Below, piece after piece: positions 1 through 64,000 of a DNA stretch of 64,000 nt. The position numbers and the translations under genes are program-made. Below the pieces are notes generated by a model. That model was not told the DNA's origin. It worked only from the letters and a program-made list of their open reading frames with translations, and searched no databases. The stretch's first letter is position 1. Each line of letters begins with the position of its first letter. The DNA is from Chryseobacterium oryzae (lineage in GTDB: Bacteria > Bacteroidota > Bacteroidia > Flavobacteriales > Weeksellaceae), in the NCBI RefSeq assembly GCF_022811665.1, contig NZ_CP094529.1:1054001-1118000 (forward strand), read 5' to 3'.

Positions 1-600
1 AATTTTAAGAAAGCTGCAAAACGTGCTGTAAATGCTGGATTTGATGTAATTGAAATTCACGCAGCCCATGGTTATCTTGTTCATCAGTTTCTTTCACCGC
101 TTTCTAACATTAGAACTAATGAATATGGGGGTAGTTTTGAAAATAGAATTAAATTTTTGATCGAAATTGTGGATGCTGTTAATGAAGAACTGAATGATAA
201 TGTTGCCCTTTTCGTGAGAATTTCAGGAACAGAATATGCTGAAAATGGTTGGAATATTAGTGATAGTGTAAAACTGGCAGAAATTTTAAAGAATCATCAT
301 GTAGATTTAGTTGATGTTTCTAGTGGCGGAAATATCCATGGAGCCAAAATTTCTGTGTTTGACGGCTATCAGGTTCCTTTTTCTTCCGCAGTAAGAGAAC
401 AGGCAAATGTAAAAACCGGAGCTGTAGGATTAATAACCAACGTGAAACAGGCTGAAGAAATTCTGCAAAATGGAGAAGCAGATCTTATTTTTGTAGCAAG
501 AGAAATTTTAAGAAATCCTTATCTTGCGGTTCAGGGTTCTTTTGATATGAAAGAGAATTGTTTTTTTCCGCATCAGTATATGAGAGCTAAAATTTCTTAG
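1..600 (+). CDS. NADH:flavin oxidoreductase, old yellow enzyme family (5' end outside window)
   Basis: The reading frame is open from the first base, so only the C-terminal 199 residues are present. The segment HAAHGYLVHQF followed by LSNIRTNEYGGSFENR is the hallmark FMN/substrate-binding stretch of old-yellow-enzyme TIM barrels of the YqjM/NemA type. These use FMN and NAD(P)H to reduce activated alkenes such as enones. Near the end, GLITNVKQAEEIL and FVAREILRNPYL match the phosphate-binding end of the barrel. The natural substrate cannot be read from sequence. The protein should be cytosolic. The next gene starts 24 bp downstream on the same strand. Confidence 0.9.
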   Translation, partial: NFKKAAKRAVNAGFDVIEIHAAHGYLVHQFLSPLSNIRTNEYGGSFENRIKFLIEIVDAVNEELNDNVALFVRISGTEYAENGWNISDSVKLAEILKNHHVDLVDVSSGGNIHGAKISVFDGYQVPFSSAVREQANVKTGAVGLITNVKQAEEILQNGEADLIFVAREILRNPYLAVQGSFDMKENCFFPHQYMRAKIS

Positions 601-624
601 ATTTGTGAAATATAATTTAACATC

Positions 625-909
625 ATGCATATAGAAGATTTTATGCTTCCTTGTCCGAGTAAAAAGTTTTTGGGCATCGAGTGTTTTGGATGCGGAACTC
701 AAAGAGCAATAGTTTTGGTGTTTCAGGGGAAGTTTCTGGAAGCCTTCAAAATGTTTCCTGCGGTATATACTCTTTTGATGTTTTTTGGTTTTGTCGCTGT
801 CAATTTTTTAGATAAAAAAAGAAATTATGGGCAAATTCTTATATTTTTAGCGATAATTAATTCCATTATTATGGTTTTTTCTTATTTTTATAAACATTTT
901 TTCAATTAA
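625..909 (+). CDS. DUF2752 family small membrane protein
   Basis: This 94-residue protein has the DUF2752 pattern: an N-terminal CPSKKFLGIECFGCGTQRA motif with paired cysteines (CP...C..CG.QRA), followed by two hydrophobic segments (about residues 45-65 and 70-92). The family's function is unknown; its members are small inner-membrane proteins. It lies 24 bp after the oxidoreductase and 29 bp before another small membrane protein, so the three may be co-transcribed up to the terminator near 1300. Confidence 0.82.
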   Translation: MHIEDFMLPCPSKKFLGIECFGCGTQRAIVLVFQGKFLEAFKMFPAVYTLLMFFGFVAVNFLDKKRNYGQILIFLAIINSIIMVFSYFYKHFFN

Positions 910-938
910 TAAATTATAAACTTTAAAAAAATCAAATT

Positions 939-1262
939 ATGAATCAACAAAAATTACCTAATGCACAGACGGTACTCATTTTAGGAATAGTATCTGTTGT
1001 CGGAACATGTTGCTGTACAGGTTTAATAGGAATTATTTGCGGAATTATTGGTCTTAATAAGTATAAAGCTGATAAGCTTTTGTATGACCAAAACCCATCA
1101 GAATATTCAGATTTCAATAATCTAAATACGGGTAGAATTTTGTGTATTATTGGTATTATCTTAGGAATACTTAATGTTGCTTATACCATTTTTGTCCTTG
1201 CAACAGTTGGTGTAAGTGGATATATGGAGCAAATGGAACAATTAAGAAATATGGGTAAATAA
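939..1262 (+). CDS. CCC-motif small membrane protein
   Basis: This is a 107-residue protein with two transmembrane segments. The first carries the TCCCTGLIGIICGIIGL run that defines the 'CCC motif membrane protein' family common in Bacteroidota. The second hydrophobic stretch is at about residues 65-90. The N-terminus MNQQKLPNAQ is polar, as usual for the family. Its function is unknown. It is the last gene before a strong hairpin terminator. Confidence 0.82.
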   Translation: MNQQKLPNAQTVLILGIVSVVGTCCCTGLIGIICGIIGLNKYKADKLLYDQNPSEYSDFNNLNTGRILCIIGIILGILNVAYTIFVLATVGVSGYMEQMEQLRNMGK

Positions 1263-1282
1263 CGTCATATAATAACTGAAAT

Positions 1283-1319
1283 AAAAAAAGCTGTTTTAAA
1301 TATTTAAAACAGCTTTTTT
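1283..1319. terminator. Bidirectional intrinsic terminator
   Basis: A near-perfect palindrome (AAAAAAGCTGTTTTAAA / TTTAAAACAGCTTTTTT) lies between two convergent genes. A-run and T-run flanks allow it to terminate from both sides. Confidence 0.88.
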
Positions 1320-1323
1320 ATTT

Positions 1324-1629
1324 TTACAACAAAATAACATTTTCAATTTTTGCAACTTCCTGGTAAATATTAATTACCTGATCGGCATCCAAAACAAAAG
1401 CATTAATATTGCAGGCTGTGTATTTGCCGTTTTTGCTTTCGCGGTTACTCAGTGTAAATTTAATTCCGTCGAAAACTTTGTAAATTTCTGTTATCTTCGA
1501 CTGGTCTGTCGGAATAATGAATTTAAATAAATAATCCTCAGGAAAATCATGATGATTCTCCAGTTTTTCTTTTAATGATTTATAAAACTCTTCCGGGCTT
1601 GCGTGTTCGTTTCCTTGTAAAATTTCCAT
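1324..1629 (-). CDS. DUF493 family protein (YbeD-like)
   Basis: This 101-residue protein contains the DUF493 ACT-like ferredoxin fold signature: FYKSLKEKL, then YLFKFIIP, SNRESKNGKYTACNINAFV and a C-terminal helix. In other bacteria the family (YbeD) sits beside lipoate-synthesis genes and has no proven catalytic role. The start is ATG. It is read away from the DUF4197 gene, whose stop is 23 bp upstream, so the two may share a transcript. Confidence 0.85.
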   Translation of the reverse strand: MEILQGNEHASPEEFYKSLKEKLENHHDFPEDYLFKFIIPTDQSKITEIYKVFDGIKFTLSNRESKNGKYTACNINAFVLDADQVINIYQEVAKIENVILL

Positions 1630-1651
1630 ACTTTAAAGATACTAAAAAATA

Positions 1652-2332
1652 TTATTTTCCGAAAGGCCCCAGTAAAGATGCAGAATTTTGCTTTTCATGA
1701 TCTTCTATGATATTAAAAAGCCCATTTACGATTTGCTCTGAAGCCATTAAACTCAATCCGCTTGCATTTACCTTAGAATTATTATTGCCTCCTAAAAGAC
1801 TTCCCAATAAATTGCTTCCCGATAATGCCGTATTAATTGTTTTTACAATACTGTATTTATTCAATTCCTGTTCAACTCTCGGAGCAATTGCCTGAATAAG
1901 CTGACCTTGTGTTTTTTCCTTTAAAATAAGCGTAGCAGTACCTTTTTCACCTTGTATAATTCTCGTTACATCCTGAGCATTAAGACTGTTTACGGCATTT
2001 TCTAATATAGGCTTAGAAATTCCGACAGTATAAACTGCAGCTTCAGCAATGTATTCTCTTTCTTTTGCTACAAGAGAAGGTGCAATTTTCTCTAATGTTG
2101 AATTAATATCTCTCAATTCTTTTGGTAAAGCTTTATCTACAAGGTTATTTTGAAGAAAAGCTTCTTTATTTCCATAAATATTTACTCCTTTATTAATACC
2201 TCCCAGTAAAACTCTTTTAATAACAGCCAATCCTAAATCTGAGGTGGCAATTGTTGTACAAGAGTTAAGGCTTGTACCTATAAATGCTGCTGAACCTATC
2301 GCAATAGAAGCAGCTATAATTATTTTTTTCAT
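1652..2332 (-). CDS. DUF4197 domain lipoprotein
   Basis: This is a 226-residue exported protein. The N-terminus MKKIIIAASIAIGSAAFIG followed by LNSC is a lipoprotein signal with a lipobox Cys at about residue 25. The rest matches DUF4197: a segment GLKEAL-like (here LAVIKRVLLGGINKGV), then the conserved ALP.EL, AREYIAEAA and LNAQDVTRIIQGEKGTAT stretches. Function is unknown; periplasmic location is inferred from the signal. A possible -7 box (TAAGTTTG on the minus strand at 2418-2425) lies 86 bp upstream. Confidence 0.85.
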   Translation of the reverse strand: MKKIIIAASIAIGSAAFIGTSLNSCTTIATSDLGLAVIKRVLLGGINKGVNIYGNKEAFLQNNLVDKALPKELRDINSTLEKIAPSLVAKEREYIAEAAVYTVGISKPILENAVNSLNAQDVTRIIQGEKGTATLILKEKTQGQLIQAIAPRVEQELNKYSIVKTINTALSGSNLLGSLLGGNNNSKVNASGLSLMASEQIVNGLFNIIEDHEKQNSASLLGPFGK

Positions 2333-2720
2333 GTATAAATTTTAATTTTTGATGGATTTATTGGTTCTATTTTAATTTTCTCAGCTATAAGAATAGATTA
2401 CCAACAATAACATTAGACAAACTTAATATTATTTTTTCAAACATGAATGCATGACAAAATTGATGCCTTTTTTATTAATCATTTCAAAAAAGAGTTCTTG
2501 GCTGCAATTTTGGAGATTTTCTGAGTTTGAACAAAATGTATTAAGTTCCGTTATTTTAATGAACTTGCAAAATATAGTAATATTTATATGATTTTATTTT
2601 GTGAAACAATAAATACCTAAATAAAAGAGCAGAATAAAATTAGCCAAGAATTTTATAATGTATAGTAAGTATTTCGTGATCCTTGTTTAATATCGTTTAT
2701 CTTTACCCTAAACTTAAAAA
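2333..2720. other. Intergenic region between divergent genes
   Basis: This 388-bp AT-rich spacer separates divergent genes and must hold promoters for both. A minus-strand TAAGTTTG box is at 2418-2425. A plus-strand TATCTTTA (one mismatch to TAnnTTTG) is at 2698-2705. No ORF or hairpin of note was found. Confidence 0.5.
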
Positions 2721-3485
2721 ATGAAAAAATTAGGCATCATTGGCTGTGGCTGGTTGGGGATACATATTGCAGAACGGTTATCTGACCGTTACGAAATCTT
2801 CGTAACCACAACCACAGAATCAAAAATTGGCGCTTTAGAATCCAAAGGCTTTCATACTACTTTGATGAATTTCTCTGATACCTTGGATTTTCAAATAAAA
2901 GAATGGAATGTTGCTTCAGACTTAGACGCCATCATCATCTGCGTTCCGTTTTCGGGACTTAGAGGTTCGCAAATCCCGATGAATGGCAAGCGCCAGAACT
3001 TACTCAATTTTCTGGGTGATTATAAAGGACAGTTGTTTCTGATGAGTTCTACAGGCGTTTATCCTCAAGCAGAGAAAGAATTTGTGGAAGAAGACCAACC
3101 TACTAAACAAGTAGAAAGTGAACAATTTATTCTGGAAAAATTTCCTCAAACCAATATTCTTCGGTTTGGTGGATTGATGGGCGGTGAAAGGCTTTTGAAG
3201 AATTATAATATTTCGAATCTGGAGCAGTTGGTGAATCATATTCACTACGTTGACATCTGCTCGGTAGTTGAGAAAATGCTGGAAAATCAATCCCAATCGA
3301 AAGTTTATAATGTAGTAGCACCCTTCCACCCAAATAAAGAAGAAGTGATTAATGCCCAGAAAAACTTACCTTATGAAGGTGAAAGAGCAACGATGGGCAG
3401 AACGATTTCTCCGGAAAAGATAATTAAAGAACTTGATTTTGAATTTCAGTATCCGGATCCGAGGTATTTTCATGTAGACAAATAA
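2721..3485 (+). CDS. NAD(P)-binding SDR/epimerase-family protein (YeeZ-like)
   Basis: This 254-residue cytosolic protein begins with a Rossmann fold: KLGIIGCGWLGIHIAERL (GxGxxG at residues 8-13). It continues with the extended-SDR features FLMSSTGVYP and LRFGGLMGGER. The length and the order of motifs match YeeZ/YfcH-like NAD-dependent epimerase relatives. The tyrosine of STGVYP is present, but the classical YxxxK active-site pair is not obvious, so catalysis is uncertain. It stands alone between divergent and convergent neighbours. Confidence 0.75.
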   Translation: MKKLGIIGCGWLGIHIAERLSDRYEIFVTTTTESKIGALESKGFHTTLMNFSDTLDFQIKEWNVASDLDAIIICVPFSGLRGSQIPMNGKRQNLLNFLGDYKGQLFLMSSTGVYPQAEKEFVEEDQPTKQVESEQFILEKFPQTNILRFGGLMGGERLLKNYNISNLEQLVNHIHYVDICSVVEKMLENQSQSKVYNVVAPFHPNKEEVINAQKNLPYEGERATMGRTISPEKIIKELDFEFQYPDPRYFHVDK

Positions 3486-3501
3486 CTCACTCCAAATATT
3501 T

Positions 3502-4701
3502 TTAAAGTCTTTTGATTTTCAAGGTTTTTATTTCTCCGGTTTTTACATCTTTTACAGTAAGCACCGATTCGTTATTGGAATTGCTGTTGTTTGAACGGAA
3601 TAATTCGCATACATCCATATTTTTATAGTCCATGTCATTAAAATTCTGAATTTCATCACCGAGATTAAGATTTTTTTCAAGAGATTTATCCCATATAATT
3701 CCAACAACTAATTTGTTGTTCTGGATGGTTGGATAAATTTGCCACGGATGTAAGGCAATAAGTTCTTTATTTGCATCAGAATAAGGTTCAAAGTAAAATC
3801 TTTTTTTGTTATAATCGAGAGTTGTTTTGCCATATTCTAAAACTTTGTAACCTAACCTAGATTCTTTGCTGCTTGTTGTTGAAGATATTACGTTATTGAA
3901 TTTGTCTTCAACAATGGTCATCAACGGGATTTCTATTGCAAACTGTTCAGTAGTGTCATTCATGCCGTGAAAACCATACACAAAACTGCCTTTGCTTTTA
4001 GCCAAGGTTTTAATGACGTTGTTTTTTTCATTGAAGAAATGATAGGCGGAGGTAGACATTTCATAAAAATTATCTGCACCGGTATCAAAAAGCACCTGAT
4101 CTACCACTTTAACACCATCTTTTTGAAGAACAATTCTTATAAATGGGTTGCTTTGTGATTCAGATAGCTTCATGTCGAGATAAGAATTTCCTGTTATTGT
4201 AAGATTTTTCACATTATCAGTAATGGTAATCTGCTTTTTTTGATGATCGATTTGTACAACAGAATTTCTCAGCATATTGCTTCCGGTAATTCCTTCAACT
4301 CCAAAACATTTCATCATTGCTGTGGATGATTCGTCGAAAACGATTCCAGGTGTATTTAGAAAATCTATTTCGCCCCACTTCAAACTAGGAACTGTAGTAA
4401 GAATCATTTCCTGTTTTTTTCCTGAAGCGTCTGCAAGAGGAATACTACCCGTTTTTGGTAAAGAATATTCATCGAATATTTCCTTAGAAACAGCCATCGG
4501 AGCACCTGTGTCAAAAAGAAATTTGTGAGGTTTTCCGTTGATTGAAACATTCACAATTATTTTTTTCTTAACTAATTCGTAAGATAGGGTCTGATTGTAT
4601 CTTTTTTGTGCAATATTTCCTGTGTTGAGATTGATGGGGGCTTGAGCTTTATCTAATACAAAACAGAAAGTGAAAAAGAAAAGAATTAATATATTTTTCA
4701 T
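3502..4701 (-). CDS. Retropepsin-like aspartyl protease with PDZ-like C-terminus
   Basis: This is a 399-residue secreted protein with a signal peptide (residues 1-20, ending near KAQAP). Two aspartyl-protease motifs are visible, FDTGAPMAVS near residue 65 and FDTGADNFYEMS near residue 205, each followed by a hydrophobic-rich lobe, so this is a two-lobed retropepsin-like family member. The last 70 residues (LVVGIIWDKSLEKNLNLGDEI) resemble a PDZ domain. The likely role is a periplasmic or outer-membrane-associated protease; the substrate is unknown. Confidence 0.83.
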   Translation of the reverse strand: MKNILILFFFTFCFVLDKAQAPINLNTGNIAQKRYNQTLSYELVKKKIIVNVSINGKPHKFLFDTGAPMAVSKEIFDEYSLPKTGSIPLADASGKKQEMILTTVPSLKWGEIDFLNTPGIVFDESSTAMMKCFGVEGITGSNMLRNSVVQIDHQKKQITITDNVKNLTITGNSYLDMKLSESQSNPFIRIVLQKDGVKVVDQVLFDTGADNFYEMSTSAYHFFNEKNNVIKTLAKSKGSFVYGFHGMNDTTEQFAIEIPLMTIVEDKFNNVISSTTSSKESRLGYKVLEYGKTTLDYNKKRFYFEPYSDANKELIALHPWQIYPTIQNNKLVVGIIWDKSLEKNLNLGDEIQNFNDMDYKNMDVCELFRSNNSNSNNESVLTVKDVKTGEIKTLKIKRL

Positions 4702-4916
4702 TCGGAAGAGAATTTTAATGATGAAGTATTGACAAATTTAGAAAAAACTTAGCAGCAAAGATTGTTTTTAATAAGATAAAAAATATTTAATTGCTAATAA
4801 ACAACTTTTTGGAATTATTATTGACTCTTTACTAAAATGAAGTATTAATTCTATCATTAAGAAAAGAAATATTAGAATTATTACAACATCAATTTGCTTA
4901 ACCAAAATATTTAGAT

Positions 4917-5300
4917 ATGAATTCGGATACCATCAAAACCATCGCAAAATACGGATTAGGTGCAATGCTCATTACTGCTGGTATTGGTCATCTTACGTTT
5001 GCAAGAAAAGAATTTCAGGCGCAGGTACCAGAGTGGGTTCCTTTGGAAAAAGATGATACTGTCGTGTATTCTGGCATTGTAGAGATAGCAATGGGTACAG
5101 CCATTATCGCAGCTCCTAAAAGATACGAATCTTTGGTCGGAAAAGTAGCCGCAGGATTATTTGCAGCAGTTTTCCCCGGGAATTACACCCAATATAAAGA
5201 AAGAAGAAATGCTTTCGGTTTAAATTCTGACAATAAAAGGCTTGCTAGACTTTTTATGCAGCCTCTTTTGTTGTATTGGGCTATAAAATCTACAGATTAA
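4917..5300 (+). CDS. DoxX-like membrane protein
   Basis: This 127-residue protein has four hydrophobic segments (KYGLGAMLITAGIGHL, the VYSGIVEIAMGTAIIA stretch, AAGLFAAVFPGN and LLLYWAIK). The HLTF and FPGNYTQY pattern is typical of the DoxX-like group (DoxX/MauE superfamily). The biochemical role of this subgroup is unknown. It is followed by a clear terminator, so it is probably monocistronic. Confidence 0.75.
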   Translation: MNSDTIKTIAKYGLGAMLITAGIGHLTFARKEFQAQVPEWVPLEKDDTVVYSGIVEIAMGTAIIAAPKRYESLVGKVAAGLFAAVFPGNYTQYKERRNAFGLNSDNKRLARLFMQPLLLYWAIKSTD

Positions 5301-5310
5301 TATTAATTCT

Positions 5311-5336
5311 AAACCTGTCTTTAAGATAGGTTTTTT
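5311..5336 (+). terminator. Intrinsic terminator
   Basis: An AACCTGTCTT/AAGATAGGTT hairpin followed by TTTTTT lies 11 bp after the DoxX-like gene. Confidence 0.85.
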
Positions 5337-5361
5337 GTTGGTTTATAAATGTTTATATTTG
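5335..5361 (+). promoter_or_regulatory. Bacteroidota-type promoter of cytochrome c peroxidase
   Basis: TATATTTG at 5354-5361 is an exact TAnnTTTG -7 element. TTG at 5335-5337 lies 16 bp upstream and can serve as the -33 element. The predicted start of transcription is about 10-15 bp before the GTG start codon. Spacing is slightly shorter than the usual 19 bp. Confidence 0.55.
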
Positions 5362-5381
5362 TTTCATAAACTGATGCGAGG

Positions 5382-6392
5382 GTGTATTCAAAATATTATA
5401 AACTGATTATTTTTATTTTTTTGTATGTTCTAATGGGGTTTTACGCAGTTCAGGATATTCGGCTTGTATATCCGACGTATTTTCCTAAACCAGTATATAA
5501 TTTCAAGAAAAATCCTTTAAAAAGTTCTACCGTTGCATTAGGAAGACAACTTTTTTATGATCCTTTACTCTCTAGGAACAATACCATTTCATGCTCATCA
5601 TGTCACAATTCAAAACAAGCATTTTCACATGCAGGAAATCATTTAAGCAAAGGTGTTGAAGATGGAATAGGAGAGCGAAATTCTCCTGCAATTTTTAACC
5701 TAGCTTGGCAGAAAACTTTTATGTGGGATGGTGTTGTAACGAATATTGATGTTCAGGCTTTAGCTCCCATTAATCATCCCAAAGAAATGGGAGAAGATAT
5801 TAATGCAGTTGTTCGCAGACTGAATAAATCTAAAGAATACAAAGGACTGTTCTACAGAAGTTTTGGAGATAGTATTGCAACGGCAGAACGGACAATGAAG
5901 GCACTTTCTCAGTTTCAGCTTACTTTTATTTCTGCGGACTCAAAATATGATAAGGTAAAACAGAAAAAAGCTCAGTTTAATGCCTCTGAAAAAGCAGGAT
6001 ATGCACTTTACAAAGCCAATTGCAGTTCCTGCCATACCGAACCACTGTTTTCTACCTACGATTTTGCCAATAATGGGCTGCCTGTTGATCCTTCGCTGAA
6101 TGATTTCGGAAGATGGAATAAAACAATGGAACCTCAAAACAAACAAATGTTTAAAATTCCGAGTCTTAGAAATCTCGCATTTACTTATCCTTATATGCAC
6201 GATGGAAGACTCAAAACGTTAGATGAAGTTTTAGACCATTATGAGAAAGGAATAGAAAAAACTCCGACTTTAGCGAAACAACTGCAAAAACCCATTGTTT
6301 TTAACCAAAAAGAAAGAGTAAATCTTTTAGATTTTCTTGCAACTCTTAACGATTCTGCTTTTATTTCCAACACCGCTTTTCAGAAGAAATAG
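5382..6392 (+). CDS. Di-heme cytochrome c peroxidase (MauG/CcpA family)
   Basis: This 336-residue protein starts at GTG and has an N-terminal membrane/signal segment (residues 6-24). Two heme c attachment sites are present, CSSCH at residues 71-75 and a second CSSCH near residue 215. Conserved family segments ALGRQLFYDPLLS, FMWDG and FKIPSLRNLAFTYPYMHDG follow the usual order. The enzyme reduces hydrogen peroxide to water using periplasmic electron donors. The length matches the family. The ATG-less start is supported by the promoter immediately upstream and the lack of an in-frame ATG before the signal segment. Confidence 0.92.
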   Translation: MYSKYYKLIIFIFLYVLMGFYAVQDIRLVYPTYFPKPVYNFKKNPLKSSTVALGRQLFYDPLLSRNNTISCSSCHNSKQAFSHAGNHLSKGVEDGIGERNSPAIFNLAWQKTFMWDGVVTNIDVQALAPINHPKEMGEDINAVVRRLNKSKEYKGLFYRSFGDSIATAERTMKALSQFQLTFISADSKYDKVKQKKAQFNASEKAGYALYKANCSSCHTEPLFSTYDFANNGLPVDPSLNDFGRWNKTMEPQNKQMFKIPSLRNLAFTYPYMHDGRLKTLDEVLDHYEKGIEKTPTLAKQLQKPIVFNQKERVNLLDFLATLNDSAFISNTAFQKK

Positions 6393-6415
6393 AATGGTTT
6401 TAAAATATCAAATAT

Positions 6416-7723
6416 TTAATATGCAATTTCCATTTTCACTTTTTTGTTTTTGAGCCTTTCTGAGCTGAGTTTTTTCAGTAAACTGTTAACTTTATTTCGG
6501 GAAACGGCAACATACGAAGTGGTATCTTTTACTTCAATAAGTCCGACATCCTCTTTTTGAAGTTCCCCTTTTTTCATTAAAAAACCTACAATGTCTACTT
6601 TATTTACTTTATCTTTTTTTCCTGCACTTATGTAAACGGTCTGAAATGGTGTTTTCCCCGGAACTTTCGTAAAATCTTTTACCTCTTCTACCGGAACATT
6701 ATTCTTAATGAAAGGGAAATTTTCTTCTTCAGTCATAATAAGATATACAAAACCTTTGGCATTCATTCTTGCAGTTCTACCGTTTCGGTGAATAAATGCG
6801 TCTTCTTTTGGTGGAAGCTGATAATGAACAATAGATTCCACTTCAGGAACATCCAATCCTCTTGCTGCTAAGTCGGTCGTGATTAAAACTCTTGCAGAAT
6901 CGTTTCGGAATTTCAGCAAAGCACGTTCTCTTTCATCCTGTTCCATACCTCCATGAAAGGTTTCTCTGTCGATTCCTTTTTCACGTAAAAGTTCAGAAAT
7001 ACGGTCTACTGCTTCACGGTGATTGCAGAATATAAGGGTTCTTTTGTTTCCTATTTTGCAGATGAGGTGAAAAAGAGTATCTAATTTTTCTTCAGAAATT
7101 GTCATTACTTTTCTAAGCTGAATATCGGGTTTATTTTCTCCTAATTTAAGAAAATCTACCGTTTTTTCATTTTTCAGACCTGTAAATTTTGGGATTTCGT
7201 CCATGGCAGTAGCAGAAGTAAGAATTCTCTGCGACAGACCATTAAGATTTCCAATAATATAATCCATATCTTCCTGAAAACCAAGTTCCAAAGCTTTGTC
7301 GAATTCATCCAAAACAAGAGTTTTAATGGTTGAAGCATCAAAATTTTCATTTTGAAGGTGATATCTTATTCTTCCGGGAGTTCCGATTAATACGGCTGGA
7401 GCTTCAATTAAATTATTAATTTCAATTTTTTTATCATGACCGCCATAGCATACAGAAACTTTAAACTCTGTTCCCATTGTCTTGAAAACCTGCTCAATCT
7501 GTAATGCCAGTTCTCTTGCAGGAACCAAAATTAAAGCCTGAACTCCTGTTGTATTTTTTTTAAGATTTCTGAGAACCGGAAACAAAAATGCTAATGTTTT
7601 TCCCGATCCGGTAGGAGAGAGCAGAATAACATCTGTGTTGTTTTCTGTAGCTTTAAATGCAGATTTCTGCATCTGATTCATTTCCTGAATCTTGAGGTTC
7701 TGATAAATTGACTGTAATTCCAT
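6416..7723 (-). CDS. DEAD-box ATP-dependent RNA helicase (DbpA-like C-terminus)
   Basis: This 435-residue helicase has all core motifs in order: Q-motif region, Walker A SPTGSGKT (about residues 36-43), PARELA, TPGR, a DEFD variant of the DEAD box in LVLDEFDKA, SAT, and HRNGRTAR. The C-terminal 75 residues (KVDIVGFLMKKG, IGLIEVKDTTSYVAV-like) resemble the DbpA RNA-binding domain, which in DbpA recognises 23S rRNA hairpin 92. A role in ribosome assembly or RNA remodelling is therefore likely but inferred. It converges on the cytochrome peroxidase gene. Confidence 0.9.
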   Translation of the reverse strand: MELQSIYQNLKIQEMNQMQKSAFKATENNTDVILLSPTGSGKTLAFLFPVLRNLKKNTTGVQALILVPARELALQIEQVFKTMGTEFKVSVCYGGHDKKIEINNLIEAPAVLIGTPGRIRYHLQNENFDASTIKTLVLDEFDKALELGFQEDMDYIIGNLNGLSQRILTSATAMDEIPKFTGLKNEKTVDFLKLGENKPDIQLRKVMTISEEKLDTLFHLICKIGNKRTLIFCNHREAVDRISELLREKGIDRETFHGGMEQDERERALLKFRNDSARVLITTDLAARGLDVPEVESIVHYQLPPKEDAFIHRNGRTARMNAKGFVYLIMTEEENFPFIKNNVPVEEVKDFTKVPGKTPFQTVYISAGKKDKVNKVDIVGFLMKKGELQKEDVGLIEVKDTTSYVAVSRNKVNSLLKKLSSERLKNKKVKMEIAY

Positions 7724-7811
7724 AATGCAAAGGTAAGTGAAAGATTTTTACTGCCATTTGAATTAATTTCAAGAAATTTGCTATAATAGTAGAATCATTT
7801 TTAATTAAAAT

Positions 7812-8234
7812 ATGTCTCCAGAAAAAATAAAACTTATTATCGACAGCTTCAACCGTTCAGAAACTTTACAATTTTATAAAGCAGAATTATTGGAAGTTGA
7901 AACAGATTTTGTTTCCATTAAAATTCCAAAAATGGATCTTATGACAAGAAAAGCCGGGATGTTTAACGGTGCAATGATTGCTTCTTTGGTGGATGTTTCG
8001 TCTGGATATGCCGCAGTAAGCCATTATGAAGAAGATTGCTATGTAGTAACTGTGGAGCTAAAAGTGAATTACTTGAGACCGGCAATGGGTGATGCATTGG
8101 TTTCAAAATCTTACGTAATAAAAGGAGGTTCTAAAATTAGTGTGATAAGAACTGAAATTTATACCATTAACAACAGTAATGATCACGAAAGTCATGTGGC
8201 TACTTCTTTAGTAACAATGATGAAAATTAAATAG
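7812..8234 (+). CDS. PaaI-type hotdog thioesterase
   Basis: This 140-residue single hotdog-fold protein carries MFNGAMIASLVDVSSGYAA (the catalytic Asn/Asp loop, HGG variant replaced by FNG) and the strand VELKVNYLRPA, typical of PaaI-family acyl-CoA thioesterases. It probably hydrolyses an acyl- or aryl-CoA in the cytosol; the substrate is unknown. It lies 52 bp before the holin-like gene on the same strand. Confidence 0.82.
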   Translation: MSPEKIKLIIDSFNRSETLQFYKAELLEVETDFVSIKIPKMDLMTRKAGMFNGAMIASLVDVSSGYAAVSHYEEDCYVVTVELKVNYLRPAMGDALVSKSYVIKGGSKISVIRTEIYTINNSNDHESHVATSLVTMMKIK

Positions 8235-8286
8235 ACAGTTAAATAAAACAAACTTTTTGTAATTTTAATAAAATAAATTTTAAAAC

Positions 8287-8628
8287 ATGAATTTGATTAT
8301 CCGATTATTCATCACGGCAATTGTGGCATTTTTGCTTACCAAAATTCTGCCCGGAGTACATTTCGACAGTTTTTCTTCGGCGGTAATTTTCGCTATTGTT
8401 ATGGGAATTTTAAACTTAGTGGTAAAACCCATTCTCAGCCTTTTCAGTCTTCCGCTTACCATTATTACTTTGGGGTTTTTCTCGTTGGTTATTAATGCAG
8501 TAATTATTCTTATTGCAGATTATTTTATCGACAGTATGCATGTAGACGGATTTTGGTGGGCATTTATTTTTGGTATTGTCTTATCTGTAATTACTTCTTT
8601 GGCAAATTCTATCTTTTCTGAAGATTAA
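8287..8628 (+). CDS. Phage-holin-family (YvlD-like) four-helix membrane protein
   Basis: This 113-residue protein is built of four transmembrane segments with the conserved ILNLVVKPIL and LPLTIITLGFF motifs of the 'phage holin family IV / YvlD' group. Despite the name, this family is normally chromosomal in Bacteroidota and no phage genes are nearby. Its role is unknown. It is closed by a strong terminator. Confidence 0.85.
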   Translation: MNLIIRLFITAIVAFLLTKILPGVHFDSFSSAVIFAIVMGILNLVVKPILSLFSLPLTIITLGFFSLVINAVIILIADYFIDSMHVDGFWWAFIFGIVLSVITSLANSIFSED

Positions 8629-8652
8629 TTCATTCTTAAAACGATTTTAAAC

Positions 8653-8682
8653 AAAAAGTTCGGCGAAATGCCGAACTTTTTT
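8653..8682. terminator. Bidirectional intrinsic terminator
   Basis: An AAAAAGTTCGGC/GCCGAACTTTTTT hairpin with a 5-nt loop lies between the holin-like gene and the convergent icd gene. Confidence 0.92.
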
Positions 8683-8706
8683 ATGATTATGAAGTAAAAA
8701 ATGAAA

Positions 8707-10938
<2,232 letters not shown>

Positions 10939-10962
10939 TTATTGTTTGAAATTTTAGATTCA

Positions 10963-10970
10963 CAAATTTA
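10963..10970 (-). promoter_or_regulatory. Probable -7 element for icd
   Basis: TAAATTTG on the minus strand matches TAnnTTTG exactly and lies 37 bp upstream of the icd start. No convincing -33 TTG was found at the expected spacing. Confidence 0.45.
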
Positions 10971-11067
10971 GTTAAATTTTAATTTCTTTTAATTTAATAA
11001 TCAATGAGATTTTCTACTTTAAGAATTTTTTAACCTTTATAAGGTAGGAAAAATTTTCTTTTATGAC

Positions 11068-11075
11068 TAAATTTG
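11068..11075 (+). promoter_or_regulatory. Probable -7 element for tpx
   Basis: TAAATTTG matches TAnnTTTG and lies 19 bp before the tpx ATG, giving a very short leader. No clear -33 TTG is present. Confidence 0.4.
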
Positions 11076-11094
11076 AAAAACTAAAAAATAAATT

Positions 11095-11592
11095 ATGTCC
11101 AATATTACCTTAAAAGGAAACCCAGTACATACAAAAGGAAGTTTGCCATCTGTAGGAACTACAGTAAAAGATTTTAATCTTGTAGATTCTTCGCTGAATG
11201 TAAAAACACTGGAGAGTTTTCAAGGAAAGAAAAAAGTATTTAATATTTTCCCAAGTATAGATACACCTACATGTGCATCTTCTGCAAGACAGTTTAACGA
11301 GCAGGCTTCAGCTTTAGAAAATACAGTGGTTATTAATGTTTCCAAAGATTTACCTTTTGCTTTGGGCAGATTCTGTGCAGCGGAAGGATTAAAGAATGTT
11401 GAAACTTTATCAGATTTCAGAAGTAGTTTTGGGGATGATTATGAACTGACAATTGAAGATTCTCCTCTAAAAGGTCTTTTGAGTCGTGCTGTAATCGTAA
11501 CAGATGAAAACAATAAAGTTCTTTATACAGAACAGGTTGCTGAAATTGCTGATGAACCTAATTACGATGCTGCTTTAGAAGCATTAAAATAA
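11095..11592 (+). CDS. tpx: Thiol peroxidase (Tpx, atypical 2-Cys peroxiredoxin)
   Basis: This 165-residue protein has the Tpx layout. The peroxidatic Cys lies in FPSIDTPTCASSARQFN (about residue 60). The resolving Cys lies in GRFCAAEGLKNV (about residue 94). SRAVIVTDENNKVLY follows near the C-terminus. It reduces hydrogen peroxide and alkyl hydroperoxides with thioredoxin as donor. It is monocistronic, with a terminator just after. Confidence 0.96.
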   Translation: MSNITLKGNPVHTKGSLPSVGTTVKDFNLVDSSLNVKTLESFQGKKKVFNIFPSIDTPTCASSARQFNEQASALENTVVINVSKDLPFALGRFCAAEGLKNVETLSDFRSSFGDDYELTIEDSPLKGLLSRAVIVTDENNKVLYTEQVAEIADEPNYDAALEALK

Positions 11593-11612
11593 TTTCAAAA
11601 AAAAGATTTTCT

Positions 11613-11652
11613 AAAGCCTTGGAAAGTTAATTTCTGAGGCTTTATTTTTTTT
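11613..11652 (+). terminator. Intrinsic terminator after tpx
   Basis: AAAGCCT and AGGCTTT arms (with a further inner GAAA/TTTC pairing) are followed by a run of eight T. Confidence 0.85.
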
Positions 11653-11668
11653 AACCATATTTGTTAAG

Positions 11669-12880
11669 ATGAAACGTTCCGGAACTGCAACATTACCGCT
11701 TCATTATGGAAAAGTACCGCCTTGGCTGTATGAACGTATGTCTGTTCTCGGACTTTCTATTGTTGAGGTAATTCTTGCCGATTACGGTAAAAATGAAGTT
11801 TTGAAAAGACTGGCAGATCCTTTCTGGTTTCAAAGCTTTGGTGCAGTAATGGGGATGGATTGGCATTCTTCAGGAATTACAACTTCAGTAATGGGTGCGC
11901 TAAAAAGGAGTATAAATCCTAATTCTAAAGAACTGGGGCTTTATATTTGCGGAGGTAAAGGCAGGTTTTCAAAAGAAACTCCAAATGAATTATTGGTGAT
12001 TGCCGATAAAACAGGATTGAATGGAAACGAATTGGTTAGAGCCAGCAAATTATCTGCAAAAGTAGATAATACAGCTATTCAGGATGGTTACCAGTTGTAT
12101 CTTCATAATTTTATTTTGTCGGATGAAGGAAACTGGTCGGTGGTGCAGCAGGGTATGAACGATTCCGATGGTACAGCGAGGCGTTACCATTGGCATTCTG
12201 AAAATTTAGAATCTTTTGTTGATGCTCCACATAAAGGGATTCAGGGAATTAATAGAGGAAATATTCTCAATTTAACAGCTACTGAAGCAGAGGAAAACAG
12301 AAAAGGTATTTTGGATATTTCTCATACCAGTTCAGAAAAAATAATGCAGGATTTTGCCAATCTTATTTTGCCATCTCATCATGATGTACGTGCTTCTGAT
12401 GTCGATTTAAAAAAATTGGGAACTCTTTTGTATATGACCAGAGAAACGCAGCCGGAAAATTTCGAGGAATTACTTTTATTAAAAGGAGTAGGTCCCAGAA
12501 CATTGCAAAGTCTTGCGTTGGTGAGTGAAGTAATTCATGGGGCGCCATCAAGATTTAAAGATCCTGCAAGATTTTCTTTTGCACATGGCGGTAAAGATGG
12601 GCATCCTTTTCCTGTTCCTATTCATGTGTATGATGAAACAATTTCAATTCTGAAAAAAGGAATTGAGAAGTCTAAACTTGGAAATTCAGATAAATTAAAA
12701 TCAATTAATAAGCTTCATACCATTATTTCTGAAGCTGAAAAAAAATTTACACCCAATTTTAATATCGATGATGTTATAGAAGAAGAACGGCAAAACTCTT
12801 GGCGTTTTGGTGGTAAAACCGTTTTTGGTGACGCTGAAAAACCTTCTCCTCCAAAACCTATTCAGTTATCTTTGTTTTAA
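11669..12880 (+). CDS. DUF763 domain-containing protein
   Basis: This 403-residue protein matches DUF763 throughout: MKRSGTATLPLHYGKVPPWL at the start, FWFQSFGAVMGMDWHSSGIT, and LLLLKGVGPRTLQSLALVSE, a helix-hairpin-helix-like stretch. The family is found in bacteria and archaea and its function is not established; the HhH-like segment suggests nucleic-acid binding (inference). It is transcribed with no close downstream partner. Confidence 0.88.
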   Translation: MKRSGTATLPLHYGKVPPWLYERMSVLGLSIVEVILADYGKNEVLKRLADPFWFQSFGAVMGMDWHSSGITTSVMGALKRSINPNSKELGLYICGGKGRFSKETPNELLVIADKTGLNGNELVRASKLSAKVDNTAIQDGYQLYLHNFILSDEGNWSVVQQGMNDSDGTARRYHWHSENLESFVDAPHKGIQGINRGNILNLTATEAEENRKGILDISHTSSEKIMQDFANLILPSHHDVRASDVDLKKLGTLLYMTRETQPENFEELLLLKGVGPRTLQSLALVSEVIHGAPSRFKDPARFSFAHGGKDGHPFPVPIHVYDETISILKKGIEKSKLGNSDKLKSINKLHTIISEAEKKFTPNFNIDDVIEEERQNSWRFGGKTVFGDAEKPSPPKPIQLSLF

Positions 12881-13025
12881 GAAAAATTAATTCTTTAAAT
12901 GACCCAAAATATTTATTTCCAATAGTTAAAATGAAAAAAATTGGGTATAGTATTTAGTTTTCATAAAATTTCGGATACCATACTATTTCTATTCGGCTTG
13001 TGGTTTGTTATTCAATCATAAAAGT

Positions 13026-13865
13026 ATGGTTATGAAAACGAAGAATACATCAAATTCCAAATCAAAAGTTCCTCAAGAAGGATTGTTTCCGGAAATTATT
13101 CGCGAAAACTATAAAGGAAGTAGTAAACTTCAGTTTAAAAAAGCTGTAATTACTGGCGGTGATAGCGGGATCGGACAAGCTGTAGCAGTACATTTCGCTC
13201 GAGAGGGAGCCGATGTAGCTGTTATTTATAAAGAAAGCGATGATGATGCAGCCGAAACCAAAAAGTTAATAGAAAAGGAAGGTCGAAGCTGTATTCTGTT
13301 GAAAGGTGATATTTCTAAAAAAGATTTTCAGGCTGAATGTTTAGATATACTAAAAAAATATTGGAATTCTTTCCACATTCTTGTTAATAACGCAGGAATT
13401 CAGTTTCCGAAAAATGAAATTTCTTCCATTTCGGATGAACAGATTAAAGAAACATTTGAGGTTAATATCATATCAATGATAAGTTTTACAAGAGATTGTT
13501 TAGAATTTATGAACAAAGGAAGTAAAATTATCTGTACTACATCGGTCACAGCGTATCGTGGAAGTGATCATTTAATAGATTACTCAGCTACAAAAGGAGC
13601 AATTGCTACATTTATACGTTCTTTAGCTGTGAATATTGCAGAAAAAGGAATTCAGGTAAATGGCGTTGCTCCAGGACCTGTTTGGACGCCTCTTGTGAAA
13701 GAAACTTTTGATGATTTGTCAACTTTTGGAAAAGATAATCCAATGAAAAGGGCAGGGCAACCTTCTGAAGTTGCTCCTGCTTATGTTTTTCTTGCTTCAG
13801 AAGATTCCAGTTTTATAACGGGAGAGATTATTCATGTCAATGGAGGAGATTTCGTGGGTGGATAA
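13026..13865 (+). CDS. SDR family oxidoreductase (YghA/Gsp39-like)
   Basis: This classical short-chain dehydrogenase has the NAD(P)-binding motif TGGDSGIGQAV, the NNAG motif in ILVNNAGIQFP, the catalytic Ser in CTTSVTAYRGS and YSATKGA for the YxxxK pair. The N-terminal extension before the fold (about 35 residues) is typical of the YghA/general stress protein 39 subgroup, which reduces aldehydes or ketones. The frame is open from a TTG at 13005, but ATG at 13026 (or 13032) fits the family N-terminus better. Confidence 0.85.
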   Translation: MVMKTKNTSNSKSKVPQEGLFPEIIRENYKGSSKLQFKKAVITGGDSGIGQAVAVHFAREGADVAVIYKESDDDAAETKKLIEKEGRSCILLKGDISKKDFQAECLDILKKYWNSFHILVNNAGIQFPKNEISSISDEQIKETFEVNIISMISFTRDCLEFMNKGSKIICTTSVTAYRGSDHLIDYSATKGAIATFIRSLAVNIAEKGIQVNGVAPGPVWTPLVKETFDDLSTFGKDNPMKRAGQPSEVAPAYVFLASEDSSFITGEIIHVNGGDFVGG

Positions 13866-14018
13866 TGTTTCAATAGTTCTGTAAAATACTTTTATGGCAT
13901 CACCTTTATTTTTTTTGTTTTTTTGGATTTGAATTATAATAATGAATCGATTGTAATTGCTTTTTTTAATCAAAAATCAAAAGATTGATCACTATTTTTA
14001 TCTCTCATCAAAAAATCT

Positions 14019-14026
14019 TATTTTTG
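14019..14026 (+). promoter_or_regulatory. Probable -7 element for purB
   Basis: TATTTTTG is an exact TAnnTTTG match 25 bp before the purB start codon. A -33 TTG at normal spacing is not evident. Confidence 0.45.
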
Positions 14027-14051
14027 CATATAAATTTAGTAAAAGTAAAGA

Positions 14052-15479
14052 ATGAATTCCTACAAAAACCCATTGGAAGAGCGCTACTCCAGTGAAGAAA
14101 TGCTGTTTAATTTTTCGCATAACAACAAGTTCCAGAACTGGAGAAAACTTTGGATTGCATTAGCCGAGATTGAAAAAGATTTGGGATTGGACATCACAGA
14201 CGAGCAAATCGCAGAGCTAAAAGCCAATGCCGAAAACATCGATTATGCAAAAGCAGCTGAATATGAGAAAAAATTCCGACACGATGTGATGGCTCACGTT
14301 CACGCTTATGGAGATGTAGCGCCTTCTGCGAAAGGGATTATCCATTTGGGAGCTACTTCCGCATTTGTAGGAGATAATACCGATTTAATCCAAATCCGTG
14401 ACGGACTTTTAATCTTAAAGAAAAAGTTAGTCAATGTGATGAAAAATCTTTCGGATTTTGCGATTCAATACAAAGATTTACCGACTTTAGGCTTCACGCA
14501 TTTTCAGCCAGCGCAGTTAACAACGGTTGGGAAGAGAGCCACACTTTGGCTACAAAGTTTGGTTCTCGACATCGAAGAGCTTGACTTTTTCTTAGAAACA
14601 TTAAGATTCAGAGGGGTAAAAGGAACAACTGGAACGGCGGCAAGTTTCCTGGAACTTTTCAACGGTGATTATTCTAAAGTTAAACATCTAGATAAAGAAC
14701 TTTCCAAAAGATTCGGCTTCGAAAAAGTGTTCGGCGTTTCGGGACAGACTTACGACAGAAAAATCGATGCTAAAGTGGTTGCTTTATTGGGAAATATTGC
14801 GCAATCTGCCCATAAATTCACCAACGATTTACGTCTTCTTCAGAATCTTAAGGAGATTGAAGAACCATTCGAGAAAAACCAAATCGGCTCATCGGCAATG
14901 GCTTACAAACGTAACCCGATGCGAAGCGAAAGAATCGGAGCTTTGGCAAAATACGTCATGTCTTTAACCACAAGTTCTGCAATGGTAGCTTCAACCCAGT
15001 GGTTTGAAAGAACCTTGGACGATTCTGCCAACAAGAGATTAACCATTCCGCAGGCATTTTTAGCAGTTGATGCGATTCTGTTGATTTGGAATAATATTCT
15101 AAACGGCATTGTGGTGTATCCAAACAGAATCAACAAACATATTATGGAAGAACTTCCTTTTATGGCGACAGAATACATTATTATGGAGGAAGTGAAAGCC
15201 GGGGGCGACCGTCAGGAAATCCACGAAGTTATTCGCGTTCACTCAATGGAAGCTTCTAAAAAAGTGAAAGAAGAAGGAAAAGAAAACGACCTTATCGAGA
15301 GAATTCTGAATGATGATTCATTAAAACTAGACAAATCAAAACTAAAAGAAGTTCTTGACCCTAAAAATTTCATTGGTTTTGCACCAATCCAGACGGAAGA
15401 ATTCATTGCCAATGAAGTTCAGCCGATTATTGATGCTAATCAAGAATTGATTGGCCTTGAAGCTGACCTTAAAGTATAA
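14052..15479 (+). CDS. purB: Adenylosuccinate lyase
   Basis: This 475-residue fumarase/aspartase-superfamily enzyme carries HDVMAHVHAYG, HLGATSAFVGDNTDL, TLGFTHFQPAQLTTVGKR and the signature SSAMAYKRNPMRSERI with the catalytic Ser of the mobile loop. It splits SAICAR and adenylosuccinate in purine synthesis. Another purine gene, purL, lies about 1.2 kb downstream, separated by a lipoprotein gene and a terminator. Confidence 0.97.
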   Translation: MNSYKNPLEERYSSEEMLFNFSHNNKFQNWRKLWIALAEIEKDLGLDITDEQIAELKANAENIDYAKAAEYEKKFRHDVMAHVHAYGDVAPSAKGIIHLGATSAFVGDNTDLIQIRDGLLILKKKLVNVMKNLSDFAIQYKDLPTLGFTHFQPAQLTTVGKRATLWLQSLVLDIEELDFFLETLRFRGVKGTTGTAASFLELFNGDYSKVKHLDKELSKRFGFEKVFGVSGQTYDRKIDAKVVALLGNIAQSAHKFTNDLRLLQNLKEIEEPFEKNQIGSSAMAYKRNPMRSERIGALAKYVMSLTTSSAMVASTQWFERTLDDSANKRLTIPQAFLAVDAILLIWNNILNGIVVYPNRINKHIMEELPFMATEYIIMEEVKAGGDRQEIHEVIRVHSMEASKKVKEEGKENDLIERILNDDSLKLDKSKLKEVLDPKNFIGFAPIQTEEFIANEVQPIIDANQELIGLEADLKV

Positions 15480-15483
15480 ATCA

Positions 15484-15516
15484 ATATGCAGTCTTTTTTT
15501 GGCTGCATATTTTTTT
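15484..15516 (+). terminator. Intrinsic terminator after purB
   Basis: ATATGCAG and CTGCATAT arms are followed by TTTTTT, 5 bp after the purB stop codon. Confidence 0.88.
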
Positions 15517-15542
15517 AAAGTAACCCAATTTTAAATATTGAA

Positions 15543-16568
15543 ATGAAACGAAATTTTTTACCGCTGATTTTTTTAACTTTTTTTGTTTTGTCGTGTAATA
15601 AAAATTCAAAAAACGATACAGTTACAAATCATCATTCTGATACAATAGCGACTTCAAATAAAGAAGAAAAAGTTGAGAGTAAGGAAAGTTTTAATATCGA
15701 GTCAATACCTGTAAGTAACCAACTTACCGGAAGTTTTCCTTATTTTAAAATGCCTGAAAACTATGTTTTTAGAGATCCGAACCATTATAATGGAGATGGT
15801 CAAATAAAAGATATTGACAGAGAATATTTCTACGTTAACGGGAAGTATGTTATGCAGGAAGGGAAAACTTTCAAAGCTGATATTAGAGCTGAAGATAGTA
15901 AAAAATATAATGTTCTGGAACTTCAGAAAAGTTTTGATGACCTGATTTTCAAACTTGGCGGAGTAAAAGTCAATAATGGAGAAACTTTAAAAGAAGGTGA
16001 AGAAGAATCTTTGGCGAAAAGTGATCCCAACGCTTATACCAATGGATATTTGCATTCTTCCAATAATTGGAAAGATGTACATACTTATGTTATCAGAACG
16101 CCTGAAAATGTACTCTGGATTCAGTGTAATTATGGTTCAGAAAGTGCTTATTTAACTGTTTTGCAGGTTAGCGAATTTGTTAACAAAATGAGTATTCTTC
16201 CTGCGTCAGAGATTAAAAATCAATTGGATAAAAATGGTAAAGCAGTTTTACATATCAACTTTGACACGGATAAAGCAAGCTTGTCATCTGAAGGTAAAAG
16301 TGCTGTAGCAGAAATCAAAAAAGTTTTGGATCAAAATCCAACAATGAAAGTTTCTATGAATGGATATACCGATAATTCTGGAAACAAAAGCCATAATCTG
16401 AAACTCTCAGATGATCGGGCAAAAACAGTAAAAACTGAATTGGAAAACTCAGGAATTTCTTCTCAAAGACTTATTTCTAAAGGTTTTGGACAGGAAAATC
16501 CTATTGCCGACAACGGTAATGAAAAAGGAAAATCCGAAAACCGAAGAGTTGAAATTGTTAAAATTTAA
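15543..16568 (+). CDS. OmpA-family lipoprotein
   Basis: This 341-residue exported lipoprotein has a signal ending in the lipobox VLSC at about residue 18. A unique middle region (residues 40-230) follows. The C-terminal OmpA-like peptidoglycan-binding domain has INFDTDKASLSSEGKSAVAE, GYTDNSGNKSHNLKLSDDRA and NRRVEIV. It is expected to anchor the outer membrane to peptidoglycan. The middle domain was not recognised. Confidence 0.88.
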   Translation: MKRNFLPLIFLTFFVLSCNKNSKNDTVTNHHSDTIATSNKEEKVESKESFNIESIPVSNQLTGSFPYFKMPENYVFRDPNHYNGDGQIKDIDREYFYVNGKYVMQEGKTFKADIRAEDSKKYNVLELQKSFDDLIFKLGGVKVNNGETLKEGEEESLAKSDPNAYTNGYLHSSNNWKDVHTYVIRTPENVLWIQCNYGSESAYLTVLQVSEFVNKMSILPASEIKNQLDKNGKAVLHINFDTDKASLSSEGKSAVAEIKKVLDQNPTMKVSMNGYTDNSGNKSHNLKLSDDRAKTVKTELENSGISSQRLISKGFGQENPIADNGNEKGKSENRRVEIVKI

Positions 16569-16648
16569 GTATTAATAAATCTAATAAAACCATTCTTGAT
16601 GCCATTTTTATCTGAAATCTTGTGTCTTGAATCTTGTGTCTATAAAAA

Positions 16649-19600
16649 ATGAACAAAAGAATTTTCGTAGAAAAAAGAGGAATTTTCGATGTAGAAAGTC
16701 CAAAAATTTTTGATGAAGTAAAAGCGATAGTTCCGTCTATCCAAAGTGTAAAAGTGTATAACGTTTACGATATTTTTGGATTAAACGATAGCGAATTTGA
16801 TAAAGTGGTCAATAGTACCTTTGTTGACCCGGTTACCGATATTTTAATTGATGAAAATCCTGCACAGGGAATTTACTTCGCCTTAGAATTTTTACCAGGA
16901 CAATACGATCAACGTGCCGATTCTGCGCAGCAGTGCATTGCTCTGTTGACTGGAAATGAGAAATCAAAAGTTAGAAGCGGTAAGCTTATCGAGTTCGGAG
17001 GGGTTTCTGAATCTGACTTAGTTAAAATCAAGGATTTATTAATTAATAAGGTAGAATCTCAGGAGAAAGATTTATCAATTTTAGATATTCCTGCGGACGA
17101 AACACCGTCAAAGGTGATTGTTCACGAAGGTTTTATTGATTTTGATGACTCTCAACTTGCAGAATTCTTTAATAATCACGGTTTTGCTCTAGGATTGGAT
17201 GATTTGAAATTCATTCAGGACTATTTTAAATCTGAAAACAGAAATCCAACAGAAACCGAACTGAAAGTTCTGGATACGTACTGGAGTGACCACTGCCGTC
17301 ACACCACGTTTGAAACCGAATTATCAAGCATAGAATTCGAAGGTAAATTCAAACAAACTTTGCAAACAATTTTTGATGATTATATCGAAAAAAGAAAGTT
17401 CTTAGGACGTGAACTAAAGCCTATTTCCTTGATGGATTTGGCAACCGTTTGCGGAAGATATTTTCATAAAACAGGCCAATTGGAGAATCTCGTGGTTTCT
17501 GATGAAATCAATGCCTGTACCATCCAGATTGAAGCTGAATACGATGGCAAAAAAGAGCCTTGGTATTTGTTATTCAAAAATGAAACCCACAACCACCCTA
17601 CTGAAATTGAACCTTTTGGTGGGGCTTCAACGTGTTTGGGTGGCGCTATCAGAGATCCTTTGTCTGGGCGTTCTTTCGTCTTTCAGGCGATGAGATTAAC
17701 GGGTGCTGCTGATGTTTTGGAACCGGTTGATAAAACTTTGGCGGGCAAATTACCTCAGAAAACCATTACAAAACAGGCGGCGAACGGCTATTCGTCTTAC
17801 GGAAACCAAATCGGTTTGGCGACCACAATGGTTTCTGAAATCTACGATGAAGGCTACAAAGCAAAAAGAATGGAAGTAGGATTCGTTGCCGGAGCGGTTC
17901 CTGTGGATTGGGTAAGACGTGAAAAACCGGAAGCTGGTGATTCGATTATCATTTTGGGTGGCGCAACAGGCCGTGACGGTGTTGGTGGAGCAAGTGGAAG
18001 TTCAAAAGAACAGGACGAAACCTCTATCCATACAATGAGCTCTGAAGTTCAGAAAGGAAATGCAGTGGAAGAGCGTAAAATCCAGCGTTTATTCAGAAAT
18101 CCGGAAGTGACGAGATTGATTAAAAAATCAAACGACTTCGGAGCCGGCGGTGTTTCTGTAGCAATCGGTGAAATCGCTGATTCTTTGGAAGTAAACCTTG
18201 ATGTTTTACCTTTAAAATATGAAGGCTTAAACGGAACCGAATTGGCTATCTCCGAATCTCAGGAAAGAATGGCAGTGGTGGTTGAACCAAAAGATAAAGA
18301 AAAATTCATCAAATTATGTGAAGCTGAAAATATTGTCGCGGTGGAAGTGGCAAAAGTGACAGATTCAGGAAGAATGCAGATGTTCTGGAAAGGTAATAAA
18401 ATTGTGGACCTTTCAAGGGCATTTTTAGATACAAACGGTTGTTCTAAAAGCCAGGAAGTCAAGATTACGCATCTTGATGAAGTAAAAGAAGAAACGTCAG
18501 TATTTAACGAAGAAAATTTCTTAAAAATATTAAGTGATAAAAACGTCGCTTCTCAGAAAGGATTGTTGGAAATGTTCGATTCATCCGTTGGAGGAACGAC
18601 GGTTGCGATGCCTTTAGGCGGGAAATACCAGCAGACGCTGATGGAAGGAAGTGTTCAGACTTTGCCAATTTTAGGAGCAAAAGATGTTGAAACAGTTTCT
18701 CTGGCGAGTTGGGGATTTGATGCTGAAATTTCTAAACAAAATTCTTTGCTGGGCGCTGCTTACGCTGTTGTAGAAAGTGTGGCAAAAATCGTGGCGATGG
18801 GTGGCGATTATAAAAACATCCGATTCAGTTTCCAGGAATATTTTGAGAAATTAGGTCAGAATCCAGAAAAATGGGGAAAACCTTTGGCTTCACTTTTGGG
18901 AGCTTATGATGCCCAGATTAATTTCGGATTGGCTGCCATCGGAGGCAAGGATTCAATGAGTGGAACGTATCAGGATCTGAATGTTCCGCCAACCTTGATT
19001 TCATTTGCCTGCGCCAATGGAGAAAAGAAAAACATTATCTCACCTGAATTTAAAGGTGATGGAAATAAAGTGTATTTCTTCAATCATATCCCTCAGGAAA
19101 ATGGACTTCCGGATTACGATAAACTGAAAGCGATTTATGAACTTATTTTTGAGAACATCAAAGCAGGAAAAATCGTTTCTGTTAAAACGGTGAAAGAAGG
19201 CGGCGTTGCTGTTGCTTTGGCAAAAATGAGTTTCGGAAACAGATTAGGTGCTGACATTACAGTTGATGAAAACGTTTTGTTGGCGAAAAATATTGGTAGC
19301 TTAATTATTGAATCCAAAGAAGAATTAAGTTCGACAAATCTTCAATTAATCGGACAAGTTAAAGATTCAAATATTATTAAAATTAATGATGCTGAATTCT
19401 CAATTGAGAAACTTCTATCAGCTAATACAGATACATTCGAAAACCTCTTCCCAACGGTTGAAAAAGATAAATTGACGGTTGAAATCGATTCAGCATTAAA
19501 CTCAATCAACCCAAGAAATATCATCATTAAAAACCACGGAATCGCTCAACCAAAAGTGTTTGCGCCGATTTTTCCGGGAACTAACTGTGAGTATGATACG

Positions 19601-20338
19601 CTGAATGCTTTTGCCAAAGAAGGTGCTGTAACAAGCAGTTTGCCTTTAATCAATATCAATCATCAGTTGTTGGATGAGAGCATTGATGCATGGGTAGAAG
19701 AAATTAAACAATCTCAAATTTTAGCATTTTCAGGAGGCTTCTCTGCGGGTGATGAGCCAGATGGTTCTGCAAAATTCATTGTGAACGTTTTGAAAAATGA
19801 GAAAATGAGAAATGCCGTTCACGAATTGCTGGACAGAGACGGGATGATTATCGGGATTTGCAACGGATTCCAGGCGTTGGTAAAATCTGGATTACTGCCT
19901 TACGGAAGAATTAAAGATTTGGACGAAAATTCTCCGACACTGGCTCACAACGCCATCAGAAGACATATTTCCCAAATGGTGCATGTAAAAGTCGTTAATG
20001 ACGAATCGCCTTGGCTAAAAGGAATGAAAGACCAGGTTTATACCATTCCGATTTCTCACGGTGAAGGTCGTTTTATGGCGTCGGAAACAGAAATCCAAAA
20101 GCTGTATGAAAACGGACAGATTGCAACACAATACCTGGATCTGGAAGGGAATATTGCTCACGGAATGCCGTTTAATCCGAATAATTCCTTATTCGGAATT
20201 GAAGGTGTAACAAGCCCGGACGGGAAAATATTCGGTAGAATGGGACATCCGGAACGTTTTGCAGAAGGATTAATGAAAAACATTCCCACCGCGAATTACC
20301 ACAATATCTTCAAAAATGGAGTGGAATATTTTAAGTAA
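16649..20338 (+). CDS. purL: Phosphoribosylformylglycinamidine synthase (single-chain PurL)
   Basis: This 1229-residue large-type FGAM synthase contains the N-terminal PurS-like region and the linker TYWSDHCRHTTFETEL. The ATP-grasp-like synthase core has HNHPTEIEPFGGASTCLGG and GGKDSMSGTYQDL. The C-terminal glutaminase has PGTNCEYDT, nucleophile Cys in IGICNGFQALVKSG and the His in ISHGEGRF. The enzyme converts FGAR to FGAM using glutamine and ATP in purine synthesis. The length matches the proteobacterial/Bacteroidota long form. Confidence 0.98.
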   Translation: MNKRIFVEKRGIFDVESPKIFDEVKAIVPSIQSVKVYNVYDIFGLNDSEFDKVVNSTFVDPVTDILIDENPAQGIYFALEFLPGQYDQRADSAQQCIALLTGNEKSKVRSGKLIEFGGVSESDLVKIKDLLINKVESQEKDLSILDIPADETPSKVIVHEGFIDFDDSQLAEFFNNHGFALGLDDLKFIQDYFKSENRNPTETELKVLDTYWSDHCRHTTFETELSSIEFEGKFKQTLQTIFDDYIEKRKFLGRELKPISLMDLATVCGRYFHKTGQLENLVVSDEINACTIQIEAEYDGKKEPWYLLFKNETHNHPTEIEPFGGASTCLGGAIRDPLSGRSFVFQAMRLTGAADVLEPVDKTLAGKLPQKTITKQAANGYSSYGNQIGLATTMVSEIYDEGYKAKRMEVGFVAGAVPVDWVRREKPEAGDSIIILGGATGRDGVGGASGSSKEQDETSIHTMSSEVQKGNAVEERKIQRLFRNPEVTRLIKKSNDFGAGGVSVAIGEIADSLEVNLDVLPLKYEGLNGTELAISESQERMAVVVEPKDKEKFIKLCEAENIVAVEVAKVTDSGRMQMFWKGNKIVDLSRAFLDTNGCSKSQEVKITHLDEVKEETSVFNEENFLKILSDKNVASQKGLLEMFDSSVGGTTVAMPLGGKYQQTLMEGSVQTLPILGAKDVETVSLASWGFDAEISKQNSLLGAAYAVVESVAKIVAMGGDYKNIRFSFQEYFEKLGQNPEKWGKPLASLLGAYDAQINFGLAAIGGKDSMSGTYQDLNVPPTLISFACANGEKKNIISPEFKGDGNKVYFFNHIPQENGLPDYDKLKAIYELIFENIKAGKIVSVKTVKEGGVAVALAKMSFGNRLGADITVDENVLLAKNIGSLIIESKEELSSTNLQLIGQVKDSNIIKINDAEFSIEKLLSANTDTFENLFPTVEKDKLTVEIDSALNSINPRNIIIKNHGIAQPKVFAPIFPGTNCEYDTLNAFAKEGAVTSSLPLININHQLLDESIDAWVEEIKQSQILAFSGGFSAGDEPDGSAKFIVNVLKNEKMRNAVHELLDRDGMIIGICNGFQALVKSGLLPYGRIKDLDENSPTLAHNAIRRHISQMVHVKVVNDESPWLKGMKDQVYTIPISHGEGRFMASETEIQKLYENGQIATQYLDLEGNIAHGMPFNPNNSLFGIEGVTSPDGKIFGRMGHPERFAEGLMKNIPTANYHNIFKNGVEYFK

Positions 20339-20356
20339 ATATTGATTCAAAATAAT

Positions 20357-20388
20357 AAAAATAGCTGTCAATCTTGGCAGCTATTTTT
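20357..20388 (+). terminator. Intrinsic terminator after purL
   Basis: AAAAATAGCTG and CAGCTATTTTT arms surround a 10-nt loop, 18 bp after the purL stop codon. Confidence 0.9.
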
Positions 20389-20535
20389 GTTTCAAAAAAG
20401 AAATTTTATTATTTTATGTAACTGAAAATCAAAAATATAAAATATTTTATTTGAAAAAATAAAATTATATTGCAACATTCTAATCTTATTTTTGTCTTAC
20501 TATTATAAAACAATAATTTAGAAAGATTTTATCTT

Positions 20536-21099
20536 TTGAAAACAACTACTACTTTGAACGACAAGGATTTGCTGGAACTTTGCCAACTGGGCAAAACCCA
20601 AGGCTATTCTCTGTTGTATCAAAAATATTCTAAGTTGGTTTTCAACTCGATTTATCGTATTGTGAATGACAGAGAGGAGGCGGAAGATATTTTGCAGGAG
20701 GTTTTTGTAAAGACTTTTTCGGAAATTAAAACACTGAAAAATGCAGAGAGTTTTGGTGGTTGGGTGAAGAGAATTGGAGTCAATCAATCACTGAATGCAC
20801 TTCGGAAAAACAAAATTTATTTTGCAGAAATTGATGATGATAAAATGCTTGATGAAACTGATGAAGATGAACAGGAAAATTTGGAATTTCAGGTAAAAGA
20901 ATTGCAGGAGGCGATAGCAGAACTCCCACCACAAAGCAGAACCATTGTCAATCTGTTTTTGTTTGAACAGATGTCGCAGGAGGATATTGCAAAAACGCTG
21001 AATATCCCGCACAGCACGGTGAGATGCTATTATCACCGGGCTAAAAAGAAAATTTTTGACAAATTATCTCAAAAGAAAGAAAATGAAAGATTCGCTTAA
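20536..21099 (+). CDS. ECF-type RNA polymerase sigma factor
   Basis: This 187-residue sigma-70 family protein has region 2 (YQKYSKLVFNSIYRIVNDREEAEDILQEVFVK) and region 4 (LPPQSRTIVNLFLFEQMSQEDIAKTLNIPHSTVRCYYHRAKKKI). It is the ECF layout, with no region 1.1 or 3. The start is TTG, because no in-frame ATG precedes region 2. It overlaps the next gene, a probable membrane anti-sigma factor, by 17 bp. The target operon is likely its own locus, including the DUF4097 genes (inference). Confidence 0.92.
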   Translation: MKTTTTLNDKDLLELCQLGKTQGYSLLYQKYSKLVFNSIYRIVNDREEAEDILQEVFVKTFSEIKTLKNAESFGGWVKRIGVNQSLNALRKNKIYFAEIDDDKMLDETDEDEQENLEFQVKELQEAIAELPPQSRTIVNLFLFEQMSQEDIAKTLNIPHSTVRCYYHRAKKKIFDKLSQKKENERFA

Positions 21100-21922
21100 A
21101 AAATATATTGACGAACATCGGGATGAATTTGATTCGATGGAAGTTCCGGAAGGAAGTTTTGATAACATTATGGCAAAACTTAATCCTGAAAAAACCATTG
21201 ATGAAACAATAAAACCATTATTTCCGGTCAAAAAATGGTTGGCGGCTGCGTCTGTGGTGATTTTGATTTCGGCTGGCATTTTCACTTTTTGGAATCAGAA
21301 AACGGAACAAACAATGCTTGTAAAACAATCGAAAACTAAAGAAAATAGTAATTCAGAAAATGTAAATTACAATAATTTAGACATTCCTGAGCCGAGAAAA
21401 ATTGACTTACAAGAAGTGAAAAATGAAAATCAAAAATTAGCTCAAAACGCTCAGAAACCTGTTGATAAAATCCCGAATAAACCTAATTCCAGGACTAATT
21501 CTGATTCAGAAAAACAATCATCAGACAAGGAAAAAGCACTTGAATTGATGAACAATTCTTTTTCTGCCAGCAAACGATTAGAAGGTATCGCATTGATTAA
21601 AAATCAAGAGAAATATGATAATGAGATTATTGATTATTTATCAGAAAAAGCTTTGTCAGATGAGAACACCAACGTCCGATTAGCCGCTGTGGAAGCTTTG
21701 GAAAAGCACTCAAAAAACTCTAACATTGAAAAGCAAATGCAAAATATTTTCCTGCAACAGGATGACCCGATGGTTCAGAGAGAGCTAATCGCCATTTTAG
21801 GACAGAAAAAATCTTCTCAACATAACGCATCTGTTGATGCAAAACTGAAGGAACTGACCACCAATCCAACCACATTAGATTTCGTGAAAGACGAAGCCTA
21901 TGCGGTATTATTACGATATTAA
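21083..21922 (+). CDS. Probable anti-sigma factor with C-terminal HEAT repeats
   Basis: This 279-residue protein starts at an ATG overlapping the sigma gene stop. The cytosolic N-terminus (residues 1-50; LKKYIDEHRDEFDSMEVPEG) is followed by one transmembrane helix (about 53-72, KKWLAAASVVILISAGIF), a low-complexity linker, and C-terminal HEAT-like helical repeats (NVRLAAVEALEKH, MVQRELIAILGQKK). The arrangement is that of a membrane anti-sigma factor whose periplasmic domain senses something. The anti-sigma role is inferred from position. Confidence 0.72.
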   Translation: MKDSLKKYIDEHRDEFDSMEVPEGSFDNIMAKLNPEKTIDETIKPLFPVKKWLAAASVVILISAGIFTFWNQKTEQTMLVKQSKTKENSNSENVNYNNLDIPEPRKIDLQEVKNENQKLAQNAQKPVDKIPNKPNSRTNSDSEKQSSDKEKALELMNNSFSASKRLEGIALIKNQEKYDNEIIDYLSEKALSDENTNVRLAAVEALEKHSKNSNIEKQMQNIFLQQDDPMVQRELIAILGQKKSSQHNASVDAKLKELTTNPTTLDFVKDEAYAVLLRY

Positions 21923-21962
21923 AAGCTTTTATATATACAACTCAACTTTAAAATTCAACTTT

Positions 21963-22748
21963 ATGAAAAACATATTTTTAATACTCGCAATAGCGATGGT
22001 AACATCCATCCACGCACAGGAAACCGATTCTGACAGCACATCAATTTCCCATCATTCGAAAACCTATAAAGTCAAAAAAAACAGTGGTAAACTTCAAATC
22101 AATCTCGGAAAAGTAACGGTGGAAGGTTACAAAGGGAACGAGATTATTTTCTCTCTGGAAAATTCTGATGAAGAAGAAGACAAAAGAGCTGAAGGACTAC
22201 AGGTAGTCAATGCTTTAGGACTGAAAGACAATACAGGATTAGGCATTAACCTTAGCGAAAAAGATGGTGTACTGGAAGTGAACCCTTTGAAGAAAATTTC
22301 GCATCCGGAAATCAAAATTATGGTTCCTCAGAATATGATTATTGCTTTCAAACATCAATCGCAATACGGTGGCGACGTGATTTTCAGAAATATCCAAAAC
22401 GAAATAGAAATTGCAACCACTTACAACAAAATCGAATTGGAAAACATTACCGGTCCGGCAACTGTAAAATCGATCTATGGAAACATAGATGCTATTTTCT
22501 CCCAAAATGTGAAAGGTCCGTTATCCATCATTTCAATTTACGGTCACGTAGATGTGACGCTTCCCAAAGCGATTAAAGCGAATCTGAAAGCCACAACTTC
22601 TTACGGCGAAATCTATATGTCTCCCGACATAAAAGTGGTTGTAGAGGGCAAAAACGGAGATAATGATTTGGTTGGGAAAATCAATGGTGGTGGTTTGGAC
22701 ACTACAATAAGTTCCGATTATGGTAAAATTTATCTGAGAGCAAAATGA
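21963..22748 (+). CDS. DUF4097-type secreted beta-strand repeat protein
   Basis: This 261-residue protein has a signal peptide (MKNIFLILAIAMVTSIHAQ). Its repeating beta-strand pattern is typical of DUF4097 putative adhesins: KNSGKLQINLGKVTVEGYKGNEI, ATVKSIYGNIDAIF, LSIISIYGHVDVTLP and TTSYGEIYMS. The start was chosen at the ATG directly before the signal peptide. Its stop overlaps the next paralog's ATG (ATGA). The role is unknown; surface or periplasmic location is inferred. Confidence 0.78.
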   Translation: MKNIFLILAIAMVTSIHAQETDSDSTSISHHSKTYKVKKNSGKLQINLGKVTVEGYKGNEIIFSLENSDEEEDKRAEGLQVVNALGLKDNTGLGINLSEKDGVLEVNPLKKISHPEIKIMVPQNMIIAFKHQSQYGGDVIFRNIQNEIEIATTYNKIELENITGPATVKSIYGNIDAIFSQNVKGPLSIISIYGHVDVTLPKAIKANLKATTSYGEIYMSPDIKVVVEGKNGDNDLVGKINGGGLDTTISSDYGKIYLRAK

Positions 22749-23467
22749 GAACAATTGTAAGCATTGCAGTCGGTTTGGTTTTTTATCTAAGCCCTGCGCA
22801 GAGCCAGATTAATAAAAGTTTCCCTGTGAAAGCCAATGAACAAGTAGTGATGAAATTCGATTATCCGGAAACCATTAGAGTAAGCACTTGGGAAGGAAAC
22901 GAAATTCAGATTACAGGAACGGTGGATATTAATAATAATGAGTCTAATCAATATTTTAATATCAAAGATTCTAAAAGTGCGAACAGTCTTTTAATTGAAG
23001 GAAAAATTAAAGATATTGACAAAATCCCTCACAGAATTACGCTGAAAAATGGCAATGGGAAAATTGTTTTGCAATCTAAAGAAGATTTAAAGAAATATGC
23101 TAAAGAAAACAATCTGAAAAACTATTCAGTTACCAATGGCGCTGCTATTAACATCACGCTCGACATTAAAATTCCGAAATCGGTGAAAGCAAAAATAGAA
23201 TCTACTTACGGCGTTGTAGAACTTGTGAATTACAATAGCAATATTGATGTAAACGCAATCTATGGCGGTATTGATGCCAAGATTGCGGAAAAAATTACCG
23301 GAAAAATTATGACCGAAACACAATTCGGAAAAGTGTATAGCAATCTGGATGCACCACTCAGCGGAAAAGATTTGGATAATTTTCAAACCTTTTTAACTGC
23401 AACTCCGGGAAGCGGACCACAATATAATTTGCAATCTAAATTCGGAAATATTTATCTTCGGAAATAA
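22745..23467 (+). CDS. Second DUF4097-like secreted protein
   Basis: This 240-residue paralog of the preceding protein has a signal peptide ending near SPAQSQ. Repeating strands such as VKAKIESTYGVVELVNYNSNIDVNAIYGGIDAKI and the final KFGNIYLRK mirror the ending of its neighbour. Translation is coupled by the ATGA overlap. It probably belongs to the same ECF-controlled operon. Confidence 0.75.
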   Translation: MRTIVSIAVGLVFYLSPAQSQINKSFPVKANEQVVMKFDYPETIRVSTWEGNEIQITGTVDINNNESNQYFNIKDSKSANSLLIEGKIKDIDKIPHRITLKNGNGKIVLQSKEDLKKYAKENNLKNYSVTNGAAINITLDIKIPKSVKAKIESTYGVVELVNYNSNIDVNAIYGGIDAKIAEKITGKIMTETQFGKVYSNLDAPLSGKDLDNFQTFLTATPGSGPQYNLQSKFGNIYLRK

Positions 23468-23500
23468 AAACAATTGGAAAACGAGAAATTAAATAAAAAA

Positions 23501-23857
23501 ATGACGGTCATTAATGGCGGTCATTTTTCTGATTTGGACGGTTTTTATCAGGAAATCAATCGACTTTTTATGTCTGATGAAGATTGGAATGTCGGAACTT
23601 TAGATGGTTTTGATGATATTTTGTATAGCTATAAGGGTGAAATCATCTGGAAAGATTCTGAAAAATCGAAAAAGGATTTAGGTTTTGATTTAACTAAGGA
23701 ATTTTACGACAATAGAATCAGAATTGGAAAACCTTTTAACGTGAAATTAATTCAGCAAAAGCTGGATGATTTGATGGAAGGAAAAGGGCAAACTCTTTTT
23801 GAAATTTTAGTTGAAATTATAGAATTTCACCAAAATATTAAGCTGGTTTTGGATTGA
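23501..23857 (+). CDS. Barstar-family (ribonuclease inhibitor-like) protein
   Basis: This 118-residue protein resembles barstar: INGGHFSDLDGFYQEINRLF, then DDWNVGTLDGFDDILY and a C-terminal helix EILVEIIEFHQNIKLVL. Barstar inhibits the ribonuclease barnase, but no barnase-like gene is visible nearby, so the partner is unknown. ATG 23501 was preferred over an upstream in-frame TTG (23474) because it gives the usual family start. It lies 33 bp after the DUF4097 pair and could be the last gene of that operon. Confidence 0.75.
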   Translation: MTVINGGHFSDLDGFYQEINRLFMSDEDWNVGTLDGFDDILYSYKGEIIWKDSEKSKKDLGFDLTKEFYDNRIRIGKPFNVKLIQQKLDDLMEGKGQTLFEILVEIIEFHQNIKLVLD

Positions 23858-23875
23858 ATTTTCTATGTGTTTTTG

Positions 23876-24229
23876 TCAAAGGAAAATGTATTTCCAATAG
23901 ACCACAAATCCGATAATAACAGAAAGAATTGCCATAAGAACAACAGCTCCCGCAGAAATGTCTTTAATGAAGCCGATTTTTGGATCGAAGTCGGGCTGGA
24001 TAAAATCGCAAATTTTTTCTATTGCCGTGTTAAAAATTTCAGCAACTAGAACTCCAAAAGAAACCGTTACAATAAGAATAGAATCAATATTAGAAAGTTT
24101 CAGATAAAAAATCAGTATCAGATTAACTACAAATGCTAAGCATTCCAGCTTAAAATTTCTTTCTGAAAGCATGAGGAAAATCCCATTGAGAGCGTGAAGA
24201 AAACTTTTTTGTAAAGAAGGTTTTCGCAT
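23876..24229 (-). CDS. dgkA: Diacylglycerol kinase family protein
   Basis: This 117-residue integral membrane protein has three helices and the DgkA signature AEIFNTAIEKICDF (E..NTAIE..D), followed by KDISAGAVVL. It phosphorylates diacylglycerol or undecaprenol to recycle lipids. Gram-positive members of this family are undecaprenol kinases, so the exact substrate is open. It converges on the barstar-like gene. Confidence 0.9.
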   Translation of the reverse strand: MRKPSLQKSFLHALNGIFLMLSERNFKLECLAFVVNLILIFYLKLSNIDSILIVTVSFGVLVAEIFNTAIEKICDFIQPDFDPKIGFIKDISAGAVVLMAILSVIIGFVVYWKYIFL

Positions 24230-24360
24230 TGATATTTAATTTCAAATTAGGTTTTCGGAAGTAGGAGACCTGTTTTTTTCTTTAGTGTTCAAAGATAAAC
24301 TTATTTTGATGTTTGTTAATAACTCTCAGAATTAAATTTCTCAGTCTGTTTTGTATTTGT

Positions 24361-24368
24361 TATATTTG
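24361..24368 (+). promoter_or_regulatory. Probable -7 element for dnaN
   Basis: TATATTTG (TAnnTTTG) lies 20 bp before the dnaN ATG. No TTG occurs at the standard -33 distance. Confidence 0.45.
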
Positions 24369-24388
24369 TAAAAACTTATTTTAAATCT

Positions 24389-25519
24389 ATGAAATTTATT
24401 GTTTCAAGTGGTGAGCTGCAGAAGGCTTTACAAACTGTAAGTGGTGTAATATCAAGTTCTCAGTCGAGACCGATCTTAGAAAACTATCTTTTTGAGCTGA
24501 ACGAAAATAATCTTACCATTACTGCATCTGATGGCGAAACAACTTTAATTACTTCTTTGGAAGTGAAATCTGATGATTCTGGTAGATTTGCCGTTCCTGC
24601 AAAGATTTTTCAAGATTTTATAAAAACTTATGGTGAGCAGCCTCTTACTTTGGCGGTGAAAGACAATGTGGAAGGAACAGGAAGTCAGCTTGAAATTTTA
24701 GATGAAAAAGATAATTTTGCCGTTGCTTTAGACAATGCAGACGATTATCCTGAAATCCCGGAATTTGATGCTTCACAGTCTGTTACAATGCCTGCAGGAG
24801 TTCTTTCCGAAGCTTTAACCAATACACTTTTTGCTACCAGTAACGACTCGCTTCGTCCTGTAATGACGGGTGTTTTATTTCAATTTGGAGAAAATGAAAC
24901 CAATTTTGTTTCTACAGATTCTCATAGATTGGTGGTTTACAAAAGAACCGATTTGATGAATGCCGAACCGATGGAATTCATCATGCCTAAAAAACCACTT
25001 AATATTTTCAAAAATATTTTAGCATCATCCAACCAAGATGTAACGATAGATTTTAATGAAAATATGGCTAAATTTACTTTTGGTCAGCACGTTTGGATTT
25101 GTAGATTAATAGACGGAAAATACCCGAATTATACAGCGGTAATTCCTAAAGAAAACCCAAATGTTTTAACGATTAACAGAAATCTTTTACTCAGTGCAAT
25201 TAGAAGAGCTTCTATTATGTCGAATAAATCTACCAATCAGGTAAGATTTAAGCTTTCAGGAAATATTCTTCACCTTCATGCAGAAGATACAGAATATGCA
25301 AACAAAGCAGATATGCAGATTCCTTGCGATTACAACGGGGAAGATATTAATATTGGTTTCAGTTCTAAATTTTTAACTGAAATGTTAGGGATTTTGGCAG
25401 CCGATGATATTACAATGAAAATGTCTCAGCCAAACAGACCGGGAATTATTGAGCCGCTAGATGGTTTAGAAGAAAACGAAAATATTTTAATGCTTTCTAT
25501 GCCTGTTATTGGTTTGTAG
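24389..25519 (+). CDS. dnaN: DNA polymerase III beta subunit (sliding clamp)
   Basis: This 376-residue protein shows the three repeated clamp domains: KFIVSSGELQKALQTVSGVI at the start, LRPVMTGVLFQF and STDSHRLVVYKR in the middle, and MLSMPVIG at the C-terminus. It encircles DNA and tethers DNA polymerase. It is not next to dnaA or an apparent origin, which is common in Bacteroidota. A terminator follows. Confidence 0.97.
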   Translation: MKFIVSSGELQKALQTVSGVISSSQSRPILENYLFELNENNLTITASDGETTLITSLEVKSDDSGRFAVPAKIFQDFIKTYGEQPLTLAVKDNVEGTGSQLEILDEKDNFAVALDNADDYPEIPEFDASQSVTMPAGVLSEALTNTLFATSNDSLRPVMTGVLFQFGENETNFVSTDSHRLVVYKRTDLMNAEPMEFIMPKKPLNIFKNILASSNQDVTIDFNENMAKFTFGQHVWICRLIDGKYPNYTAVIPKENPNVLTINRNLLLSAIRRASIMSNKSTNQVRFKLSGNILHLHAEDTEYANKADMQIPCDYNGEDINIGFSSKFLTEMLGILAADDITMKMSQPNRPGIIEPLDGLEENENILMLSMPVIGL

Positions 25520-25540
25520 GATTAAAATACGCATAAAAAT

Positions 25541-25573
25541 AAAAGGATTTCAATATTTGGAATCCTTTTTTAT
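25541..25573 (+). terminator. Intrinsic terminator after dnaN
   Basis: AAAAGGATT and AATCCTTTT arms with an 11-nt loop lead into a T-run. Confidence 0.85.
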
Positions 25574-25636
25574 TGTTTTGAATCTATCAAAATCAAATTA
25601 TCAAAAGAAAAATGGAAATTGAAGTTAAAAAATGAA

Positions 25637-26350
25637 CTAAGATTGGTTTTCTTTTTCCAAATTTTCAATAAGTTTTCCTTTTACTGCGGTAAATGTTAGA
25701 TCTTTTGCTTCTGCGAATGAAATTTCATATTTTCTTTCAATATTTCTCAAATTCTCAGGAAATTTTTCGAGAAGATTATCGTAATACTGGTTTAAAAAAG
25801 TTTGGGATGGTAAAGTGTAGTTTATTTTAAGCTGAAACCTTCTGAGAAGAGCAGTGTCAATAATTTCCGGATGATTTGTCGCACAGATTAGCATCGCGTT
25901 TTCAGGATAATAATCTATAAGCTGGAGTAGGGTATTTACGAGCCTCCTCATTTCTCCAACGTCTTTATCATCACTACCTCTTGCTTTGCCTATCTGATCC
26001 AGTTCGTCCAGAAAAAGAACCGATTTTTCTCTTGCTGCTTTGTCGAAAATCATTTTAATATTTTGCGATGTTTCCCCAATTCTGGAAGAAACAATGTTGC
26101 TGAGATTCAGAATGATAATATTTTTATTCAAAGCATTGGCAATTGCCTTGGCGGTCATTGTTTTTCCGCATCCCGAACTGCCTTGCAATAGTATTTTGTT
26201 GTTAACAGGCAAACCAAATTCCTGAAGTTGCTTAATGTATGTATGTTCTTTAATAATCTGTATGATCTCTTTTTTGTTTTCAGGCGAAAGATATATATCA
26301 TTCAAATTGAGTTCTTCTTTATCCTGAATAATAAGATTGTACAAATTCAT
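25637..26350 (-). CDS. AAA family ATPase (FtsH/p97-type core)
   Basis: This 237-residue single-domain AAA+ protein has Walker A LLQGSSGCGKTMTAKAIA, Walker B SVLFLDELDQIG, sensor 1 ICATNHPEI and the arginine finger in LLRRF. Nothing else is attached: no protease, no transmembrane segment. It therefore resembles stand-alone ATP-binding proteins of the AAA family, whose substrates are unknown. It is alone in its transcription unit. Confidence 0.85.
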   Translation of the reverse strand: MNLYNLIIQDKEELNLNDIYLSPENKKEIIQIIKEHTYIKQLQEFGLPVNNKILLQGSSGCGKTMTAKAIANALNKNIIILNLSNIVSSRIGETSQNIKMIFDKAAREKSVLFLDELDQIGKARGSDDKDVGEMRRLVNTLLQLIDYYPENAMLICATNHPEIIDTALLRRFQLKINYTLPSQTFLNQYYDNLLEKFPENLRNIERKYEISFAEAKDLTFTAVKGKLIENLEKENQS

Positions 26351-26451
26351 TACTTTATGCTTAAAAACTGCACAAAGATACTGAGTTCTGAATTGATTTT
26401 AAAGTAAACGGAGAAAATGAAAGAGAAAAAAGGAAGTCTTATGTTTTTAGG

Positions 26452-26481
26452 CTCTTTTACTCCGGTTGAGTAAAAGAGCAG
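26452..26481. terminator. Inverted repeat, probable terminator
   Basis: GCTCTTTTACTC and GAGTAAAAGAGC form a perfect 12-bp stem with a short loop (CGGTT). The flanking T-run is modest, so another hairpin function is possible. Confidence 0.55.
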
Positions 26482-26553
26482 ACAGTTTTAGAGAAAACTG
26501 CAAACATAAATAATAATAATTTGTTAAATAAGAAATGTTGTGTAGAGAATGAA

Positions 26554-26631
26554 TTATCCTTCTCTTCTAACTGTTACAAAATATGAAGAAACTAAAACTG
26601 CACATGTTGCGATACCTATATAAGCGATCAT
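26554..26631 (-). CDS. Candidate 25-residue single-helix membrane protein
   Basis: An ATG-to-TAA frame encodes a short hydrophobic helix (IAYIGIATCAVLVSSYFV) followed by a positively charged tail TVRREG, the layout of many bacterial small membrane proteins. It sits in an otherwise non-coding 607-bp gap, upstream on the transcript of the inverted repeat at 26452-26481. No homolog is recognised; coding status is a guess from composition and layout. Confidence 0.38.
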   Translation of the reverse strand: MIAYIGIATCAVLVSSYFVTVRREG

Positions 26632-26957
26632 AATTTTGAATTTTTTAATTATACTGATTTTTATTGATAATTTTGTAATGCAAATGTCGGGCAATCTTTT
26701 AGCTCCTCAAATAGTATAATTATGATGTTTATCAGTGTTGTTTGTTGTTTAAATGCTGTTTTTAGTATTTTCTAATTTGTTTTAATGATTGTTTTGTATG
26801 GGTTTGTAATGTTTATTTAATTGTGTTTTTGATAAAAAATTATTATATTTTTAATAATTGTATATTTTGTTTTGAATCTTCCATAAATACAAATCCAAAA
26901 TATTTTCTTTTGAATTGATGATTTATCATCCTATTTTTTTGAACTAGATAATTGTCT

Positions 26958-27689
26958 TTAATAAAGTTTTTGATCTTTTTTGCAGAAGAAGCTTGTTCTC
27001 TTATTTTTGCCGGTTTCTTTTTTGGTAATTGTGCCACCACAAAGAGGGCATTTTTCTCGATGATATACCTGAAAATGTTTTCTGAGCTCATTTTTTATTT
27101 TCCATTTTAGAAAATCGAAGCTGTAATCTATTGTCTCTGAAATAATTTGTTGGAGAATTTTTTTTGGTATATTCTGAATTTTGCTTTCAGGATGTACTTT
27201 TGCACGGAATAATGCTTCATTTTTTATAATATTTCCGACTCCGGAAAATATTTCTTGATTCATCAATGCATCACAAATCAACATAGTAGGATGAGTGTTC
27301 ATTTTTTCAATCGCTTTTTCAGTATTCCAGTTTTTGCTCATAACATCGGCTTCCCAATCTATGGTATTTAAGATACTTTCATCCACAATTTTTACAGAAC
27401 AGGTATAAAAATACACAGTTCCGTTTTGAAATTTTAACCCAAGGCGCAAAGATTTCATTTCTGGTTTTTCTTCTAAGCTGTAAGATCCGAACATCAGCAA
27501 ATGTATTCTGAAGATACAGTCATCAAAAATCAGGAAAGTTAGTTTTCCGAAAGTCTTAATTTTTTTCAGAACTTTGCCAGCTACGATATGTTCATCCGGA
27601 ACTGAACTTCCTTCCGCATTAATTACTTTTTTGCCTACAAATTTCAGTAGGTCATCTTTCATCAGTAAAATGGTTGGTCCTTCTGGCAT
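26958..27689 (-). CDS. Formamidopyrimidine-DNA glycosylase / endonuclease VIII family
   Basis: This 243-residue protein starts with MPEGPTI, the catalytic N-terminal Pro/Glu pair of Fpg/Nei glycosylases. It has the helix-two-turn-helix region MNQEIFSGVGNIIKNEALF and a C-terminal zinc-finger region with CPLCGGTI. The enzyme should excise oxidised bases. PEGPTI and the sequence after it are closer to Nei than to MutM. The zinc finger is odd: only three Cys are present, with Asp in FFCKKDQ where the fourth Cys is expected, and the tail is short. Confidence 0.88.
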   Translation of the reverse strand: MPEGPTILLMKDDLLKFVGKKVINAEGSSVPDEHIVAGKVLKKIKTFGKLTFLIFDDCIFRIHLLMFGSYSLEEKPEMKSLRLGLKFQNGTVYFYTCSVKIVDESILNTIDWEADVMSKNWNTEKAIEKMNTHPTMLICDALMNQEIFSGVGNIIKNEALFRAKVHPESKIQNIPKKILQQIISETIDYSFDFLKWKIKNELRKHFQVYHREKCPLCGGTITKKETGKNKRTSFFCKKDQKLY

Positions 27690-27757
27690 AATATCTATTT
27701 TGGATAAAAATTCAAATATTATTCCTCAGAAAATAAAATTTGCTTTAATTTTGAAAA

Positions 27758-29116
27758 ATGATGAATTTGAATCAGATTTTTACCAGTCAGAGAACCGGTA
27801 ATAATCCCAATACGGTGGCTTCGAGAACAGATTTTCAGAGAGATTTCGATAGAATAATTTTTTCTTCGGCTTTCAGAAGATTACAAAACAAAACACAGGT
27901 TTTTCCGCTTCCCGGAAGTGTTTTTGTGCACAATAGGTTAACACATTCTTTAGAAGTTTCTTCTGTGGGGAGAAGTTTGGGAAGTGTGATAGGAGAATAT
28001 ATTGCAGAAAATTTTAAATCTGAACTTAATGAAGAATCCAGAAATTTTTATCAGCATAATTTAGGAAATGTTGTCGCTGCAGCTTGTCTTTGCCATGATG
28101 TGGGAAACCCTGCTTTCGGGCATTCGGGTGAAGATGCGATTGCCAGTTATTTTGAAAGAAATGAAAACCAGATAAAACATCAGTTTTCCGAAAAAGAATG
28201 GGCAGATCTTGTTAATTTCGAAGGAAATGCAAATGCGATAAGAGTTTTAACGCATCAGCAACAGGGAAAAGATTTTGGAGGAACTCAACTTACCTTAACC
28301 ACTTTGGCCAGCATTGCAAAATACCCTTGTGAAGCAGTGGCGAAGAAAAAAGGATATGTGCACAGAAAGAAATTTGGTTTTTTCCAGAATGAAAAAGAAA
28401 CTTTCCTGGAAATAGCAAAAGGCGTAAAACTTATTTGTGAAAATAACCAACCCTATATTTTCAAAAGGCATCCATTCGTTTGGCTGGTAGAAGCGGCAGA
28501 TGATATTTGTTATAACATTATAGATATGGAAGATGCTCACAGATTAGGAATTGTATCTACAGCAGATTGCAAAAATCTTTTTTTTGAGCTGGTGAAATCT
28601 GAAACAGACGATATAAAAAGAGTAGAAAATAAACTTAATTCTATCGGAAACGAAAACGAACAGATTTCTTACCTCAGAGCGAAAGTAATTAATGCATTAA
28701 TTAATAAATCTGTTGAATTATTTAAGCTGAATTTTAATAAAATATTAGATGGAACCTTAGATAAAGCTTTGTTGGATATTTATAAATATGAAAACACAAC
28801 TTTACAGGATATTGAAACTTTTTCAATTGAAAAAATTTACAATCACCGAGCAGTTGTAGAAATAGAAAACGCAGGATATAATGTGATGTATGAATTGCTG
28901 GATCATTTTATTCCATCAATTCTGAAAAAAGATGATGAGAGGAAATCTTATGACAAAAAAGCACTGAAATTACTGCCAAAACAGTTTGTGTATGAAAAAG
29001 GCAGCGACTATCAGAAAACCTTGGGAATTATAGATTTCGTGTCGGGAATGACGGATAATTACGCGACAGATTTATACAGAAAAATTAAAGGGATAGATAT
29101 TGGGATGACTATGTAG
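27758..29116 (+). CDS. dgt: Deoxyguanosinetriphosphate triphosphohydrolase (dGTPase)
   Basis: This 452-residue HD-domain protein shows RTDFQRDFDRIIFSSAFRRLQNKTQVFPL, HNRLTHSLEVSSVGRSLG and the HD motif in CLCHDVGNPAFGHSGE. It hydrolyses dGTP to deoxyguanosine and triphosphate. Start ATG 27758 is followed immediately by a second ATG. It is divergent from the glycosylase gene, with only 68 bp between them. Confidence 0.94.
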   Translation: MMNLNQIFTSQRTGNNPNTVASRTDFQRDFDRIIFSSAFRRLQNKTQVFPLPGSVFVHNRLTHSLEVSSVGRSLGSVIGEYIAENFKSELNEESRNFYQHNLGNVVAAACLCHDVGNPAFGHSGEDAIASYFERNENQIKHQFSEKEWADLVNFEGNANAIRVLTHQQQGKDFGGTQLTLTTLASIAKYPCEAVAKKKGYVHRKKFGFFQNEKETFLEIAKGVKLICENNQPYIFKRHPFVWLVEAADDICYNIIDMEDAHRLGIVSTADCKNLFFELVKSETDDIKRVENKLNSIGNENEQISYLRAKVINALINKSVELFKLNFNKILDGTLDKALLDIYKYENTTLQDIETFSIEKIYNHRAVVEIENAGYNVMYELLDHFIPSILKKDDERKSYDKKALKLLPKQFVYEKGSDYQKTLGIIDFVSGMTDNYATDLYRKIKGIDIGMTM

Positions 29117-29183
29117 ACAAATGTTGGTTTTATTTCAGAAAATTTTTGTATCTTATCAACAAATCAAATATTAAAAAACTACT

Positions 29184-30092
29184 ATGATCTATTTAGGTAT
29201 TTTGGTCTTTTTCGGACTGATAACATTATTTGCTTCTTTTTTTACGGTGAAGCAGGAAACAGCGGCTATCGTTGAGCGTTTAGGTAAGCTTCATTCTGTT
29301 CGTCACGCAGGTTTACAGCTTAAAATTCCTTTTGTTGATCAGATTTCTAAAAGAATGAATTTAAGAATTCAGCAACTGGATGTAATTATCGATACCAAAA
29401 CATTGGATAACGTTTTTATCAGAATGAAAGTTTCAGTTCAGTTTCAGGTAATCAGACAACAGGTTGCAGATGCATATTATCGTTTGGAAAATCCTGAATC
29501 TCAAATTACTTCATTCGTTTTTGATGTAGTGAGAGCAGAGGTTCCGAAGCTAAAACTGGATGATGTTTTTGTAAGAAAAGATGATATTGCAATTGCTGTA
29601 AAAGGTGAGTTGCAAGAGGCTATGAACAGTTATGGTTACGATATCATTAAAGCATTGGTTACGGATATCGATCCGGATGAGCAGGTAAAACACGCCATGA
29701 ACAGAATTAATGCCGCTGAAAGAGAAAAAACTGCTGCAGAATACGAATCTGAAGCTCAGAGAATCAGAATTGTGGCAGTTGCAAAAGCAGAAGCAGAATC
29801 TAAAAAATTACAGGGACAGGGTATTGCAGATCAAAGAAGAGAGATTGCAAAAGGTTTGCAGGAGTCTGTACACATGCTTAATTCTGTAAATATTAAGCCT
29901 CAGGAAGCTTCAGCTTTAATCGTTGTTACACAGCATTACGATACTCTTCAGTCTATTGGTGCCAACAATAGAAGTAATCTTGTACTTCTTCCAAATTCGC
30001 CAACTGCAGCAAGTTCTATGCTTAATGATTTGGTGGTTTCCATGGCTGCAACGCAAAAAATGGATGATTTAGGAATTACCGGTAATAAATAA
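29184..30092 (+). CDS. SPFH/Band 7 (stomatin/paraslipin-like) membrane protein
   Basis: This 302-residue protein has one N-terminal membrane helix (residues 3-20) followed by an SPFH domain: QETAAIVERLGKLHSVRHAGLQLKIPF, VSVQFQV and YRLENPESQITSFVFDVVRAEVPKL. A C-terminal coiled coil, rich in AEREKTAAEYESEAQRIR, follows. It scaffolds membrane microdomains and often works with membrane proteases. A strong terminator follows. Confidence 0.93.
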   Translation: MIYLGILVFFGLITLFASFFTVKQETAAIVERLGKLHSVRHAGLQLKIPFVDQISKRMNLRIQQLDVIIDTKTLDNVFIRMKVSVQFQVIRQQVADAYYRLENPESQITSFVFDVVRAEVPKLKLDDVFVRKDDIAIAVKGELQEAMNSYGYDIIKALVTDIDPDEQVKHAMNRINAAEREKTAAEYESEAQRIRIVAVAKAEAESKKLQGQGIADQRREIAKGLQESVHMLNSVNIKPQEASALIVVTQHYDTLQSIGANNRSNLVLLPNSPTAASSMLNDLVVSMAATQKMDDLGITGNK

Positions 30093-30107
30093 TCATTAAT
30101 ATCATAA

Positions 30108-30147
30108 AAAAACAGCACTCAAATTCTTAGAAATTGAGTGCTGTTTT
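30108..30147. terminator. Intrinsic terminator after SPFH gene
   Basis: AAAACAGCACTCAA and TTGAGTGCTGTTTT form a perfect 14-bp stem, able to serve both this gene and the convergent DUF962 gene. Confidence 0.92.
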
Positions 30148-30173
30148 ATTTTCAGTTGTCAAAACCGATGATT

Positions 30174-30509
30174 TTAGATATTATTCATAGGGTTTATATG
30201 ATTATTGAATTTTTCTTTACCAATAAGAAGTTCAAAAAACAGTTTGAAATCTGATAGTAATGACCATAGCGGATATTTAAATGTAGCAGGCGTGTTTTTT
30301 TCTATAACTGCATGGCTGAACCATGCGAAACCGTATCCAAAAATCGGAACGTACCATAAAAATCTTTCTTTACCCGAATAAATTACATATCCTACAACAA
30401 ACAAAACCAAAAGAGTACCTGTAAAATGGAAGATTCTTGTTCCGGTTTTACTGTGCTCTGTAAGATAAAACTTATAGAATTCTGAAAATGTTTTTATTCT
30501 GTCGGGCAT
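30174..30509 (-). CDS. DUF962/Mpo1-like membrane protein
   Basis: This 111-residue protein has the Mpo1-like pattern: FSEFYKFYLTEHSKTGTRIFHFTGT (H..P..R..H..GT type), then YGFAWFSHAVIEKNTPATFKYPLWSLLSDF. The eukaryotic relative Mpo1 is a dioxygenase in phytosphingosine degradation; the metal-binding histidines are present here, but activity in bacteria is not established. Two transmembrane segments are visible. Confidence 0.85.
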   Translation of the reverse strand: MPDRIKTFSEFYKFYLTEHSKTGTRIFHFTGTLLVLFVVGYVIYSGKERFLWYVPIFGYGFAWFSHAVIEKNTPATFKYPLWSLLSDFKLFFELLIGKEKFNNHINPMNNI

Positions 30510-30649
30510 GGCTTCAATTTTTTAATTATAATGAAAGCTATGCAATAAATCCGCCAAATTTTACAAAAATTTACAATGAGAAATGGTTATTTTTAAACAA
30601 AATATTCTCTATGTTATTTTTGAAAATTAATGAAGCACAAAAATATTTC

Positions 30650-32320
30650 TTATCTGTTTTTAAGTTTACTGTTTCGATAGCCATAACAAAAGTAAATAAC
30701 CAAACCAACGGCAAACCAAATCCCGAAATAAAACCAGTTGTCGTGGCTCATTCCGGTTAATAAATACAAACAAGAACTTAAACCTATTAAAGGAATTAAT
30801 GATAGGTTCTTAAGAAATGCAATAATACAAAGTCCCAAATTAATGAGAATAAAAAAGAAAATAGACGCTCGGAATTCGCCTTCTTTGGAATCTCCCCAAT
30901 TCATCAGATTTTCAAAAAATTCTGGTTGAAAAATATAAAATCCAATTAATCCACCAATAAAAATTATTGGGAAAAGAATTTTTCCGTTGATGTAAGGAAG
31001 GTGAAATCTACCTTTAATTTTCTCTTTCGGAGGAAGGAGCAGTACACCTGCGCAAACCAATACAAAAGCGAAAATAGTCCCGATGCTGGTAAAATCCAGA
31101 ATAAAACTTTTATCTGTAAAAATAATGGGAATTCCAACCACAATTCCTGTTACAACAGTTGCAAAAGCCGGGGTTTTGTATTTTGGGTGTACATTTTGAA
31201 ATTTTTCAGGCATCAGTCCGTCACGGCTCATGGCGTACCATATTCTTGGCTGTCCCATTTGGAAAACCAATAATACTGTAGTAATGGCAACAATAGCAAC
31301 AAATGAAACCGTAAGTTCCATCCATGCAACATTGGCGTTAGATTTTTCAAAAATGAAAGAAAGAGGATCTCCAACTCCGTCGAATTTTCTGTAATCTACC
31401 ATTCCCGTAAGAACCAAAGTAAGACAGATATATATTACAGTACACAACACTAAAGAAATAATCATTCCCTTTGGCAATGTTTTCTGCGGATTTTTTGTTT
31501 CTTCCGAAAGTACACTCAATGCATCAAAACCTATATATGCAAAGAAAACTCCCGAGACAGCACTCATAACGCCGGCAAAACCATTTGGCATAAACGACGG
31601 CTTTCCTGTTTCTATACTTATGGGAGTCCAGTTGTCGGTATTCAGATAAGCAGCGCCTACTAATACAACAAGAACAATTACGGCAAGCTTCAGAATTACC
31701 AAAGAATTATTGAAGTTTTTACTTTCTTTTACTCCGCGGTAGCAGAGCCATGTTATGAGACCATTAATAACCAATGCGGGAATATCTACAATAAATTTAA
31801 GGCTTCCCAATAAAGGTGCAGTTTTCCATGCGTTGATAAGTTCTTTATTTTCGGAACCGTTCAAGAAAGCTTTTTTAGCTTCCGAATAGCTGCACGTTAA
31901 ATAGTCTGGAATATGCATTCCCAAACGTTCTAGAAAACTTGTAAAATAATCTGACCAGGAAAAAGCGACATAAATATTTCCAAAAGAATATTCCATAATA
32001 AGTGCCCATCCGATTACCCATGCCATAAGTTCGCCAAAACTTGCATAAGCATAAGTGTATGCAGAACCTGCTTTGGGAATTCTGCTTGCAAATTCTGCAT
32101 AACATAATGCCGTGAAACCGCAGGCAAAACCACAAATTAAATATAAAAGAATAACACCGGGACCGCCTCGGAAAACGGCTTCTCCCAAACTGCTGAAACT
32201 TCCTGCTCCAATTATAGCTGCAATACCAAAAAAGACGATATCCCAAACGCCCAAAACTCTTGCTAAACTGGTCGAAGTATCTGTTTCTGAGTAGTGTTTT
32301 CTTCTAAAAAGTTGATTCAT
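30650..32320 (-). CDS. APC-family amino acid permease
   Basis: This 556-residue transporter has about 13-14 membrane helices. The opening LGVWDIVFFGIAAIIGAGSF (APC helix 1 GAG motif) and helices SRIPKAGSAYTYAYASFGEL and FFAYIGFDALSVLSEETKNPQKTLPKG are characteristic of the cationic amino acid transporter (CAT/YfnA) group. It imports an amino acid across the inner membrane; specificity is unclear. The start ATG is followed directly by NQLFRRKHYSETD, as usual in Bacteroidota members. Confidence 0.92.
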   Translation of the reverse strand: MNQLFRRKHYSETDTSTSLARVLGVWDIVFFGIAAIIGAGSFSSLGEAVFRGGPGVILLYLICGFACGFTALCYAEFASRIPKAGSAYTYAYASFGELMAWVIGWALIMEYSFGNIYVAFSWSDYFTSFLERLGMHIPDYLTCSYSEAKKAFLNGSENKELINAWKTAPLLGSLKFIVDIPALVINGLITWLCYRGVKESKNFNNSLVILKLAVIVLVVLVGAAYLNTDNWTPISIETGKPSFMPNGFAGVMSAVSGVFFAYIGFDALSVLSEETKNPQKTLPKGMIISLVLCTVIYICLTLVLTGMVDYRKFDGVGDPLSFIFEKSNANVAWMELTVSFVAIVAITTVLLVFQMGQPRIWYAMSRDGLMPEKFQNVHPKYKTPAFATVVTGIVVGIPIIFTDKSFILDFTSIGTIFAFVLVCAGVLLLPPKEKIKGRFHLPYINGKILFPIIFIGGLIGFYIFQPEFFENLMNWGDSKEGEFRASIFFFILINLGLCIIAFLKNLSLIPLIGLSSCLYLLTGMSHDNWFYFGIWFAVGLVIYFCYGYRNSKLKNR

Positions 32321-32573
32321 TCAATAATTAATTTGAAATTGAAAAAAACAAATGTAATTATTTCTCTTAAATAATTATTGTTTTCTTAATATTTCTTTCA
32401 AGTTTGTTAAGAAGTATTAAATTTTTATTCACATATTAACATTATCATAAAACGCTTGTTTACATAATATATTTTGTATATTTTCGTTGGTAATTTGTGG
32501 ATAAAATCTCATCAGAAATTTAATACAATCGGTCTCAAATTTGATTCTGATTTCCATTTAAAATTTGATATTA

Positions 32574-35540
32574 ATGAAATCAAAAAAAATACTTTTAGCC
32601 GTTGCTGTTTTCTATTTCGGAATGTCTGAAGCGCAACAGTCTCAATACTTCACCCAAAAAGAAAACTATAGATTTAATCTTGCCGAAAACCTCTATCAGA
32701 CAAAGGTTTATAATGCTTCTCAGTTCGAATACGCAAGACAGTATTTTTACAATCAGAATCTTGAGCAGTCTAAAAAAGAAGCAGCACAGTTTTTCGATAA
32801 TGTAATAGGCGTTATTCTTCAAAAAAATCATGCAGAGGAGGGTTTAACTGCATTTATGAAAGAATATCCGAAATCTGCTTATTTTGCTCAGGCAAATTTA
32901 CCTTTGGCAGATTATTATCTGGCTAAAAAGGATTTTAAAAAAGCTTTAGAAACCCTTAAAAAAGTAAATCAGTACCAACTTACCAAAGAAGAAAATACAC
33001 AATATGTACTGAAACTTGGGTATGCAAAATTCATGACTGGAAATTCTAAAGGTGCTATTGATGCTCTTGAAGAAGCATATAAAACTGCAGACCAGTCTCA
33101 GAAAGGAGATATTGCCTATATGCTCGGTCATCTTCATTATTCTAAAAGAGAAAATAATGAAGCTTTCCAGTATTTTGATTCTATAAAAGACCAGCCGGAA
33201 TTTTCTAAGTTAGTGCGTCCGTATTATGTACAGATGTATTATAACGATAAAGATTATGATAAGGCGATTGCGGAAGGAACCGCTTTACTGAATGAAAATC
33301 TATCAGATTCTTACAAGGCAGAAGTTCATAAGATTATTGGCGAAAGCTACTTTATGAAGAAAGATTATGATTCTGCTTATCCTCATCTTAAAGATTACCT
33401 TAGTGTACAGCAAAATCCTTCTGAGAACGATTTGTATGAAATGGGATTTGTGGCTGCACAGCTGAAAAAATATGATGAAGCTGTTTCTTACTACAATCAG
33501 CTTATCAATAGCAATTCTGCATTGGCTCAGAACGCTTATTATCAGTTAGGAAATGCCTATTTGGCGGTTGATAAAAAACAGGAAGCTCTTTCTGCATTCC
33601 GTTCTTCGTATCAGATGGATTATGATGCGACTGTAAAGCAACTGGCACACGAACAGTATGCTAAGTTAGGATATGATATCGGAAATCCATTTGAAAGTCC
33701 TACAACGGTAATTCAGAATTATATTGCAGCCAATCCGAGTGGTGCTAAAAATGCTGAAATGCGGTCTCTTTTGGTGAAATCTTATCTTTATTCTGGGAAT
33801 TTTAAAGAAACGCTGAATGCGATTGATAAATTGCCCAATTCAACTCCGGAAACAGACAAAGTAGATCAGGAAGTTTCTTATTTATTAGGAACTGAAGAAT
33901 TCAACAAAGGAAATTTTGATGAAGCTGAAAAATATTTCTTAAGAAGTCTGGAATTCGACATCAATAAAGAATTCAATTGCCGTGCTTTATATTGGCTGGG
34001 GCAGGTATATTACCAAAAAGGAAACTATCCATCGGCAATTGTACGATACGAAAAACTTCTTGATAAAACTTTTCCTGAAAAGCAACAACTTTATTATGAC
34101 TTGGGATATGCTTATTTTAAGTCTAAAAAATTCGATCAGGCAGAGAAATATTTTACAGAATATTTGAAAAACCCAAAATCTGAATTTAAAAATGACGCCG
34201 AACTTCGTTTGGCAGATATTAATTATGCAAATAATGATTTGGATAATGCCATTGCAATTTATGATAAAAACAATGAAGATGCCACAGATTATACTTTGTA
34301 TCAGAAAGCTCTTGCATTAGGTTTTAAAGGAGATCAGGCATCAAAAATCAATAATTTAAAAGTACTTATTTCCAAATATCCCAATTCGGAATATGTAGAC
34401 GATGCACAATACGAAATTGGTGTAGCTTATGCATCGCAGGATGATTTTAATAATTCTAATGATTTCTTCGGAAAAGTGATAAAGTCTTCTTCGGATAAAG
34501 ATTTGGTTGCTAATGCATCTATTTACAGAGCTCAGAATTATATCGATCAGAATCAAAATGATAAAGCATTATCAGAATTGAAATCTTTGGGCGAACAGTA
34601 TAAGAATACGGCGTATGCACAGAAAATAGTTCAGGCTGCAAAACCAGTTTTTACGAAAAACGGAGATGTTTCCGGATACCAAAGCTTTGCAAGGAATATC
34701 GGAGTTAATGTAGATGCATCAGAGATTGATGAAATTAATTTATCTACCGGAAAACAATATTTTTCTAAAAAAGATTATAAAAATGCCATTTCGTATTATG
34801 AAAAGTATTTAACCCAAAATCCTACTGGTGACGGTCTTTATCAGGCTAAATATGAGTTGGGTGAAAGTTATTACCAAACCAATAACCCAACAAAGGCACT
34901 TTTGGTTCTTCAGGAAATTGCAAATATTCAAAATGATTATCAGGATGATGCTGCAACAAGAGTTGCACAGATTTATATTTCTCAGGGAAATTCTGCCGAA
35001 GCCAAAAAATATTTAGAAAATATTAAAAATTCATCCAATATTAATGTTAAAAACTACGCTAATATCGAATTGATGAAGATGTATGCAGAAGAAAAGAATT
35101 TTTCTGAAGCGGAAAAATTAGCCAACGCTGTTATTTCCAATAATAAAAACTCTGCGGCAGTTATAGAAACAGCAAAAGTTATTAAGGCGAGAAGCCTCAT
35201 GAACTCGGGAAAAGACAAAGAAGCACAGTCTGCCTATACATCGTTGGAGAAATCTTCTAACACAGAAGTGGCTGCAGAAGCACTTTATGCAAAAGCATTC
35301 TACCAAAATAAAGGAAAAGCTTATAAATCTTCCAATGAAACAATTTTCAGATTGGCAAACAATTATGCATCAGAAGATTATTGGGGAGCAAAAGCATTGG
35401 TGCTGATGGCGAAAAATTATATTGGTTTGAAAGACAATTACCAGGCGAGTTACACTTGCGATCAAATCATCGCTAATTATACAGATTTCCCGGAAATTGT
35501 AGCAGAAGCAAAAGAAGTTAAAAAGACGATTAAAAAGTAA
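32574..35540 (+). CDS. Large secreted tetratricopeptide-repeat protein
   Basis: This 988-residue protein has a signal peptide (residues 1-20, ending FGMSEAQQ). It is filled with TPR units over its whole length, for example YDKAIAEGTALLNENLSDSY, NPSAIVRYEKLLDK-type and AEKYFTEYLKNPKSEF. TPR arrays bind other proteins. It lies 83 bp before a beta-barrel gene, and TPR/outer-membrane pairs are common in Bacteroidota, so a periplasmic role in an outer-membrane assembly is inferred. A TTG upstream in frame was rejected in favour of the ATG before the signal peptide. Confidence 0.85.
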   Translation: MKSKKILLAVAVFYFGMSEAQQSQYFTQKENYRFNLAENLYQTKVYNASQFEYARQYFYNQNLEQSKKEAAQFFDNVIGVILQKNHAEEGLTAFMKEYPKSAYFAQANLPLADYYLAKKDFKKALETLKKVNQYQLTKEENTQYVLKLGYAKFMTGNSKGAIDALEEAYKTADQSQKGDIAYMLGHLHYSKRENNEAFQYFDSIKDQPEFSKLVRPYYVQMYYNDKDYDKAIAEGTALLNENLSDSYKAEVHKIIGESYFMKKDYDSAYPHLKDYLSVQQNPSENDLYEMGFVAAQLKKYDEAVSYYNQLINSNSALAQNAYYQLGNAYLAVDKKQEALSAFRSSYQMDYDATVKQLAHEQYAKLGYDIGNPFESPTTVIQNYIAANPSGAKNAEMRSLLVKSYLYSGNFKETLNAIDKLPNSTPETDKVDQEVSYLLGTEEFNKGNFDEAEKYFLRSLEFDINKEFNCRALYWLGQVYYQKGNYPSAIVRYEKLLDKTFPEKQQLYYDLGYAYFKSKKFDQAEKYFTEYLKNPKSEFKNDAELRLADINYANNDLDNAIAIYDKNNEDATDYTLYQKALALGFKGDQASKINNLKVLISKYPNSEYVDDAQYEIGVAYASQDDFNNSNDFFGKVIKSSSDKDLVANASIYRAQNYIDQNQNDKALSELKSLGEQYKNTAYAQKIVQAAKPVFTKNGDVSGYQSFARNIGVNVDASEIDEINLSTGKQYFSKKDYKNAISYYEKYLTQNPTGDGLYQAKYELGESYYQTNNPTKALLVLQEIANIQNDYQDDAATRVAQIYISQGNSAEAKKYLENIKNSSNINVKNYANIELMKMYAEEKNFSEAEKLANAVISNNKNSAAVIETAKVIKARSLMNSGKDKEAQSAYTSLEKSSNTEVAAEALYAKAFYQNKGKAYKSSNETIFRLANNYASEDYWGAKALVLMAKNYIGLKDNYQASYTCDQIIANYTDFPEIVAEAKEVKKTIKK

Positions 35541-35623
35541 AAGTGTACTGTCGTATTTATGTAAGATGTATTTATGTTATTTAATCATTAATACTTTTTA
35601 CTTTATACATTAATACAAGATAT

Positions 35624-37393
35624 ATGAACAAGAAAATTCAAATATTATCGATATTATTTCTGGGAATTTCATCAGTAGCGTTTTCTCAGATCAAAGAAGA
35701 AAGACTGATTCTTAATAAAAAAAGAGAACCGGAAGTAAAAAAGATTGAAAAGAAGAAAACCTCTGTGGAAACAGTAAAAAATTATCCACCGGAAGAGAAA
35801 TCTGCAAATCCTGTGAAATATAATATTACAGATGTTCCGGCAGTTTCAGATTTCAAAACTTCAACCATTCAGGGGGAAGATGTTGCTCCTAAATTTGAAG
35901 GAACAGCTCAAAATAACTATTTCCAGATCGGAATGGGTAATTACGGGAAAATTTTAGCCGATGGTAATATCTCTAAAACCCTTGAAAATAAGCTAGAAGT
36001 AGGAGCAGATGTACATGTGCTTTCTACCAACGGGCTCAAAAAAGAGTATGCATGGGATTCTAAACAGAGTTCGGCAACTTTGGGTGCTTTTCTGAATTCT
36101 TATGGAGAAAAAGGCAAAATAAATGTGAACGCCGAATATGGTTTGGAAAACTATAATTATTACGGAATCTATGCTTTGGAACCATCTTCTGATGTTGATC
36201 TGAAGCAAAAGGTGAATCAGTTTAAAGTAAATGGTTATTATGATTTTTATTCGAATGAAATACTGAACGATGTAAGAGTAAAATCTTCATTTTTAACCGA
36301 TCACTTTAATGCAAAAGAAAATCAGGCTTCGATATTGGCAAATTTTTCGAAACATGCTGTAAAACTTTCCGATAACGGAATTGTAATGAACGCAGATTTA
36401 GGCTTGGGATTAGAAACCGTAAAAACAGATTTTGCTTTGTTGAGTAAAAATTCTGCTACATTCTTTAATGCAGATATTGCTCCGAAATTAACTTTTGCGA
36501 AAGGGGAGTCTTATCTAACTCTTGGTTCAGTTTTTAATTTTCTGAATGCAAGGAATTCAAACATAATGTTTCCAGACGAAATTAAAAACAATAAAACGTA
36601 TTGGTTTCCAAAAGCTGAATTTCAGGTTGCTGCATCTAATGAATTTAAATTTTATGGAGGAATTGATGGAGGTTTGAAAATCAATACTTACGGTGAATTA
36701 TTACAGGTAAATCCGTTTTTGGTATCAGATCAGATGTTGAAGCCTACAGAAACTACTTATCACTTTTATGCAGGTTTACGAGGCGATATTGATGAAACTT
36801 TTAAATATGATGTTTCTGCAGGATTCGGAAAAATGAAAAATATTATGTTTTTCTCTGCCAATAACCTGTTTTCTAATCAGTTCACTTTAGACAGACCGGG
36901 GTACGATTTTGCGAATACTTTTTCTGCTGTGTATGATGACGGAAACGTAAGTGATATTAAAGGAAGTTTACAATACTTTCCATTAGAAAATCTTGTAGTA
37001 GATGCAGGTGTGAGATTTTTAAAATATGATTTGAAAAATTTTGAAAATATTTATAATGTACCTTTATTAACGGGAAGCGTTGGTGCAAAATATACAATGC
37101 TGGAGAAAAAACTCTCATTAGGTTTTAAGGGGATATTTGCAAGTGACAGAACCACAAACTCTTATATGCTTGAGGGAGTAGGGAATCCTGCATTGATGTT
37201 TCAGTCTACAGAAAACAGAAATGATAAAGTTGGAGGATATGCAGATTTAAACTTATCCGCAGAGTATAAAATTCATAAAAATTTCAGTATTTTCGCACTC
37301 GGAAATAATCTTCTAAGCAAAAAATACCAAACCTATAACGGTTACAAAGTTTTGGGTGCACAGGTTTTAGGAGGAGTGAAGATTACATTCTAA
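35624..37393 (+). CDS. TonB-dependent-receptor-like outer membrane beta-barrel protein
   Basis: This 589-residue protein has a signal peptide (ends SSVAFSQ) and a charged Lys/Glu-rich linker. A long series of alternating amphipathic strands follows, ending in the aromatic C-terminus VLGAQVLGGVKITF typical of outer-membrane barrels. The tail segment NFSIFALGNNLLSKKYQTYNGY resembles the last strands of TonB-dependent receptors. No plug domain is recognisable, so it is a receptor-like barrel of unknown ligand. It follows the TPR gene and may form a pair with it. Confidence 0.75.
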   Translation: MNKKIQILSILFLGISSVAFSQIKEERLILNKKREPEVKKIEKKKTSVETVKNYPPEEKSANPVKYNITDVPAVSDFKTSTIQGEDVAPKFEGTAQNNYFQIGMGNYGKILADGNISKTLENKLEVGADVHVLSTNGLKKEYAWDSKQSSATLGAFLNSYGEKGKINVNAEYGLENYNYYGIYALEPSSDVDLKQKVNQFKVNGYYDFYSNEILNDVRVKSSFLTDHFNAKENQASILANFSKHAVKLSDNGIVMNADLGLGLETVKTDFALLSKNSATFFNADIAPKLTFAKGESYLTLGSVFNFLNARNSNIMFPDEIKNNKTYWFPKAEFQVAASNEFKFYGGIDGGLKINTYGELLQVNPFLVSDQMLKPTETTYHFYAGLRGDIDETFKYDVSAGFGKMKNIMFFSANNLFSNQFTLDRPGYDFANTFSAVYDDGNVSDIKGSLQYFPLENLVVDAGVRFLKYDLKNFENIYNVPLLTGSVGAKYTMLEKKLSLGFKGIFASDRTTNSYMLEGVGNPALMFQSTENRNDKVGGYADLNLSAEYKIHKNFSIFALGNNLLSKKYQTYNGYKVLGAQVLGGVKITF

Positions 37394-37398
37394 AAATT

Positions 37399-37458
37399 AT
37401 TGATAAATGATAATATATGAACAACAATGATTTATCGCTTATATTATCATTTATCAAT
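37399..37458. repeat. 19-bp perfect inverted repeat before tRNA-Arg
   Basis: Arms at 37399-37417 and 37440-37458 are perfect reverse complements (ATTGATAAATGATAATATA and its inverse) around a 22-nt spacer. It lies between the barrel gene stop and the tRNA. It could terminate the barrel transcript although the T-run is missing, or it could be a protein-binding palindrome. Confidence 0.75.
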
Positions 37459-37467
37459 TGTAAAATA

Positions 37468-37539
37468 GGCTGCATAGTTTAATGGATAGAACTTCGGATT
37501 TCGGCTCCGACAGTGAGGGTTCGAATCCTTCTGCGGTCA
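37468..37539 (+). tRNA. tRNA-Arg (anticodon TCG)
   Basis: The cloverleaf is complete. Acceptor arm is GGCTGCA/TGCGGTC (with G-T wobbles) with discriminator A. The D-arm is GTTTAATGGATAGAAC. The anticodon stem TCGGA/TCCGA encloses loop TTTCGGC, giving anticodon TCG (CGA codon). The T-arm is GAGGG/CCTTC with TTCGAAT. CCA is not encoded. A terminator follows directly. The accessory region begins about 200 bp downstream, so this tRNA is a plausible island boundary, though no duplicated tRNA end is visible in the window. Confidence 0.95.
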
Positions 37540-37540
37540 C

Positions 37541-37566
37541 AAAACGCCCTATTTTAGGGCGTTTTT
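37541..37566 (+). terminator. Intrinsic terminator after tRNA-Arg
   Basis: AAAACGCCCT and AGGGCGTTTT arms around a 5-nt loop, followed by TT. Confidence 0.93.
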
Positions 37567-37751
37567 CGTTTGTGCTTCAAAAATTTATCCTCTGACCAAT
37601 AGAAAATATCATCACTTTTTTATTTCCGTTGCTTTTTTGCTATTCAAAATGAAACACACTAACTGATATTTTTTATTTATTTTCTCTCTTTATAATTTAA
37701 TTAAAAAGTTCTGAATATCAACAAAGTATTATTCTGAGTTTTATTAAGCGC

Positions 37752-37852
37752 AAATAACTATATGCAAAAACAGAATTTCGGAGTTTTGGAATCGGGACAA
37801 AGGTATTTTGAAAATGACAGTATAGAAAATTTGGTAATTACCGTAGTTCTAT
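37752..37852 (+). mobile_element. IS110-family 3'-end remnant (copy 1)
   Basis: This 100-bp stretch aligns with the 3' end of the larger IS110 fragment at 40785-40883. It preserves the residues of the transposase tail (KQ.FGVL..GQ) and the terminal TATAGAAAATTTGG...TTACC.TAGTTCTAT. Immediately after it comes GTT, the conserved triplet of a cassette junction (37853-37855). The rest of the element is lost. Confidence 0.75.
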
Positions 37853-37863
37853 GTTAAATTCTG

Positions 37864-38637
37864 CTATTTTTTAGGAATGTACCATTCATATCTTGGATTA
37901 TTTTCAAAAGAAATTATCCTTAGAATTCCTTTGCGCATAGATAAGTAAATATCATTTCCGTCAATTAAAGCATTTGAAGGATACAACATTCCCCAATAAA
38001 AATGACTTGTTAAGATAGTAGTAATTTCATTTTTGCTGTCCAATTTTAATATATGCTTGTCAGTAATAATTAATTTGTTTCTATTATGTTCAACGGTGAA
38101 AATTGGAATTCCCTCGATTTTAGAAATTTCCTTGTAAATCCAATCTTTTTCCTTTTTGATTTCAAATATAGCTCCTCGTGATGAACCAAAATTATAAGAC
38201 ATTTCTGTGACAAATATTTTGTTGTTGAATTGAAAAATTTCCTGGACTCTCATACAACAATTTAATTCAGTAATTTCTTCGCCATTTTTTGAAATAACAA
38301 ATAAGCTGCCTCCGAATTCTCCATTATTTACTCCTACTATATATTCATTACCAATTTTTTTTACTTTTCTATTATAAGAATTTATTGCAATATTTTTCTT
38401 GTAAATTTTCTCCCAAGGTAATTCTAATTTGTTTTCAGAATTTTTATTGAATTTCATTTGAATGATATTCCACTCAGTTCCTATTTTCTCAAATGTCCAA
38501 TGTTCTTTCGAATCACCAGCATCAAAGATATTATTATCTAAAGGGAGGTCAGTTTTTTTCCAATCATTTAGATTGGGTTTTTGAGAAAATGAACTTATTG
38601 AAAAAAATAGAAAAAATAATCTGAATGTTTTATGCAT
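37864..38637 (-). CDS. Cassette gene: secreted protein of unknown function (257 aa)
   Basis: A signal peptide (MHKTFRLFFLFFSISSFSQ) is followed by a mature domain rich in short beta strands with repeated patterns such as EYIVGVNNGEFGGSLFVISKNG and IFVTEMSYNFGSSRGAIFEI, which suggests a beta-propeller-like fold (inference). No family is recognised. The stop codon is 9 bp from the GTT at the IS110 remnant end, and the start is directly next to the truncated repeat at 38641, so the cassette's own 5' boundary is damaged. Confidence 0.72.
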   Translation of the reverse strand: MHKTFRLFFLFFSISSFSQKPNLNDWKKTDLPLDNNIFDAGDSKEHWTFEKIGTEWNIIQMKFNKNSENKLELPWEKIYKKNIAINSYNRKVKKIGNEYIVGVNNGEFGGSLFVISKNGEEITELNCCMRVQEIFQFNNKIFVTEMSYNFGSSRGAIFEIKKEKDWIYKEISKIEGIPIFTVEHNRNKLIITDKHILKLDSKNEITTILTSHFYWGMLYPSNALIDGNDIYLSMRKGILRIISFENNPRYEWYIPKK

Positions 38638-38640
38638 AAT

Positions 38641-38758
38641 TTTTTTTCAATAGAACTAAATTACAAAAAAATGTGGAATTGAAAAGCGGCGGCGGCAAAA
38701 AAAGTTTTGGATTTTTAATTCAGGCTTTAAACCCGCATTTTGCCAATACCGTGTTAGC
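38641..38758 (-). repeat. attC-like repeat R1 (half copy)
   Basis: Only the right half of the plus-strand consensus is present, beginning inside the central TTTTTCAAT arm and ending CCCGCATTTTGCCAATACCGTGTTAGC. The left half, with AAC and CCAATGC arms, is missing, so it cannot form the outer stem and should be inactive. Triplet after GTT: AGC. Confidence 0.85.
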
Positions 38759-38769
38759 TGACGTTTTTC

Positions 38770-39600
38770 TTATTTTTGAATTAATACATCAACATTTATA
38801 GAAGGTTCTCCAACCGAAAATTTTTTCCAATCTCCAAAATAATTTCTGTAGTATGTATTTTTAGAAAACGCAAAAATATTTCCGCCAAAATATAATCTAC
38901 CATCTAAATTTTCATCAACTCGAACCAAAACAAAAAAATCTTGATTTGTCCAAATATTTTTGTCCTCCACATTCAATGAAACCTTATTATTCCTAATGTC
39001 ATCTTCAGTTAGTTCTAACTTTAACGTTTCATTTGCTAAAGATTGAGAATCATCGGGAAATCCATTTTTTGCATTTTGTATGTCAAAAATTAAAACTGCT
39101 GGTTTATTGAGTTTGAAATTTACAATATTTACATTAATATTTTTAATTTTTAAATGTCTTTTGTTACTTATTTTTATTGCATATTCATTAAATATTTTAT
39201 CTTTTTTTTCAGAATCATATCCACAATAATTTGTTTTAGAATTTGAGGTTCCAAAATTTCTTAAAATATACTTTTTAGGATTTATTATTACGGGTTCAAT
39301 ATTTATAAATTTTTCCTTTAATATAATTTGATGTGCTGAGTTTATAAAATCAGAAATCTTAATTTCAAAAGGTTGAAATTCACTAACAACAACTTTAAGA
39401 TTTTTATTTTTTTCAATGTTTGAAAAATCAATTTGAAAATTTCCATTTTCATCAGAAATATCACCAATTTCTTCACTTTCGATTCCAACTCTTGCATTTT
39501 TGATTGGTTCGTTTTCTTTATCTACTATTTTCCCGGAAATTTTTTGAGCTTGACTTTGGAAAAAGAATAAAATAATTACTAAAAATATGTTTTTTTTCAT
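38770..39600 (-). CDS. Cassette gene: secreted protein with CarboxypepD_reg-like domain
   Basis: This 276-residue protein has a signal peptide (KKNIFLVIILFFFQSQAQ). Residues about 20-95 form a carboxypeptidase-regulatory-like (CarboxypepD_reg) domain: KISGKIVDKENEPIKNARVGI ... DISDENGNFQIDF, common at the start of Bacteroidota outer-membrane proteins. The C-terminal 180 residues are unrecognised. ATG 39600 was chosen because it begins the signal peptide. Its stop is 12 bp from repeat R1. Confidence 0.75.
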   Translation of the reverse strand: MKKNIFLVIILFFFQSQAQKISGKIVDKENEPIKNARVGIESEEIGDISDENGNFQIDFSNIEKNKNLKVVVSEFQPFEIKISDFINSAHQIILKEKFINIEPVIINPKKYILRNFGTSNSKTNYCGYDSEKKDKIFNEYAIKISNKRHLKIKNINVNIVNFKLNKPAVLIFDIQNAKNGFPDDSQSLANETLKLELTEDDIRNNKVSLNVEDKNIWTNQDFFVLVRVDENLDGRLYFGGNIFAFSKNTYYRNYFGDWKKFSVGEPSINVDVLIQK

Positions 39601-39629
39601 TTCAGGCACAATATTTTGATAAAATGTAA

Positions 39630-39819
39630 GCTAACGGGAAAAGTATTGCTGAAGTGCGGGAGAAAGAAGAACTTTAGTTCAATTTCGACCAAGCGAAGCA
39701 ATTGCTTTTTCCGTGAACTAAATTACAAAAAAATGTGAAACGGAAAAGCAAATGGGACAAAAGCTGTAAATAAGTTCAATTTAGCATTCAACCCCGCATT
39801 TTAGCAATAGAATGTTAGC
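39630..39819 (-). repeat. attC-like repeat R2
   Basis: Full copy, left end GCTAAC, right end GTTAGC. Its outer stem reads GTATTGCT / AGCAATAG, where most copies read GTATTGGC / GCCAATAC. The central stem reads GCTTTTTCCGT / ACGGAAAAGC instead of GCTTTTTCAAT / ATTGAAAAGC. Both are paired changes that keep the helix. Confidence 0.9.
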
Positions 39820-39829
39820 TGCAGTTCTT

Positions 39830-39935
39830 TTATGAAATTATTATTGACACAATTATTGCAATAACTGAAATTACTAAAGCGATTAGACTTAGATTTATTG
39901 CTTTTTTATTCAGATTATATGATTGATAACTGTAA
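39830..39935 (-). pseudogene. 3' remnant of a cassette gene (C-terminal membrane helix)
   Basis: A minus-strand frame encodes the last ~34 residues of a membrane protein (NLNKKAINLSLIALVISVIA then IIVSIIIS and stop). The stop codon lies 11 bp from the R2 core, the normal cassette spacing. Upstream the frame breaks exactly where the IS110 fragment begins (39936), so the rest of the gene was lost when the element was inserted or deleted. Confidence 0.65.
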
Positions 39936-40856
39936 AAACTGGATGTCTATAGCGAAGAAGAAGGACATGGAGAGTTTACCAATACCTCAGAGGGCTTTAA
40001 AAATCTTGTTGAAGTTTATGGCGCAAGTTCTCATTACGTAATGGAGAGTACTGGCTGTTACCACGTTCTATTGGCGCTTTATCTCAGTAATAAAGAGATT
40101 AAAGTAAGTGTAGAAAATCCTTTGAAGATCAAACGTTTTATCCAGATGTGTCTGATACGTGTAAAGACGGATAAGGCTGATGCAAAGATGATCTGCAATT
40201 ATGGTTTGAGTCATTGTCCGAAACTATGGGTTGCACCAGACGAAGTCCATCAATCCAGTAATAATCTGTTTAGTTTACTGCAGTATTACGAGAAACAGCG
40301 TACCTCATTGAAGAATAAGATCCATCGGGAGGAATCCTTAGGAAGTCCAAGTCGTGAGGTAATATCATCCTTAAAAAAGCTATTGAAGACTTATAATAAG
40401 GAAATGGATCAATTGGAGTTATCGTTAGAAAAGTTGGTAAGCTCAATTTACAAAGAAGAATTAAAGCTGCTGCGTAGTATTCCTGGAATCGGGGTTAAGA
40501 CGAGTATTTTATTGGTGTTGATGAGTAATGGTATGCAAAATTTCGAGAGTTCGGGACAGTTGTGCAGCTATGCGGGTTTAACACCTGTAATCCGGGAATC
40601 AGGAAAGAGTGTACGTTCCCGTCCAAGAATCAGCAAGATGGGTAATGGGCTTTTGCGACGTCATCTGTTTATGTGTTCGTTCAATGCGGTGAAATACAAT
40701 GGGAGCTGTAAGGCATTGTATGAGCGTATCAAAGGGAAGGGCAAGAGTGGGAAAGTAGGGATGATAGCGGTATGCAACAAACTTTTGAAACAGAGTTTCG
40801 GGGTATTGAAATCTGGGCAACCGTATAGTGAAAATTTTTCGTTAAAAACTGTATAG
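39936..40856 (+). pseudogene. IS110-family transposase, N-terminally truncated
   Basis: The frame is open from 39936 after an in-frame stop. The first internal ATG is at 40041. It retains catalytic residues of the DEDD domain (VMESTGCYH; RVKTDKADAKMI) and the C-terminal transposase domain (LRSIPGIGVKTSILLV, QLCSYAGLTP, the serine in SRPRISKMGN and RRHLF). The start codon and the first catalytic Asp of the usual GIDVSK motif are missing, so it is not functional. It is on the plus strand, opposite to the cassette genes. Confidence 0.85.
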
Positions 40857-40883
40857 AAAATTTGGTTGTTACCATAGTTCTAT
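39936..40883 (+). mobile_element. IS110-family element, 5'-truncated (copy 2)
   Basis: The fragment begins at codons KLDV, the very start of the IS110 transposase catalytic domain, and ends at ...ATAGTTCTAT, directly before GTT of a cassette junction (40884-40886). The same 3' end abuts a GTT at copy 1. No terminal inverted repeats were found, as expected for this family. The missing 5' end makes it inactive. Confidence 0.82.
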
Positions 40884-41039
40884 GTTATGTGCAGTGCTAT
40901 TTGATTCCGTTCAAAATTTTATTTTTCTAAAAATGGATTATTTCACTGCGATTAATACTTGTAATATCCAAGAAAACATCCAACAATTGCGAAAGTATGG
41001 TAAGTGCTAAGTTTGCTTTTTTTGTTAGTTATGATTAGC
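40884..41039. other. Cassette boundary and non-coding 3' part of cassette
   Basis: GTTATGTGCAGT at 40884-40895 is the right-hand boundary of a cassette. Its ATG triplet matches the CAT of CATAAC at the left of R3 (41577). The remaining ~145 bp up to the lipoprotein stop show no ORF; this spacing is unusual because other cassette genes stop within 12 bp of the core. Confidence 0.6.
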
Positions 41040-41492
41040 TTATTCTCCCCGAATCTTTCCATCTCTACGATACCAAATTTTCATTGTTTCATATTGTAGA
41101 GAAAAAAGATCGTCATTTAAGAATTCGTTATTATAATGGGAAGCGATTTTTTTAATTTTTTCTAAAATAACAACACCATTTTTTCTATTAAAATAATATT
41201 TTTTAATCGCATTATCTTTATTGACTTCAACTAATACTAAAGAATTATCAATCCTCTCTCTCTTTTCTGAATAACAGATTTTCTCTATTTTTGTTAAATC
41301 TTCTTTCTCCACTTGGTAATTGACTACCGGAAAATCGTTCTCTTTTGGCTTCTTATTTGTAAGAACAATTATTGAAGGTGGAGCATCACGAGAACCTATA
41401 TAGTATATTGTTATTTCATAAACATTTATGTTTTTATTTTCTTTTTTAGAACAACCTAATAATAAAACTAAAAAAATGAGTAAATGTTTCAT
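41040..41492 (-). CDS. Cassette gene: lipoprotein of unknown function (150 aa)
   Basis: The lipoprotein signal MKHLLIFLVLLLGC puts the lipobox Cys at residue 14. The mature part (KKENKNINVYEITIYYIGSRDAPPS ...) is a compact alpha/beta domain rich in Lys. No family is recognised. It sits in the cassette between the IS110 fragment and R3. Confidence 0.68.
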   Translation of the reverse strand: MKHLLIFLVLLLGCSKKENKNINVYEITIYYIGSRDAPPSIIVLTNKKPKENDFPVVNYQVEKEDLTKIEKICYSEKRERIDNSLVLVEVNKDNAIKKYYFNRKNGVVILEKIKKIASHYNNEFLNDDLFSLQYETMKIWYRRDGKIRGE

Positions 41493-41576
41493 ATTCTATC
41501 TTTTTAACCATCAATATTATTTGTTTTTCTTATCTTATTTTTTTTGATTTTAAGCGGAATTTTTGGAAGCATTGCA

Positions 41577-41766
41577 CATAACGGAAAAAGCATTGGCGAA
41601 GTGCGGGAATTCGAAGAACTTTAGTTCAAGAAAGACCAAACTAAGCCGATGCTTTTTCAATGGAACTAAATTACAAAAAAATGTGGAATTGAAAAGCAGT
41701 AGCGGCAAAAAGTGATGGATTTTCAATTCAGAGTTTAACCCCGCATTTTGCCAATACCGTGTTAGC
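41577..41766 (-). repeat. attC-like repeat R3
   Basis: Full copy: left end CATAAC, right end GTTAGC. The mismatch between the two ends of this one repeat, and the match of each with the other end of the adjoining cassette, is part of the cassette-exchange signature. The outer stem has one mismatch (GCATTGGC/GCCAATAC). Confidence 0.9.
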
Positions 41767-41777
41767 TGAAGGAATTT

Positions 41778-42203
41778 TTAAATATCTCTAATTTCAAGTT
41801 TTGCAGATTTCAAAATCATATTAAGTAACTCGTGAAATTTTTCATCTTTTTTCGGAACACCGATATAATAAAAATCCTTTTTGAAATTATCTTTTTGATA
41901 TTTTATTTTCAATATTGGTGGATCCAACCATAAAGATTTAGAAGAATCCTTTTCAAAAATTTGATTATAAATACTTAAAATTTGTTGGTATTTTTCTTTT
42001 GAAATTTTTTTATTGTCAAAATATTCATTTTTTCTAAATATTTTGACAATTACTTTTTTGTTTCTCGGAACTAATGTTATATTAGTTTTATTTTCTCCAA
42101 TAATTACAGCATTTGAGCTCTCAAACTCTAAAAATTCAGTTTGGTGAGTTTTGCACGAGCTTAAAATACAAATAAAAACAAGAAAAGTCACTAATTTACT
42201 CAT
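41778..42203 (-). CDS. Cassette gene: lipoprotein of unknown function (141 aa)
   Basis: The lipoprotein signal MSKLVTFLVFICILSSC (Cys at residue 17) is followed by a small domain (EFLEFESSNAVIIGENKTNITL ... EKYQQILSIYNQIFEK). No family is recognised. The stop is 12 bp from R3. Its upstream cassette part is interrupted by an IS30 element about 30 bp before the ATG, which probably separates it from the upstream array transcript. Confidence 0.68.
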   Translation of the reverse strand: MSKLVTFLVFICILSSCKTHQTEFLEFESSNAVIIGENKTNITLVPRNKKVIVKIFRKNEYFDNKKISKEKYQQILSIYNQIFEKDSSKSLWLDPPILKIKYQKDNFKKDFYYIGVPKKDEKFHELLNMILKSAKLEIRDI

Positions 42204-42232
42204 GTTTATTCTTAAGTGGTTTGATGGTAAGG

Positions 42233-43440
42233 TGGATTCAAATTGCTAGTGCAACTTTTTATTTTTGTAAAAATATTTAAAATTTGTGATTTCTGAATAA
42301 AATATGGATAACTTTTTAGCCTTTTTGGCAAAAAGTTACCCACATTTTATTTTCAGCGACAACAACGGCGTTTTTCAATGTAATTGATTTAGAATAAGAT
42401 TATTAAATACATCTTTCGGTGTTTGATAGTCTAATACCTTTCTTGGTCTTTCATTAAGCTGGTTTTGAACCTCTTTAATTCGTTTTTTAGAGATTTCGTT
42501 GAAGTCAGTTCCTTTAGGGAAATAGTCTCTTACAATCCCGTTCGAGTTCTCATTGGTAGGTCTTTCCCAGGGGGAATAAGGGTGTGTAAAATAGACCTGA
42601 ACTTTGGTATTCTTAGTGAATAGTTTGTGCTCAGACATCTCAGTTCCATTATCATAAGTGAGAGTTTTCTTCATAGTTTTGGGGAGTTTTAAAAACTCTT
42701 TTTCAAAGGCTTTACGCACCGTTTCGGCGTTTTTGTTTTTCAGAGGGACAAGAATAATGGTTCTAGTGGTTCTTTCCACGAGTGTTCCAAGGCAGGATTT
42801 GTGTTCTTTACCGATGATTAAGTCACCTTCCCAATGCCCGGGAATCTCTCTTCCCAGGACTTCTTCCGGTCTTTCATCAATAGAAACACGGTCTTTAATT
42901 TTTGGTTCTAATACAGCTTTTGTTTTAAAGTTTCCTCTTCGTTTACGTTCTTGTCTGAGCTGTGATATGAGTTCTGCTTTTAGTTCTTTTTTCGAGTGAA
43001 GATAGATGTACATGTAGATGGTTTCGTGAGATACATTCATGGTTTTATCATTTGGATAAAGTCTTTTCAAAGTAACGGCAATTTGATCAGGTGACCAACG
43101 CAGGGCTAGTTTTTCGTGAACGAATAGTTGAAGTTTTGGATTGGTATTAATCTTATCTTTCCACCATTTTCTGTCTGAAGATCTCAGGAATGCCTTTCTA
43201 TGGGCATTATCAGCGTAATAAGATTTGTGCGCATATCTATTTCTTTTGAGTTCTCGAGTAATGGTTGATTTACTTCGTCCAAGTTTTTGAGCAATTTTGG
43301 ATGGTGAATACTGAAGATTTCTAAACTCTTCGATTTTCACTCTTTCGTGAAGGGTTAAACGCGTGTATTTTTTCATAGCAACAAATGGATTTTGTAAAGT
43401 TAAAATCTTTAACATTTGTTGCACTAGATTCCTGAACCGG
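42233..43440 (-). mobile_element. IS30-family insertion sequence
   Basis: About 1.2 kb. The ends are imperfect inverted repeats sharing TTCA and CTAGTGCAAC (left near 42234-42255; right, inverted, near 43418-43438). The element carries one transposase gene and lies inside a cassette, between the lipoprotein start and the cassette boundary next to R4. A target duplication could not be determined by eye. Confidence 0.82.
42375..43376 (-). CDS. IS30-family transposase
   Basis: This 333-residue transposase has an N-terminal HTH (RLTLHERVKIEEFRNLQYSPSKIAQKLGRSKSTITREL) and a DDE integrase core. The three catalytic residues are in GHWEGDLIIGK (Asp), TYDNGTEMSEHK (Asp) and SPWERPTNENSNG (Glu). The length is normal for IS30, so it may be active. 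ATG 43376 is the start; the longer upstream frame only reads through R4 and the left end. Confidence 0.93.
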   Translation of the reverse strand: MKKYTRLTLHERVKIEEFRNLQYSPSKIAQKLGRSKSTITRELKRNRYAHKSYYADNAHRKAFLRSSDRKWWKDKINTNPKLQLFVHEKLALRWSPDQIAVTLKRLYPNDKTMNVSHETIYMYIYLHSKKELKAELISQLRQERKRRGNFKTKAVLEPKIKDRVSIDERPEEVLGREIPGHWEGDLIIGKEHKSCLGTLVERTTRTIILVPLKNKNAETVRKAFEKEFLKLPKTMKKTLTYDNGTEMSEHKLFTKNTKVQVYFTHPYSPWERPTNENSNGIVRDYFPKGTDFNEISKKRIKEVQNQLNERPRKVLDYQTPKDVFNNLILNQLH

Positions 43441-43454
43441 CGTCTACCATTGCC

Positions 43455-43645
43455 GCTAACGGAAAAAGTATTGGCGAAGTGCGGGAATTCGAAGAACTTT
43501 AGTTCAAGAATGACCAAACGGAGCCAATGCTTTTTCAATGGAACTAAATTACAAAAAAATGTGGAATTGAAAAGCAGCGGCGGCAAAAGTTGCGGGAATT
43601 TTCAATTCAGACTTTAAACCCGCATTTTGCCAATACCGTGTTAGC
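43455..43645 (-). repeat. attC-like repeat R4
   Basis: Full copy, GCTAAC ... GTTAGC. It shows all stems: outer GTATTGGC/GCCAATAC and TGCGGG/CCCGCA, small hairpin GAACTTTAGTTC, central GCTTTTTCAAT/ATTGAAAAGC and third hairpin GAATTTTCAATTC. Confidence 0.92.
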
Positions 43646-43655
43646 TGCAGTCTCT

Positions 43656-44187
43656 TTATTTCCATTTTTTTCGTAACTTATTCCATTCATTCCAAAATGC
43701 AGAATAGCCAATTTTATTAAAGTCATTTTCTTCTATGACTTTTGGTTTACTTTTTCTGTAAAAGTCTTCAATTTTATCAGCAAATTCCAAAATAATTTTT
43801 TTATAAATTTTAAATTCTAATTCGGCTTCGTTTCCTTTTTCAGTTACGTGTTTTATTTTTTTATTGTCGGTGTGAGTTATTATCAATTCCACTTGGACAA
43901 CCAACTATATTTACAAAATCATCGTTTTCATTTTCCGCAAAAAAATTAAATCCACAACAAGGAAGTAATTGACTTGCGTAATCATCTTTTTTATAATTTT
44001 CTTCTAATGTTCGCATTAAATATAATGCAGTTGAACTTACAGTTATTTCAGAAGTGTTTTCATCACAAATTATTTCATCACCGATTTTTACAAATAATTT
44101 TCCGTGTGCACATAAATCAAGTTCTTCATTCATATTTCCAAGCCAATATAAACTTAAAAGTTTAAATTCAAAATTTTCGGAATTCAT
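43656..44187 (-). pseudogene. Cassette gene: immunity-like small protein, frameshifted
   Basis: Two overlapping frames together make one protein. The first 105 residues (NSENFEFKLLSLYWLGNMNEELDLC ... FVNIVGCPSGID) end at a stop near 43861. The other frame continues HTDNKKIKHVTEKGNEAELE to FNKIGYSAFWNEWNKLRKKW. The break is near 43885. The combined ~185-residue protein looks like a cytosolic immunity-type protein found in Bacteroidota (family assignment tentative). The stop of the second frame is 11 bp from R4. A true frameshift or a sequencing error is possible. Confidence 0.62.
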
Positions 44188-44215
44188 TTGTTGACGGAGT
44201 TTTGGTGAGATTGCA

Positions 44216-44408
44216 GCTAACGGAAAAAGTATTGCTGAAGTGCGGGAGAAAGAAGAACTGAAAGTTAAATTTCGACCAAGCGAAGCAATTGCTTTTTTCG
44301 TGAAGCTAACTTACAAAAAAACTGCGGAACGAAAAAGCAATTGCGGCTGAATTTGCAGAATCTTCGATTCAAGAATTCAGCCCCGCATTTTAGCAATACG
44401 ATGTTATC
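44216..44408 (-). repeat. attC-like repeat R5
   Basis: Full copy, left GCTAAC, right GTTATC. It is the most divergent in sequence and yet keeps the fold: outer GTATTGCT/AGCAATAC, small hairpin AACTGAAAGTT, long central GCAATTGCTTTTTTCG/CGAAAAAGCAATTGC, third GAATCTTCGATTC. Confidence 0.92.
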
Positions 44409-44413
44409 TGCAG

Positions 44414-44932
44414 TTACAATTTTCCGTTTATGATTTTTTTATAAAGTTCTTTGTTATGCTTTCTATTGTTAATCTTACTCATTGTAATCCAATAGAAAAT
44501 TGGACTAAAGATTATTGCAATCAATAAAGGAATCCAATAAGTTTTAAATATGAAAAATGCTGTAGTCAATATTAGAATTAATAAAAATTCAAAATAATAT
44601 TTGTCTTTTTCAGCAATTCTTTGTTTAATTATGATTAAATTTCCTTTCCTTTTGTTGATTCTCTCTTGAACCTTTTTTGTTAATTGTTCGACACTATAAT
44701 AGGGATTGTCAAGATCAGAAAGAGTGAAGCAGATCGAAAATTCAATTTCTAAACTATCCATAAATCTATAGTATTTTCTAACTCCTTTAAAAGAGTTTTT
44801 AATTTGTCCTTTATTTTTTGGCGGAAATGTCAAATAATCCAAAAAATGAGATTCATCAAATTTAGTATTCGCTTTTTCTCGTTTTTTATTAAAAAGTTCT
44901 AGAATCTTATTTCCTATTTCAACTTGGGTCAC
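44414..44932 (-). CDS. Cassette gene: two-helix membrane protein of unknown function
   Basis: About 172 residues from a GTG start (44932), chosen because it lies 28 bp from the R6 core like other cassette starts; upstream in-frame codons belong to the repeat. The N-terminal ~110 residues are soluble (VEIGNKILELFNKKREKANT, KGVRKYYRFMDSLEIEFSI). Two adjacent membrane helices follow (YYFEFLLILILTTAFFIF and WIPLLIAIIFSPIFYWI). The stop lies 6 bp from the R5 core. No family is recognised. Confidence 0.65.
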   Translation of the reverse strand: MTQVEIGNKILELFNKKREKANTKFDESHFLDYLTFPPKNKGQIKNSFKGVRKYYRFMDSLEIEFSICFTLSDLDNPYYSVEQLTKKVQERINKRKGNLIIIKQRIAEKDKYYFEFLLILILTTAFFIFKTYWIPLLIAIIFSPIFYWITMSKINNRKHNKELYKKIINGKL

Positions 44933-44959
44933 TTTAGCAGCATTTTTGGAGTAATTGCA

Positions 44960-45151
44960 GATAACGGAAAAAGTATTGGCGAAGTGCGGGCTTTCGGAGA
45001 ACTGAAAGTTCAAGAAAGACCAAACGTAGCCGATGCTTTTTCAATGGAACTAAATTACGAAAAAATGTGGAATTGAAAAGCAGCGGCGGCAAAAAAGCTG
45101 AGGATTTTCAATTCAGACCTAAACCCCGCATTTTGCCAATACAATGTTGTA
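44960..45151 (-). repeat. attC-like repeat R6
   Basis: Full copy, left GATAAC, right GTTGTA. The small hairpin is GAACTGAAAGTTC and the third hairpin has CTGA/TCAG pairing. Confidence 0.92.
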
Positions 45152-45159
45152 CGCAGTTT

Positions 45160-45987
45160 TTATTCTATATCTATAAAATTATTGAACTTTTTGATTTTGT
45201 CTAATCTGTCTTTTTCAATGGCTCTAATCATTTCTGGACTTGCGCCGTTCGTCAAATTAATTTTTAAACCACTATCATCAACATATACACCATTTCGTAG
45301 TTGTTTTGCAGGATCCAAAGTATAGGCTTTGTACACTTTTTTATATTTATCAGATTTAATCTCGATACTTTTTGAAAGAATACTCGGAAAGTAGTCTTCA
45401 ACTAAATCACTTTTTTGAAGAGAAATAAGGTTAAAGTCATAATCTCCGGAATCGTCATTTGCTAAAAAAACTAATCCTGGTAAATCCTTGAAAAGATATG
45501 GACCATCTGAAACGGGAATTTCATTACTGTACCAAACTGTCCAATTCCGCCCAAGAATTTTAGCCGTTGCTTTTTGTAATTTATAATCTTTCCAATATTT
45601 TGTTTCATTACTGATTTTCCAAGAGGGTTTGTTCTCATTAATTTTATAAGAATCACCGTCTAAAGTTTTGACTAAATAAAAACCTGTTTTCGTTTTTACA
45701 ACACCTAAAGGATAATTTGCTTTTTTGAAACTCTCAGTATTTATATCAAAACCTCCTTGGGGATTCTTATCTTTAATAGAAGTCATTAAAGAATCACTAT
45801 AATAGTAGTTATAATTGTAAAATTTGCTAGAATTAGTTTTTGGCTTAATCATTAATACAAAATGTTCTGAAACAATAGAATCTTTACCTTTTTTTGGCTT
45901 AAATTTCATTTCGTAAACGACTTTATAATCTTGGGCAAAGGATAGATTAATTAATAGAATAGCAAGAAAAGTAAATAGTGATTTCAT
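45160..45987 (-). CDS. Cassette gene: GLPGLI family secreted protein
   Basis: This 275-residue protein has signal peptide MKSLFTFLAILLINLSFAQ. The motif region WTVWYSNEIPVSDGPYLFKDLPGLVF is the GLPGLI signature of a Bacteroidota periplasmic family of unknown function. ATG 45987 begins the signal peptide; the frame further upstream only reads through repeat R7. The stop is 9 bp from R6. This is the one cassette product with a named family common on chromosomes. Confidence 0.85.
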   Translation of the reverse strand: MKSLFTFLAILLINLSFAQDYKVVYEMKFKPKKGKDSIVSEHFVLMIKPKTNSSKFYNYNYYYSDSLMTSIKDKNPQGGFDINTESFKKANYPLGVVKTKTGFYLVKTLDGDSYKINENKPSWKISNETKYWKDYKLQKATAKILGRNWTVWYSNEIPVSDGPYLFKDLPGLVFLANDDSGDYDFNLISLQKSDLVEDYFPSILSKSIEIKSDKYKKVYKAYTLDPAKQLRNGVYVDDSGLKINLTNGASPEMIRAIEKDRLDKIKKFNNFIDIE

Positions 45988-46029
45988 TGTAAAACTTTGA
46001 TTTAAGGCAGTTTGTTGTACAAAATTGCG

Positions 46030-46221
46030 TACAACGGAAAAAGTATTGGCGAAGTGCGGGAATTCGAAGAACTTTAGTTCAAGAATGCCCAAACGTAGCC
46101 GATGCTTTTTCAATGGAACTAAATTAATAAAAAAATGTGGAATTGAAAAGCAGCGGCGGCAGAAAAGTGATGGATTTTCAATTCAGACTTAAACCCCGCA
46201 TTTTGCCAATACCGTGTTATC
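46030..46221 (-). repeat. attC-like repeat R7
   Basis: Full copy, left TACAAC, right GTTATC. TACAAC is matched by GTTGTA at R6, across the GLPGLI cassette: an unusual triplet shared only by these two ends. Confidence 0.92.
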
Positions 46222-46229
46222 TGCAGTTT

Positions 46230-46847
46230 TTATTGTATTTCTTCGCTTGCTTTATTTTTTACGTCTTCAACATTATATTTATTTTTAACGAAATATTCTT
46301 TAGGAACATTCAGCGTTTTTAATCCACCAACAGCAAAGCCTAATTTATAACCTTTATTATCTTCAGTTGTTAGAAAAACATTATCATATTTTTTGTCATC
46401 GGAAGGGATATAAAGCATTACATATTTGTTTGAATTGTCAGGAGAAATAAATTCATCATTTGATTTTGTTGTTGTCCAACCTTTAATGTTCGCATTGTAG
46501 AAAATTTCGTTTGGATAGTAAAGATAATTGATTAAAAAACAAAATGTTGTAAAATTAATTCCATAAGGAAAAGTCAAAACGAATTCATTTTGTGAAATTG
46601 CGGTTAATCTAATTATTGCCTGATAATTTTCTTTATTATAAGTATTACAAAATTGATTTAATGCTTTTTTAATATCATTATAATTCGCACCATTTATAAT
46701 AACAATTCTGTCATTTACAATTTCGTTTTTTTCTGCAGGAAGTTTTGGTCTTGAATTATCGTTAAATTTATTTTCGTTTTTTGGAATACAAGATTTTATC
46801 AAAATTAAAATTCCAATTATTCCTAAAATTATTAAAATTACTTTCAT
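46230..46847 (-). CDS. Cassette gene: membrane-anchored/lipoprotein-like protein (205 aa)
   Basis: The N-terminus MKVILIILGIIGILILIKSC is a membrane anchor or lipoprotein signal (Cys at residue 20). The extracytoplasmic domain contains IVIINGANYNDIKKALNQFCNTYN and EIFYNANIKGWTTTKSNDEF. No family is recognised. Only ~25 bp separate its ATG from the R8 core, leaving no room for a promoter inside the cassette. Its stop is 9 bp from R7. Confidence 0.68.
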   Translation of the reverse strand: MKVILIILGIIGILILIKSCIPKNENKFNDNSRPKLPAEKNEIVNDRIVIINGANYNDIKKALNQFCNTYNKENYQAIIRLTAISQNEFVLTFPYGINFTTFCFLINYLYYPNEIFYNANIKGWTTTKSNDEFISPDNSNKYVMLYIPSDDKKYDNVFLTTEDNKGYKLGFAVGGLKTLNVPKEYFVKNKYNVEDVKNKASEEIQ

Positions 46848-46871
46848 AGCAGATGTTTGGAGAAAATTGCA

Positions 46872-47064
46872 GATAACGAATAAATATTGGCGAAGTGCGG
46901 CTTTTGAAAGACTAAAAGTTCAACCAAGACCAAACTGAGCAAATGCTTTTTTCGTGAAGACTAAATTACGAAAAAAGTCGAAACGAAAAAGCATTTTGCG
47001 GACAAAAAAAGTGGAGTAGTTCAACTGAGAATTCAAGCCCGCATTTTGCCAATATCCTGTTGTC
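46872..47064 (-). repeat. attC-like repeat R8
   Basis: Full copy, left GATAAC, right GTTGTC. Outer stem reads ATATTGGC/GCCAATAT, a paired change from GTATTGGC/GCCAATAC. Central arms AAATGCTTTTTTCGT/ACGAAAAAGCATTT. Confidence 0.9.
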
Positions 47065-47539
47065 TGCAGTATTTTTAATTCAAGAGAGTGAATTTCAGTG
47101 AAATTCAGTTTCGAAGAATTCAAAATCAAAGACGACAGTTTTACGTTTTTATTCTTAGTTTTTTAATTTTTGAGTTCACTTTTTCGGAATTTGAGATTAA
47201 ATCCAATATTTGAATATTCAGTTTTTAGATTTACAATTTAATTCCAGAATTTAAGAACATTCATTACCAATTTTCATGATTTGAATTCAGTAATATTTGT
47301 TATTTTTTTAAATTTAGTTTGCTTTTTTGAATTTACTTCACTTTAATTCTGCTTTAATTCAAGGAAATTCAGAGCGTTTCGATTCAGTTCAATTTCAGAA
47401 TTATTTCAAACTAAATTCAATACTTATTTTGAGATTTTTAGAATGATTTTTAAGTAAAATATTTAAGTAGGAAAAACCCTTTTAAATCCTTTCAAAATTT
47501 GAAAAAGTCTCTATTTAATGCCGCTTTGGTAATATTGCA
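47065..47539. other. Cassette without a recognisable gene
   Basis: A cassette of about 475 bp lies between R8 and R9 with matching ends (GTC/GAC, TGCAG/CTGCA) but no credible ORF on either strand. It is AT-rich and contains about seven scattered copies of ATTCAG/TTTCAG-like motifs (near 47092, 47101, 47218, 47288, 47369, 47385, 47393). It may be a decayed gene or encode an RNA; neither is shown. Confidence 0.7.
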
Positions 47540-47731
47540 GACAACGGAAAAAGTATTGGCGAAGTGCGGGCTTTCGAAGAACTGAAAGTTCAAGAACGCC
47601 CAAACGTAGCGAATGCTTTTTCAATACTGCTAACTTACAAAAAATTGCAGAATTGAAAAGCATGAGTGGATTATTTTTTTCTGCTTTTCAATTCATTACT
47701 TCTCCACGCATTTTGCCAATACAATGTTGTC
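47540..47731 (-). repeat. attC-like repeat R9
   Basis: Full copy, left GACAAC, right GTTGTC. The third arm is altered: ATTGAAAAGCA can also pair with TGCTTTTCAAT further right, an alternative fold unique to this copy. Confidence 0.9.
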
Positions 47732-47742
47732 TGCAGTTTTTT

Positions 47743-48459
47743 TTATTCATTTGATTTTAGGACTTGTAACATTATTTCATCATGCCTTTCTTTTGCTTCT
47801 TCGATAGATTTATAGTTTTGAAAATTATGATAATATGTTGCATAAAATAACCTATTGTCAACAATGAACATATTTCCAACGGCAATCATATTTCTTTGAT
47901 TTGTACCACTTTTAATTGATACTAAAGTTACATTTTGTATTGAATTTGGAGTAAGCGAATAATTTTCTACAATTATAGGTTTTTCGAAAACATTATTTTT
48001 ATTTATGTCTTCAAGTTTACTTTTCAAATACTTCCAATTTGATGAATTTACATATTCTTTAGCTCTTTCGTTAATACTATTTAAATATTCGTTATTAACA
48101 TCTATATCATCATTACTATTTGTAACATAAATTTGAAAAAAATCATCAAATTGGTCTTCATACAATTTTTCTAAATTTTGAAATATTTTTTCATTAACAA
48201 AGTAAGCAACAAATGTGTTTCCAGGATAATTTTTACTTTGAATATAGTCTTTTGATTGTGGATTGAGAATGATATTGTGCATCCCTTTAATTTTTGGAAC
48301 ACATAACGTTGATTTTCCAAATTGAAATGAATTGTCACAATTTTTTTTTGTTGGATTTGTATTTGTATTTGTATTTAAGGAGTTATCAATACTGACATTG
48401 TTTTGAGATTTTGAACAACTAACTGCTAAAATTAAAAAAAGTATATTAAATATTTTCAT
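47743..48459 (-). CDS. Cassette gene: lipoprotein of unknown function (238 aa)
   Basis: The lipoprotein signal MKIFNILFLILAVSC has Cys at residue 15. A Asn/Thr-rich linker (NTNTNTNPTKKNC) precedes a mature domain of ~190 residues (SFQFGKSTLCVPKIKGMHNI, NTFVAYFVNEKIFQNLEKLY). No family is recognised. Stop 12 bp from R9. Confidence 0.7.
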   Translation of the reverse strand: MKIFNILFLILAVSCSKSQNNVSIDNSLNTNTNTNPTKKNCDNSFQFGKSTLCVPKIKGMHNIILNPQSKDYIQSKNYPGNTFVAYFVNEKIFQNLEKLYEDQFDDFFQIYVTNSNDDIDVNNEYLNSINERAKEYVNSSNWKYLKSKLEDINKNNVFEKPIIVENYSLTPNSIQNVTLVSIKSGTNQRNMIAVGNMFIVDNRLFYATYYHNFQNYKSIEEAKERHDEIMLQVLKSNE

Positions 48460-48494
48460 ATTGAGTTTTTATGCAGTTTCATTGTAAAATTGCA

Positions 48495-48685
48495 GACAAC
48501 GGAAAAAGTATTGGCGAAGTGCGGTCGAAATTGAACGGAAAGTTCAATTTCGACCAAACGTAGCCGATGCTTTTTCAATGGAACTAAATTACAAAAAAAT
48601 GTGGAATTGAAAAGCAGCGGCGGTAAAAAAGCTGTGGATTTTCAATCTTGACTTAAACCCCGCATTTTGCCAATACCGTGTTATC
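48495..48685 (-). repeat. attC-like repeat R10
   Basis: Full copy, left GACAAC, right GTTATC. The small hairpin is extended to a perfect 14-bp stem, GGTCGAAATTGAAC / GTTCAATTTCGACC. Confidence 0.92.
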
Positions 48686-48695
48686 TGCAGTCTTT

Positions 48696-49424
48696 TTACA
48701 TTTCATAGAGTGTTGTATAACAATCAACTCTGTAAGTTTCAATTCTTAAATTATATTCGTCTATATTTTTCGATTCGTTAAATAATTTATAAACTCTTCC
48801 ATTCTCTTTATCCAAAATGTAAGTAGGTCTTATACCATTTTTTCTATCTTCTAATATTTCTTTAAATAATTTTGATGTTCTTTCCAAGCAATTTTTTGGC
48901 TCTTCATCCTTGTATTTTGATTTTCGAGGTGAAAATTCTACAAAATCTTCGAACATTTGAGGTTTTTTTTCAAGCATATCTTCTGTATTTAAAATACTTG
49001 TAATAAGTTGAATAAAAACTTGCTGTTTTTCGTCAACACTTAATTTTAAGTTAACTGCACTATTTTGGAGTTCTTTTTCGAACGTTGTATTTGTTTTAGA
49101 AAATTTGCTTTTTTCAGTTTCATTTTTAAAATTCCAAAAATCATAATACATATTTGAAAGAAAAGGAATTGCATAAAATTTATTTCCTTTTTGAAAGACT
49201 AAAATTTCGTCATAATCTGTTTTATCAATATTACGGTAAAGTGAAATTGCTAAAGAGTTAAATTCAACTTTCTTAATTTTTTCCAGTTTTTTGTCAATAA
49301 ATGGAAATTGTTTAAGAACGAAATTTATGCTTTCTTGTTCATTTTCAGAAACTCTATTTAATTTTTCATTTTTACAAGAAAAAGCAAAACATAATACAAA
49401 AATTATTAAGATTCTGAATTTCAT
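48696..49424 (-). CDS. Cassette gene: lipoprotein of unknown function (first cassette, 242 aa)
   Basis: The lipoprotein signal MKFRILIIFVLCFAFSC has Cys at residue 17. The mature part is helical and polar (EQESINFVLKQFPFIDKKLEK, DYDEILVFQKGNKFYAIPFLS). No family is recognised. ATG 49424 was chosen over an upstream frame that reads through R11. It is the cassette closest to the recombinase gene, the position of the newest cassette in an integron. Stop 11 bp from R10. Confidence 0.7.
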   Translation of the reverse strand: MKFRILIIFVLCFAFSCKNEKLNRVSENEQESINFVLKQFPFIDKKLEKIKKVEFNSLAISLYRNIDKTDYDEILVFQKGNKFYAIPFLSNMYYDFWNFKNETEKSKFSKTNTTFEKELQNSAVNLKLSVDEKQQVFIQLITSILNTEDMLEKKPQMFEDFVEFSPRKSKYKDEEPKNCLERTSKLFKEILEDRKNGIRPTYILDKENGRVYKLFNESKNIDEYNLRIETYRVDCYTTLYEM

Positions 49425-49452
49425 TTTGTTGCGGGGTTTTTGGAAGATTGCA

Positions 49453-49642
49453 GATAACGGAAAAAGTATTGGCGAAGACGGGCAAAAGGAATTCGAAGAA
49501 TTCAATTTTGCGGAGTAGAAGCCAATGCTTTTTCGTGAAAACTAAATTACAAAAAAAGTTGTAACTAAAAGCATTGGCGGCTAAGAATATTCAAATTTTC
49601 AATTTGGATATTCAAGCCCGTTTTTGCCAATACCGTGTTATA
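49453..49642 (-). repeat. attC-like repeat R11 (recombinase-proximal)
   Basis: Full copy, left GATAAC, right GTTATA. The inner stem is ACGGGC/GCCCGT where others have TGCGGG/CCCGCA, again a paired change. No cassette lies on its right side; the recombinase follows after 235 bp. It occupies the place of attI in an integron but looks like the other repeats. Confidence 0.9.
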
Positions 49643-49876
49643 TAAATAATTCAATTTATTGTTACCAATTGCACTTAAAATACTGTAAATAAAGCATTTG
49701 TATTTTTATAATAATTAAATAAATGCAAAAAAAAGCAATTAAAATAGATAATTGTTGTACCAAATGTTGTATCTTTGAATTACAATGCTTCCGTTTATAT
49801 CTTGTTGATTTCATGTTGCTTCATTGGATTGCATTGTCTTTCAAAATTAGTTCAATTTTCTAAAATTTCAAAGATT
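49643..49876. promoter_or_regulatory. Region between array and recombinase, with recombinase promoter
   Basis: TATCTTTG at 49770-49777 exactly matches TAnnTTTG, with TTG at 49752-49754 about 15 bp upstream; this is the likely promoter of the recombinase. The remaining ~120 bp AT-rich segment next to R11 shows inverted CAATTG/GCAATT segments and may hold a primary recombination site or an outward array promoter, but no minus-strand -7 box was found. Confidence 0.5.
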
Positions 49877-51094
49877 ATGGCAACAGTTAAACTTGTTCTT
49901 AGAACACAGCAGAAAGATAAAAACGGAGACAGCCCCTTGTATATTCGGGTTATCAAAGACCGCAAGACCAGATTCATAAGCACAGGTTATAAATTCAAAG
50001 AAAACCAATGGGACGACGAAAAGCAGAGAGTACGCAAAAACTTCCCTAATTCTGCTAGAGTAAATGCGCTATTGTCCCAAAGGATTGCAGATGCGGAAGG
50101 ACACGTTGCAGATTTAGAACGTAAAACAAAATCGGTTTCTGGTAGAAGATTAAAAGAAGCCATAAAAGGAAAAGGCTCGGTTAATTATTTTGCTTATGCC
50201 ACTAATAGATTGGAGCAGATGAAAAATTCTGTTTCCTACAGAACACATAGAGGTTACAAAGATATTCTCGCAAAATTTGAGAAATACAATGGGAGTAAAG
50301 ATTTGAATTTTGATGATATTACATTTAGCTTTCTTAAGGATTTCCAAAACTACTGCAGCAATACGCTTAGTAATAACAATACCACAATAAAATTGTCAAT
50401 GACAGTTTTGGGTAAATTCTACAAAGATGCCATAAAAGAAGATTTGGTTGGTGCAAACCTATACCCTTTCGACAAAATCCAGATTAAAAAAGAAGCGGGA
50501 AAAAGAACTTTCCTAAATAAAGATCAGATTAAAGCTTTTTCAGAAATTGAAGTTAATCCGGAGACTAAGGCCCAAATTATAAAAGATATGTTTTTGTTTT
50601 CGGTTTATGCAGGAGGTCTACGTCTAAGTGATGTTTTGGAATTGAAATGGGAAAACATCAATCTTAACGAAAATAGAATTACCAAAACCATCCGGAAAAC
50701 TGGAAGACTACACAGTTTTAAAATCGGACAGGTGGCAATCAGTATTCTCAACAAGTACAAAACAAAGGAAAGCGAAGAAACTCATTTTGTATTTCCAATG
50801 CTCGTAAATGATACGCCTTATTTTCAAAATAAAGAATACGCCAATGCAGAAATTGAGCGTTGTACTTCTCTCTGTTCTTTGCACCTTAAAAAAATCGGAA
50901 AAGCATTAAAGTTGCCTTTCAATTTATCATTTCATTTAAGCCGCCATACTTTTGCTACCAATGCTTTGAATAACGGAATGCGGATTGAGCACGTCTCAAA
51001 ACTAATGGACCATTCAGACATTGGTATTACTCAAATCTATGCAAAAATCATTTCACAAGAGTTGGATGACGCCGTTGATAAATTCGTATTCTAA
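49877..51094 (+). CDS. Tyrosine recombinase/integrase, Bacteroidota mobile-element type
   Basis: This 405-residue integrase has an N-terminal arm-type DNA-binding domain (ATVKLVLRTQQKDKNGDSPL ... FISTGYKFKENQWDDEKQ), a SAM-like core-binding domain (about 100-200) and the catalytic domain. That domain has Arg in YAGGLRLSDVLELKW, H-x-x-R in HLSRHTFATNAL, His in LMDHSDIG and the Tyr in TQIYAKI. All catalytic residues are present. It resembles integrases of Bacteroidota mobilizable elements and lacks the IntI-specific insert. ATG 49877 matches the family N-terminus. It is divergent from the cassette array. Confidence 0.92.
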   Translation: MATVKLVLRTQQKDKNGDSPLYIRVIKDRKTRFISTGYKFKENQWDDEKQRVRKNFPNSARVNALLSQRIADAEGHVADLERKTKSVSGRRLKEAIKGKGSVNYFAYATNRLEQMKNSVSYRTHRGYKDILAKFEKYNGSKDLNFDDITFSFLKDFQNYCSNTLSNNNTTIKLSMTVLGKFYKDAIKEDLVGANLYPFDKIQIKKEAGKRTFLNKDQIKAFSEIEVNPETKAQIIKDMFLFSVYAGGLRLSDVLELKWENINLNENRITKTIRKTGRLHSFKIGQVAISILNKYKTKESEETHFVFPMLVNDTPYFQNKEYANAEIERCTSLCSLHLKKIGKALKLPFNLSFHLSRHTFATNALNNGMRIEHVSKLMDHSDIGITQIYAKIISQELDDAVDKFVF

Positions 51095-51432
51095 GAAAAA
51101 GTAAACAATTATTTTTTTTAACATGCTCAAAAGTAAACAAAAAGTAAAATTAAGTTTACATATAATGTAAACTTATTTATGCTTTTGTGATAAAAAGTTC
51201 ACTATTTTAGACAAAAAGTTATATAACCTTTATATAACTTTTTGTTTTGTTAAAAATAATTTAAAATTTACTTTATTGTTTATTTCTGTTTTATTAATTT
51301 AGCTTTCAGATGATTATGATGAAATTTTGCAATTGACTTGAATGATAGACGAACAATTTTTATCAAAAACCTCCACAATGATTTACCAAGTGAAAGGAAT
51401 ACAGTTCAATGATCTAAAACACAAAGAGAGAA
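51095..51432. other. Intergenic region with palindromes after the recombinase
   Basis: It contains repeated AAAGTAAAC motifs, a palindrome AAGTTTACAT/ATGTAAACTT (51152-51174), a 13-bp hairpin (51213-51243) and the start of a 44-codon ORF at 51342. This could hold recombinase or excisionase binding sites. Confidence 0.5.
51213..51247. terminator. Hairpin, probable terminator of the recombinase
   Basis: AAAAAGTTATATA and TATATAACTTTTT form a perfect 13-bp stem with loop ACCTT, followed by T-rich sequence. Confidence 0.65.
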
Positions 51433-51476
51433 ATGTCCGACCATTACAATTTATTGGAAACTTCACCGTTTTCTGA
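51342..51476 (+). CDS. Candidate 44-residue ORF overlapping the next gene
   Basis: The frame begins MIDEQFLSKTSTMIYQVKGI and stops at 51474-51476, overlapping the first 44 bp of the RteC-like gene in another frame. Such an overlap could couple translation. No homolog is recognised; the composition is plausible for a protein, but it may be an untranslated leader. Confidence 0.35.
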   Translation: MIDEQFLSKTSTMIYQVKGIQFNDLKHKERNVRPLQFIGNFTVF

Positions 51477-52341
51477 GTTTACTGTCGTTTCAAAAGGAAA
51501 GAATTTTGATGTTGATTTTGATATAGACAAAGAGTTAGTTACCGACTTGCATTCTTACTGCCAACAACTCATTTACAAAACCTTTGCAATTACGCATTCT
51601 CAAATTCCAGATTTTATCAATCATCATTGTAGCCTTGCTAAAAATCCTTTGCATTGGCTAAACAAATTTGAAAAACTTATCCAAGTTAATGTAGAACTAT
51701 TTCATGGAGCTAGAAACGAGAGTAGAATGATGAAGTTTTATACCAGTATGGAATTGAAACGAAATAAATTGGTTGTAGCACAAAAGAAAATACCAAGTAA
51801 AAAACCACCACATCGAGAAATTAATGCTTTTTCAGACGAAAGATACTTCAGCTTCAAAGAAACAAAACTAAAAACGTACAACTACTTAACCATTCAAGAA
51901 CAGGTATATTTTCTTACTTCCGAGATATTTGAGTACAGAACAGCAGACATAGAATTGGTAAATAATAAACTGCCTAATTTTGAATCGGAATGTGAGAAGC
52001 TAATCGGTAAAATTCAAACTCTCGCCAAGATGAAAGCGGATATGGAGCCTATTTCACAGTCCCTCCCTCCTACATTAATGCCATTTTCAAAACTCAAAAT
52101 CAACTGTAATACCAATCAAATAGTCGATGTGTTTTACCAATTATCTAGAGAAATGTTTGTAGATGGAAAACCATTTATTGATGGCAGTGTCAATGACATT
52201 ATTGCAATTATTGCCAATTCTTTTATAGACAAAGGGGGACTTCCTATAAGTCCCCTCACAATAAAAACTATTTTGAAACCTTCACGAGACGACAAACGTC
52301 CAAATTCTGAGAAAAGAATAGACTTAGACGACATTCTATAA
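51433..52341 (+). CDS. RteC-like mobile-element protein
   Basis: This 302-residue soluble protein resembles RteC-type proteins of Bacteroidota conjugative elements in layout: an N-terminal helical part (VTDLHSYCQQLIYKTFAIT), the middle TYNYLTIQEQVYFLTSEIFEYRT, and a C-terminal segment CNTNQIVDVFYQLSREMFVDG...LTIKTILKPSRDDKRPNSEKRI. RteC regulates excision/transfer in CTnDOT. The similarity was judged by eye and is modest. It lies between the recombinase and a helix-turn-helix gene, a typical mobile-element order. Confidence 0.5.
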   Translation: MSDHYNLLETSPFSEFTVVSKGKNFDVDFDIDKELVTDLHSYCQQLIYKTFAITHSQIPDFINHHCSLAKNPLHWLNKFEKLIQVNVELFHGARNESRMMKFYTSMELKRNKLVVAQKKIPSKKPPHREINAFSDERYFSFKETKLKTYNYLTIQEQVYFLTSEIFEYRTADIELVNNKLPNFESECEKLIGKIQTLAKMKADMEPISQSLPPTLMPFSKLKINCNTNQIVDVFYQLSREMFVDGKPFIDGSVNDIIAIIANSFIDKGGLPISPLTIKTILKPSRDDKRPNSEKRIDLDDIL

Positions 52342-52348
52342 AAAACTT

Positions 52349-52388
52349 AGTCCCCAGGAGACCATTTGGAGACCTGGGGACTTTTTTA
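52349..52388 (+). terminator. Intrinsic terminator
   Basis: AGTCCCCAGG and CCTGGGGACT form a GC-rich 10-bp stem followed by TTTTTT. Confidence 0.93.
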
Positions 52389-52430
52389 TTTCACACAACT
52401 TTGCTTCATAATTATAAAACAAGTTTTATT

Positions 52431-52712
52431 ATGGAAGCAATTATTTTATCCAAAGAGCAATTCGACCAACTAATGACGAAAGTAAACGATATTGCCGACA
52501 AAGTACAATCCAAAACCACTCAAAAACAAGAAGTTTTTGTGGATAACGAAGAGTTTATCAAGATGATGAAAATCTCTCGCAGAACAGCACAAACCTGGCG
52601 AGACGAAGGAAAAATTTCATTCTCCCAAGTCGGCAACAAAATCTACTACAAACTTTCCGACATCGAACGCACAATGCAGGACTACTACAACAAATCATTT
52701 CAAAAGAAATAG
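52431..52712 (+). CDS. Excisionase-like helix-turn-helix protein
   Basis: This 93-residue protein has a MerR/excisionase-type winged HTH at residues 40-85: FIKMMKISRRTAQTWRDEGKISFSQVGNKIYYKLSDIERTM. The N-terminal ~35 residues form a helix (LSKEQFDQLMTKVNDIADKV). This is the helix-turn-helix-17 type widespread in Bacteroidota mobile elements, where it regulates excision or transfer. ATG 52431 is the start. Confidence 0.82.
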   Translation: MEAIILSKEQFDQLMTKVNDIADKVQSKTTQKQEVFVDNEEFIKMMKISRRTAQTWRDEGKISFSQVGNKIYYKLSDIERTMQDYYNKSFQKK

Positions 52713-52993
52713 TTGTAAACCAGGTCGACATAGGAAACGGAGGCGTAAAGAAAAATGAATGCTTTGGCGTAAAAAAATCTCTACTGTTTGAGCAAAGGCA
52801 TAGCCAAAGCGAGTTTTAGAGATTTTAGTCAAAGCATTTGTTTTTTAGCCGAGTTTCCAAGTCTTGATCTTTTGGTTCTTTTATATCAAGATAAAAGAAC
52901 ATATAAAACTCATCTAAAATCCTCATTGTCACGCCGAGCTTGTCGAAGCATCTCAAAACATCAACTATCAACAATCAACCAACAGCCAAAATT
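52713..52993. other. Non-coding region with dispersed-repeat sequence
   Basis: No gene is seen. The region contains an imperfect inverted pair CTTTTATATCAAGATAAAAG near 52880 and CGAGCTTGTCGAAGC (52937-52951), a motif that recurs inside the next gene at about 53897-53911. CATCAACTATCAACAATCAACC just before the ATG is a low-complexity tract that also recurs in that gene. Confidence 0.5.
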
Positions 52994-55141
52994 ATGAAAA
53001 CCTCCATATTCCAAAACTTCAACGAAGTTACAGACACGCAACCCATTTCTAAAATTTTAGAAAACATACAAAACGGAACCTATAAAAATCAAGTCATCTA
53101 CTTAAGAAAATCTTTGGCTGATAACAAAAAAGAAGCGGCAGAAAGAATCAAAAAATCACTACCTGCATTCACGCCTAGTGCAACATTCAAAGGGGGTAGG
53201 AAAATGGAATTTCTGCAAGATTACAATAAACTAATATGCTTAGATATCGATAAATTGGAAAAAACAAAACTAGCCGAAGTAAAATCAAAAGCCACACAAA
53301 ACAAATACATTTATGCAGCCTTTATCAGCCCATCCGGAAACGGTTTAAAACTATTCGTAAAAGTAGACTCAGAACAAGAAAATCACAAAGAAACTTTTCT
53401 AAAATTACAACGATATTTTGAAGAATTATTGGCGATAGAAATTGATAGATCTGGCAAGGACATTACAAGACTATGCTTTATATCTTTCGATCCGGAACTT
53501 TTCACAAACGAAAATTCTACCATATTTACAACAGGTATACACGCCCAACAACCATCAACTGACAACTGTCAACCAAAATCTAACAGCCATCAACCATCAA
53601 CCGACAACTACGATGTAATCTACGAGCACACAGTCCGCTTCACAGAGAAAAAAGAACAATTTATAGAGGGCAACCGCAACAATTTTGTCTTTCAATTAGC
53701 TAACAATCTCAACCGAAAAGGCGTTCCCGAATCAATGGCATTAGGCTATATTTTAGCCGATTATAATTATGATGACAAAGAGGTAACCATTGCCATAAAA
53801 AGTGCCTACAATAACACCGCAGACCATAACACAGACGAATTCAAACCGAAAAATAAAAGTGCAACAAATGAGAATAAGAAACCCACATCGGTGGCTGAGC
53901 TTGTCGAAGCCGACGACGAAGAAAAACCCAGCTTCATAGACCGATTAGAAATATTCCTAAACAACCGTTACAACTTCCGATACAACAAGGTATTAGGAAA
54001 ATTAGAGTTCAAAACAATTAAAGCCACAAAGTTCAAACCAATGACCGACTTCACAGAAAACTCAATCCTACGAGAAATTCTAAAAGCTAAAGTGAAATGC
54101 AGCATCAATTCTTTACGGAATTTACTCCATTCCGACTATTGCGAAATGTTCGATCCTTTTGAAGTCTACTTTGAAAATTTGCCTAAAAATGAAAATGATT
54201 TAGATTACGTTCAGCAATTAGCAGATACAATTACCACCACAAAACAAGACCTTTGGCGTATCTGTTTTAAAAAATGGTTTGTCGCTATGGTAGCTTGTGT
54301 TTTGGATGAAAAGCAAGTCAATCAAACGGTAATAGTATTTTCGGGAAAACAAGGCTTAGGAAAAACAACTTGGATAGAAAAACTAATGCCCCAACCCCTC
54401 AAAGAATACATTTTTTCGGGAACCATCAATCCAACTAATAAAGACACTTTAATCCATCTGGCAGAATGTATGTTAATCAATCTCGATGAACTCGAGAATC
54501 TCAACCGTTCAGAAATTGGCAGCTTAAAAGAAATCATTACAAAAACCCATATCAGAATGCGAAAAGCTTACGGACACAACAACGAGAATATGCCAAGAAG
54601 AGCCAGCTTCGCTGGCTCAGTCAACACCGCTCAATTCTTGAACGACACCACAGGCTCACGCCGTTTTCTTTGCTTTGAAGTAGAGCATATCGAATATTCC
54701 CACAACATAGACATCAACAAAGTCTATGCACAGGCTTTTTCTTTATTTTCCAATGGCTTTCGCCATTGGTTCAACCAAGAAGAAATAAAAGAAATAAACC
54801 AAAACAACGAGCAATACCAACTCAGAAGTCCAGAAAAAGAATTGCTTTTAACATGGTTTGAACCTGCGGAAAAAGACAAAGCCCAATACTTCTTCAATAC
54901 CACCCAAATAGCTCAAATTCTTTCCACAAGGGCAAATATCAATATCAATGAAGCAACAGTGCGCAAATTAGGAATGGCGTTGAAAAAGTATAATTTCAAA
55001 AAAATCGTTAAAAACAAAGTCTATGTTTACCCAATAATCCTCCACGAATACGAAGAAGTAGACAAAGACAACAAACAATTTGAAACTCCAAATTCTGAAA
55101 CTTTGGAACAGCAAAAAATACCTTTTAGATTTGATAATTGA
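52994..55141 (+). CDS. Primase-helicase-like protein (BT4734-like N-domain + VirE-type ATPase)
   Basis: This 715-residue replication-type protein of mobile elements has two parts. The N-terminal part is BT4734/primase-like (LICLDIDKLE, ISPSGNGLKLFVKV, ITRLCFISFDPEL). The C-terminal part is the virulence-associated protein E ATPase: VFSGKQGLGKTTWIEKLMP (Walker A), MLINLDELENLN (Walker B) and RRASFAGSVN. It probably supports replication or maintenance of the element. The linker carries odd low-complexity insertions (QPSTDN repeats; VAELVEADDE). ATG 52994 follows the low-complexity leader. Confidence 0.85.
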   Translation: MKTSIFQNFNEVTDTQPISKILENIQNGTYKNQVIYLRKSLADNKKEAAERIKKSLPAFTPSATFKGGRKMEFLQDYNKLICLDIDKLEKTKLAEVKSKATQNKYIYAAFISPSGNGLKLFVKVDSEQENHKETFLKLQRYFEELLAIEIDRSGKDITRLCFISFDPELFTNENSTIFTTGIHAQQPSTDNCQPKSNSHQPSTDNYDVIYEHTVRFTEKKEQFIEGNRNNFVFQLANNLNRKGVPESMALGYILADYNYDDKEVTIAIKSAYNNTADHNTDEFKPKNKSATNENKKPTSVAELVEADDEEKPSFIDRLEIFLNNRYNFRYNKVLGKLEFKTIKATKFKPMTDFTENSILREILKAKVKCSINSLRNLLHSDYCEMFDPFEVYFENLPKNENDLDYVQQLADTITTTKQDLWRICFKKWFVAMVACVLDEKQVNQTVIVFSGKQGLGKTTWIEKLMPQPLKEYIFSGTINPTNKDTLIHLAECMLINLDELENLNRSEIGSLKEIITKTHIRMRKAYGHNNENMPRRASFAGSVNTAQFLNDTTGSRRFLCFEVEHIEYSHNIDINKVYAQAFSLFSNGFRHWFNQEEIKEINQNNEQYQLRSPEKELLLTWFEPAEKDKAQYFFNTTQIAQILSTRANININEATVRKLGMALKKYNFKKIVKNKVYVYPIILHEYEEVDKDNKQFETPNSETLEQQKIPFRFDN
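53888..53913 (+). repeat. Dispersed hairpin repeat inside the primase-helicase gene
   Basis: GGTGGCTGAGCTTGTCGAAGCC encodes an in-frame VAELVEA insert in the linker region; the core GAGCTTGTCGAAGC also occurs in the non-coding leader (52938-52951). GCTT/AAGC forms the hairpin stem. This looks like a mobile dispersed repeat, though only two copies are in this window. Confidence 0.55.
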
Positions 55142-55144
55142 TAG

Positions 55145-55168
55145 CGAGTGCAATAAAGCACTCGTTTT
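55145..55168 (+). terminator. Intrinsic terminator
   Basis: CGAGTGC and GCACTCG arms with a 6-nt loop are followed by TTTT directly after the primase-helicase stop. Confidence 0.85.
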
Positions 55169-55521
55169 CCTTATATTTCCTCAAAGTAACAACGTAAGTA
55201 ACGTAAGTGATTTTTCACAAAACACTTTTTAATTTTTTTCCTACGAAAAAAAAAATGCTGAACTAGAGTAGAATAGTGCAAACCGCGCACCTCGCTTCTT
55301 TTCTTTGCTCTTATCCCCTTCTTTTAAATAGTTTTTTTTAAACTCTAAAATAAAAATAATCTTTTTGCCGATTTTCTCTTACGTTCTTACGCATTTACGG
55401 TTTTCCGTAATTTGCGTTTGATTACTTTTTGTATATTTATAAATTGCTTAACACAATAAAATTATTTGCAAGTTTTTAAACTAAAAACCTAATAAACGAT
55501 TAATTAATGATAGTCTCGGAC
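55169..55521. other. Upstream region of the defence-like operon
   Basis: AT-rich spacer without ORFs. It includes two direct copies of AACGTAAGT (55191-55208) and the imperfect palindrome ACGCATTTACGG-TTTT-CCGTAATTTGCGT (55389-55417), which may be an operator or attenuator. The -7 box of the operon is not clear (TATATTTA near 55432 has one mismatch). Confidence 0.5.
55389..55417. promoter_or_regulatory. Palindrome upstream of the operon, candidate operator
   Basis: TTACGG/CCGTAA and ACGCA/TGCGT arms pair around a TTTT centre. It lies about 105-130 bp before the first start codon. The neighbouring genes encode DNA-binding domains, so autoregulation is possible (inference). Confidence 0.45.
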
Positions 55522-57705
55522 ATGACAATTGACGAAATTTATAGAAATGACGAATTAAGTGTTAGGTCTTATAATGTTTGTAAGTATAATGAATTGAACT
55601 CAGTGAATGATTTACATCAATATTTCCTAAAACATAAATCTTTTAATAAGCTAAGGAATTGTGGACGTAGATCTAATGATGAAATTATCGAAATTTATAA
55701 AAAATATAAGTATTCTGTTGAAATTGTTGAATCCAATGAAATAAAACCTTTAAAATTAGAAAATGTTATTGGTGAATTATCCAGAGTTCAAAGAGAGGTC
55801 GTTAATAGCTTCATCTTAGTTAATGTAGGTGCTTTGTCCGTGAGAAGTAAAAATGGTATAGCTCGCTATCTAGATGATAATTTCAAAATAAACAATTGGT
55901 GTTCAAAAATATTTATGAATGATAATTTTATACTTAGAAATATTGAAAATATTGGTGCAAAATCAATTGAAGAGTTAGATTTTTTTATTAATTCTATAAA
56001 GGATTTTATATACGAAGTCAGTAGTTTGAAAGATGAAAAACAAATACTAACTCTAAAAAATAAGTATCTAATTCAAAAAACATTTTCAACTTCTGATATA
56101 CCTTCTGAAATATTGGAAGCCGATTCTATCTTTCAGCTCACCGATTTTTTGTTGATAAATAATTTGTTATTTAATTATAATCAAACTAAAATAGTACAAA
56201 TGTCTTTCAAGTTTTATCTTGATTCGCAAATGCATAGTATTGAAAATGTTGCGCTTGAGCTTGATTTATCAAGAGAAAGAGTTCGTCAAATTAGAAAAGA
56301 AAGTGTAAATGAGTTATTTCAGAAATTAACATTTATAAAAAATTTTAATGATGATCTTCTTAAAAATTATAGTTTGGATGTTTCTGAAAAAATAATCAGA
56401 ATTAAAGACGATACCGTTGAAAGGGTAAATCTTAGAAGTAATACCAATTTTTCTAAAGAATTTATATCGTGTATTCTATCTGTGTATCTAAATGATGAAT
56501 TTGATTTAGTTGGAAATATTGAAGATTTATTACAAACAAAACTTTTTACTAGTAGAAATAGACACAATTGGAATAATTTCTATATCATACACAAAGACCT
56601 AAAAAATGTTGATTTTGTTTCATTATCAAATGATATTAGCTCAAGATTAAACGATCGGATAGAAGAAACATACTCATTTAGCTTTAAAAGTTATTTATCT
56701 AAATTTATTACGGATTCTGAAGAACTAATAGAACATATAGATTCTTTATTACCCATTGCTGAAACTATTATCAATGAGGAATTCAACTTATATCTTGATA
56801 TAGATGATAATATTGTATTTAAGAAAAATACAAGTAAACAAGCTTACGAATATGCTTTTGAAGCTTTAGAAATTTTAGGAGTAGCTTCAAAAGTTGAGGA
56901 TATAAAAGCTAAAATATTAGAAATTTATCCGCATTATGAAACTGATGAAGCAAAAGTTAGAGTATCAATGAAAAGAAAGGATGGTTTTGTACCCGTTGGA
57001 AGAGCAAGCGTATTTGGATTAAAAAAGTGGGAAAGTGAATTAAATGATTTTAAAGGTGGCACAATTAGAAGTATAACAAATGAATTTTTAGAAAAATTTG
57101 ATGAACCAAAACATATTTCAGAAATTGCAGAATATGTACTTAAATTCCGCCCAGATACGAACGAAAAAAGTATTTACTACAATCTTAGGATGGAGGAATC
57201 TTCTTCCTTTATATTTTTTAAAAAATCATATGTAGGTTTAAATAATAAGGAATATTCAGAAGAATTTGAAGTTTTACAAGAGTCTGATAAAAGAGATAGA
57301 AACTCTTGGGAAGATCGTTATCAAGATTTGTTAGAATTCTTAGATTTAGAAAACCGACTCCCATTTTCAGCTAATGTACCAGATGAGGAAATAGGTTTGT
57401 ATAGATGGCTCAATGTGCAGAAGGGAAAAATTAAATCAAAAAAATTATCCTCTGAAAAAGAGCAATTAGTTAATGGGGTATTTGAGAAGTTTCCTCAAAT
57501 TAATGGCAGAAGACGTATAAATTCAGAAGAAAAATATAATGAATTATTGAACTTTATTGAACTTCATAAAAGACTTCCATCTGCAAATAGAGAAGACGAA
57601 TATAAATTGTATCAGTTTTTTTACAACCAACGAAAATTACATAATATGAATGAACTAGATAAAAATGAAAAAAAATATTTTATGAAAGTAGCTAGTTTTT
57701 TTTAA
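55522..57705 (+). CDS. Defence-operon protein: alpha-CTD-like HhH + sigma region-4-like HTH + HARE-HTH + helicase-associated domains
   Basis: This 727-residue mosaic protein has several recognisable parts. Residues 10-58 resemble the RNA polymerase alpha C-terminal domain (LSVRSYNVCKYNELNSVNDL ... LRNCGRRSNDEI), and a second HhH-like unit is at about 105-160 (LRNIENIGAKSIEELDFF). Residues 239-263 (IENVALELDLSRERVRQIRK) match a sigma-70 region 4 HTH. Residues ~445-495 (VEDIKAKILEIYPHYETDE ... FVPVGRASVFGLKKWE) look like a HARE-HTH. The last 140 residues hold two helicase-associated (HA) repeats (SWEDRYQDLLEFL, EKYNELLNFIELHKRLP). ATG 55522 aligns exactly with its paralog's start at 61604; ATG 55507 is the alternative. 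Confidence 0.72.
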   Translation: MTIDEIYRNDELSVRSYNVCKYNELNSVNDLHQYFLKHKSFNKLRNCGRRSNDEIIEIYKKYKYSVEIVESNEIKPLKLENVIGELSRVQREVVNSFILVNVGALSVRSKNGIARYLDDNFKINNWCSKIFMNDNFILRNIENIGAKSIEELDFFINSIKDFIYEVSSLKDEKQILTLKNKYLIQKTFSTSDIPSEILEADSIFQLTDFLLINNLLFNYNQTKIVQMSFKFYLDSQMHSIENVALELDLSRERVRQIRKESVNELFQKLTFIKNFNDDLLKNYSLDVSEKIIRIKDDTVERVNLRSNTNFSKEFISCILSVYLNDEFDLVGNIEDLLQTKLFTSRNRHNWNNFYIIHKDLKNVDFVSLSNDISSRLNDRIEETYSFSFKSYLSKFITDSEELIEHIDSLLPIAETIINEEFNLYLDIDDNIVFKKNTSKQAYEYAFEALEILGVASKVEDIKAKILEIYPHYETDEAKVRVSMKRKDGFVPVGRASVFGLKKWESELNDFKGGTIRSITNEFLEKFDEPKHISEIAEYVLKFRPDTNEKSIYYNLRMEESSSFIFFKKSYVGLNNKEYSEEFEVLQESDKRDRNSWEDRYQDLLEFLDLENRLPFSANVPDEEIGLYRWLNVQKGKIKSKKLSSEKEQLVNGVFEKFPQINGRRRINSEEKYNELLNFIELHKRLPSANREDEYKLYQFFYNQRKLHNMNELDKNEKKYFMKVASFF

Positions 57706-57716
57706 AATAATAACTT

Positions 57717-57896
57717 ATGAAAATAAAAGAGAATAAAATCATTCAAAATGAAAGACTTAAAGAAATCTGCATAGCTAAAGATGTTGATTACAAATCATTA
57801 GAGCCATTATTGGATTCTGTAAGAGCAAAAAAAATAAAACGTGTTAACTATCATCAACAAAAAATAGTTGATGTAATTGAAAAAGCTACAAAATGA
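57717..57896 (+). CDS. 59-residue small protein of the defence-like operon
   Basis: The frame MKIKENKIIQNERLKEICIA ... IVDVIEKATK begins 12 bp after the previous stop. Its stop overlaps the next gene's start in ATGA, implying translational coupling. It is charged and helical, with no membrane segment. It resembles the small proteins reported beside DNA phosphorothioation (Dnd) genes, but this match is from memory and uncertain. Confidence 0.68.
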   Translation: MKIKENKIIQNERLKEICIAKDVDYKSLEPLLDSVRAKKIKRVNYHQQKIVDVIEKATK

Positions 57897-59998
57897 AATT
57901 TTCCAATATAAAAATTAACAATTTTAAGCAATATTATCGTACTGTAGATATTGATTTGCAAACTGATAATGATAAAAATATTGTCATAATTGGAGGTAAG
58001 AATGGATATGGTAAAACAAACTTTTTACTTGCAATAGTTTGGTGTTTGTATGGAGAAAAGATTTCTCAAATTGATGATAATTTTAAAAAAGAAATTCAAA
58101 AAGAGAAAAACTACTCTTCTTTTATGCAACAATCTATCAATTGGTCCGCACAAAAAGAAGGTGTAGATTCTTTTTCTGTGAGTATTTTAATTGATGAAAT
58201 AGAATTGCCTGAGATTAGTAAGTTATCTTCTAATGCTGAAAAAGTTTTAATCTCAAGGTCTCGAAATATAAACACGACGGAAGAAAAACTATCTATTGTT
58301 GACCCAATTTCTAATATTGAAATATTTGATAATGAGGAAGATAAATTTAATTTTATAAATGATTATATTATTCCTATTGATGCAGCAAAATTTGTTTTTT
58401 TTGATGCTGAGAAAATATCTGAGATAGCAAATTTATCTATTAAGGAAGAGGGAAGTTTTATAAATGACGCATTAGGCAAAATCTTAGGTTTGGATAGCTA
58501 TGAGACCCTTATAGAAGATTTTGAGTATTACATCAACACATTGAAGAAGGAAGGTGCTAATAAAAATCTTCAAGAGGAAATTATTGACCGTGAAAAATCC
58601 ATAGAATTATCAAATTTAGAAATCGAAAAATTAGAAGAGGAAAATGCTGAAAAGCTTAAAGAAATTGATGAATTAAAAAAGAAAATAAGAAAGTTTGATA
58701 ACTTAATTTCTTCAAATAGCAAACAAGGAAATTCTAGTTTTGATAGAGATTCAATAGTACAAGAAATTGAAAAAATCAAAGCAAAAGAAGCTGAACTGAG
58801 CGAAAAATTTAACGAATTGAGTGAAGTTATTCCCTTGGTAATTTTGGCTGGAAAATTAGAGGAGGTTAGAGAACACATTACAATTCAAGGTACAAACGAA
58901 ATTTCTTCAAGTTCTGAAAAAGAAAACTTAGAAAAAATAGAAAATTTTATCGAACTACTTTTCAATAAGCCACCAGAACCGGATAATTCAACAATGTCTT
59001 TTAGGGATAAAAGTTTTTATTATGAAAAAGCAAAAAAGCTGGGGAATGAACTTTACAATTCTGAAACTGATTATATAGAGTTAGAATTCGAGCACGATTT
59101 AAACAATGCCGAGAAAAAATTAATTGAAGATGCTATTAACTTAATACATTCTCAATCAAATGATTTGTTTCAAGCTACCATTGAAGAATTTAATATTATT
59201 GGAACAAAAAAAACAGATTTAATAAAGACTTTAAGTAAAATTGATGCAGATTTAGAAGATGATATTATATTAGAATATCTGTCAGAGAAGGAAACAGCTG
59301 AACATAACAATGCTTTAAACAACAGAAATATTGGAGAAAACACTCAAAAGATTCTTAAATTAAAAAAAGATATTACTCGTATAAATCAAGAACTCGTAAA
59401 CCTCAGAAATAAAGTTGATATTAATGCTCAAAACAAAGTTAAAATCAAAGAAACAGAAAAGTACATTGAAGTACTTCGCTTATTCTTAGAAGAGCAAAAG
59501 AACAATCATAAAGATAGTTTAGAAAAGACTATTTTAAGTGAGCTAAAAATATTGATGCACAAACTTTCGAATGATGAGAATAGAAGCAAATTTATAGAGG
59601 ATGTGCAAGTAACGATTTTAGCTGCAGGGCAAGGAATGAAAATCACTTTGCTTGACCAAGATGATAATGAAATACGAAAAGAAAGCTTATCCTCAGGCGA
59701 AAAGCAAATTTATATTTCTTGCTTAATTAAGGCTATTCTTAATGAATCTATCCAAAGTCTTCCAATATTTATTGATACACCTTTGGGAAGATTAGACGAA
59801 GAACACAGAGATAGTATTACAAAGAACTATTATCCAGCATTATCAGAGCAAGTTGTTTTGTTTTCAACTAATAGTGAGATTACACCTAAAAGATATAAAG
59901 ATATTTCTGAAAATATTTCAAAAGCATATTTACTAAGCAATGATGGGGTGAATACAAACTTAAGACAAGGATATTTTAATACAATACATAATGATTAG
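57893..59998 (+). CDS. dndD: DndD-like SMC/Rad50-type ATPase
   Basis: This 701-residue ABC-type ATPase has Walker A GGKNGYGKTN (residues 34-43), a long central coiled coil (about 210-310 and 440-560), the signature LSSGEKQIYIS and Walker B/D-loop IFIDTPLGRLDEEHR near the C-terminus. FFDAEKI (169-175) and the ending IDTPLGRLD are characteristic of DndD of the DNA phosphorothioation/defence systems. DndD is thought to couple ATP hydrolysis to DNA structure changes in the Dnd complex. It overlaps the small protein by 4 bp and the DndE-ATPase gene by 8 bp. Confidence 0.82.
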   Translation: MKFSNIKINNFKQYYRTVDIDLQTDNDKNIVIIGGKNGYGKTNFLLAIVWCLYGEKISQIDDNFKKEIQKEKNYSSFMQQSINWSAQKEGVDSFSVSILIDEIELPEISKLSSNAEKVLISRSRNINTTEEKLSIVDPISNIEIFDNEEDKFNFINDYIIPIDAAKFVFFDAEKISEIANLSIKEEGSFINDALGKILGLDSYETLIEDFEYYINTLKKEGANKNLQEEIIDREKSIELSNLEIEKLEEENAEKLKEIDELKKKIRKFDNLISSNSKQGNSSFDRDSIVQEIEKIKAKEAELSEKFNELSEVIPLVILAGKLEEVREHITIQGTNEISSSSEKENLEKIENFIELLFNKPPEPDNSTMSFRDKSFYYEKAKKLGNELYNSETDYIELEFEHDLNNAEKKLIEDAINLIHSQSNDLFQATIEEFNIIGTKKTDLIKTLSKIDADLEDDIILEYLSEKETAEHNNALNNRNIGENTQKILKLKKDITRINQELVNLRNKVDINAQNKVKIKETEKYIEVLRLFLEEQKNNHKDSLEKTILSELKILMHKLSNDENRSKFIEDVQVTILAAGQGMKITLLDQDDNEIRKESLSSGEKQIYISCLIKAILNESIQSLPIFIDTPLGRLDEEHRDSITKNYYPALSEQVVLFSTNSEITPKRYKDISENISKAYLLSNDGVNTNLRQGYFNTIHND

Positions 59999-61562
59999 AT
60001 TTAAAATTGATATAGAAAGTACAGAATTGTTGGATAGAATAACAACAATCTATAATTTTAAAAGAGATACAATTACTGCGAGAATTGCATTATCATTAAG
60101 TATTGAGAAAGGTAAAGTTTATACAGAAGATATTTCTAGTTTACCGCAAAATGGAAGAGAATATACTCCTACTAGTAATATTTTTGGCAGACTGATTAAT
60201 GATACAGACAATTTTACTTTGTATAAAACTATTTTTGATCAACATTATGGAAAAGAGCTTAGTGAAAATGATTTCGTAAGATTGTATAAATTACATTTAA
60301 AAGATGGACTCGATATTTGGAATACACAATTAGACAATTGCGATATTACAAAAGGTGAACATATTAGCATTTTATTGAAACCAATAAAAAAAGGTTTAAC
60401 ATTAAGATCTAATACACCATATATTTCCACTGACAGGAAGAAAAGTGATATTAGGGAATTTCAAGATCTACTTTCTTTTGAAATTGGAACTTCTGAAAAC
60501 AATGAGCCAATTGTAATCAATATAAATGATTTAAGAGAGTTTGACAACAGAAATATTGCAATTGCAGGAATGGCTGGTTCTGGAAAAACCCAACTTATTA
60601 AAGATATTTTATATCAAATCTCAAAAAAATCAAATTATGAATTAAAATATATTTTCTTTGATTATAAAGGAGAAGGAAATCCCGAACAACTTAAGCCTTT
60701 TTTAGAAGCTACCAAAGCAAGTTTCGTCGATATTGTAAATGATGGAGGAATTGATTTTAATCCTTTCCTTTCAATTAATTTAGAAGAAAGGCAGAAACCT
60801 TTTAGTATTCGTGCTTTTGTTGATACAATTTCAACATTTGTTCCTCGTATGGGAGTAAGCCAAGAAAATATTCTTATTAGTTTAATCAATGATTTGCTAG
60901 ATAGAAAAAATGGAACATATCCAACTATTGCTGAGTTGTTTAGCGACTTAGAAAACTATTACGAAGAGAATAGTATTAGACAAGATACACTATATGGTGT
61001 AGTACGAGATTTATCTACAAATATTTTTAATTGCGATCCAAATAATCCTGATATTTTAAGCAATAGTCTGTATTTAAATCTTCCTCCGGCATTATCGGAT
61101 ACACTTAGGCAGTTGGTTGTTTTTCTTTTGCTTAGATATTTCAATTCTTATTTTAGTTCTACCAACGATTGTGAGCCAAAGGAACATATCTTTCCTTTAC
61201 GATACGTTATTGTAATCGATGAAGCGCACATCTATTTAAAAAATAAAAATGCTAGGAAAGCTTTAGAAGATTTGTTAAGACTTTTACGCTCAAAAGGGGT
61301 TATTGTCGTTATGCTTTCACAGGGTGTTGAGGATTATAAAACCAAAGACTTTGATTTTGCATCTCAAGTGAAATTACCAATATGTTTGAATATTCAGAAT
61401 AAAGATTATAAGGCGATAAGCAACTTTGTTGGAACTCCAAATAGTAAGTATAAGTTGGAAACTGAGATTAAAAAATTAGACTCAGGTAAAGGACTAATTA
61501 ATATTGGAGAACCCAAAATAATTGAATTGAGACAGTGGTGGAGAACGACTAAATTAGTTTGA
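59991..61562 (+). CDS. DndE-like domain fused to HerA/FtsK-type ATPase
   Basis: This is a 523-residue fusion. Residues 1-115 have the DndE fold pattern (LLDRITTIYNFKRDTITARIALSLS ... YGKELSENDFVRLYKLHLKDGLDI); DndE binds nicked DNA in phosphorothioation systems. From about 170 the protein is a P-loop ATPase with Walker A GMAGSGKT (193-200), Walker B VIVIDEAH (406-413) and the glutamine/arginine region LLRSKGVIVVMLSQG, as in HerA/DUF87 ATPases. It is translationally coupled to the DndD-like gene, so the two probably form one complex. No nuclease motif is seen. Confidence 0.78.
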   Translation: MIRFKIDIESTELLDRITTIYNFKRDTITARIALSLSIEKGKVYTEDISSLPQNGREYTPTSNIFGRLINDTDNFTLYKTIFDQHYGKELSENDFVRLYKLHLKDGLDIWNTQLDNCDITKGEHISILLKPIKKGLTLRSNTPYISTDRKKSDIREFQDLLSFEIGTSENNEPIVININDLREFDNRNIAIAGMAGSGKTQLIKDILYQISKKSNYELKYIFFDYKGEGNPEQLKPFLEATKASFVDIVNDGGIDFNPFLSINLEERQKPFSIRAFVDTISTFVPRMGVSQENILISLINDLLDRKNGTYPTIAELFSDLENYYEENSIRQDTLYGVVRDLSTNIFNCDPNNPDILSNSLYLNLPPALSDTLRQLVVFLLLRYFNSYFSSTNDCEPKEHIFPLRYVIVIDEAHIYLKNKNARKALEDLLRLLRSKGVIVVMLSQGVEDYKTKDFDFASQVKLPICLNIQNKDYKAISNFVGTPNSKYKLETEIKKLDSGKGLINIGEPKIIELRQWWRTTKLV

Positions 61563-61603
61563 TTTATAGTGGAATGCATGTTCATAATTTCTTTATTGAT
61601 TGA

Positions 61604-63229
61604 ATGGAAATAGAAATTTATTTTTCAAAAGGATTAATTTCAGTTCGTACTTACAATATTTGTAAGAGAAATGATTTAAACACCTTGTTTATCATACAGG
61701 AATATTTGAATAAAAATAAATCTTTCAAAAAGTTAAGAGGTTGTGGATTAAAATCAACTTATGAATTAATTGATTTATGCAATCTTTCAGATGACTCTAT
61801 AGAAACTGAGGATATTAATGATATTTTACGTAGCAATGTTAGTGAAAAAGAAAAAAGTTATGATTTTGAAAGTATTGTATTACCCAATAAAAATGGATTG
61901 AATTTTCTTACAGGAAGATTTATTAAAGAATTGGGGATTAATGAAGATACTGTTGAAAATTCTGAGAAACTATTTCAAATTCAATTATACTTGAAGCAGT
62001 TAAATATTGAATTTTTATCTAAATTATTTCCAAAAATTTTATTTCCAGATACAATACTGGATAATTTATCAGTTTTTTCATTTATTGATTTTATAACAGT
62101 TACAGATGGGTTCTTAAATATTGAAGAAAAAAAACTATTTCAACTTTATTTCACTTTAAATAGTGAATCAGACCAGGATTATAATGTTTTAAAATCCAAT
62201 AAGTTTAAGCAACAAAGAGACGCTTTAAAACTATTAAATAAAATATCTATATGTTTTCAGATATTTCAGTCTATTGATGATGAGTCTATTAAAGAGATTT
62301 TGTACGATTCCGATGGAGATTTTTTTGTTTTTACAAACCAAGAATTTAAGTACATAAACGAGAAAAATAATACGAAGTTCACTGCTGATTTTGTAACATA
62401 CACATTTTCACTTTTGAAACAAGATGAATTTACTTTAGTTGGAAGTATTAATCATTTTTTTTCAAAAAGAACCATTAATAGTGAAAAATTATTTTATTGG
62501 AAAAATAATTATCTAATTAAAAATGACTATTTCTTACTGTTTAGCTTTGACAATTTTGTAAATGACCTTGAAGAAAAATTGCATAATATAAGAGATAATG
62601 ATTTTGAATTGTATTTTAAAAGTTATGCTAGTCGTTTTCTAAGTAGTAACGATGCTACAATTTTAGATAAATTATTGCCATTATTGGAGATCATATTAAA
62701 TAACGAGTTTAATATGTTTTTAAGTTTGAATGATAGTATTTTATTTAAGAAGAAATCTAATAAATTTTTATATTCAATTGATACTTTGGATGATGTTATT
62801 AATGCAATTAGATTGAAACAATCTGTTTTTTTTGAAAATGGTAGATATGAAGATTTAGTGCCTATGCAACTTAAAGATATTGCTTTTATGATAAGAAAAG
62901 ATTTGTCAACAGTTTCAAGAACCTTACTAAAAAAGCAATTTGTTCTTAATAACAAGCTTGTCCCTTATAAAATATTATTTAGTGATGGATCAATTAAAAC
63001 GATTACAGGAAATAGTGTTTCACAGTATGAAATTATGAACAAAATTTTATTTATTATTAATTCTGAAGACAAAAGAAAACCATTGACTGATGACTCAATT
63101 ATGATGATCTTAAATGAACAAGGATATATTATTGCAAGAAGAACTGTCGCAAAATATCGTGAAGAGAAATTGGGAATATTAAAAAGTACATTGAGGAAAG
63201 AAAAGAGTAACTCTAATAATATTAGCTAA
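61604..63229 (+). CDS. Defence-operon protein: alpha-CTD-like N-domain + sigma-54 (RpoN) C-terminal DNA-binding domain
   Basis: This 541-residue protein is a paralog of the first gene of the operon: the N-terminal 50 residues align without gaps (MEIEIYFSKGLISVRTYN versus MTIDEIYRNDELSVRSYN) and the middle shares DEFTLVGSI and FELYFKSYASRFL. Its C-terminus differs. Residues 418-541 match the sigma-54 DNA-binding region: an HTH (LKDIAFMIRKDLSTVSR, 423-439), YKILFSDG, RKPLTDDSIMMILNEQG and the RpoN box ARRTVAKYRE (511-520). The sigma-54 activator region I and core-binding domain are absent. It may bind -24/-12-like DNA without acting as a sigma factor (inference). Confidence 0.75.
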   Translation: MEIEIYFSKGLISVRTYNICKRNDLNTLFIIQEYLNKNKSFKKLRGCGLKSTYELIDLCNLSDDSIETEDINDILRSNVSEKEKSYDFESIVLPNKNGLNFLTGRFIKELGINEDTVENSEKLFQIQLYLKQLNIEFLSKLFPKILFPDTILDNLSVFSFIDFITVTDGFLNIEEKKLFQLYFTLNSESDQDYNVLKSNKFKQQRDALKLLNKISICFQIFQSIDDESIKEILYDSDGDFFVFTNQEFKYINEKNNTKFTADFVTYTFSLLKQDEFTLVGSINHFFSKRTINSEKLFYWKNNYLIKNDYFLLFSFDNFVNDLEEKLHNIRDNDFELYFKSYASRFLSSNDATILDKLLPLLEIILNNEFNMFLSLNDSILFKKKSNKFLYSIDTLDDVINAIRLKQSVFFENGRYEDLVPMQLKDIAFMIRKDLSTVSRTLLKKQFVLNNKLVPYKILFSDGSIKTITGNSVSQYEIMNKILFIINSEDKRKPLTDDSIMMILNEQGYIIARRTVAKYREEKLGILKSTLRKEKSNSNNIS

Positions 63230-63316
63230 TTGTCAAGTATCAATATTTGTAGAGATTTTCTTTTTCTACTTAATCTTATGTATATTAAGAATGTCTAAAT
63301 TTCATACTTTTGCACA
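63230..63316. promoter_or_regulatory. Spacer with candidate promoter of the DUF1016 gene
   Basis: TACTTTTG at 63305-63312 matches TAnnTTTG but ends only 4 bp before the ATG, which would give a nearly leaderless transcript. No -33 TTG is apparent. Confidence 0.35.
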
Positions 63317-64000
63317 ATGAGCCAATTAGAAAAATCGCAGCTTTTTCAGTCCATTAAAAATCTTGTTGATACAGCAAGAAATAATATTGTTCGTAATGTA
63401 AATTCGGCGATGTTGTTAACCTATTTCGAGATTGGAAGAATGATTGTGGAGGACGAGCAAAATGGGAAAGAACGTGCAGATTACGCTAAAGAAACGCTTA
63501 AAAACCTAAGTAAACTCTTAAATTCTGAGTTTGGAAGAGGTTTTTCCGTTGATAATCTACAATGGATGAGGAAGTTTTTTCTAACTTATCAAAATTACGA
63601 GACACCGTCTCGTATTTCCAACGAAGAACAAAATTATGAGACACCGTCTCGTATTTCTCAAAAAACTGAAAACAAATCCAATACTAATGCAATTTCTTTT
63701 AATTTATCGTGGTCGCATTATATTCAATTGTTGAAAATCGACAATGAAGATGAAAGAAAATTCTACGAAATCGAAGCAGCTAATAATAATTGGAGCATTC
63801 GTGAACTGAAAAGACAATATTGTTCCGCAGTTTATGAACGTTTAGCTTTAAGTCGTGATAAAGAAGGTGTAAAAGAATTGGCTAAAAAAGGACAAATCAT
63901 AGAAAAACCTACCGATGTTTTGAAAAGCCATTATGTCTTAGAGTTTTTAGACCTAAAAGAAGACAATCGCTATTCTGAAACCGATTTAGAAACAGAAATC
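63317..64000 (+). CDS. DUF1016/PDDEXK nuclease family protein (YhcG-like), 3' end outside window
   Basis: The first 228 residues of a YhcG-type protein are present. The DUF1016 N-terminal domain is clear (SIKNLVDTARNNIVRNVNSAMLLTYFEIGRMIVEDEQNGKERA, FSVDNLQWMRKFFLTYQNY, LSWSHYIQLLKIDNEDERKFYEIEAANNNWSIRELKRQ). The start of the C-terminal nuclease domain follows (VLEFLDLKEDNRYSETDLE). These proteins are frequent in restriction-modification and defence loci. An unusual insert carries YETPSRIS twice (about residues 94-114). Confidence 0.88.
   Translation, partial: MSQLEKSQLFQSIKNLVDTARNNIVRNVNSAMLLTYFEIGRMIVEDEQNGKERADYAKETLKNLSKLLNSEFGRGFSVDNLQWMRKFFLTYQNYETPSRISNEEQNYETPSRISQKTENKSNTNAISFNLSWSHYIQLLKIDNEDERKFYEIEAANNNWSIRELKRQYCSAVYERLALSRDKEGVKELAKKGQIIEKPTDVLKSHYVLEFLDLKEDNRYSETDLETEI
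63597..63660 (+). repeat. Tandem duplicated palindrome inside the DUF1016 gene
   Basis: TACGAGACACCGTCTCGTATTTC occurs at about 63596-63618 and again, as TATGAGACACCGTCTCGTATTTC, at about 63637-63659. Each has a GAGAC/GTCTC hairpin. Translated, each gives YETPSRIS. Confidence 0.8.

Follow-up and report, generated by a model that had tools for sequence, protein, structure and literature searches.

The window analysed here, a 64,000-nt stretch of Chryseobacterium oryzae (GCF_022811665.1, NZ_CP094529.1, positions 1,054,001–1,118,000, forward strand), raises the question of whether the long repeats between its minus-strand genes are recombination sites of mobile cassettes and, if so, which enzyme acts on them. 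An earlier note had described ten full repeats and one half repeat, and mapping of their AAC and GTT boundaries bore this out (Table 1). They measure 184–187 bp from AAC to GTT, or 190–193 bp with the triplets included, and all are members of one array. At gathering thresholds Rfam matched tRNA alone across the whole window, so no curated family fits the repeats. The host genome holds 55 sites at ≥60 bits, of which a second array of 34 kb contributes 38. As in integrons, the host-genome cassettes stand in tandem and in one orientation, each an ORF with a 3' recombination site; across 47 cassettes the longest ORF was sense in 40 and antisense in two, and five had no ORF of 50 codons. Stop codons had been placed 6–12 bp from the core, which proved looser genome-wide: 28 of the 40 sense ORFs stop 8–22 bases before AAC, and the rest at −2 to 611. 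R11 looks odd because a 19.1-kb element, with a 10-bp copy of ATACCGTGTT at each end, has integrated in it. The tyrosine recombinase beside R11 at 49775–51094 (Pfam) was considered as the array integrase and set aside as this element's own (Arm-DNA-bind_5). In the IS110 ORF (40041–40856), the DEDD domain profile of Pfam is matched in its later part only; the transposase inserted in the R3–R4 cassette is presumably IS30-like.

Table 1. Features of the array in window coordinates. Sites R2–R11 start at the first base of AAC; the first base of each GTT is given in the last column.
Feature	Position	Strand	Basis or remark
tRNA-Arg gene, distal array end	37468..37540	+	ARAGORN, Rfam
IS110-type element end, remnant; ends ...GTTCTATG directly before TTA	37806..37853	+	same end as second IS110; repeat D8; junctions
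Cassette ORF, 257 aa, no Pfam match	37864..38637	-	
R1, half attC-like site	38640..38755	-	model score 62.9 bits; GTT 38753
Cassette ORF, CarboxypepD_reg-like domain	38770..39594	-	
R2, attC-like site (AAC to GTT)	39633..39816	-	GTT 39814
IS110-family transposase and element end, abutting cassette-junction G/TT	40041..40884	+	Pfam; junction
Cassette ORF, 150 aa, no Pfam match	41040..41492	-	
R3, attC-like site	41580..41763	-	GTT 41761
Cassette ORF, 141 aa, no Pfam match	41778..42203	-	
Transposase, HTH_38 and rve domains, inserted in R3–R4 cassette	42375..43376	-	Pfam
R4, attC-like site	43458..43642	-	GTT 43640
Cassette ORF, 108 aa, no Pfam match	43861..44187	-	
R5, attC-like site	44219..44405	-	GTT 44403
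Cassette ORF, 178 aa, no Pfam match	44414..44950	-	
R6, attC-like site	44963..45148	-	GTT 45146
Cassette ORF, Porph_ging match	45160..45999	-	
R7, attC-like site	46033..46218	-	GTT 46216
Cassette ORF, 205 aa, no Pfam match	46230..46847	-	
R8, attC-like site	46875..47061	-	GTT 47059
R8–R9 cassette, no ORF of 50 codons	46877..47544	-	
R9, attC-like site	47543..47728	-	GTT 47726
Cassette ORF, 238 aa, no Pfam match above cut-off	47743..48459	-	
R10, attC-like site	48498..48682	-	GTT 48680
Cassette ORF, 242 aa, no Pfam match	48696..49424	-	
R11, attC-like site, broken at R'' core by 19.1-kb element	49456..49639	-	GTT 49637
Integrated 19.1-kb element, left part; ends 4.7 kb past window, C1:1122721	49630..64000	+	

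The triplets at the two ends of each cassette had been reported as matched in 10 of 10 cases. A scripted comparison recovered nine of ten neighbouring pairs, and the tenth (R2–R3), split by IS110, is rescued at the IS110 junction (ATG/CAT). The two ends of one repeat agree in only 3 of 10, the same count as before. The match at cassette ends spans 7 bases, not 3: the 10 neighbouring pairs in the window gave seven exact 7-mer matches, and eight with at most one mismatch. At this tolerance 44/46 cassettes of the host genome matched vs 10/52 repeats, with a shuffled mean of 10.4 and a maximum of 19; cassette-end matching is beyond chance. The earlier note had named triplets tracking repeats in a larger sample as the outcome that would speak against it. 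Instead, among loci picked for having sites or enzymes, and hence no random sample, the match tracks cassettes both in other genera (67/74 cassettes vs 7/98 repeats; 13 stretches from 11 genomes in nine genera besides the host's, 12 stretches giving pairs) and on plasmids (22/25 vs 4/41). Congeners gave 33/49 cassettes vs 7/89 repeats. The 16 of 49 congener cassettes off the rule are perhaps partly due to undetected sites or insertions. These counts leave out opposite-strand matches (26/125 and 3/116 in two site searches) and sites without clear AAC and GTT (36/226 in the covariation set, 15/113 in the other-genera set); one counted mismatch (L080, 7445) reflects faulty parsing, with ATT in place of GTT.

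Similarity between related copies breaks at the same step. Four pairs of copied cassettes on the host chromosome share 97, 96, 89 and 80% identity across the whole TT...G unit and 56–58% directly past it; on the upstream side, which is flanked by a further attC copy, identity is 66–77%. The R8–R9 cassette has related copies at three other chromosomal places, with similarity stopping at G/TT, and at loci L126, L127 and L128 the attI flanks are 94–99% identical up to the G and 53–54% beyond. The strain comparison proposed for breaks at G/TT agreed in four of five same-backbone Riemerella anatipestifer plasmid pairs, which part at GTT or no more than 3 shared bases beyond; in the fifth pair the difference is a deletion lying within cassettes, off cassette borders. 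The cassettes thus have complementary ends and boundaries at G/TT, as integron cassettes do, and judging from these alignments they seem to be mobile units cut and joined at one exact base step, G/TT. End matches, plasmid breaks and the family-wide sites described below support the earlier reading of mobile cassettes with long attC-like sites in Bacteroidota. Measured from AAC to GTT, the sites are mostly 122–127 or 184–188 bp long; their spacers have 3 and 7 bases, and the core is GTTNNNNG. Folding of one repeat predicted a hairpin, and the L-boxes covary: 5.16 of 8 positions pair across 75 distinct combinations, compared with a mean of 3.80 and a maximum of 4.28 after shuffling.

The array of the window begins 8 kb outside it with a divergent tyrosine recombinase, a 361-residue protein (C1:1125706–1126788), followed by a conserved attI-like site (about C1:1125577) and then the cassettes. 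Such attI-like sites read about GCAATGCGTAWATTTGGRNG/TT and lie 50–430 bases away from where the divergent tyrosine recombinase gene begins. Its motif adjoins 15 of 24 enzymes (open frames used), was not found beside the other nine, and totals 41 occurrences in 1.79 Mb of partly duplicate loci. The first cassette shows the 7-mer match in 15 of 19 loci, 14 of these with the attI motif, some enzyme coordinates in this test being approximate because they come from search rows. In other genera the match was present at 8/9 enzymes, and the remaining one, L204, has no site on its divergent side. Here, as in integrons, attI lies beside an integrase and cassettes are inserted at attI G/TT. A second host enzyme match (C2:38324) has no adjoining site. 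The conserved motif 'TTTAGTTC/AAC' beside 308–333-residue enzymes was considered as an attI and more plausibly represents the end of an IS91 next to an attC AAC, because the same AAC break adjoins floR on plasmids.

The array enzymes are site-specific tyrosine recombinases. They match Pfam PF00589; the catalytic residues R, K, H, R, H and Y are invariant in an eight-protein alignment (A4), and in a 17-protein alignment (A5) the lysine is conserved at ≥90% and the other catalytic residues are invariant. The IntI insert is missing from the array enzymes in A4, and NCBIfam TIGR02249 matches them in two pieces (about positions 1–180 and 238–315). IntI forms a separate 100/100 clade with the array enzymes outside it, in a tree that flags long branches and in which the joining of IS91-borne enzymes with IntI may be false. 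Three host proteins fall below the cut-off (220 bits) of the XerA-like family NF040815; the window array enzyme (L002) scores 204.6, L004 217.2 and L005 186.3 bits, all below. Members of a 278-residue enzyme group carry this XerA-like name at NCBI. The PGAP name of NF040815, 'site-specific tyrosine recombinase/integron integrase', is taken to be automatic, and the literature looked at ties the family to no cassette system. By sequence, the array enzyme is not an IntI and is probably XerA-like.

The covariance-model search suggested in the earlier note found sites in 89/120 genomes of the host family; within the genus they occur in 93/173. The enzyme (E 1e-70) was found in 27 of these 173 genus genomes, all 27 with sites, vs 66 of the other 146. 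The family sample had sites in 65/66 enzyme-positive vs 24/54 enzyme-negative genomes, counted from tables with relatedness uncorrected. An enzyme missing from the fold rows is no proof of absence. A genome-contig scan with a RelE cassette protein returned 36 loci, nine of which had sites.

We put at roughly 87% the probability that this is an integron-like gene-capture system with a XerA-like enzyme. Each cassette comprises an ORF and one attC-like site, roughly 125 or 185 bp long between AAC and GTT and predicted to fold into a hairpin. In the free cassette the 7 bases before AAC would pair with the 7 bases after GTT; integration would cut between G and TT, and the paired 7-mers would therefore land at opposite cassette ends. 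The attI-like site beside the divergent recombinase would be the entry point for new cassettes, and the 361-residue protein the enzyme of the window array. Cassette structure, break points, an attI adjoining the enzyme, enzyme placement outside IntI and the co-occurrence of enzyme and sites are observed. We infer that the attI-linked enzyme performs the reaction; a single DNA strand would fold as its substrate, and the 34-kb array would be served in trans. Against this reading, no copy of this enzyme accompanies the sites of the larger host array or of many genomes. The enzymes lacking an attI motif or an adjoining site, the congener cassettes off the rule, the plasmid pair with the deletion and the plasmid genes facing away from the attC orientation also count against it.

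The G/TT cut and the cassette-end match are also the IntI pattern, and true IntI genes exist in the phylum, with 84 of 296 sampled genomes above the NCBIfam cut-off; the array could be an ordinary IntI integron remnant (CALIN), whose cassettes a true IntI produced at another place or an earlier time, with the adjoining recombinase a bystander. We consider this very improbable: IntI (TIGR02249) is above cut-off in 0/148 genus genomes and, among sampled genomes of the host class or closer, only in G183, while attI is conserved next to an enzyme that is not an IntI, and the counts of this enzyme and of the sites are associated. That the repeats are passive, MITE-like or terminator-like, with homologous recombination between them shuffling cassettes, is scarcely credible even though those within a genome are similar enough for such exchange (D1 family, 60–100% identity). 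Breaks from homologous exchange would be scattered over about 185 bp, and the 7-mer match within cassettes would be lost; the observed breaks lie at G/TT in otherwise unrelated surroundings, among them attI, itself no copy of the repeat.

A different recombinase acting in trans (XerC/XerD, an IS91-borne enzyme or another mobile-element integrase), with the attI-linked enzyme only one of several users, would fit the large arrays without a nearby enzyme. It would also fit Myroides p63039, where three IS91-borne enzymes each lie beside a site followed by different genes, and the R. anatipestifer uptake report, whose available text names no enzyme and has zero matches for recombinase, integrase or Xer (PMC13148043). 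We nevertheless hold it unlikely, as attI with G/TT breaks adjoins XerA-like enzymes in several genera, and IS91 ends abut AAC, not G/TT, which looks like IS91 target choice. The IS91-borne recombinases beside such sites belong to another clade, and more than one enzyme could act on the sites.

Integrons are defined by IntI; IntI integrons cut at G/TT, and the IntI-type core is GTTRRRY. Like class 1 integrons, the Vibrio superintegron and chromosomal integrons, the arrays with the XerA-like enzyme combine a divergent tyrosine recombinase, attI, tandem one-ORF cassettes and 3' sites of predicted folded structure with a G/TT cut, mostly unknown genes, TA cassettes and large size. Unlike in IntI integrons, the enzymes lie outside the IntI clade without its roughly 40-residue insert, and the sites have the lengths, spacers and core given above. 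The system resembles an integron in how it works, but its enzyme is not an IntI. The 34-kb array resembles the CALIN elements of IntegronFinder as a cluster of sites without a nearby enzyme, although CALINs are called by that program's own attC model and the sites here by other models. The accessible part of PMC8618304 gives the divergent recombinase, attI, one-ORF cassettes, folded sites, TA cassettes and large arrays as general integron features and reports integrons in Bacteroidota. A large survey, in its accessible part, names only one complete integron for Bacteroidetes proper, in Salinibacter (PMC9024848). IntegronFinder is reported, in the available portion of PMC13063519, to have found no integrons in a published Chryseobacterium genome.

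Natural transformation of R. anatipestifer brought homology-independent uptake of exactly one cassette, aph(3')-IVb, according to the available text of a 2026 paper (PMC13148043), and the transformed unit published there equals the predicted cassette to within the shared GTT. The published insertion point lies beside relE-hthR. The 3' site of this gene is of the same site family. The earlier note knew of no described array of these repeats; this holds in that the paper's available text gives no array or recombinase, but it had already noted an attC-like fold (mfold) behind that one gene. Neither a description of this cassette system nor a recombination assay of its enzyme was found in the open-access literature searched. 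It seems that a cassette system spanning the host family has so far been overlooked, probably because searches target IntI and IntI-type attC.

It is fairly probable that Bacteroidota, above all Weeksellaceae and other Flavobacteriales, possess an integron system of their own, with non-IntI recombinase lineages, its own attI, long attC and arrays of ~40 cassettes. It would be the native vehicle of tet(X), aadS, lnu(H/I), blaOXA-347-type genes, estT and aph(3')-IVb and would explain homology-free resistance-gene uptake in Riemerella. The findings suggest that an enzyme lacking the IntI insert can carry out folded-site cassette capture; the purpose of the insert thereby becomes testable. They also offer a concrete route by which flavobacterial resistance genes could become single mobile units, with unit boundaries predicted to the base, along with a large new pool of unknown cassette genes. 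A megablast search of plasmids with the window array gave zero matches. On named plasmids, sites sit behind the well-known resistance genes tet(X), aadS, lnu and aph(3')-IVb. Some plasmid cassette genes are antisense, and ere(D), erm(F) and catB have the orientation opposite to that of attC.

The cassette system of Chryseobacterium oryzae works like an integron at the points accessible to testing, with the exception of its enzyme family. The enzyme falls outside the IntI integrases; the array is accordingly not filed as an IntI integron, and we call it a second integron-like system. The ten full and one half repeats described in the earlier note were borne out, spanning 184–187 bp from AAC to GTT, with repeats and cassette ORFs both read on the minus strand. 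In the ORF reading direction, each repeat opens with 7 variable bases and AAC. After 3 further bases come an 8-base box, the variable middle and the complementary 8-base box, and the repeat closes with 7 bases, GTT and another 7 variable bases. The boxes covary, pairing GTATTGGC with GCCAATAC, GCATTGGC with GCCAATGC, GTATTGCC with GGCAATAC, GTATTTGC with GCAAATAC and GTATTGGT with ACCAATAC. The single repeat folded, R4, was more stable than shuffled sequence on the ORF strand (z −3.0) and on the opposite strand (z −3.85).

We compared the 7-mer after GTT with the reverse complement of the 7-mer before AAC, allowing one mismatch; these and the box comparisons used sites with clear AAC and GTT (190/226, and 98/113 in other genera). 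Within host cassettes 44 of 46 pairs matched (42 exactly), compared with 10 of 52 within single repeats (2 exactly) and a mean of 10.4 (maximum 19) under shuffled pairing. Among loci selected for carrying sites or enzymes, cassettes again exceeded repeats in congeners (33/49 vs 7/89), plasmids (22/25 vs 4/41) and nine other genera (67/74 vs 7/98; 13 stretches from 11 genomes).

Copied cassettes located the break at G/TT, the inferred cut step. The big array, a second, 34-kb host array, holds two copies of a 923-bp cassette that are 97% identical but differ in their neighbours, and the R8–R9 cassette, which has no ORF, has relatives at three other host places (96%, 89% and 80%). Identity between copies falls to 56–58% immediately past G; the upstream flank retains 66–77% because it is there another attC copy. 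One backbone is common to four R. anatipestifer plasmids (pRA0511, pRA0726, pRA0846 and one unnamed). Five of six pairs were compared, with 99.4–99.98% identity up to the site. The first cassette differs in four of the five, diverging at GTT or at most three shared bases later; the fifth pair, pRA0726/pRA0846, has its junction in common and diverges 65 bases later through a deletion that does not respect cassette borders. On the other side, divergence falls at the AAC adjoining a floR-bearing insertion. The flank of attI, the proposed entry site near the divergent recombinase, is 94–99% identical up to G and 53–54% past it in L126, L127 and L128, and six other pairs drop from 72–94% to 52–56%.

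Of 64 host matches to a covariance model built on ten window repeats, 55 scored at least 60 bits. The window holds 11 of these and the big array 38; three form a small group (C1:1123134-1124801), two are on C2 and a single one is at C1:1376364. No enzyme was found near the 34-kb array. Next to the three-site group, and encoded on the opposite strand, is a tyrosine recombinase of 361 residues; the group's first cassette starts GAGAG/TTGTACGAC, 129 bases from the recombinase frame, with a 7-mer exactly matching the first site. A 19.1-kb element lies within R11 with a 10-bp copy, ATACCGTGTT, at both ends. Joining its flanks restores the missing GTACGCA match; the window array and the three-site group were therefore formerly one array. 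Within this element, an AAA/SMC-like protein adjoins a HerA/DndE-like ATPase (57893-61562), a pair that looks like a defence module. Single host sites (C1:2345212, C1:1376364, C2:25152 and C2:34994) may be off-target insertions, and both C2 sites adjoin IS91-type recombinases.

Coordinates of arrays and associated elements
Feature	Position	Remark
Big array	C1:1731733-1764956	weaker matches extend to 1765597; covariance-model search
19.1-kb element	window 49630 to C1:1122721	own Bacteroidota-type tyrosine recombinase
Array in G562	G562:C1:626000-665999 (L196-L197)	43 site matches over about 33 kb
Recombinase gene before tet(X3)	L186 5977-8073, and L187	about 44-45% identical to array enzymes
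AAC-abutting elements	L147 200-9527; L083 5153-6367 and 14995-16228	

Related enzymes share a conserved sequence ahead of the first cassette, approximately GACGCAATGCGTAAATTTGGAAG/TT. This motif was present for 15 of 24 enzymes. The first-cassette 7-mer identified attI in 15 of the 19 loci examined, and 14 of those 15 also had the motif. In other genera the 7-mer match placed attI beside eight of nine enzymes, with similar sequence (CGTA.ATTT in five, CATATATTT in three). With strict filters and an upper limit on the sites taken per genome, which make site numbers per genome lower bounds, sites were found in 93/173 genus genomes, 89/120 family genomes (27/33 genera) and 52/196 order genomes, 29 of the 52 outside the family. 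The enzyme (E 1e-70) was detected in 27/173 and 66/120 genomes of the genus and family samples, which share some genus genomes. All 27 enzyme-positive genus genomes had sites compared with 66/146 enzyme-negative ones, and at least five sites occurred in 23/27 vs 17/146 (Fisher p 4e-14, kinship ignored); in the family the figures were 65/66 vs 24/54. In G562, from another genus of the family, 41 of the 43 matches in the 40 kb beside the enzyme lie on one strand, an array of superintegron scale. Position, conservation and co-occurrence lead us to infer that the attI-linked enzyme carries out cassette recombination.

On plasmids, sites immediately follow aadS, three tet(X) genes, lnu(I), a RelE/HTH pair, blaOXA, estT, a phosphotransferase and, on pRCAD0416RA-1, APH(3')-IVb, with further sites on Riemerella, Bacteroides, Empedobacter, Myroides, Chryseobacterium and one Salmonella plasmid. 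A published account (PMC13148043) describes natural transformation that moved the aph(3')-IVb coding sequence with 27 bp and 140 bp, from a donor strain other than that of pRCAD0416RA-1, the 140 bp being identical across all positive isolates. This unit maps to 16531 to 17486 on pRCAD0416RA-1 and our predicted cassette to 16530 to 17485, both ends agreeing to within the shared GTT. On the two Acinetobacter tet(X3) plasmids examined, an enzyme relative immediately precedes tet(X3) on the same strand, and this is therefore not an integron arrangement; in L187 a partial site follows tet(X3). Elsewhere, tyrosine-recombinase elements abut the AAC of sites as TTTAGTTC/AAC (L147, L083, L088, L089 and L094), the recombinase of L147 being annotated beside IS91 transposases. 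Myroides p63039 carries three element copies ahead of different genes (aadS, catB and tet(X2)), which resemble small mobile integrons.

The longest ORF of 47 host cassettes was sense in 40 and antisense in two, with none in five. Two of ten window cassette ORFs passed a Pfam family cut-off, and 9 of 19 big-array ORFs tested had no Pfam match. Big-array matches comprised a peptidase M23, two Mrr-type nucleases, a GNAT acetyltransferase, a beta-lactamase-family protein, a ParE-like toxin (below cut-off), an HTH protein and DUFs; such cargo is typical of chromosomal integrons. Two IS110 ends (window 37853 and 40884) stop at GTTCTATG, exactly before the TT of cassette junctions. This IS110 group seems to target attC-like sites, much as IS1111-attC elements target classical attC.
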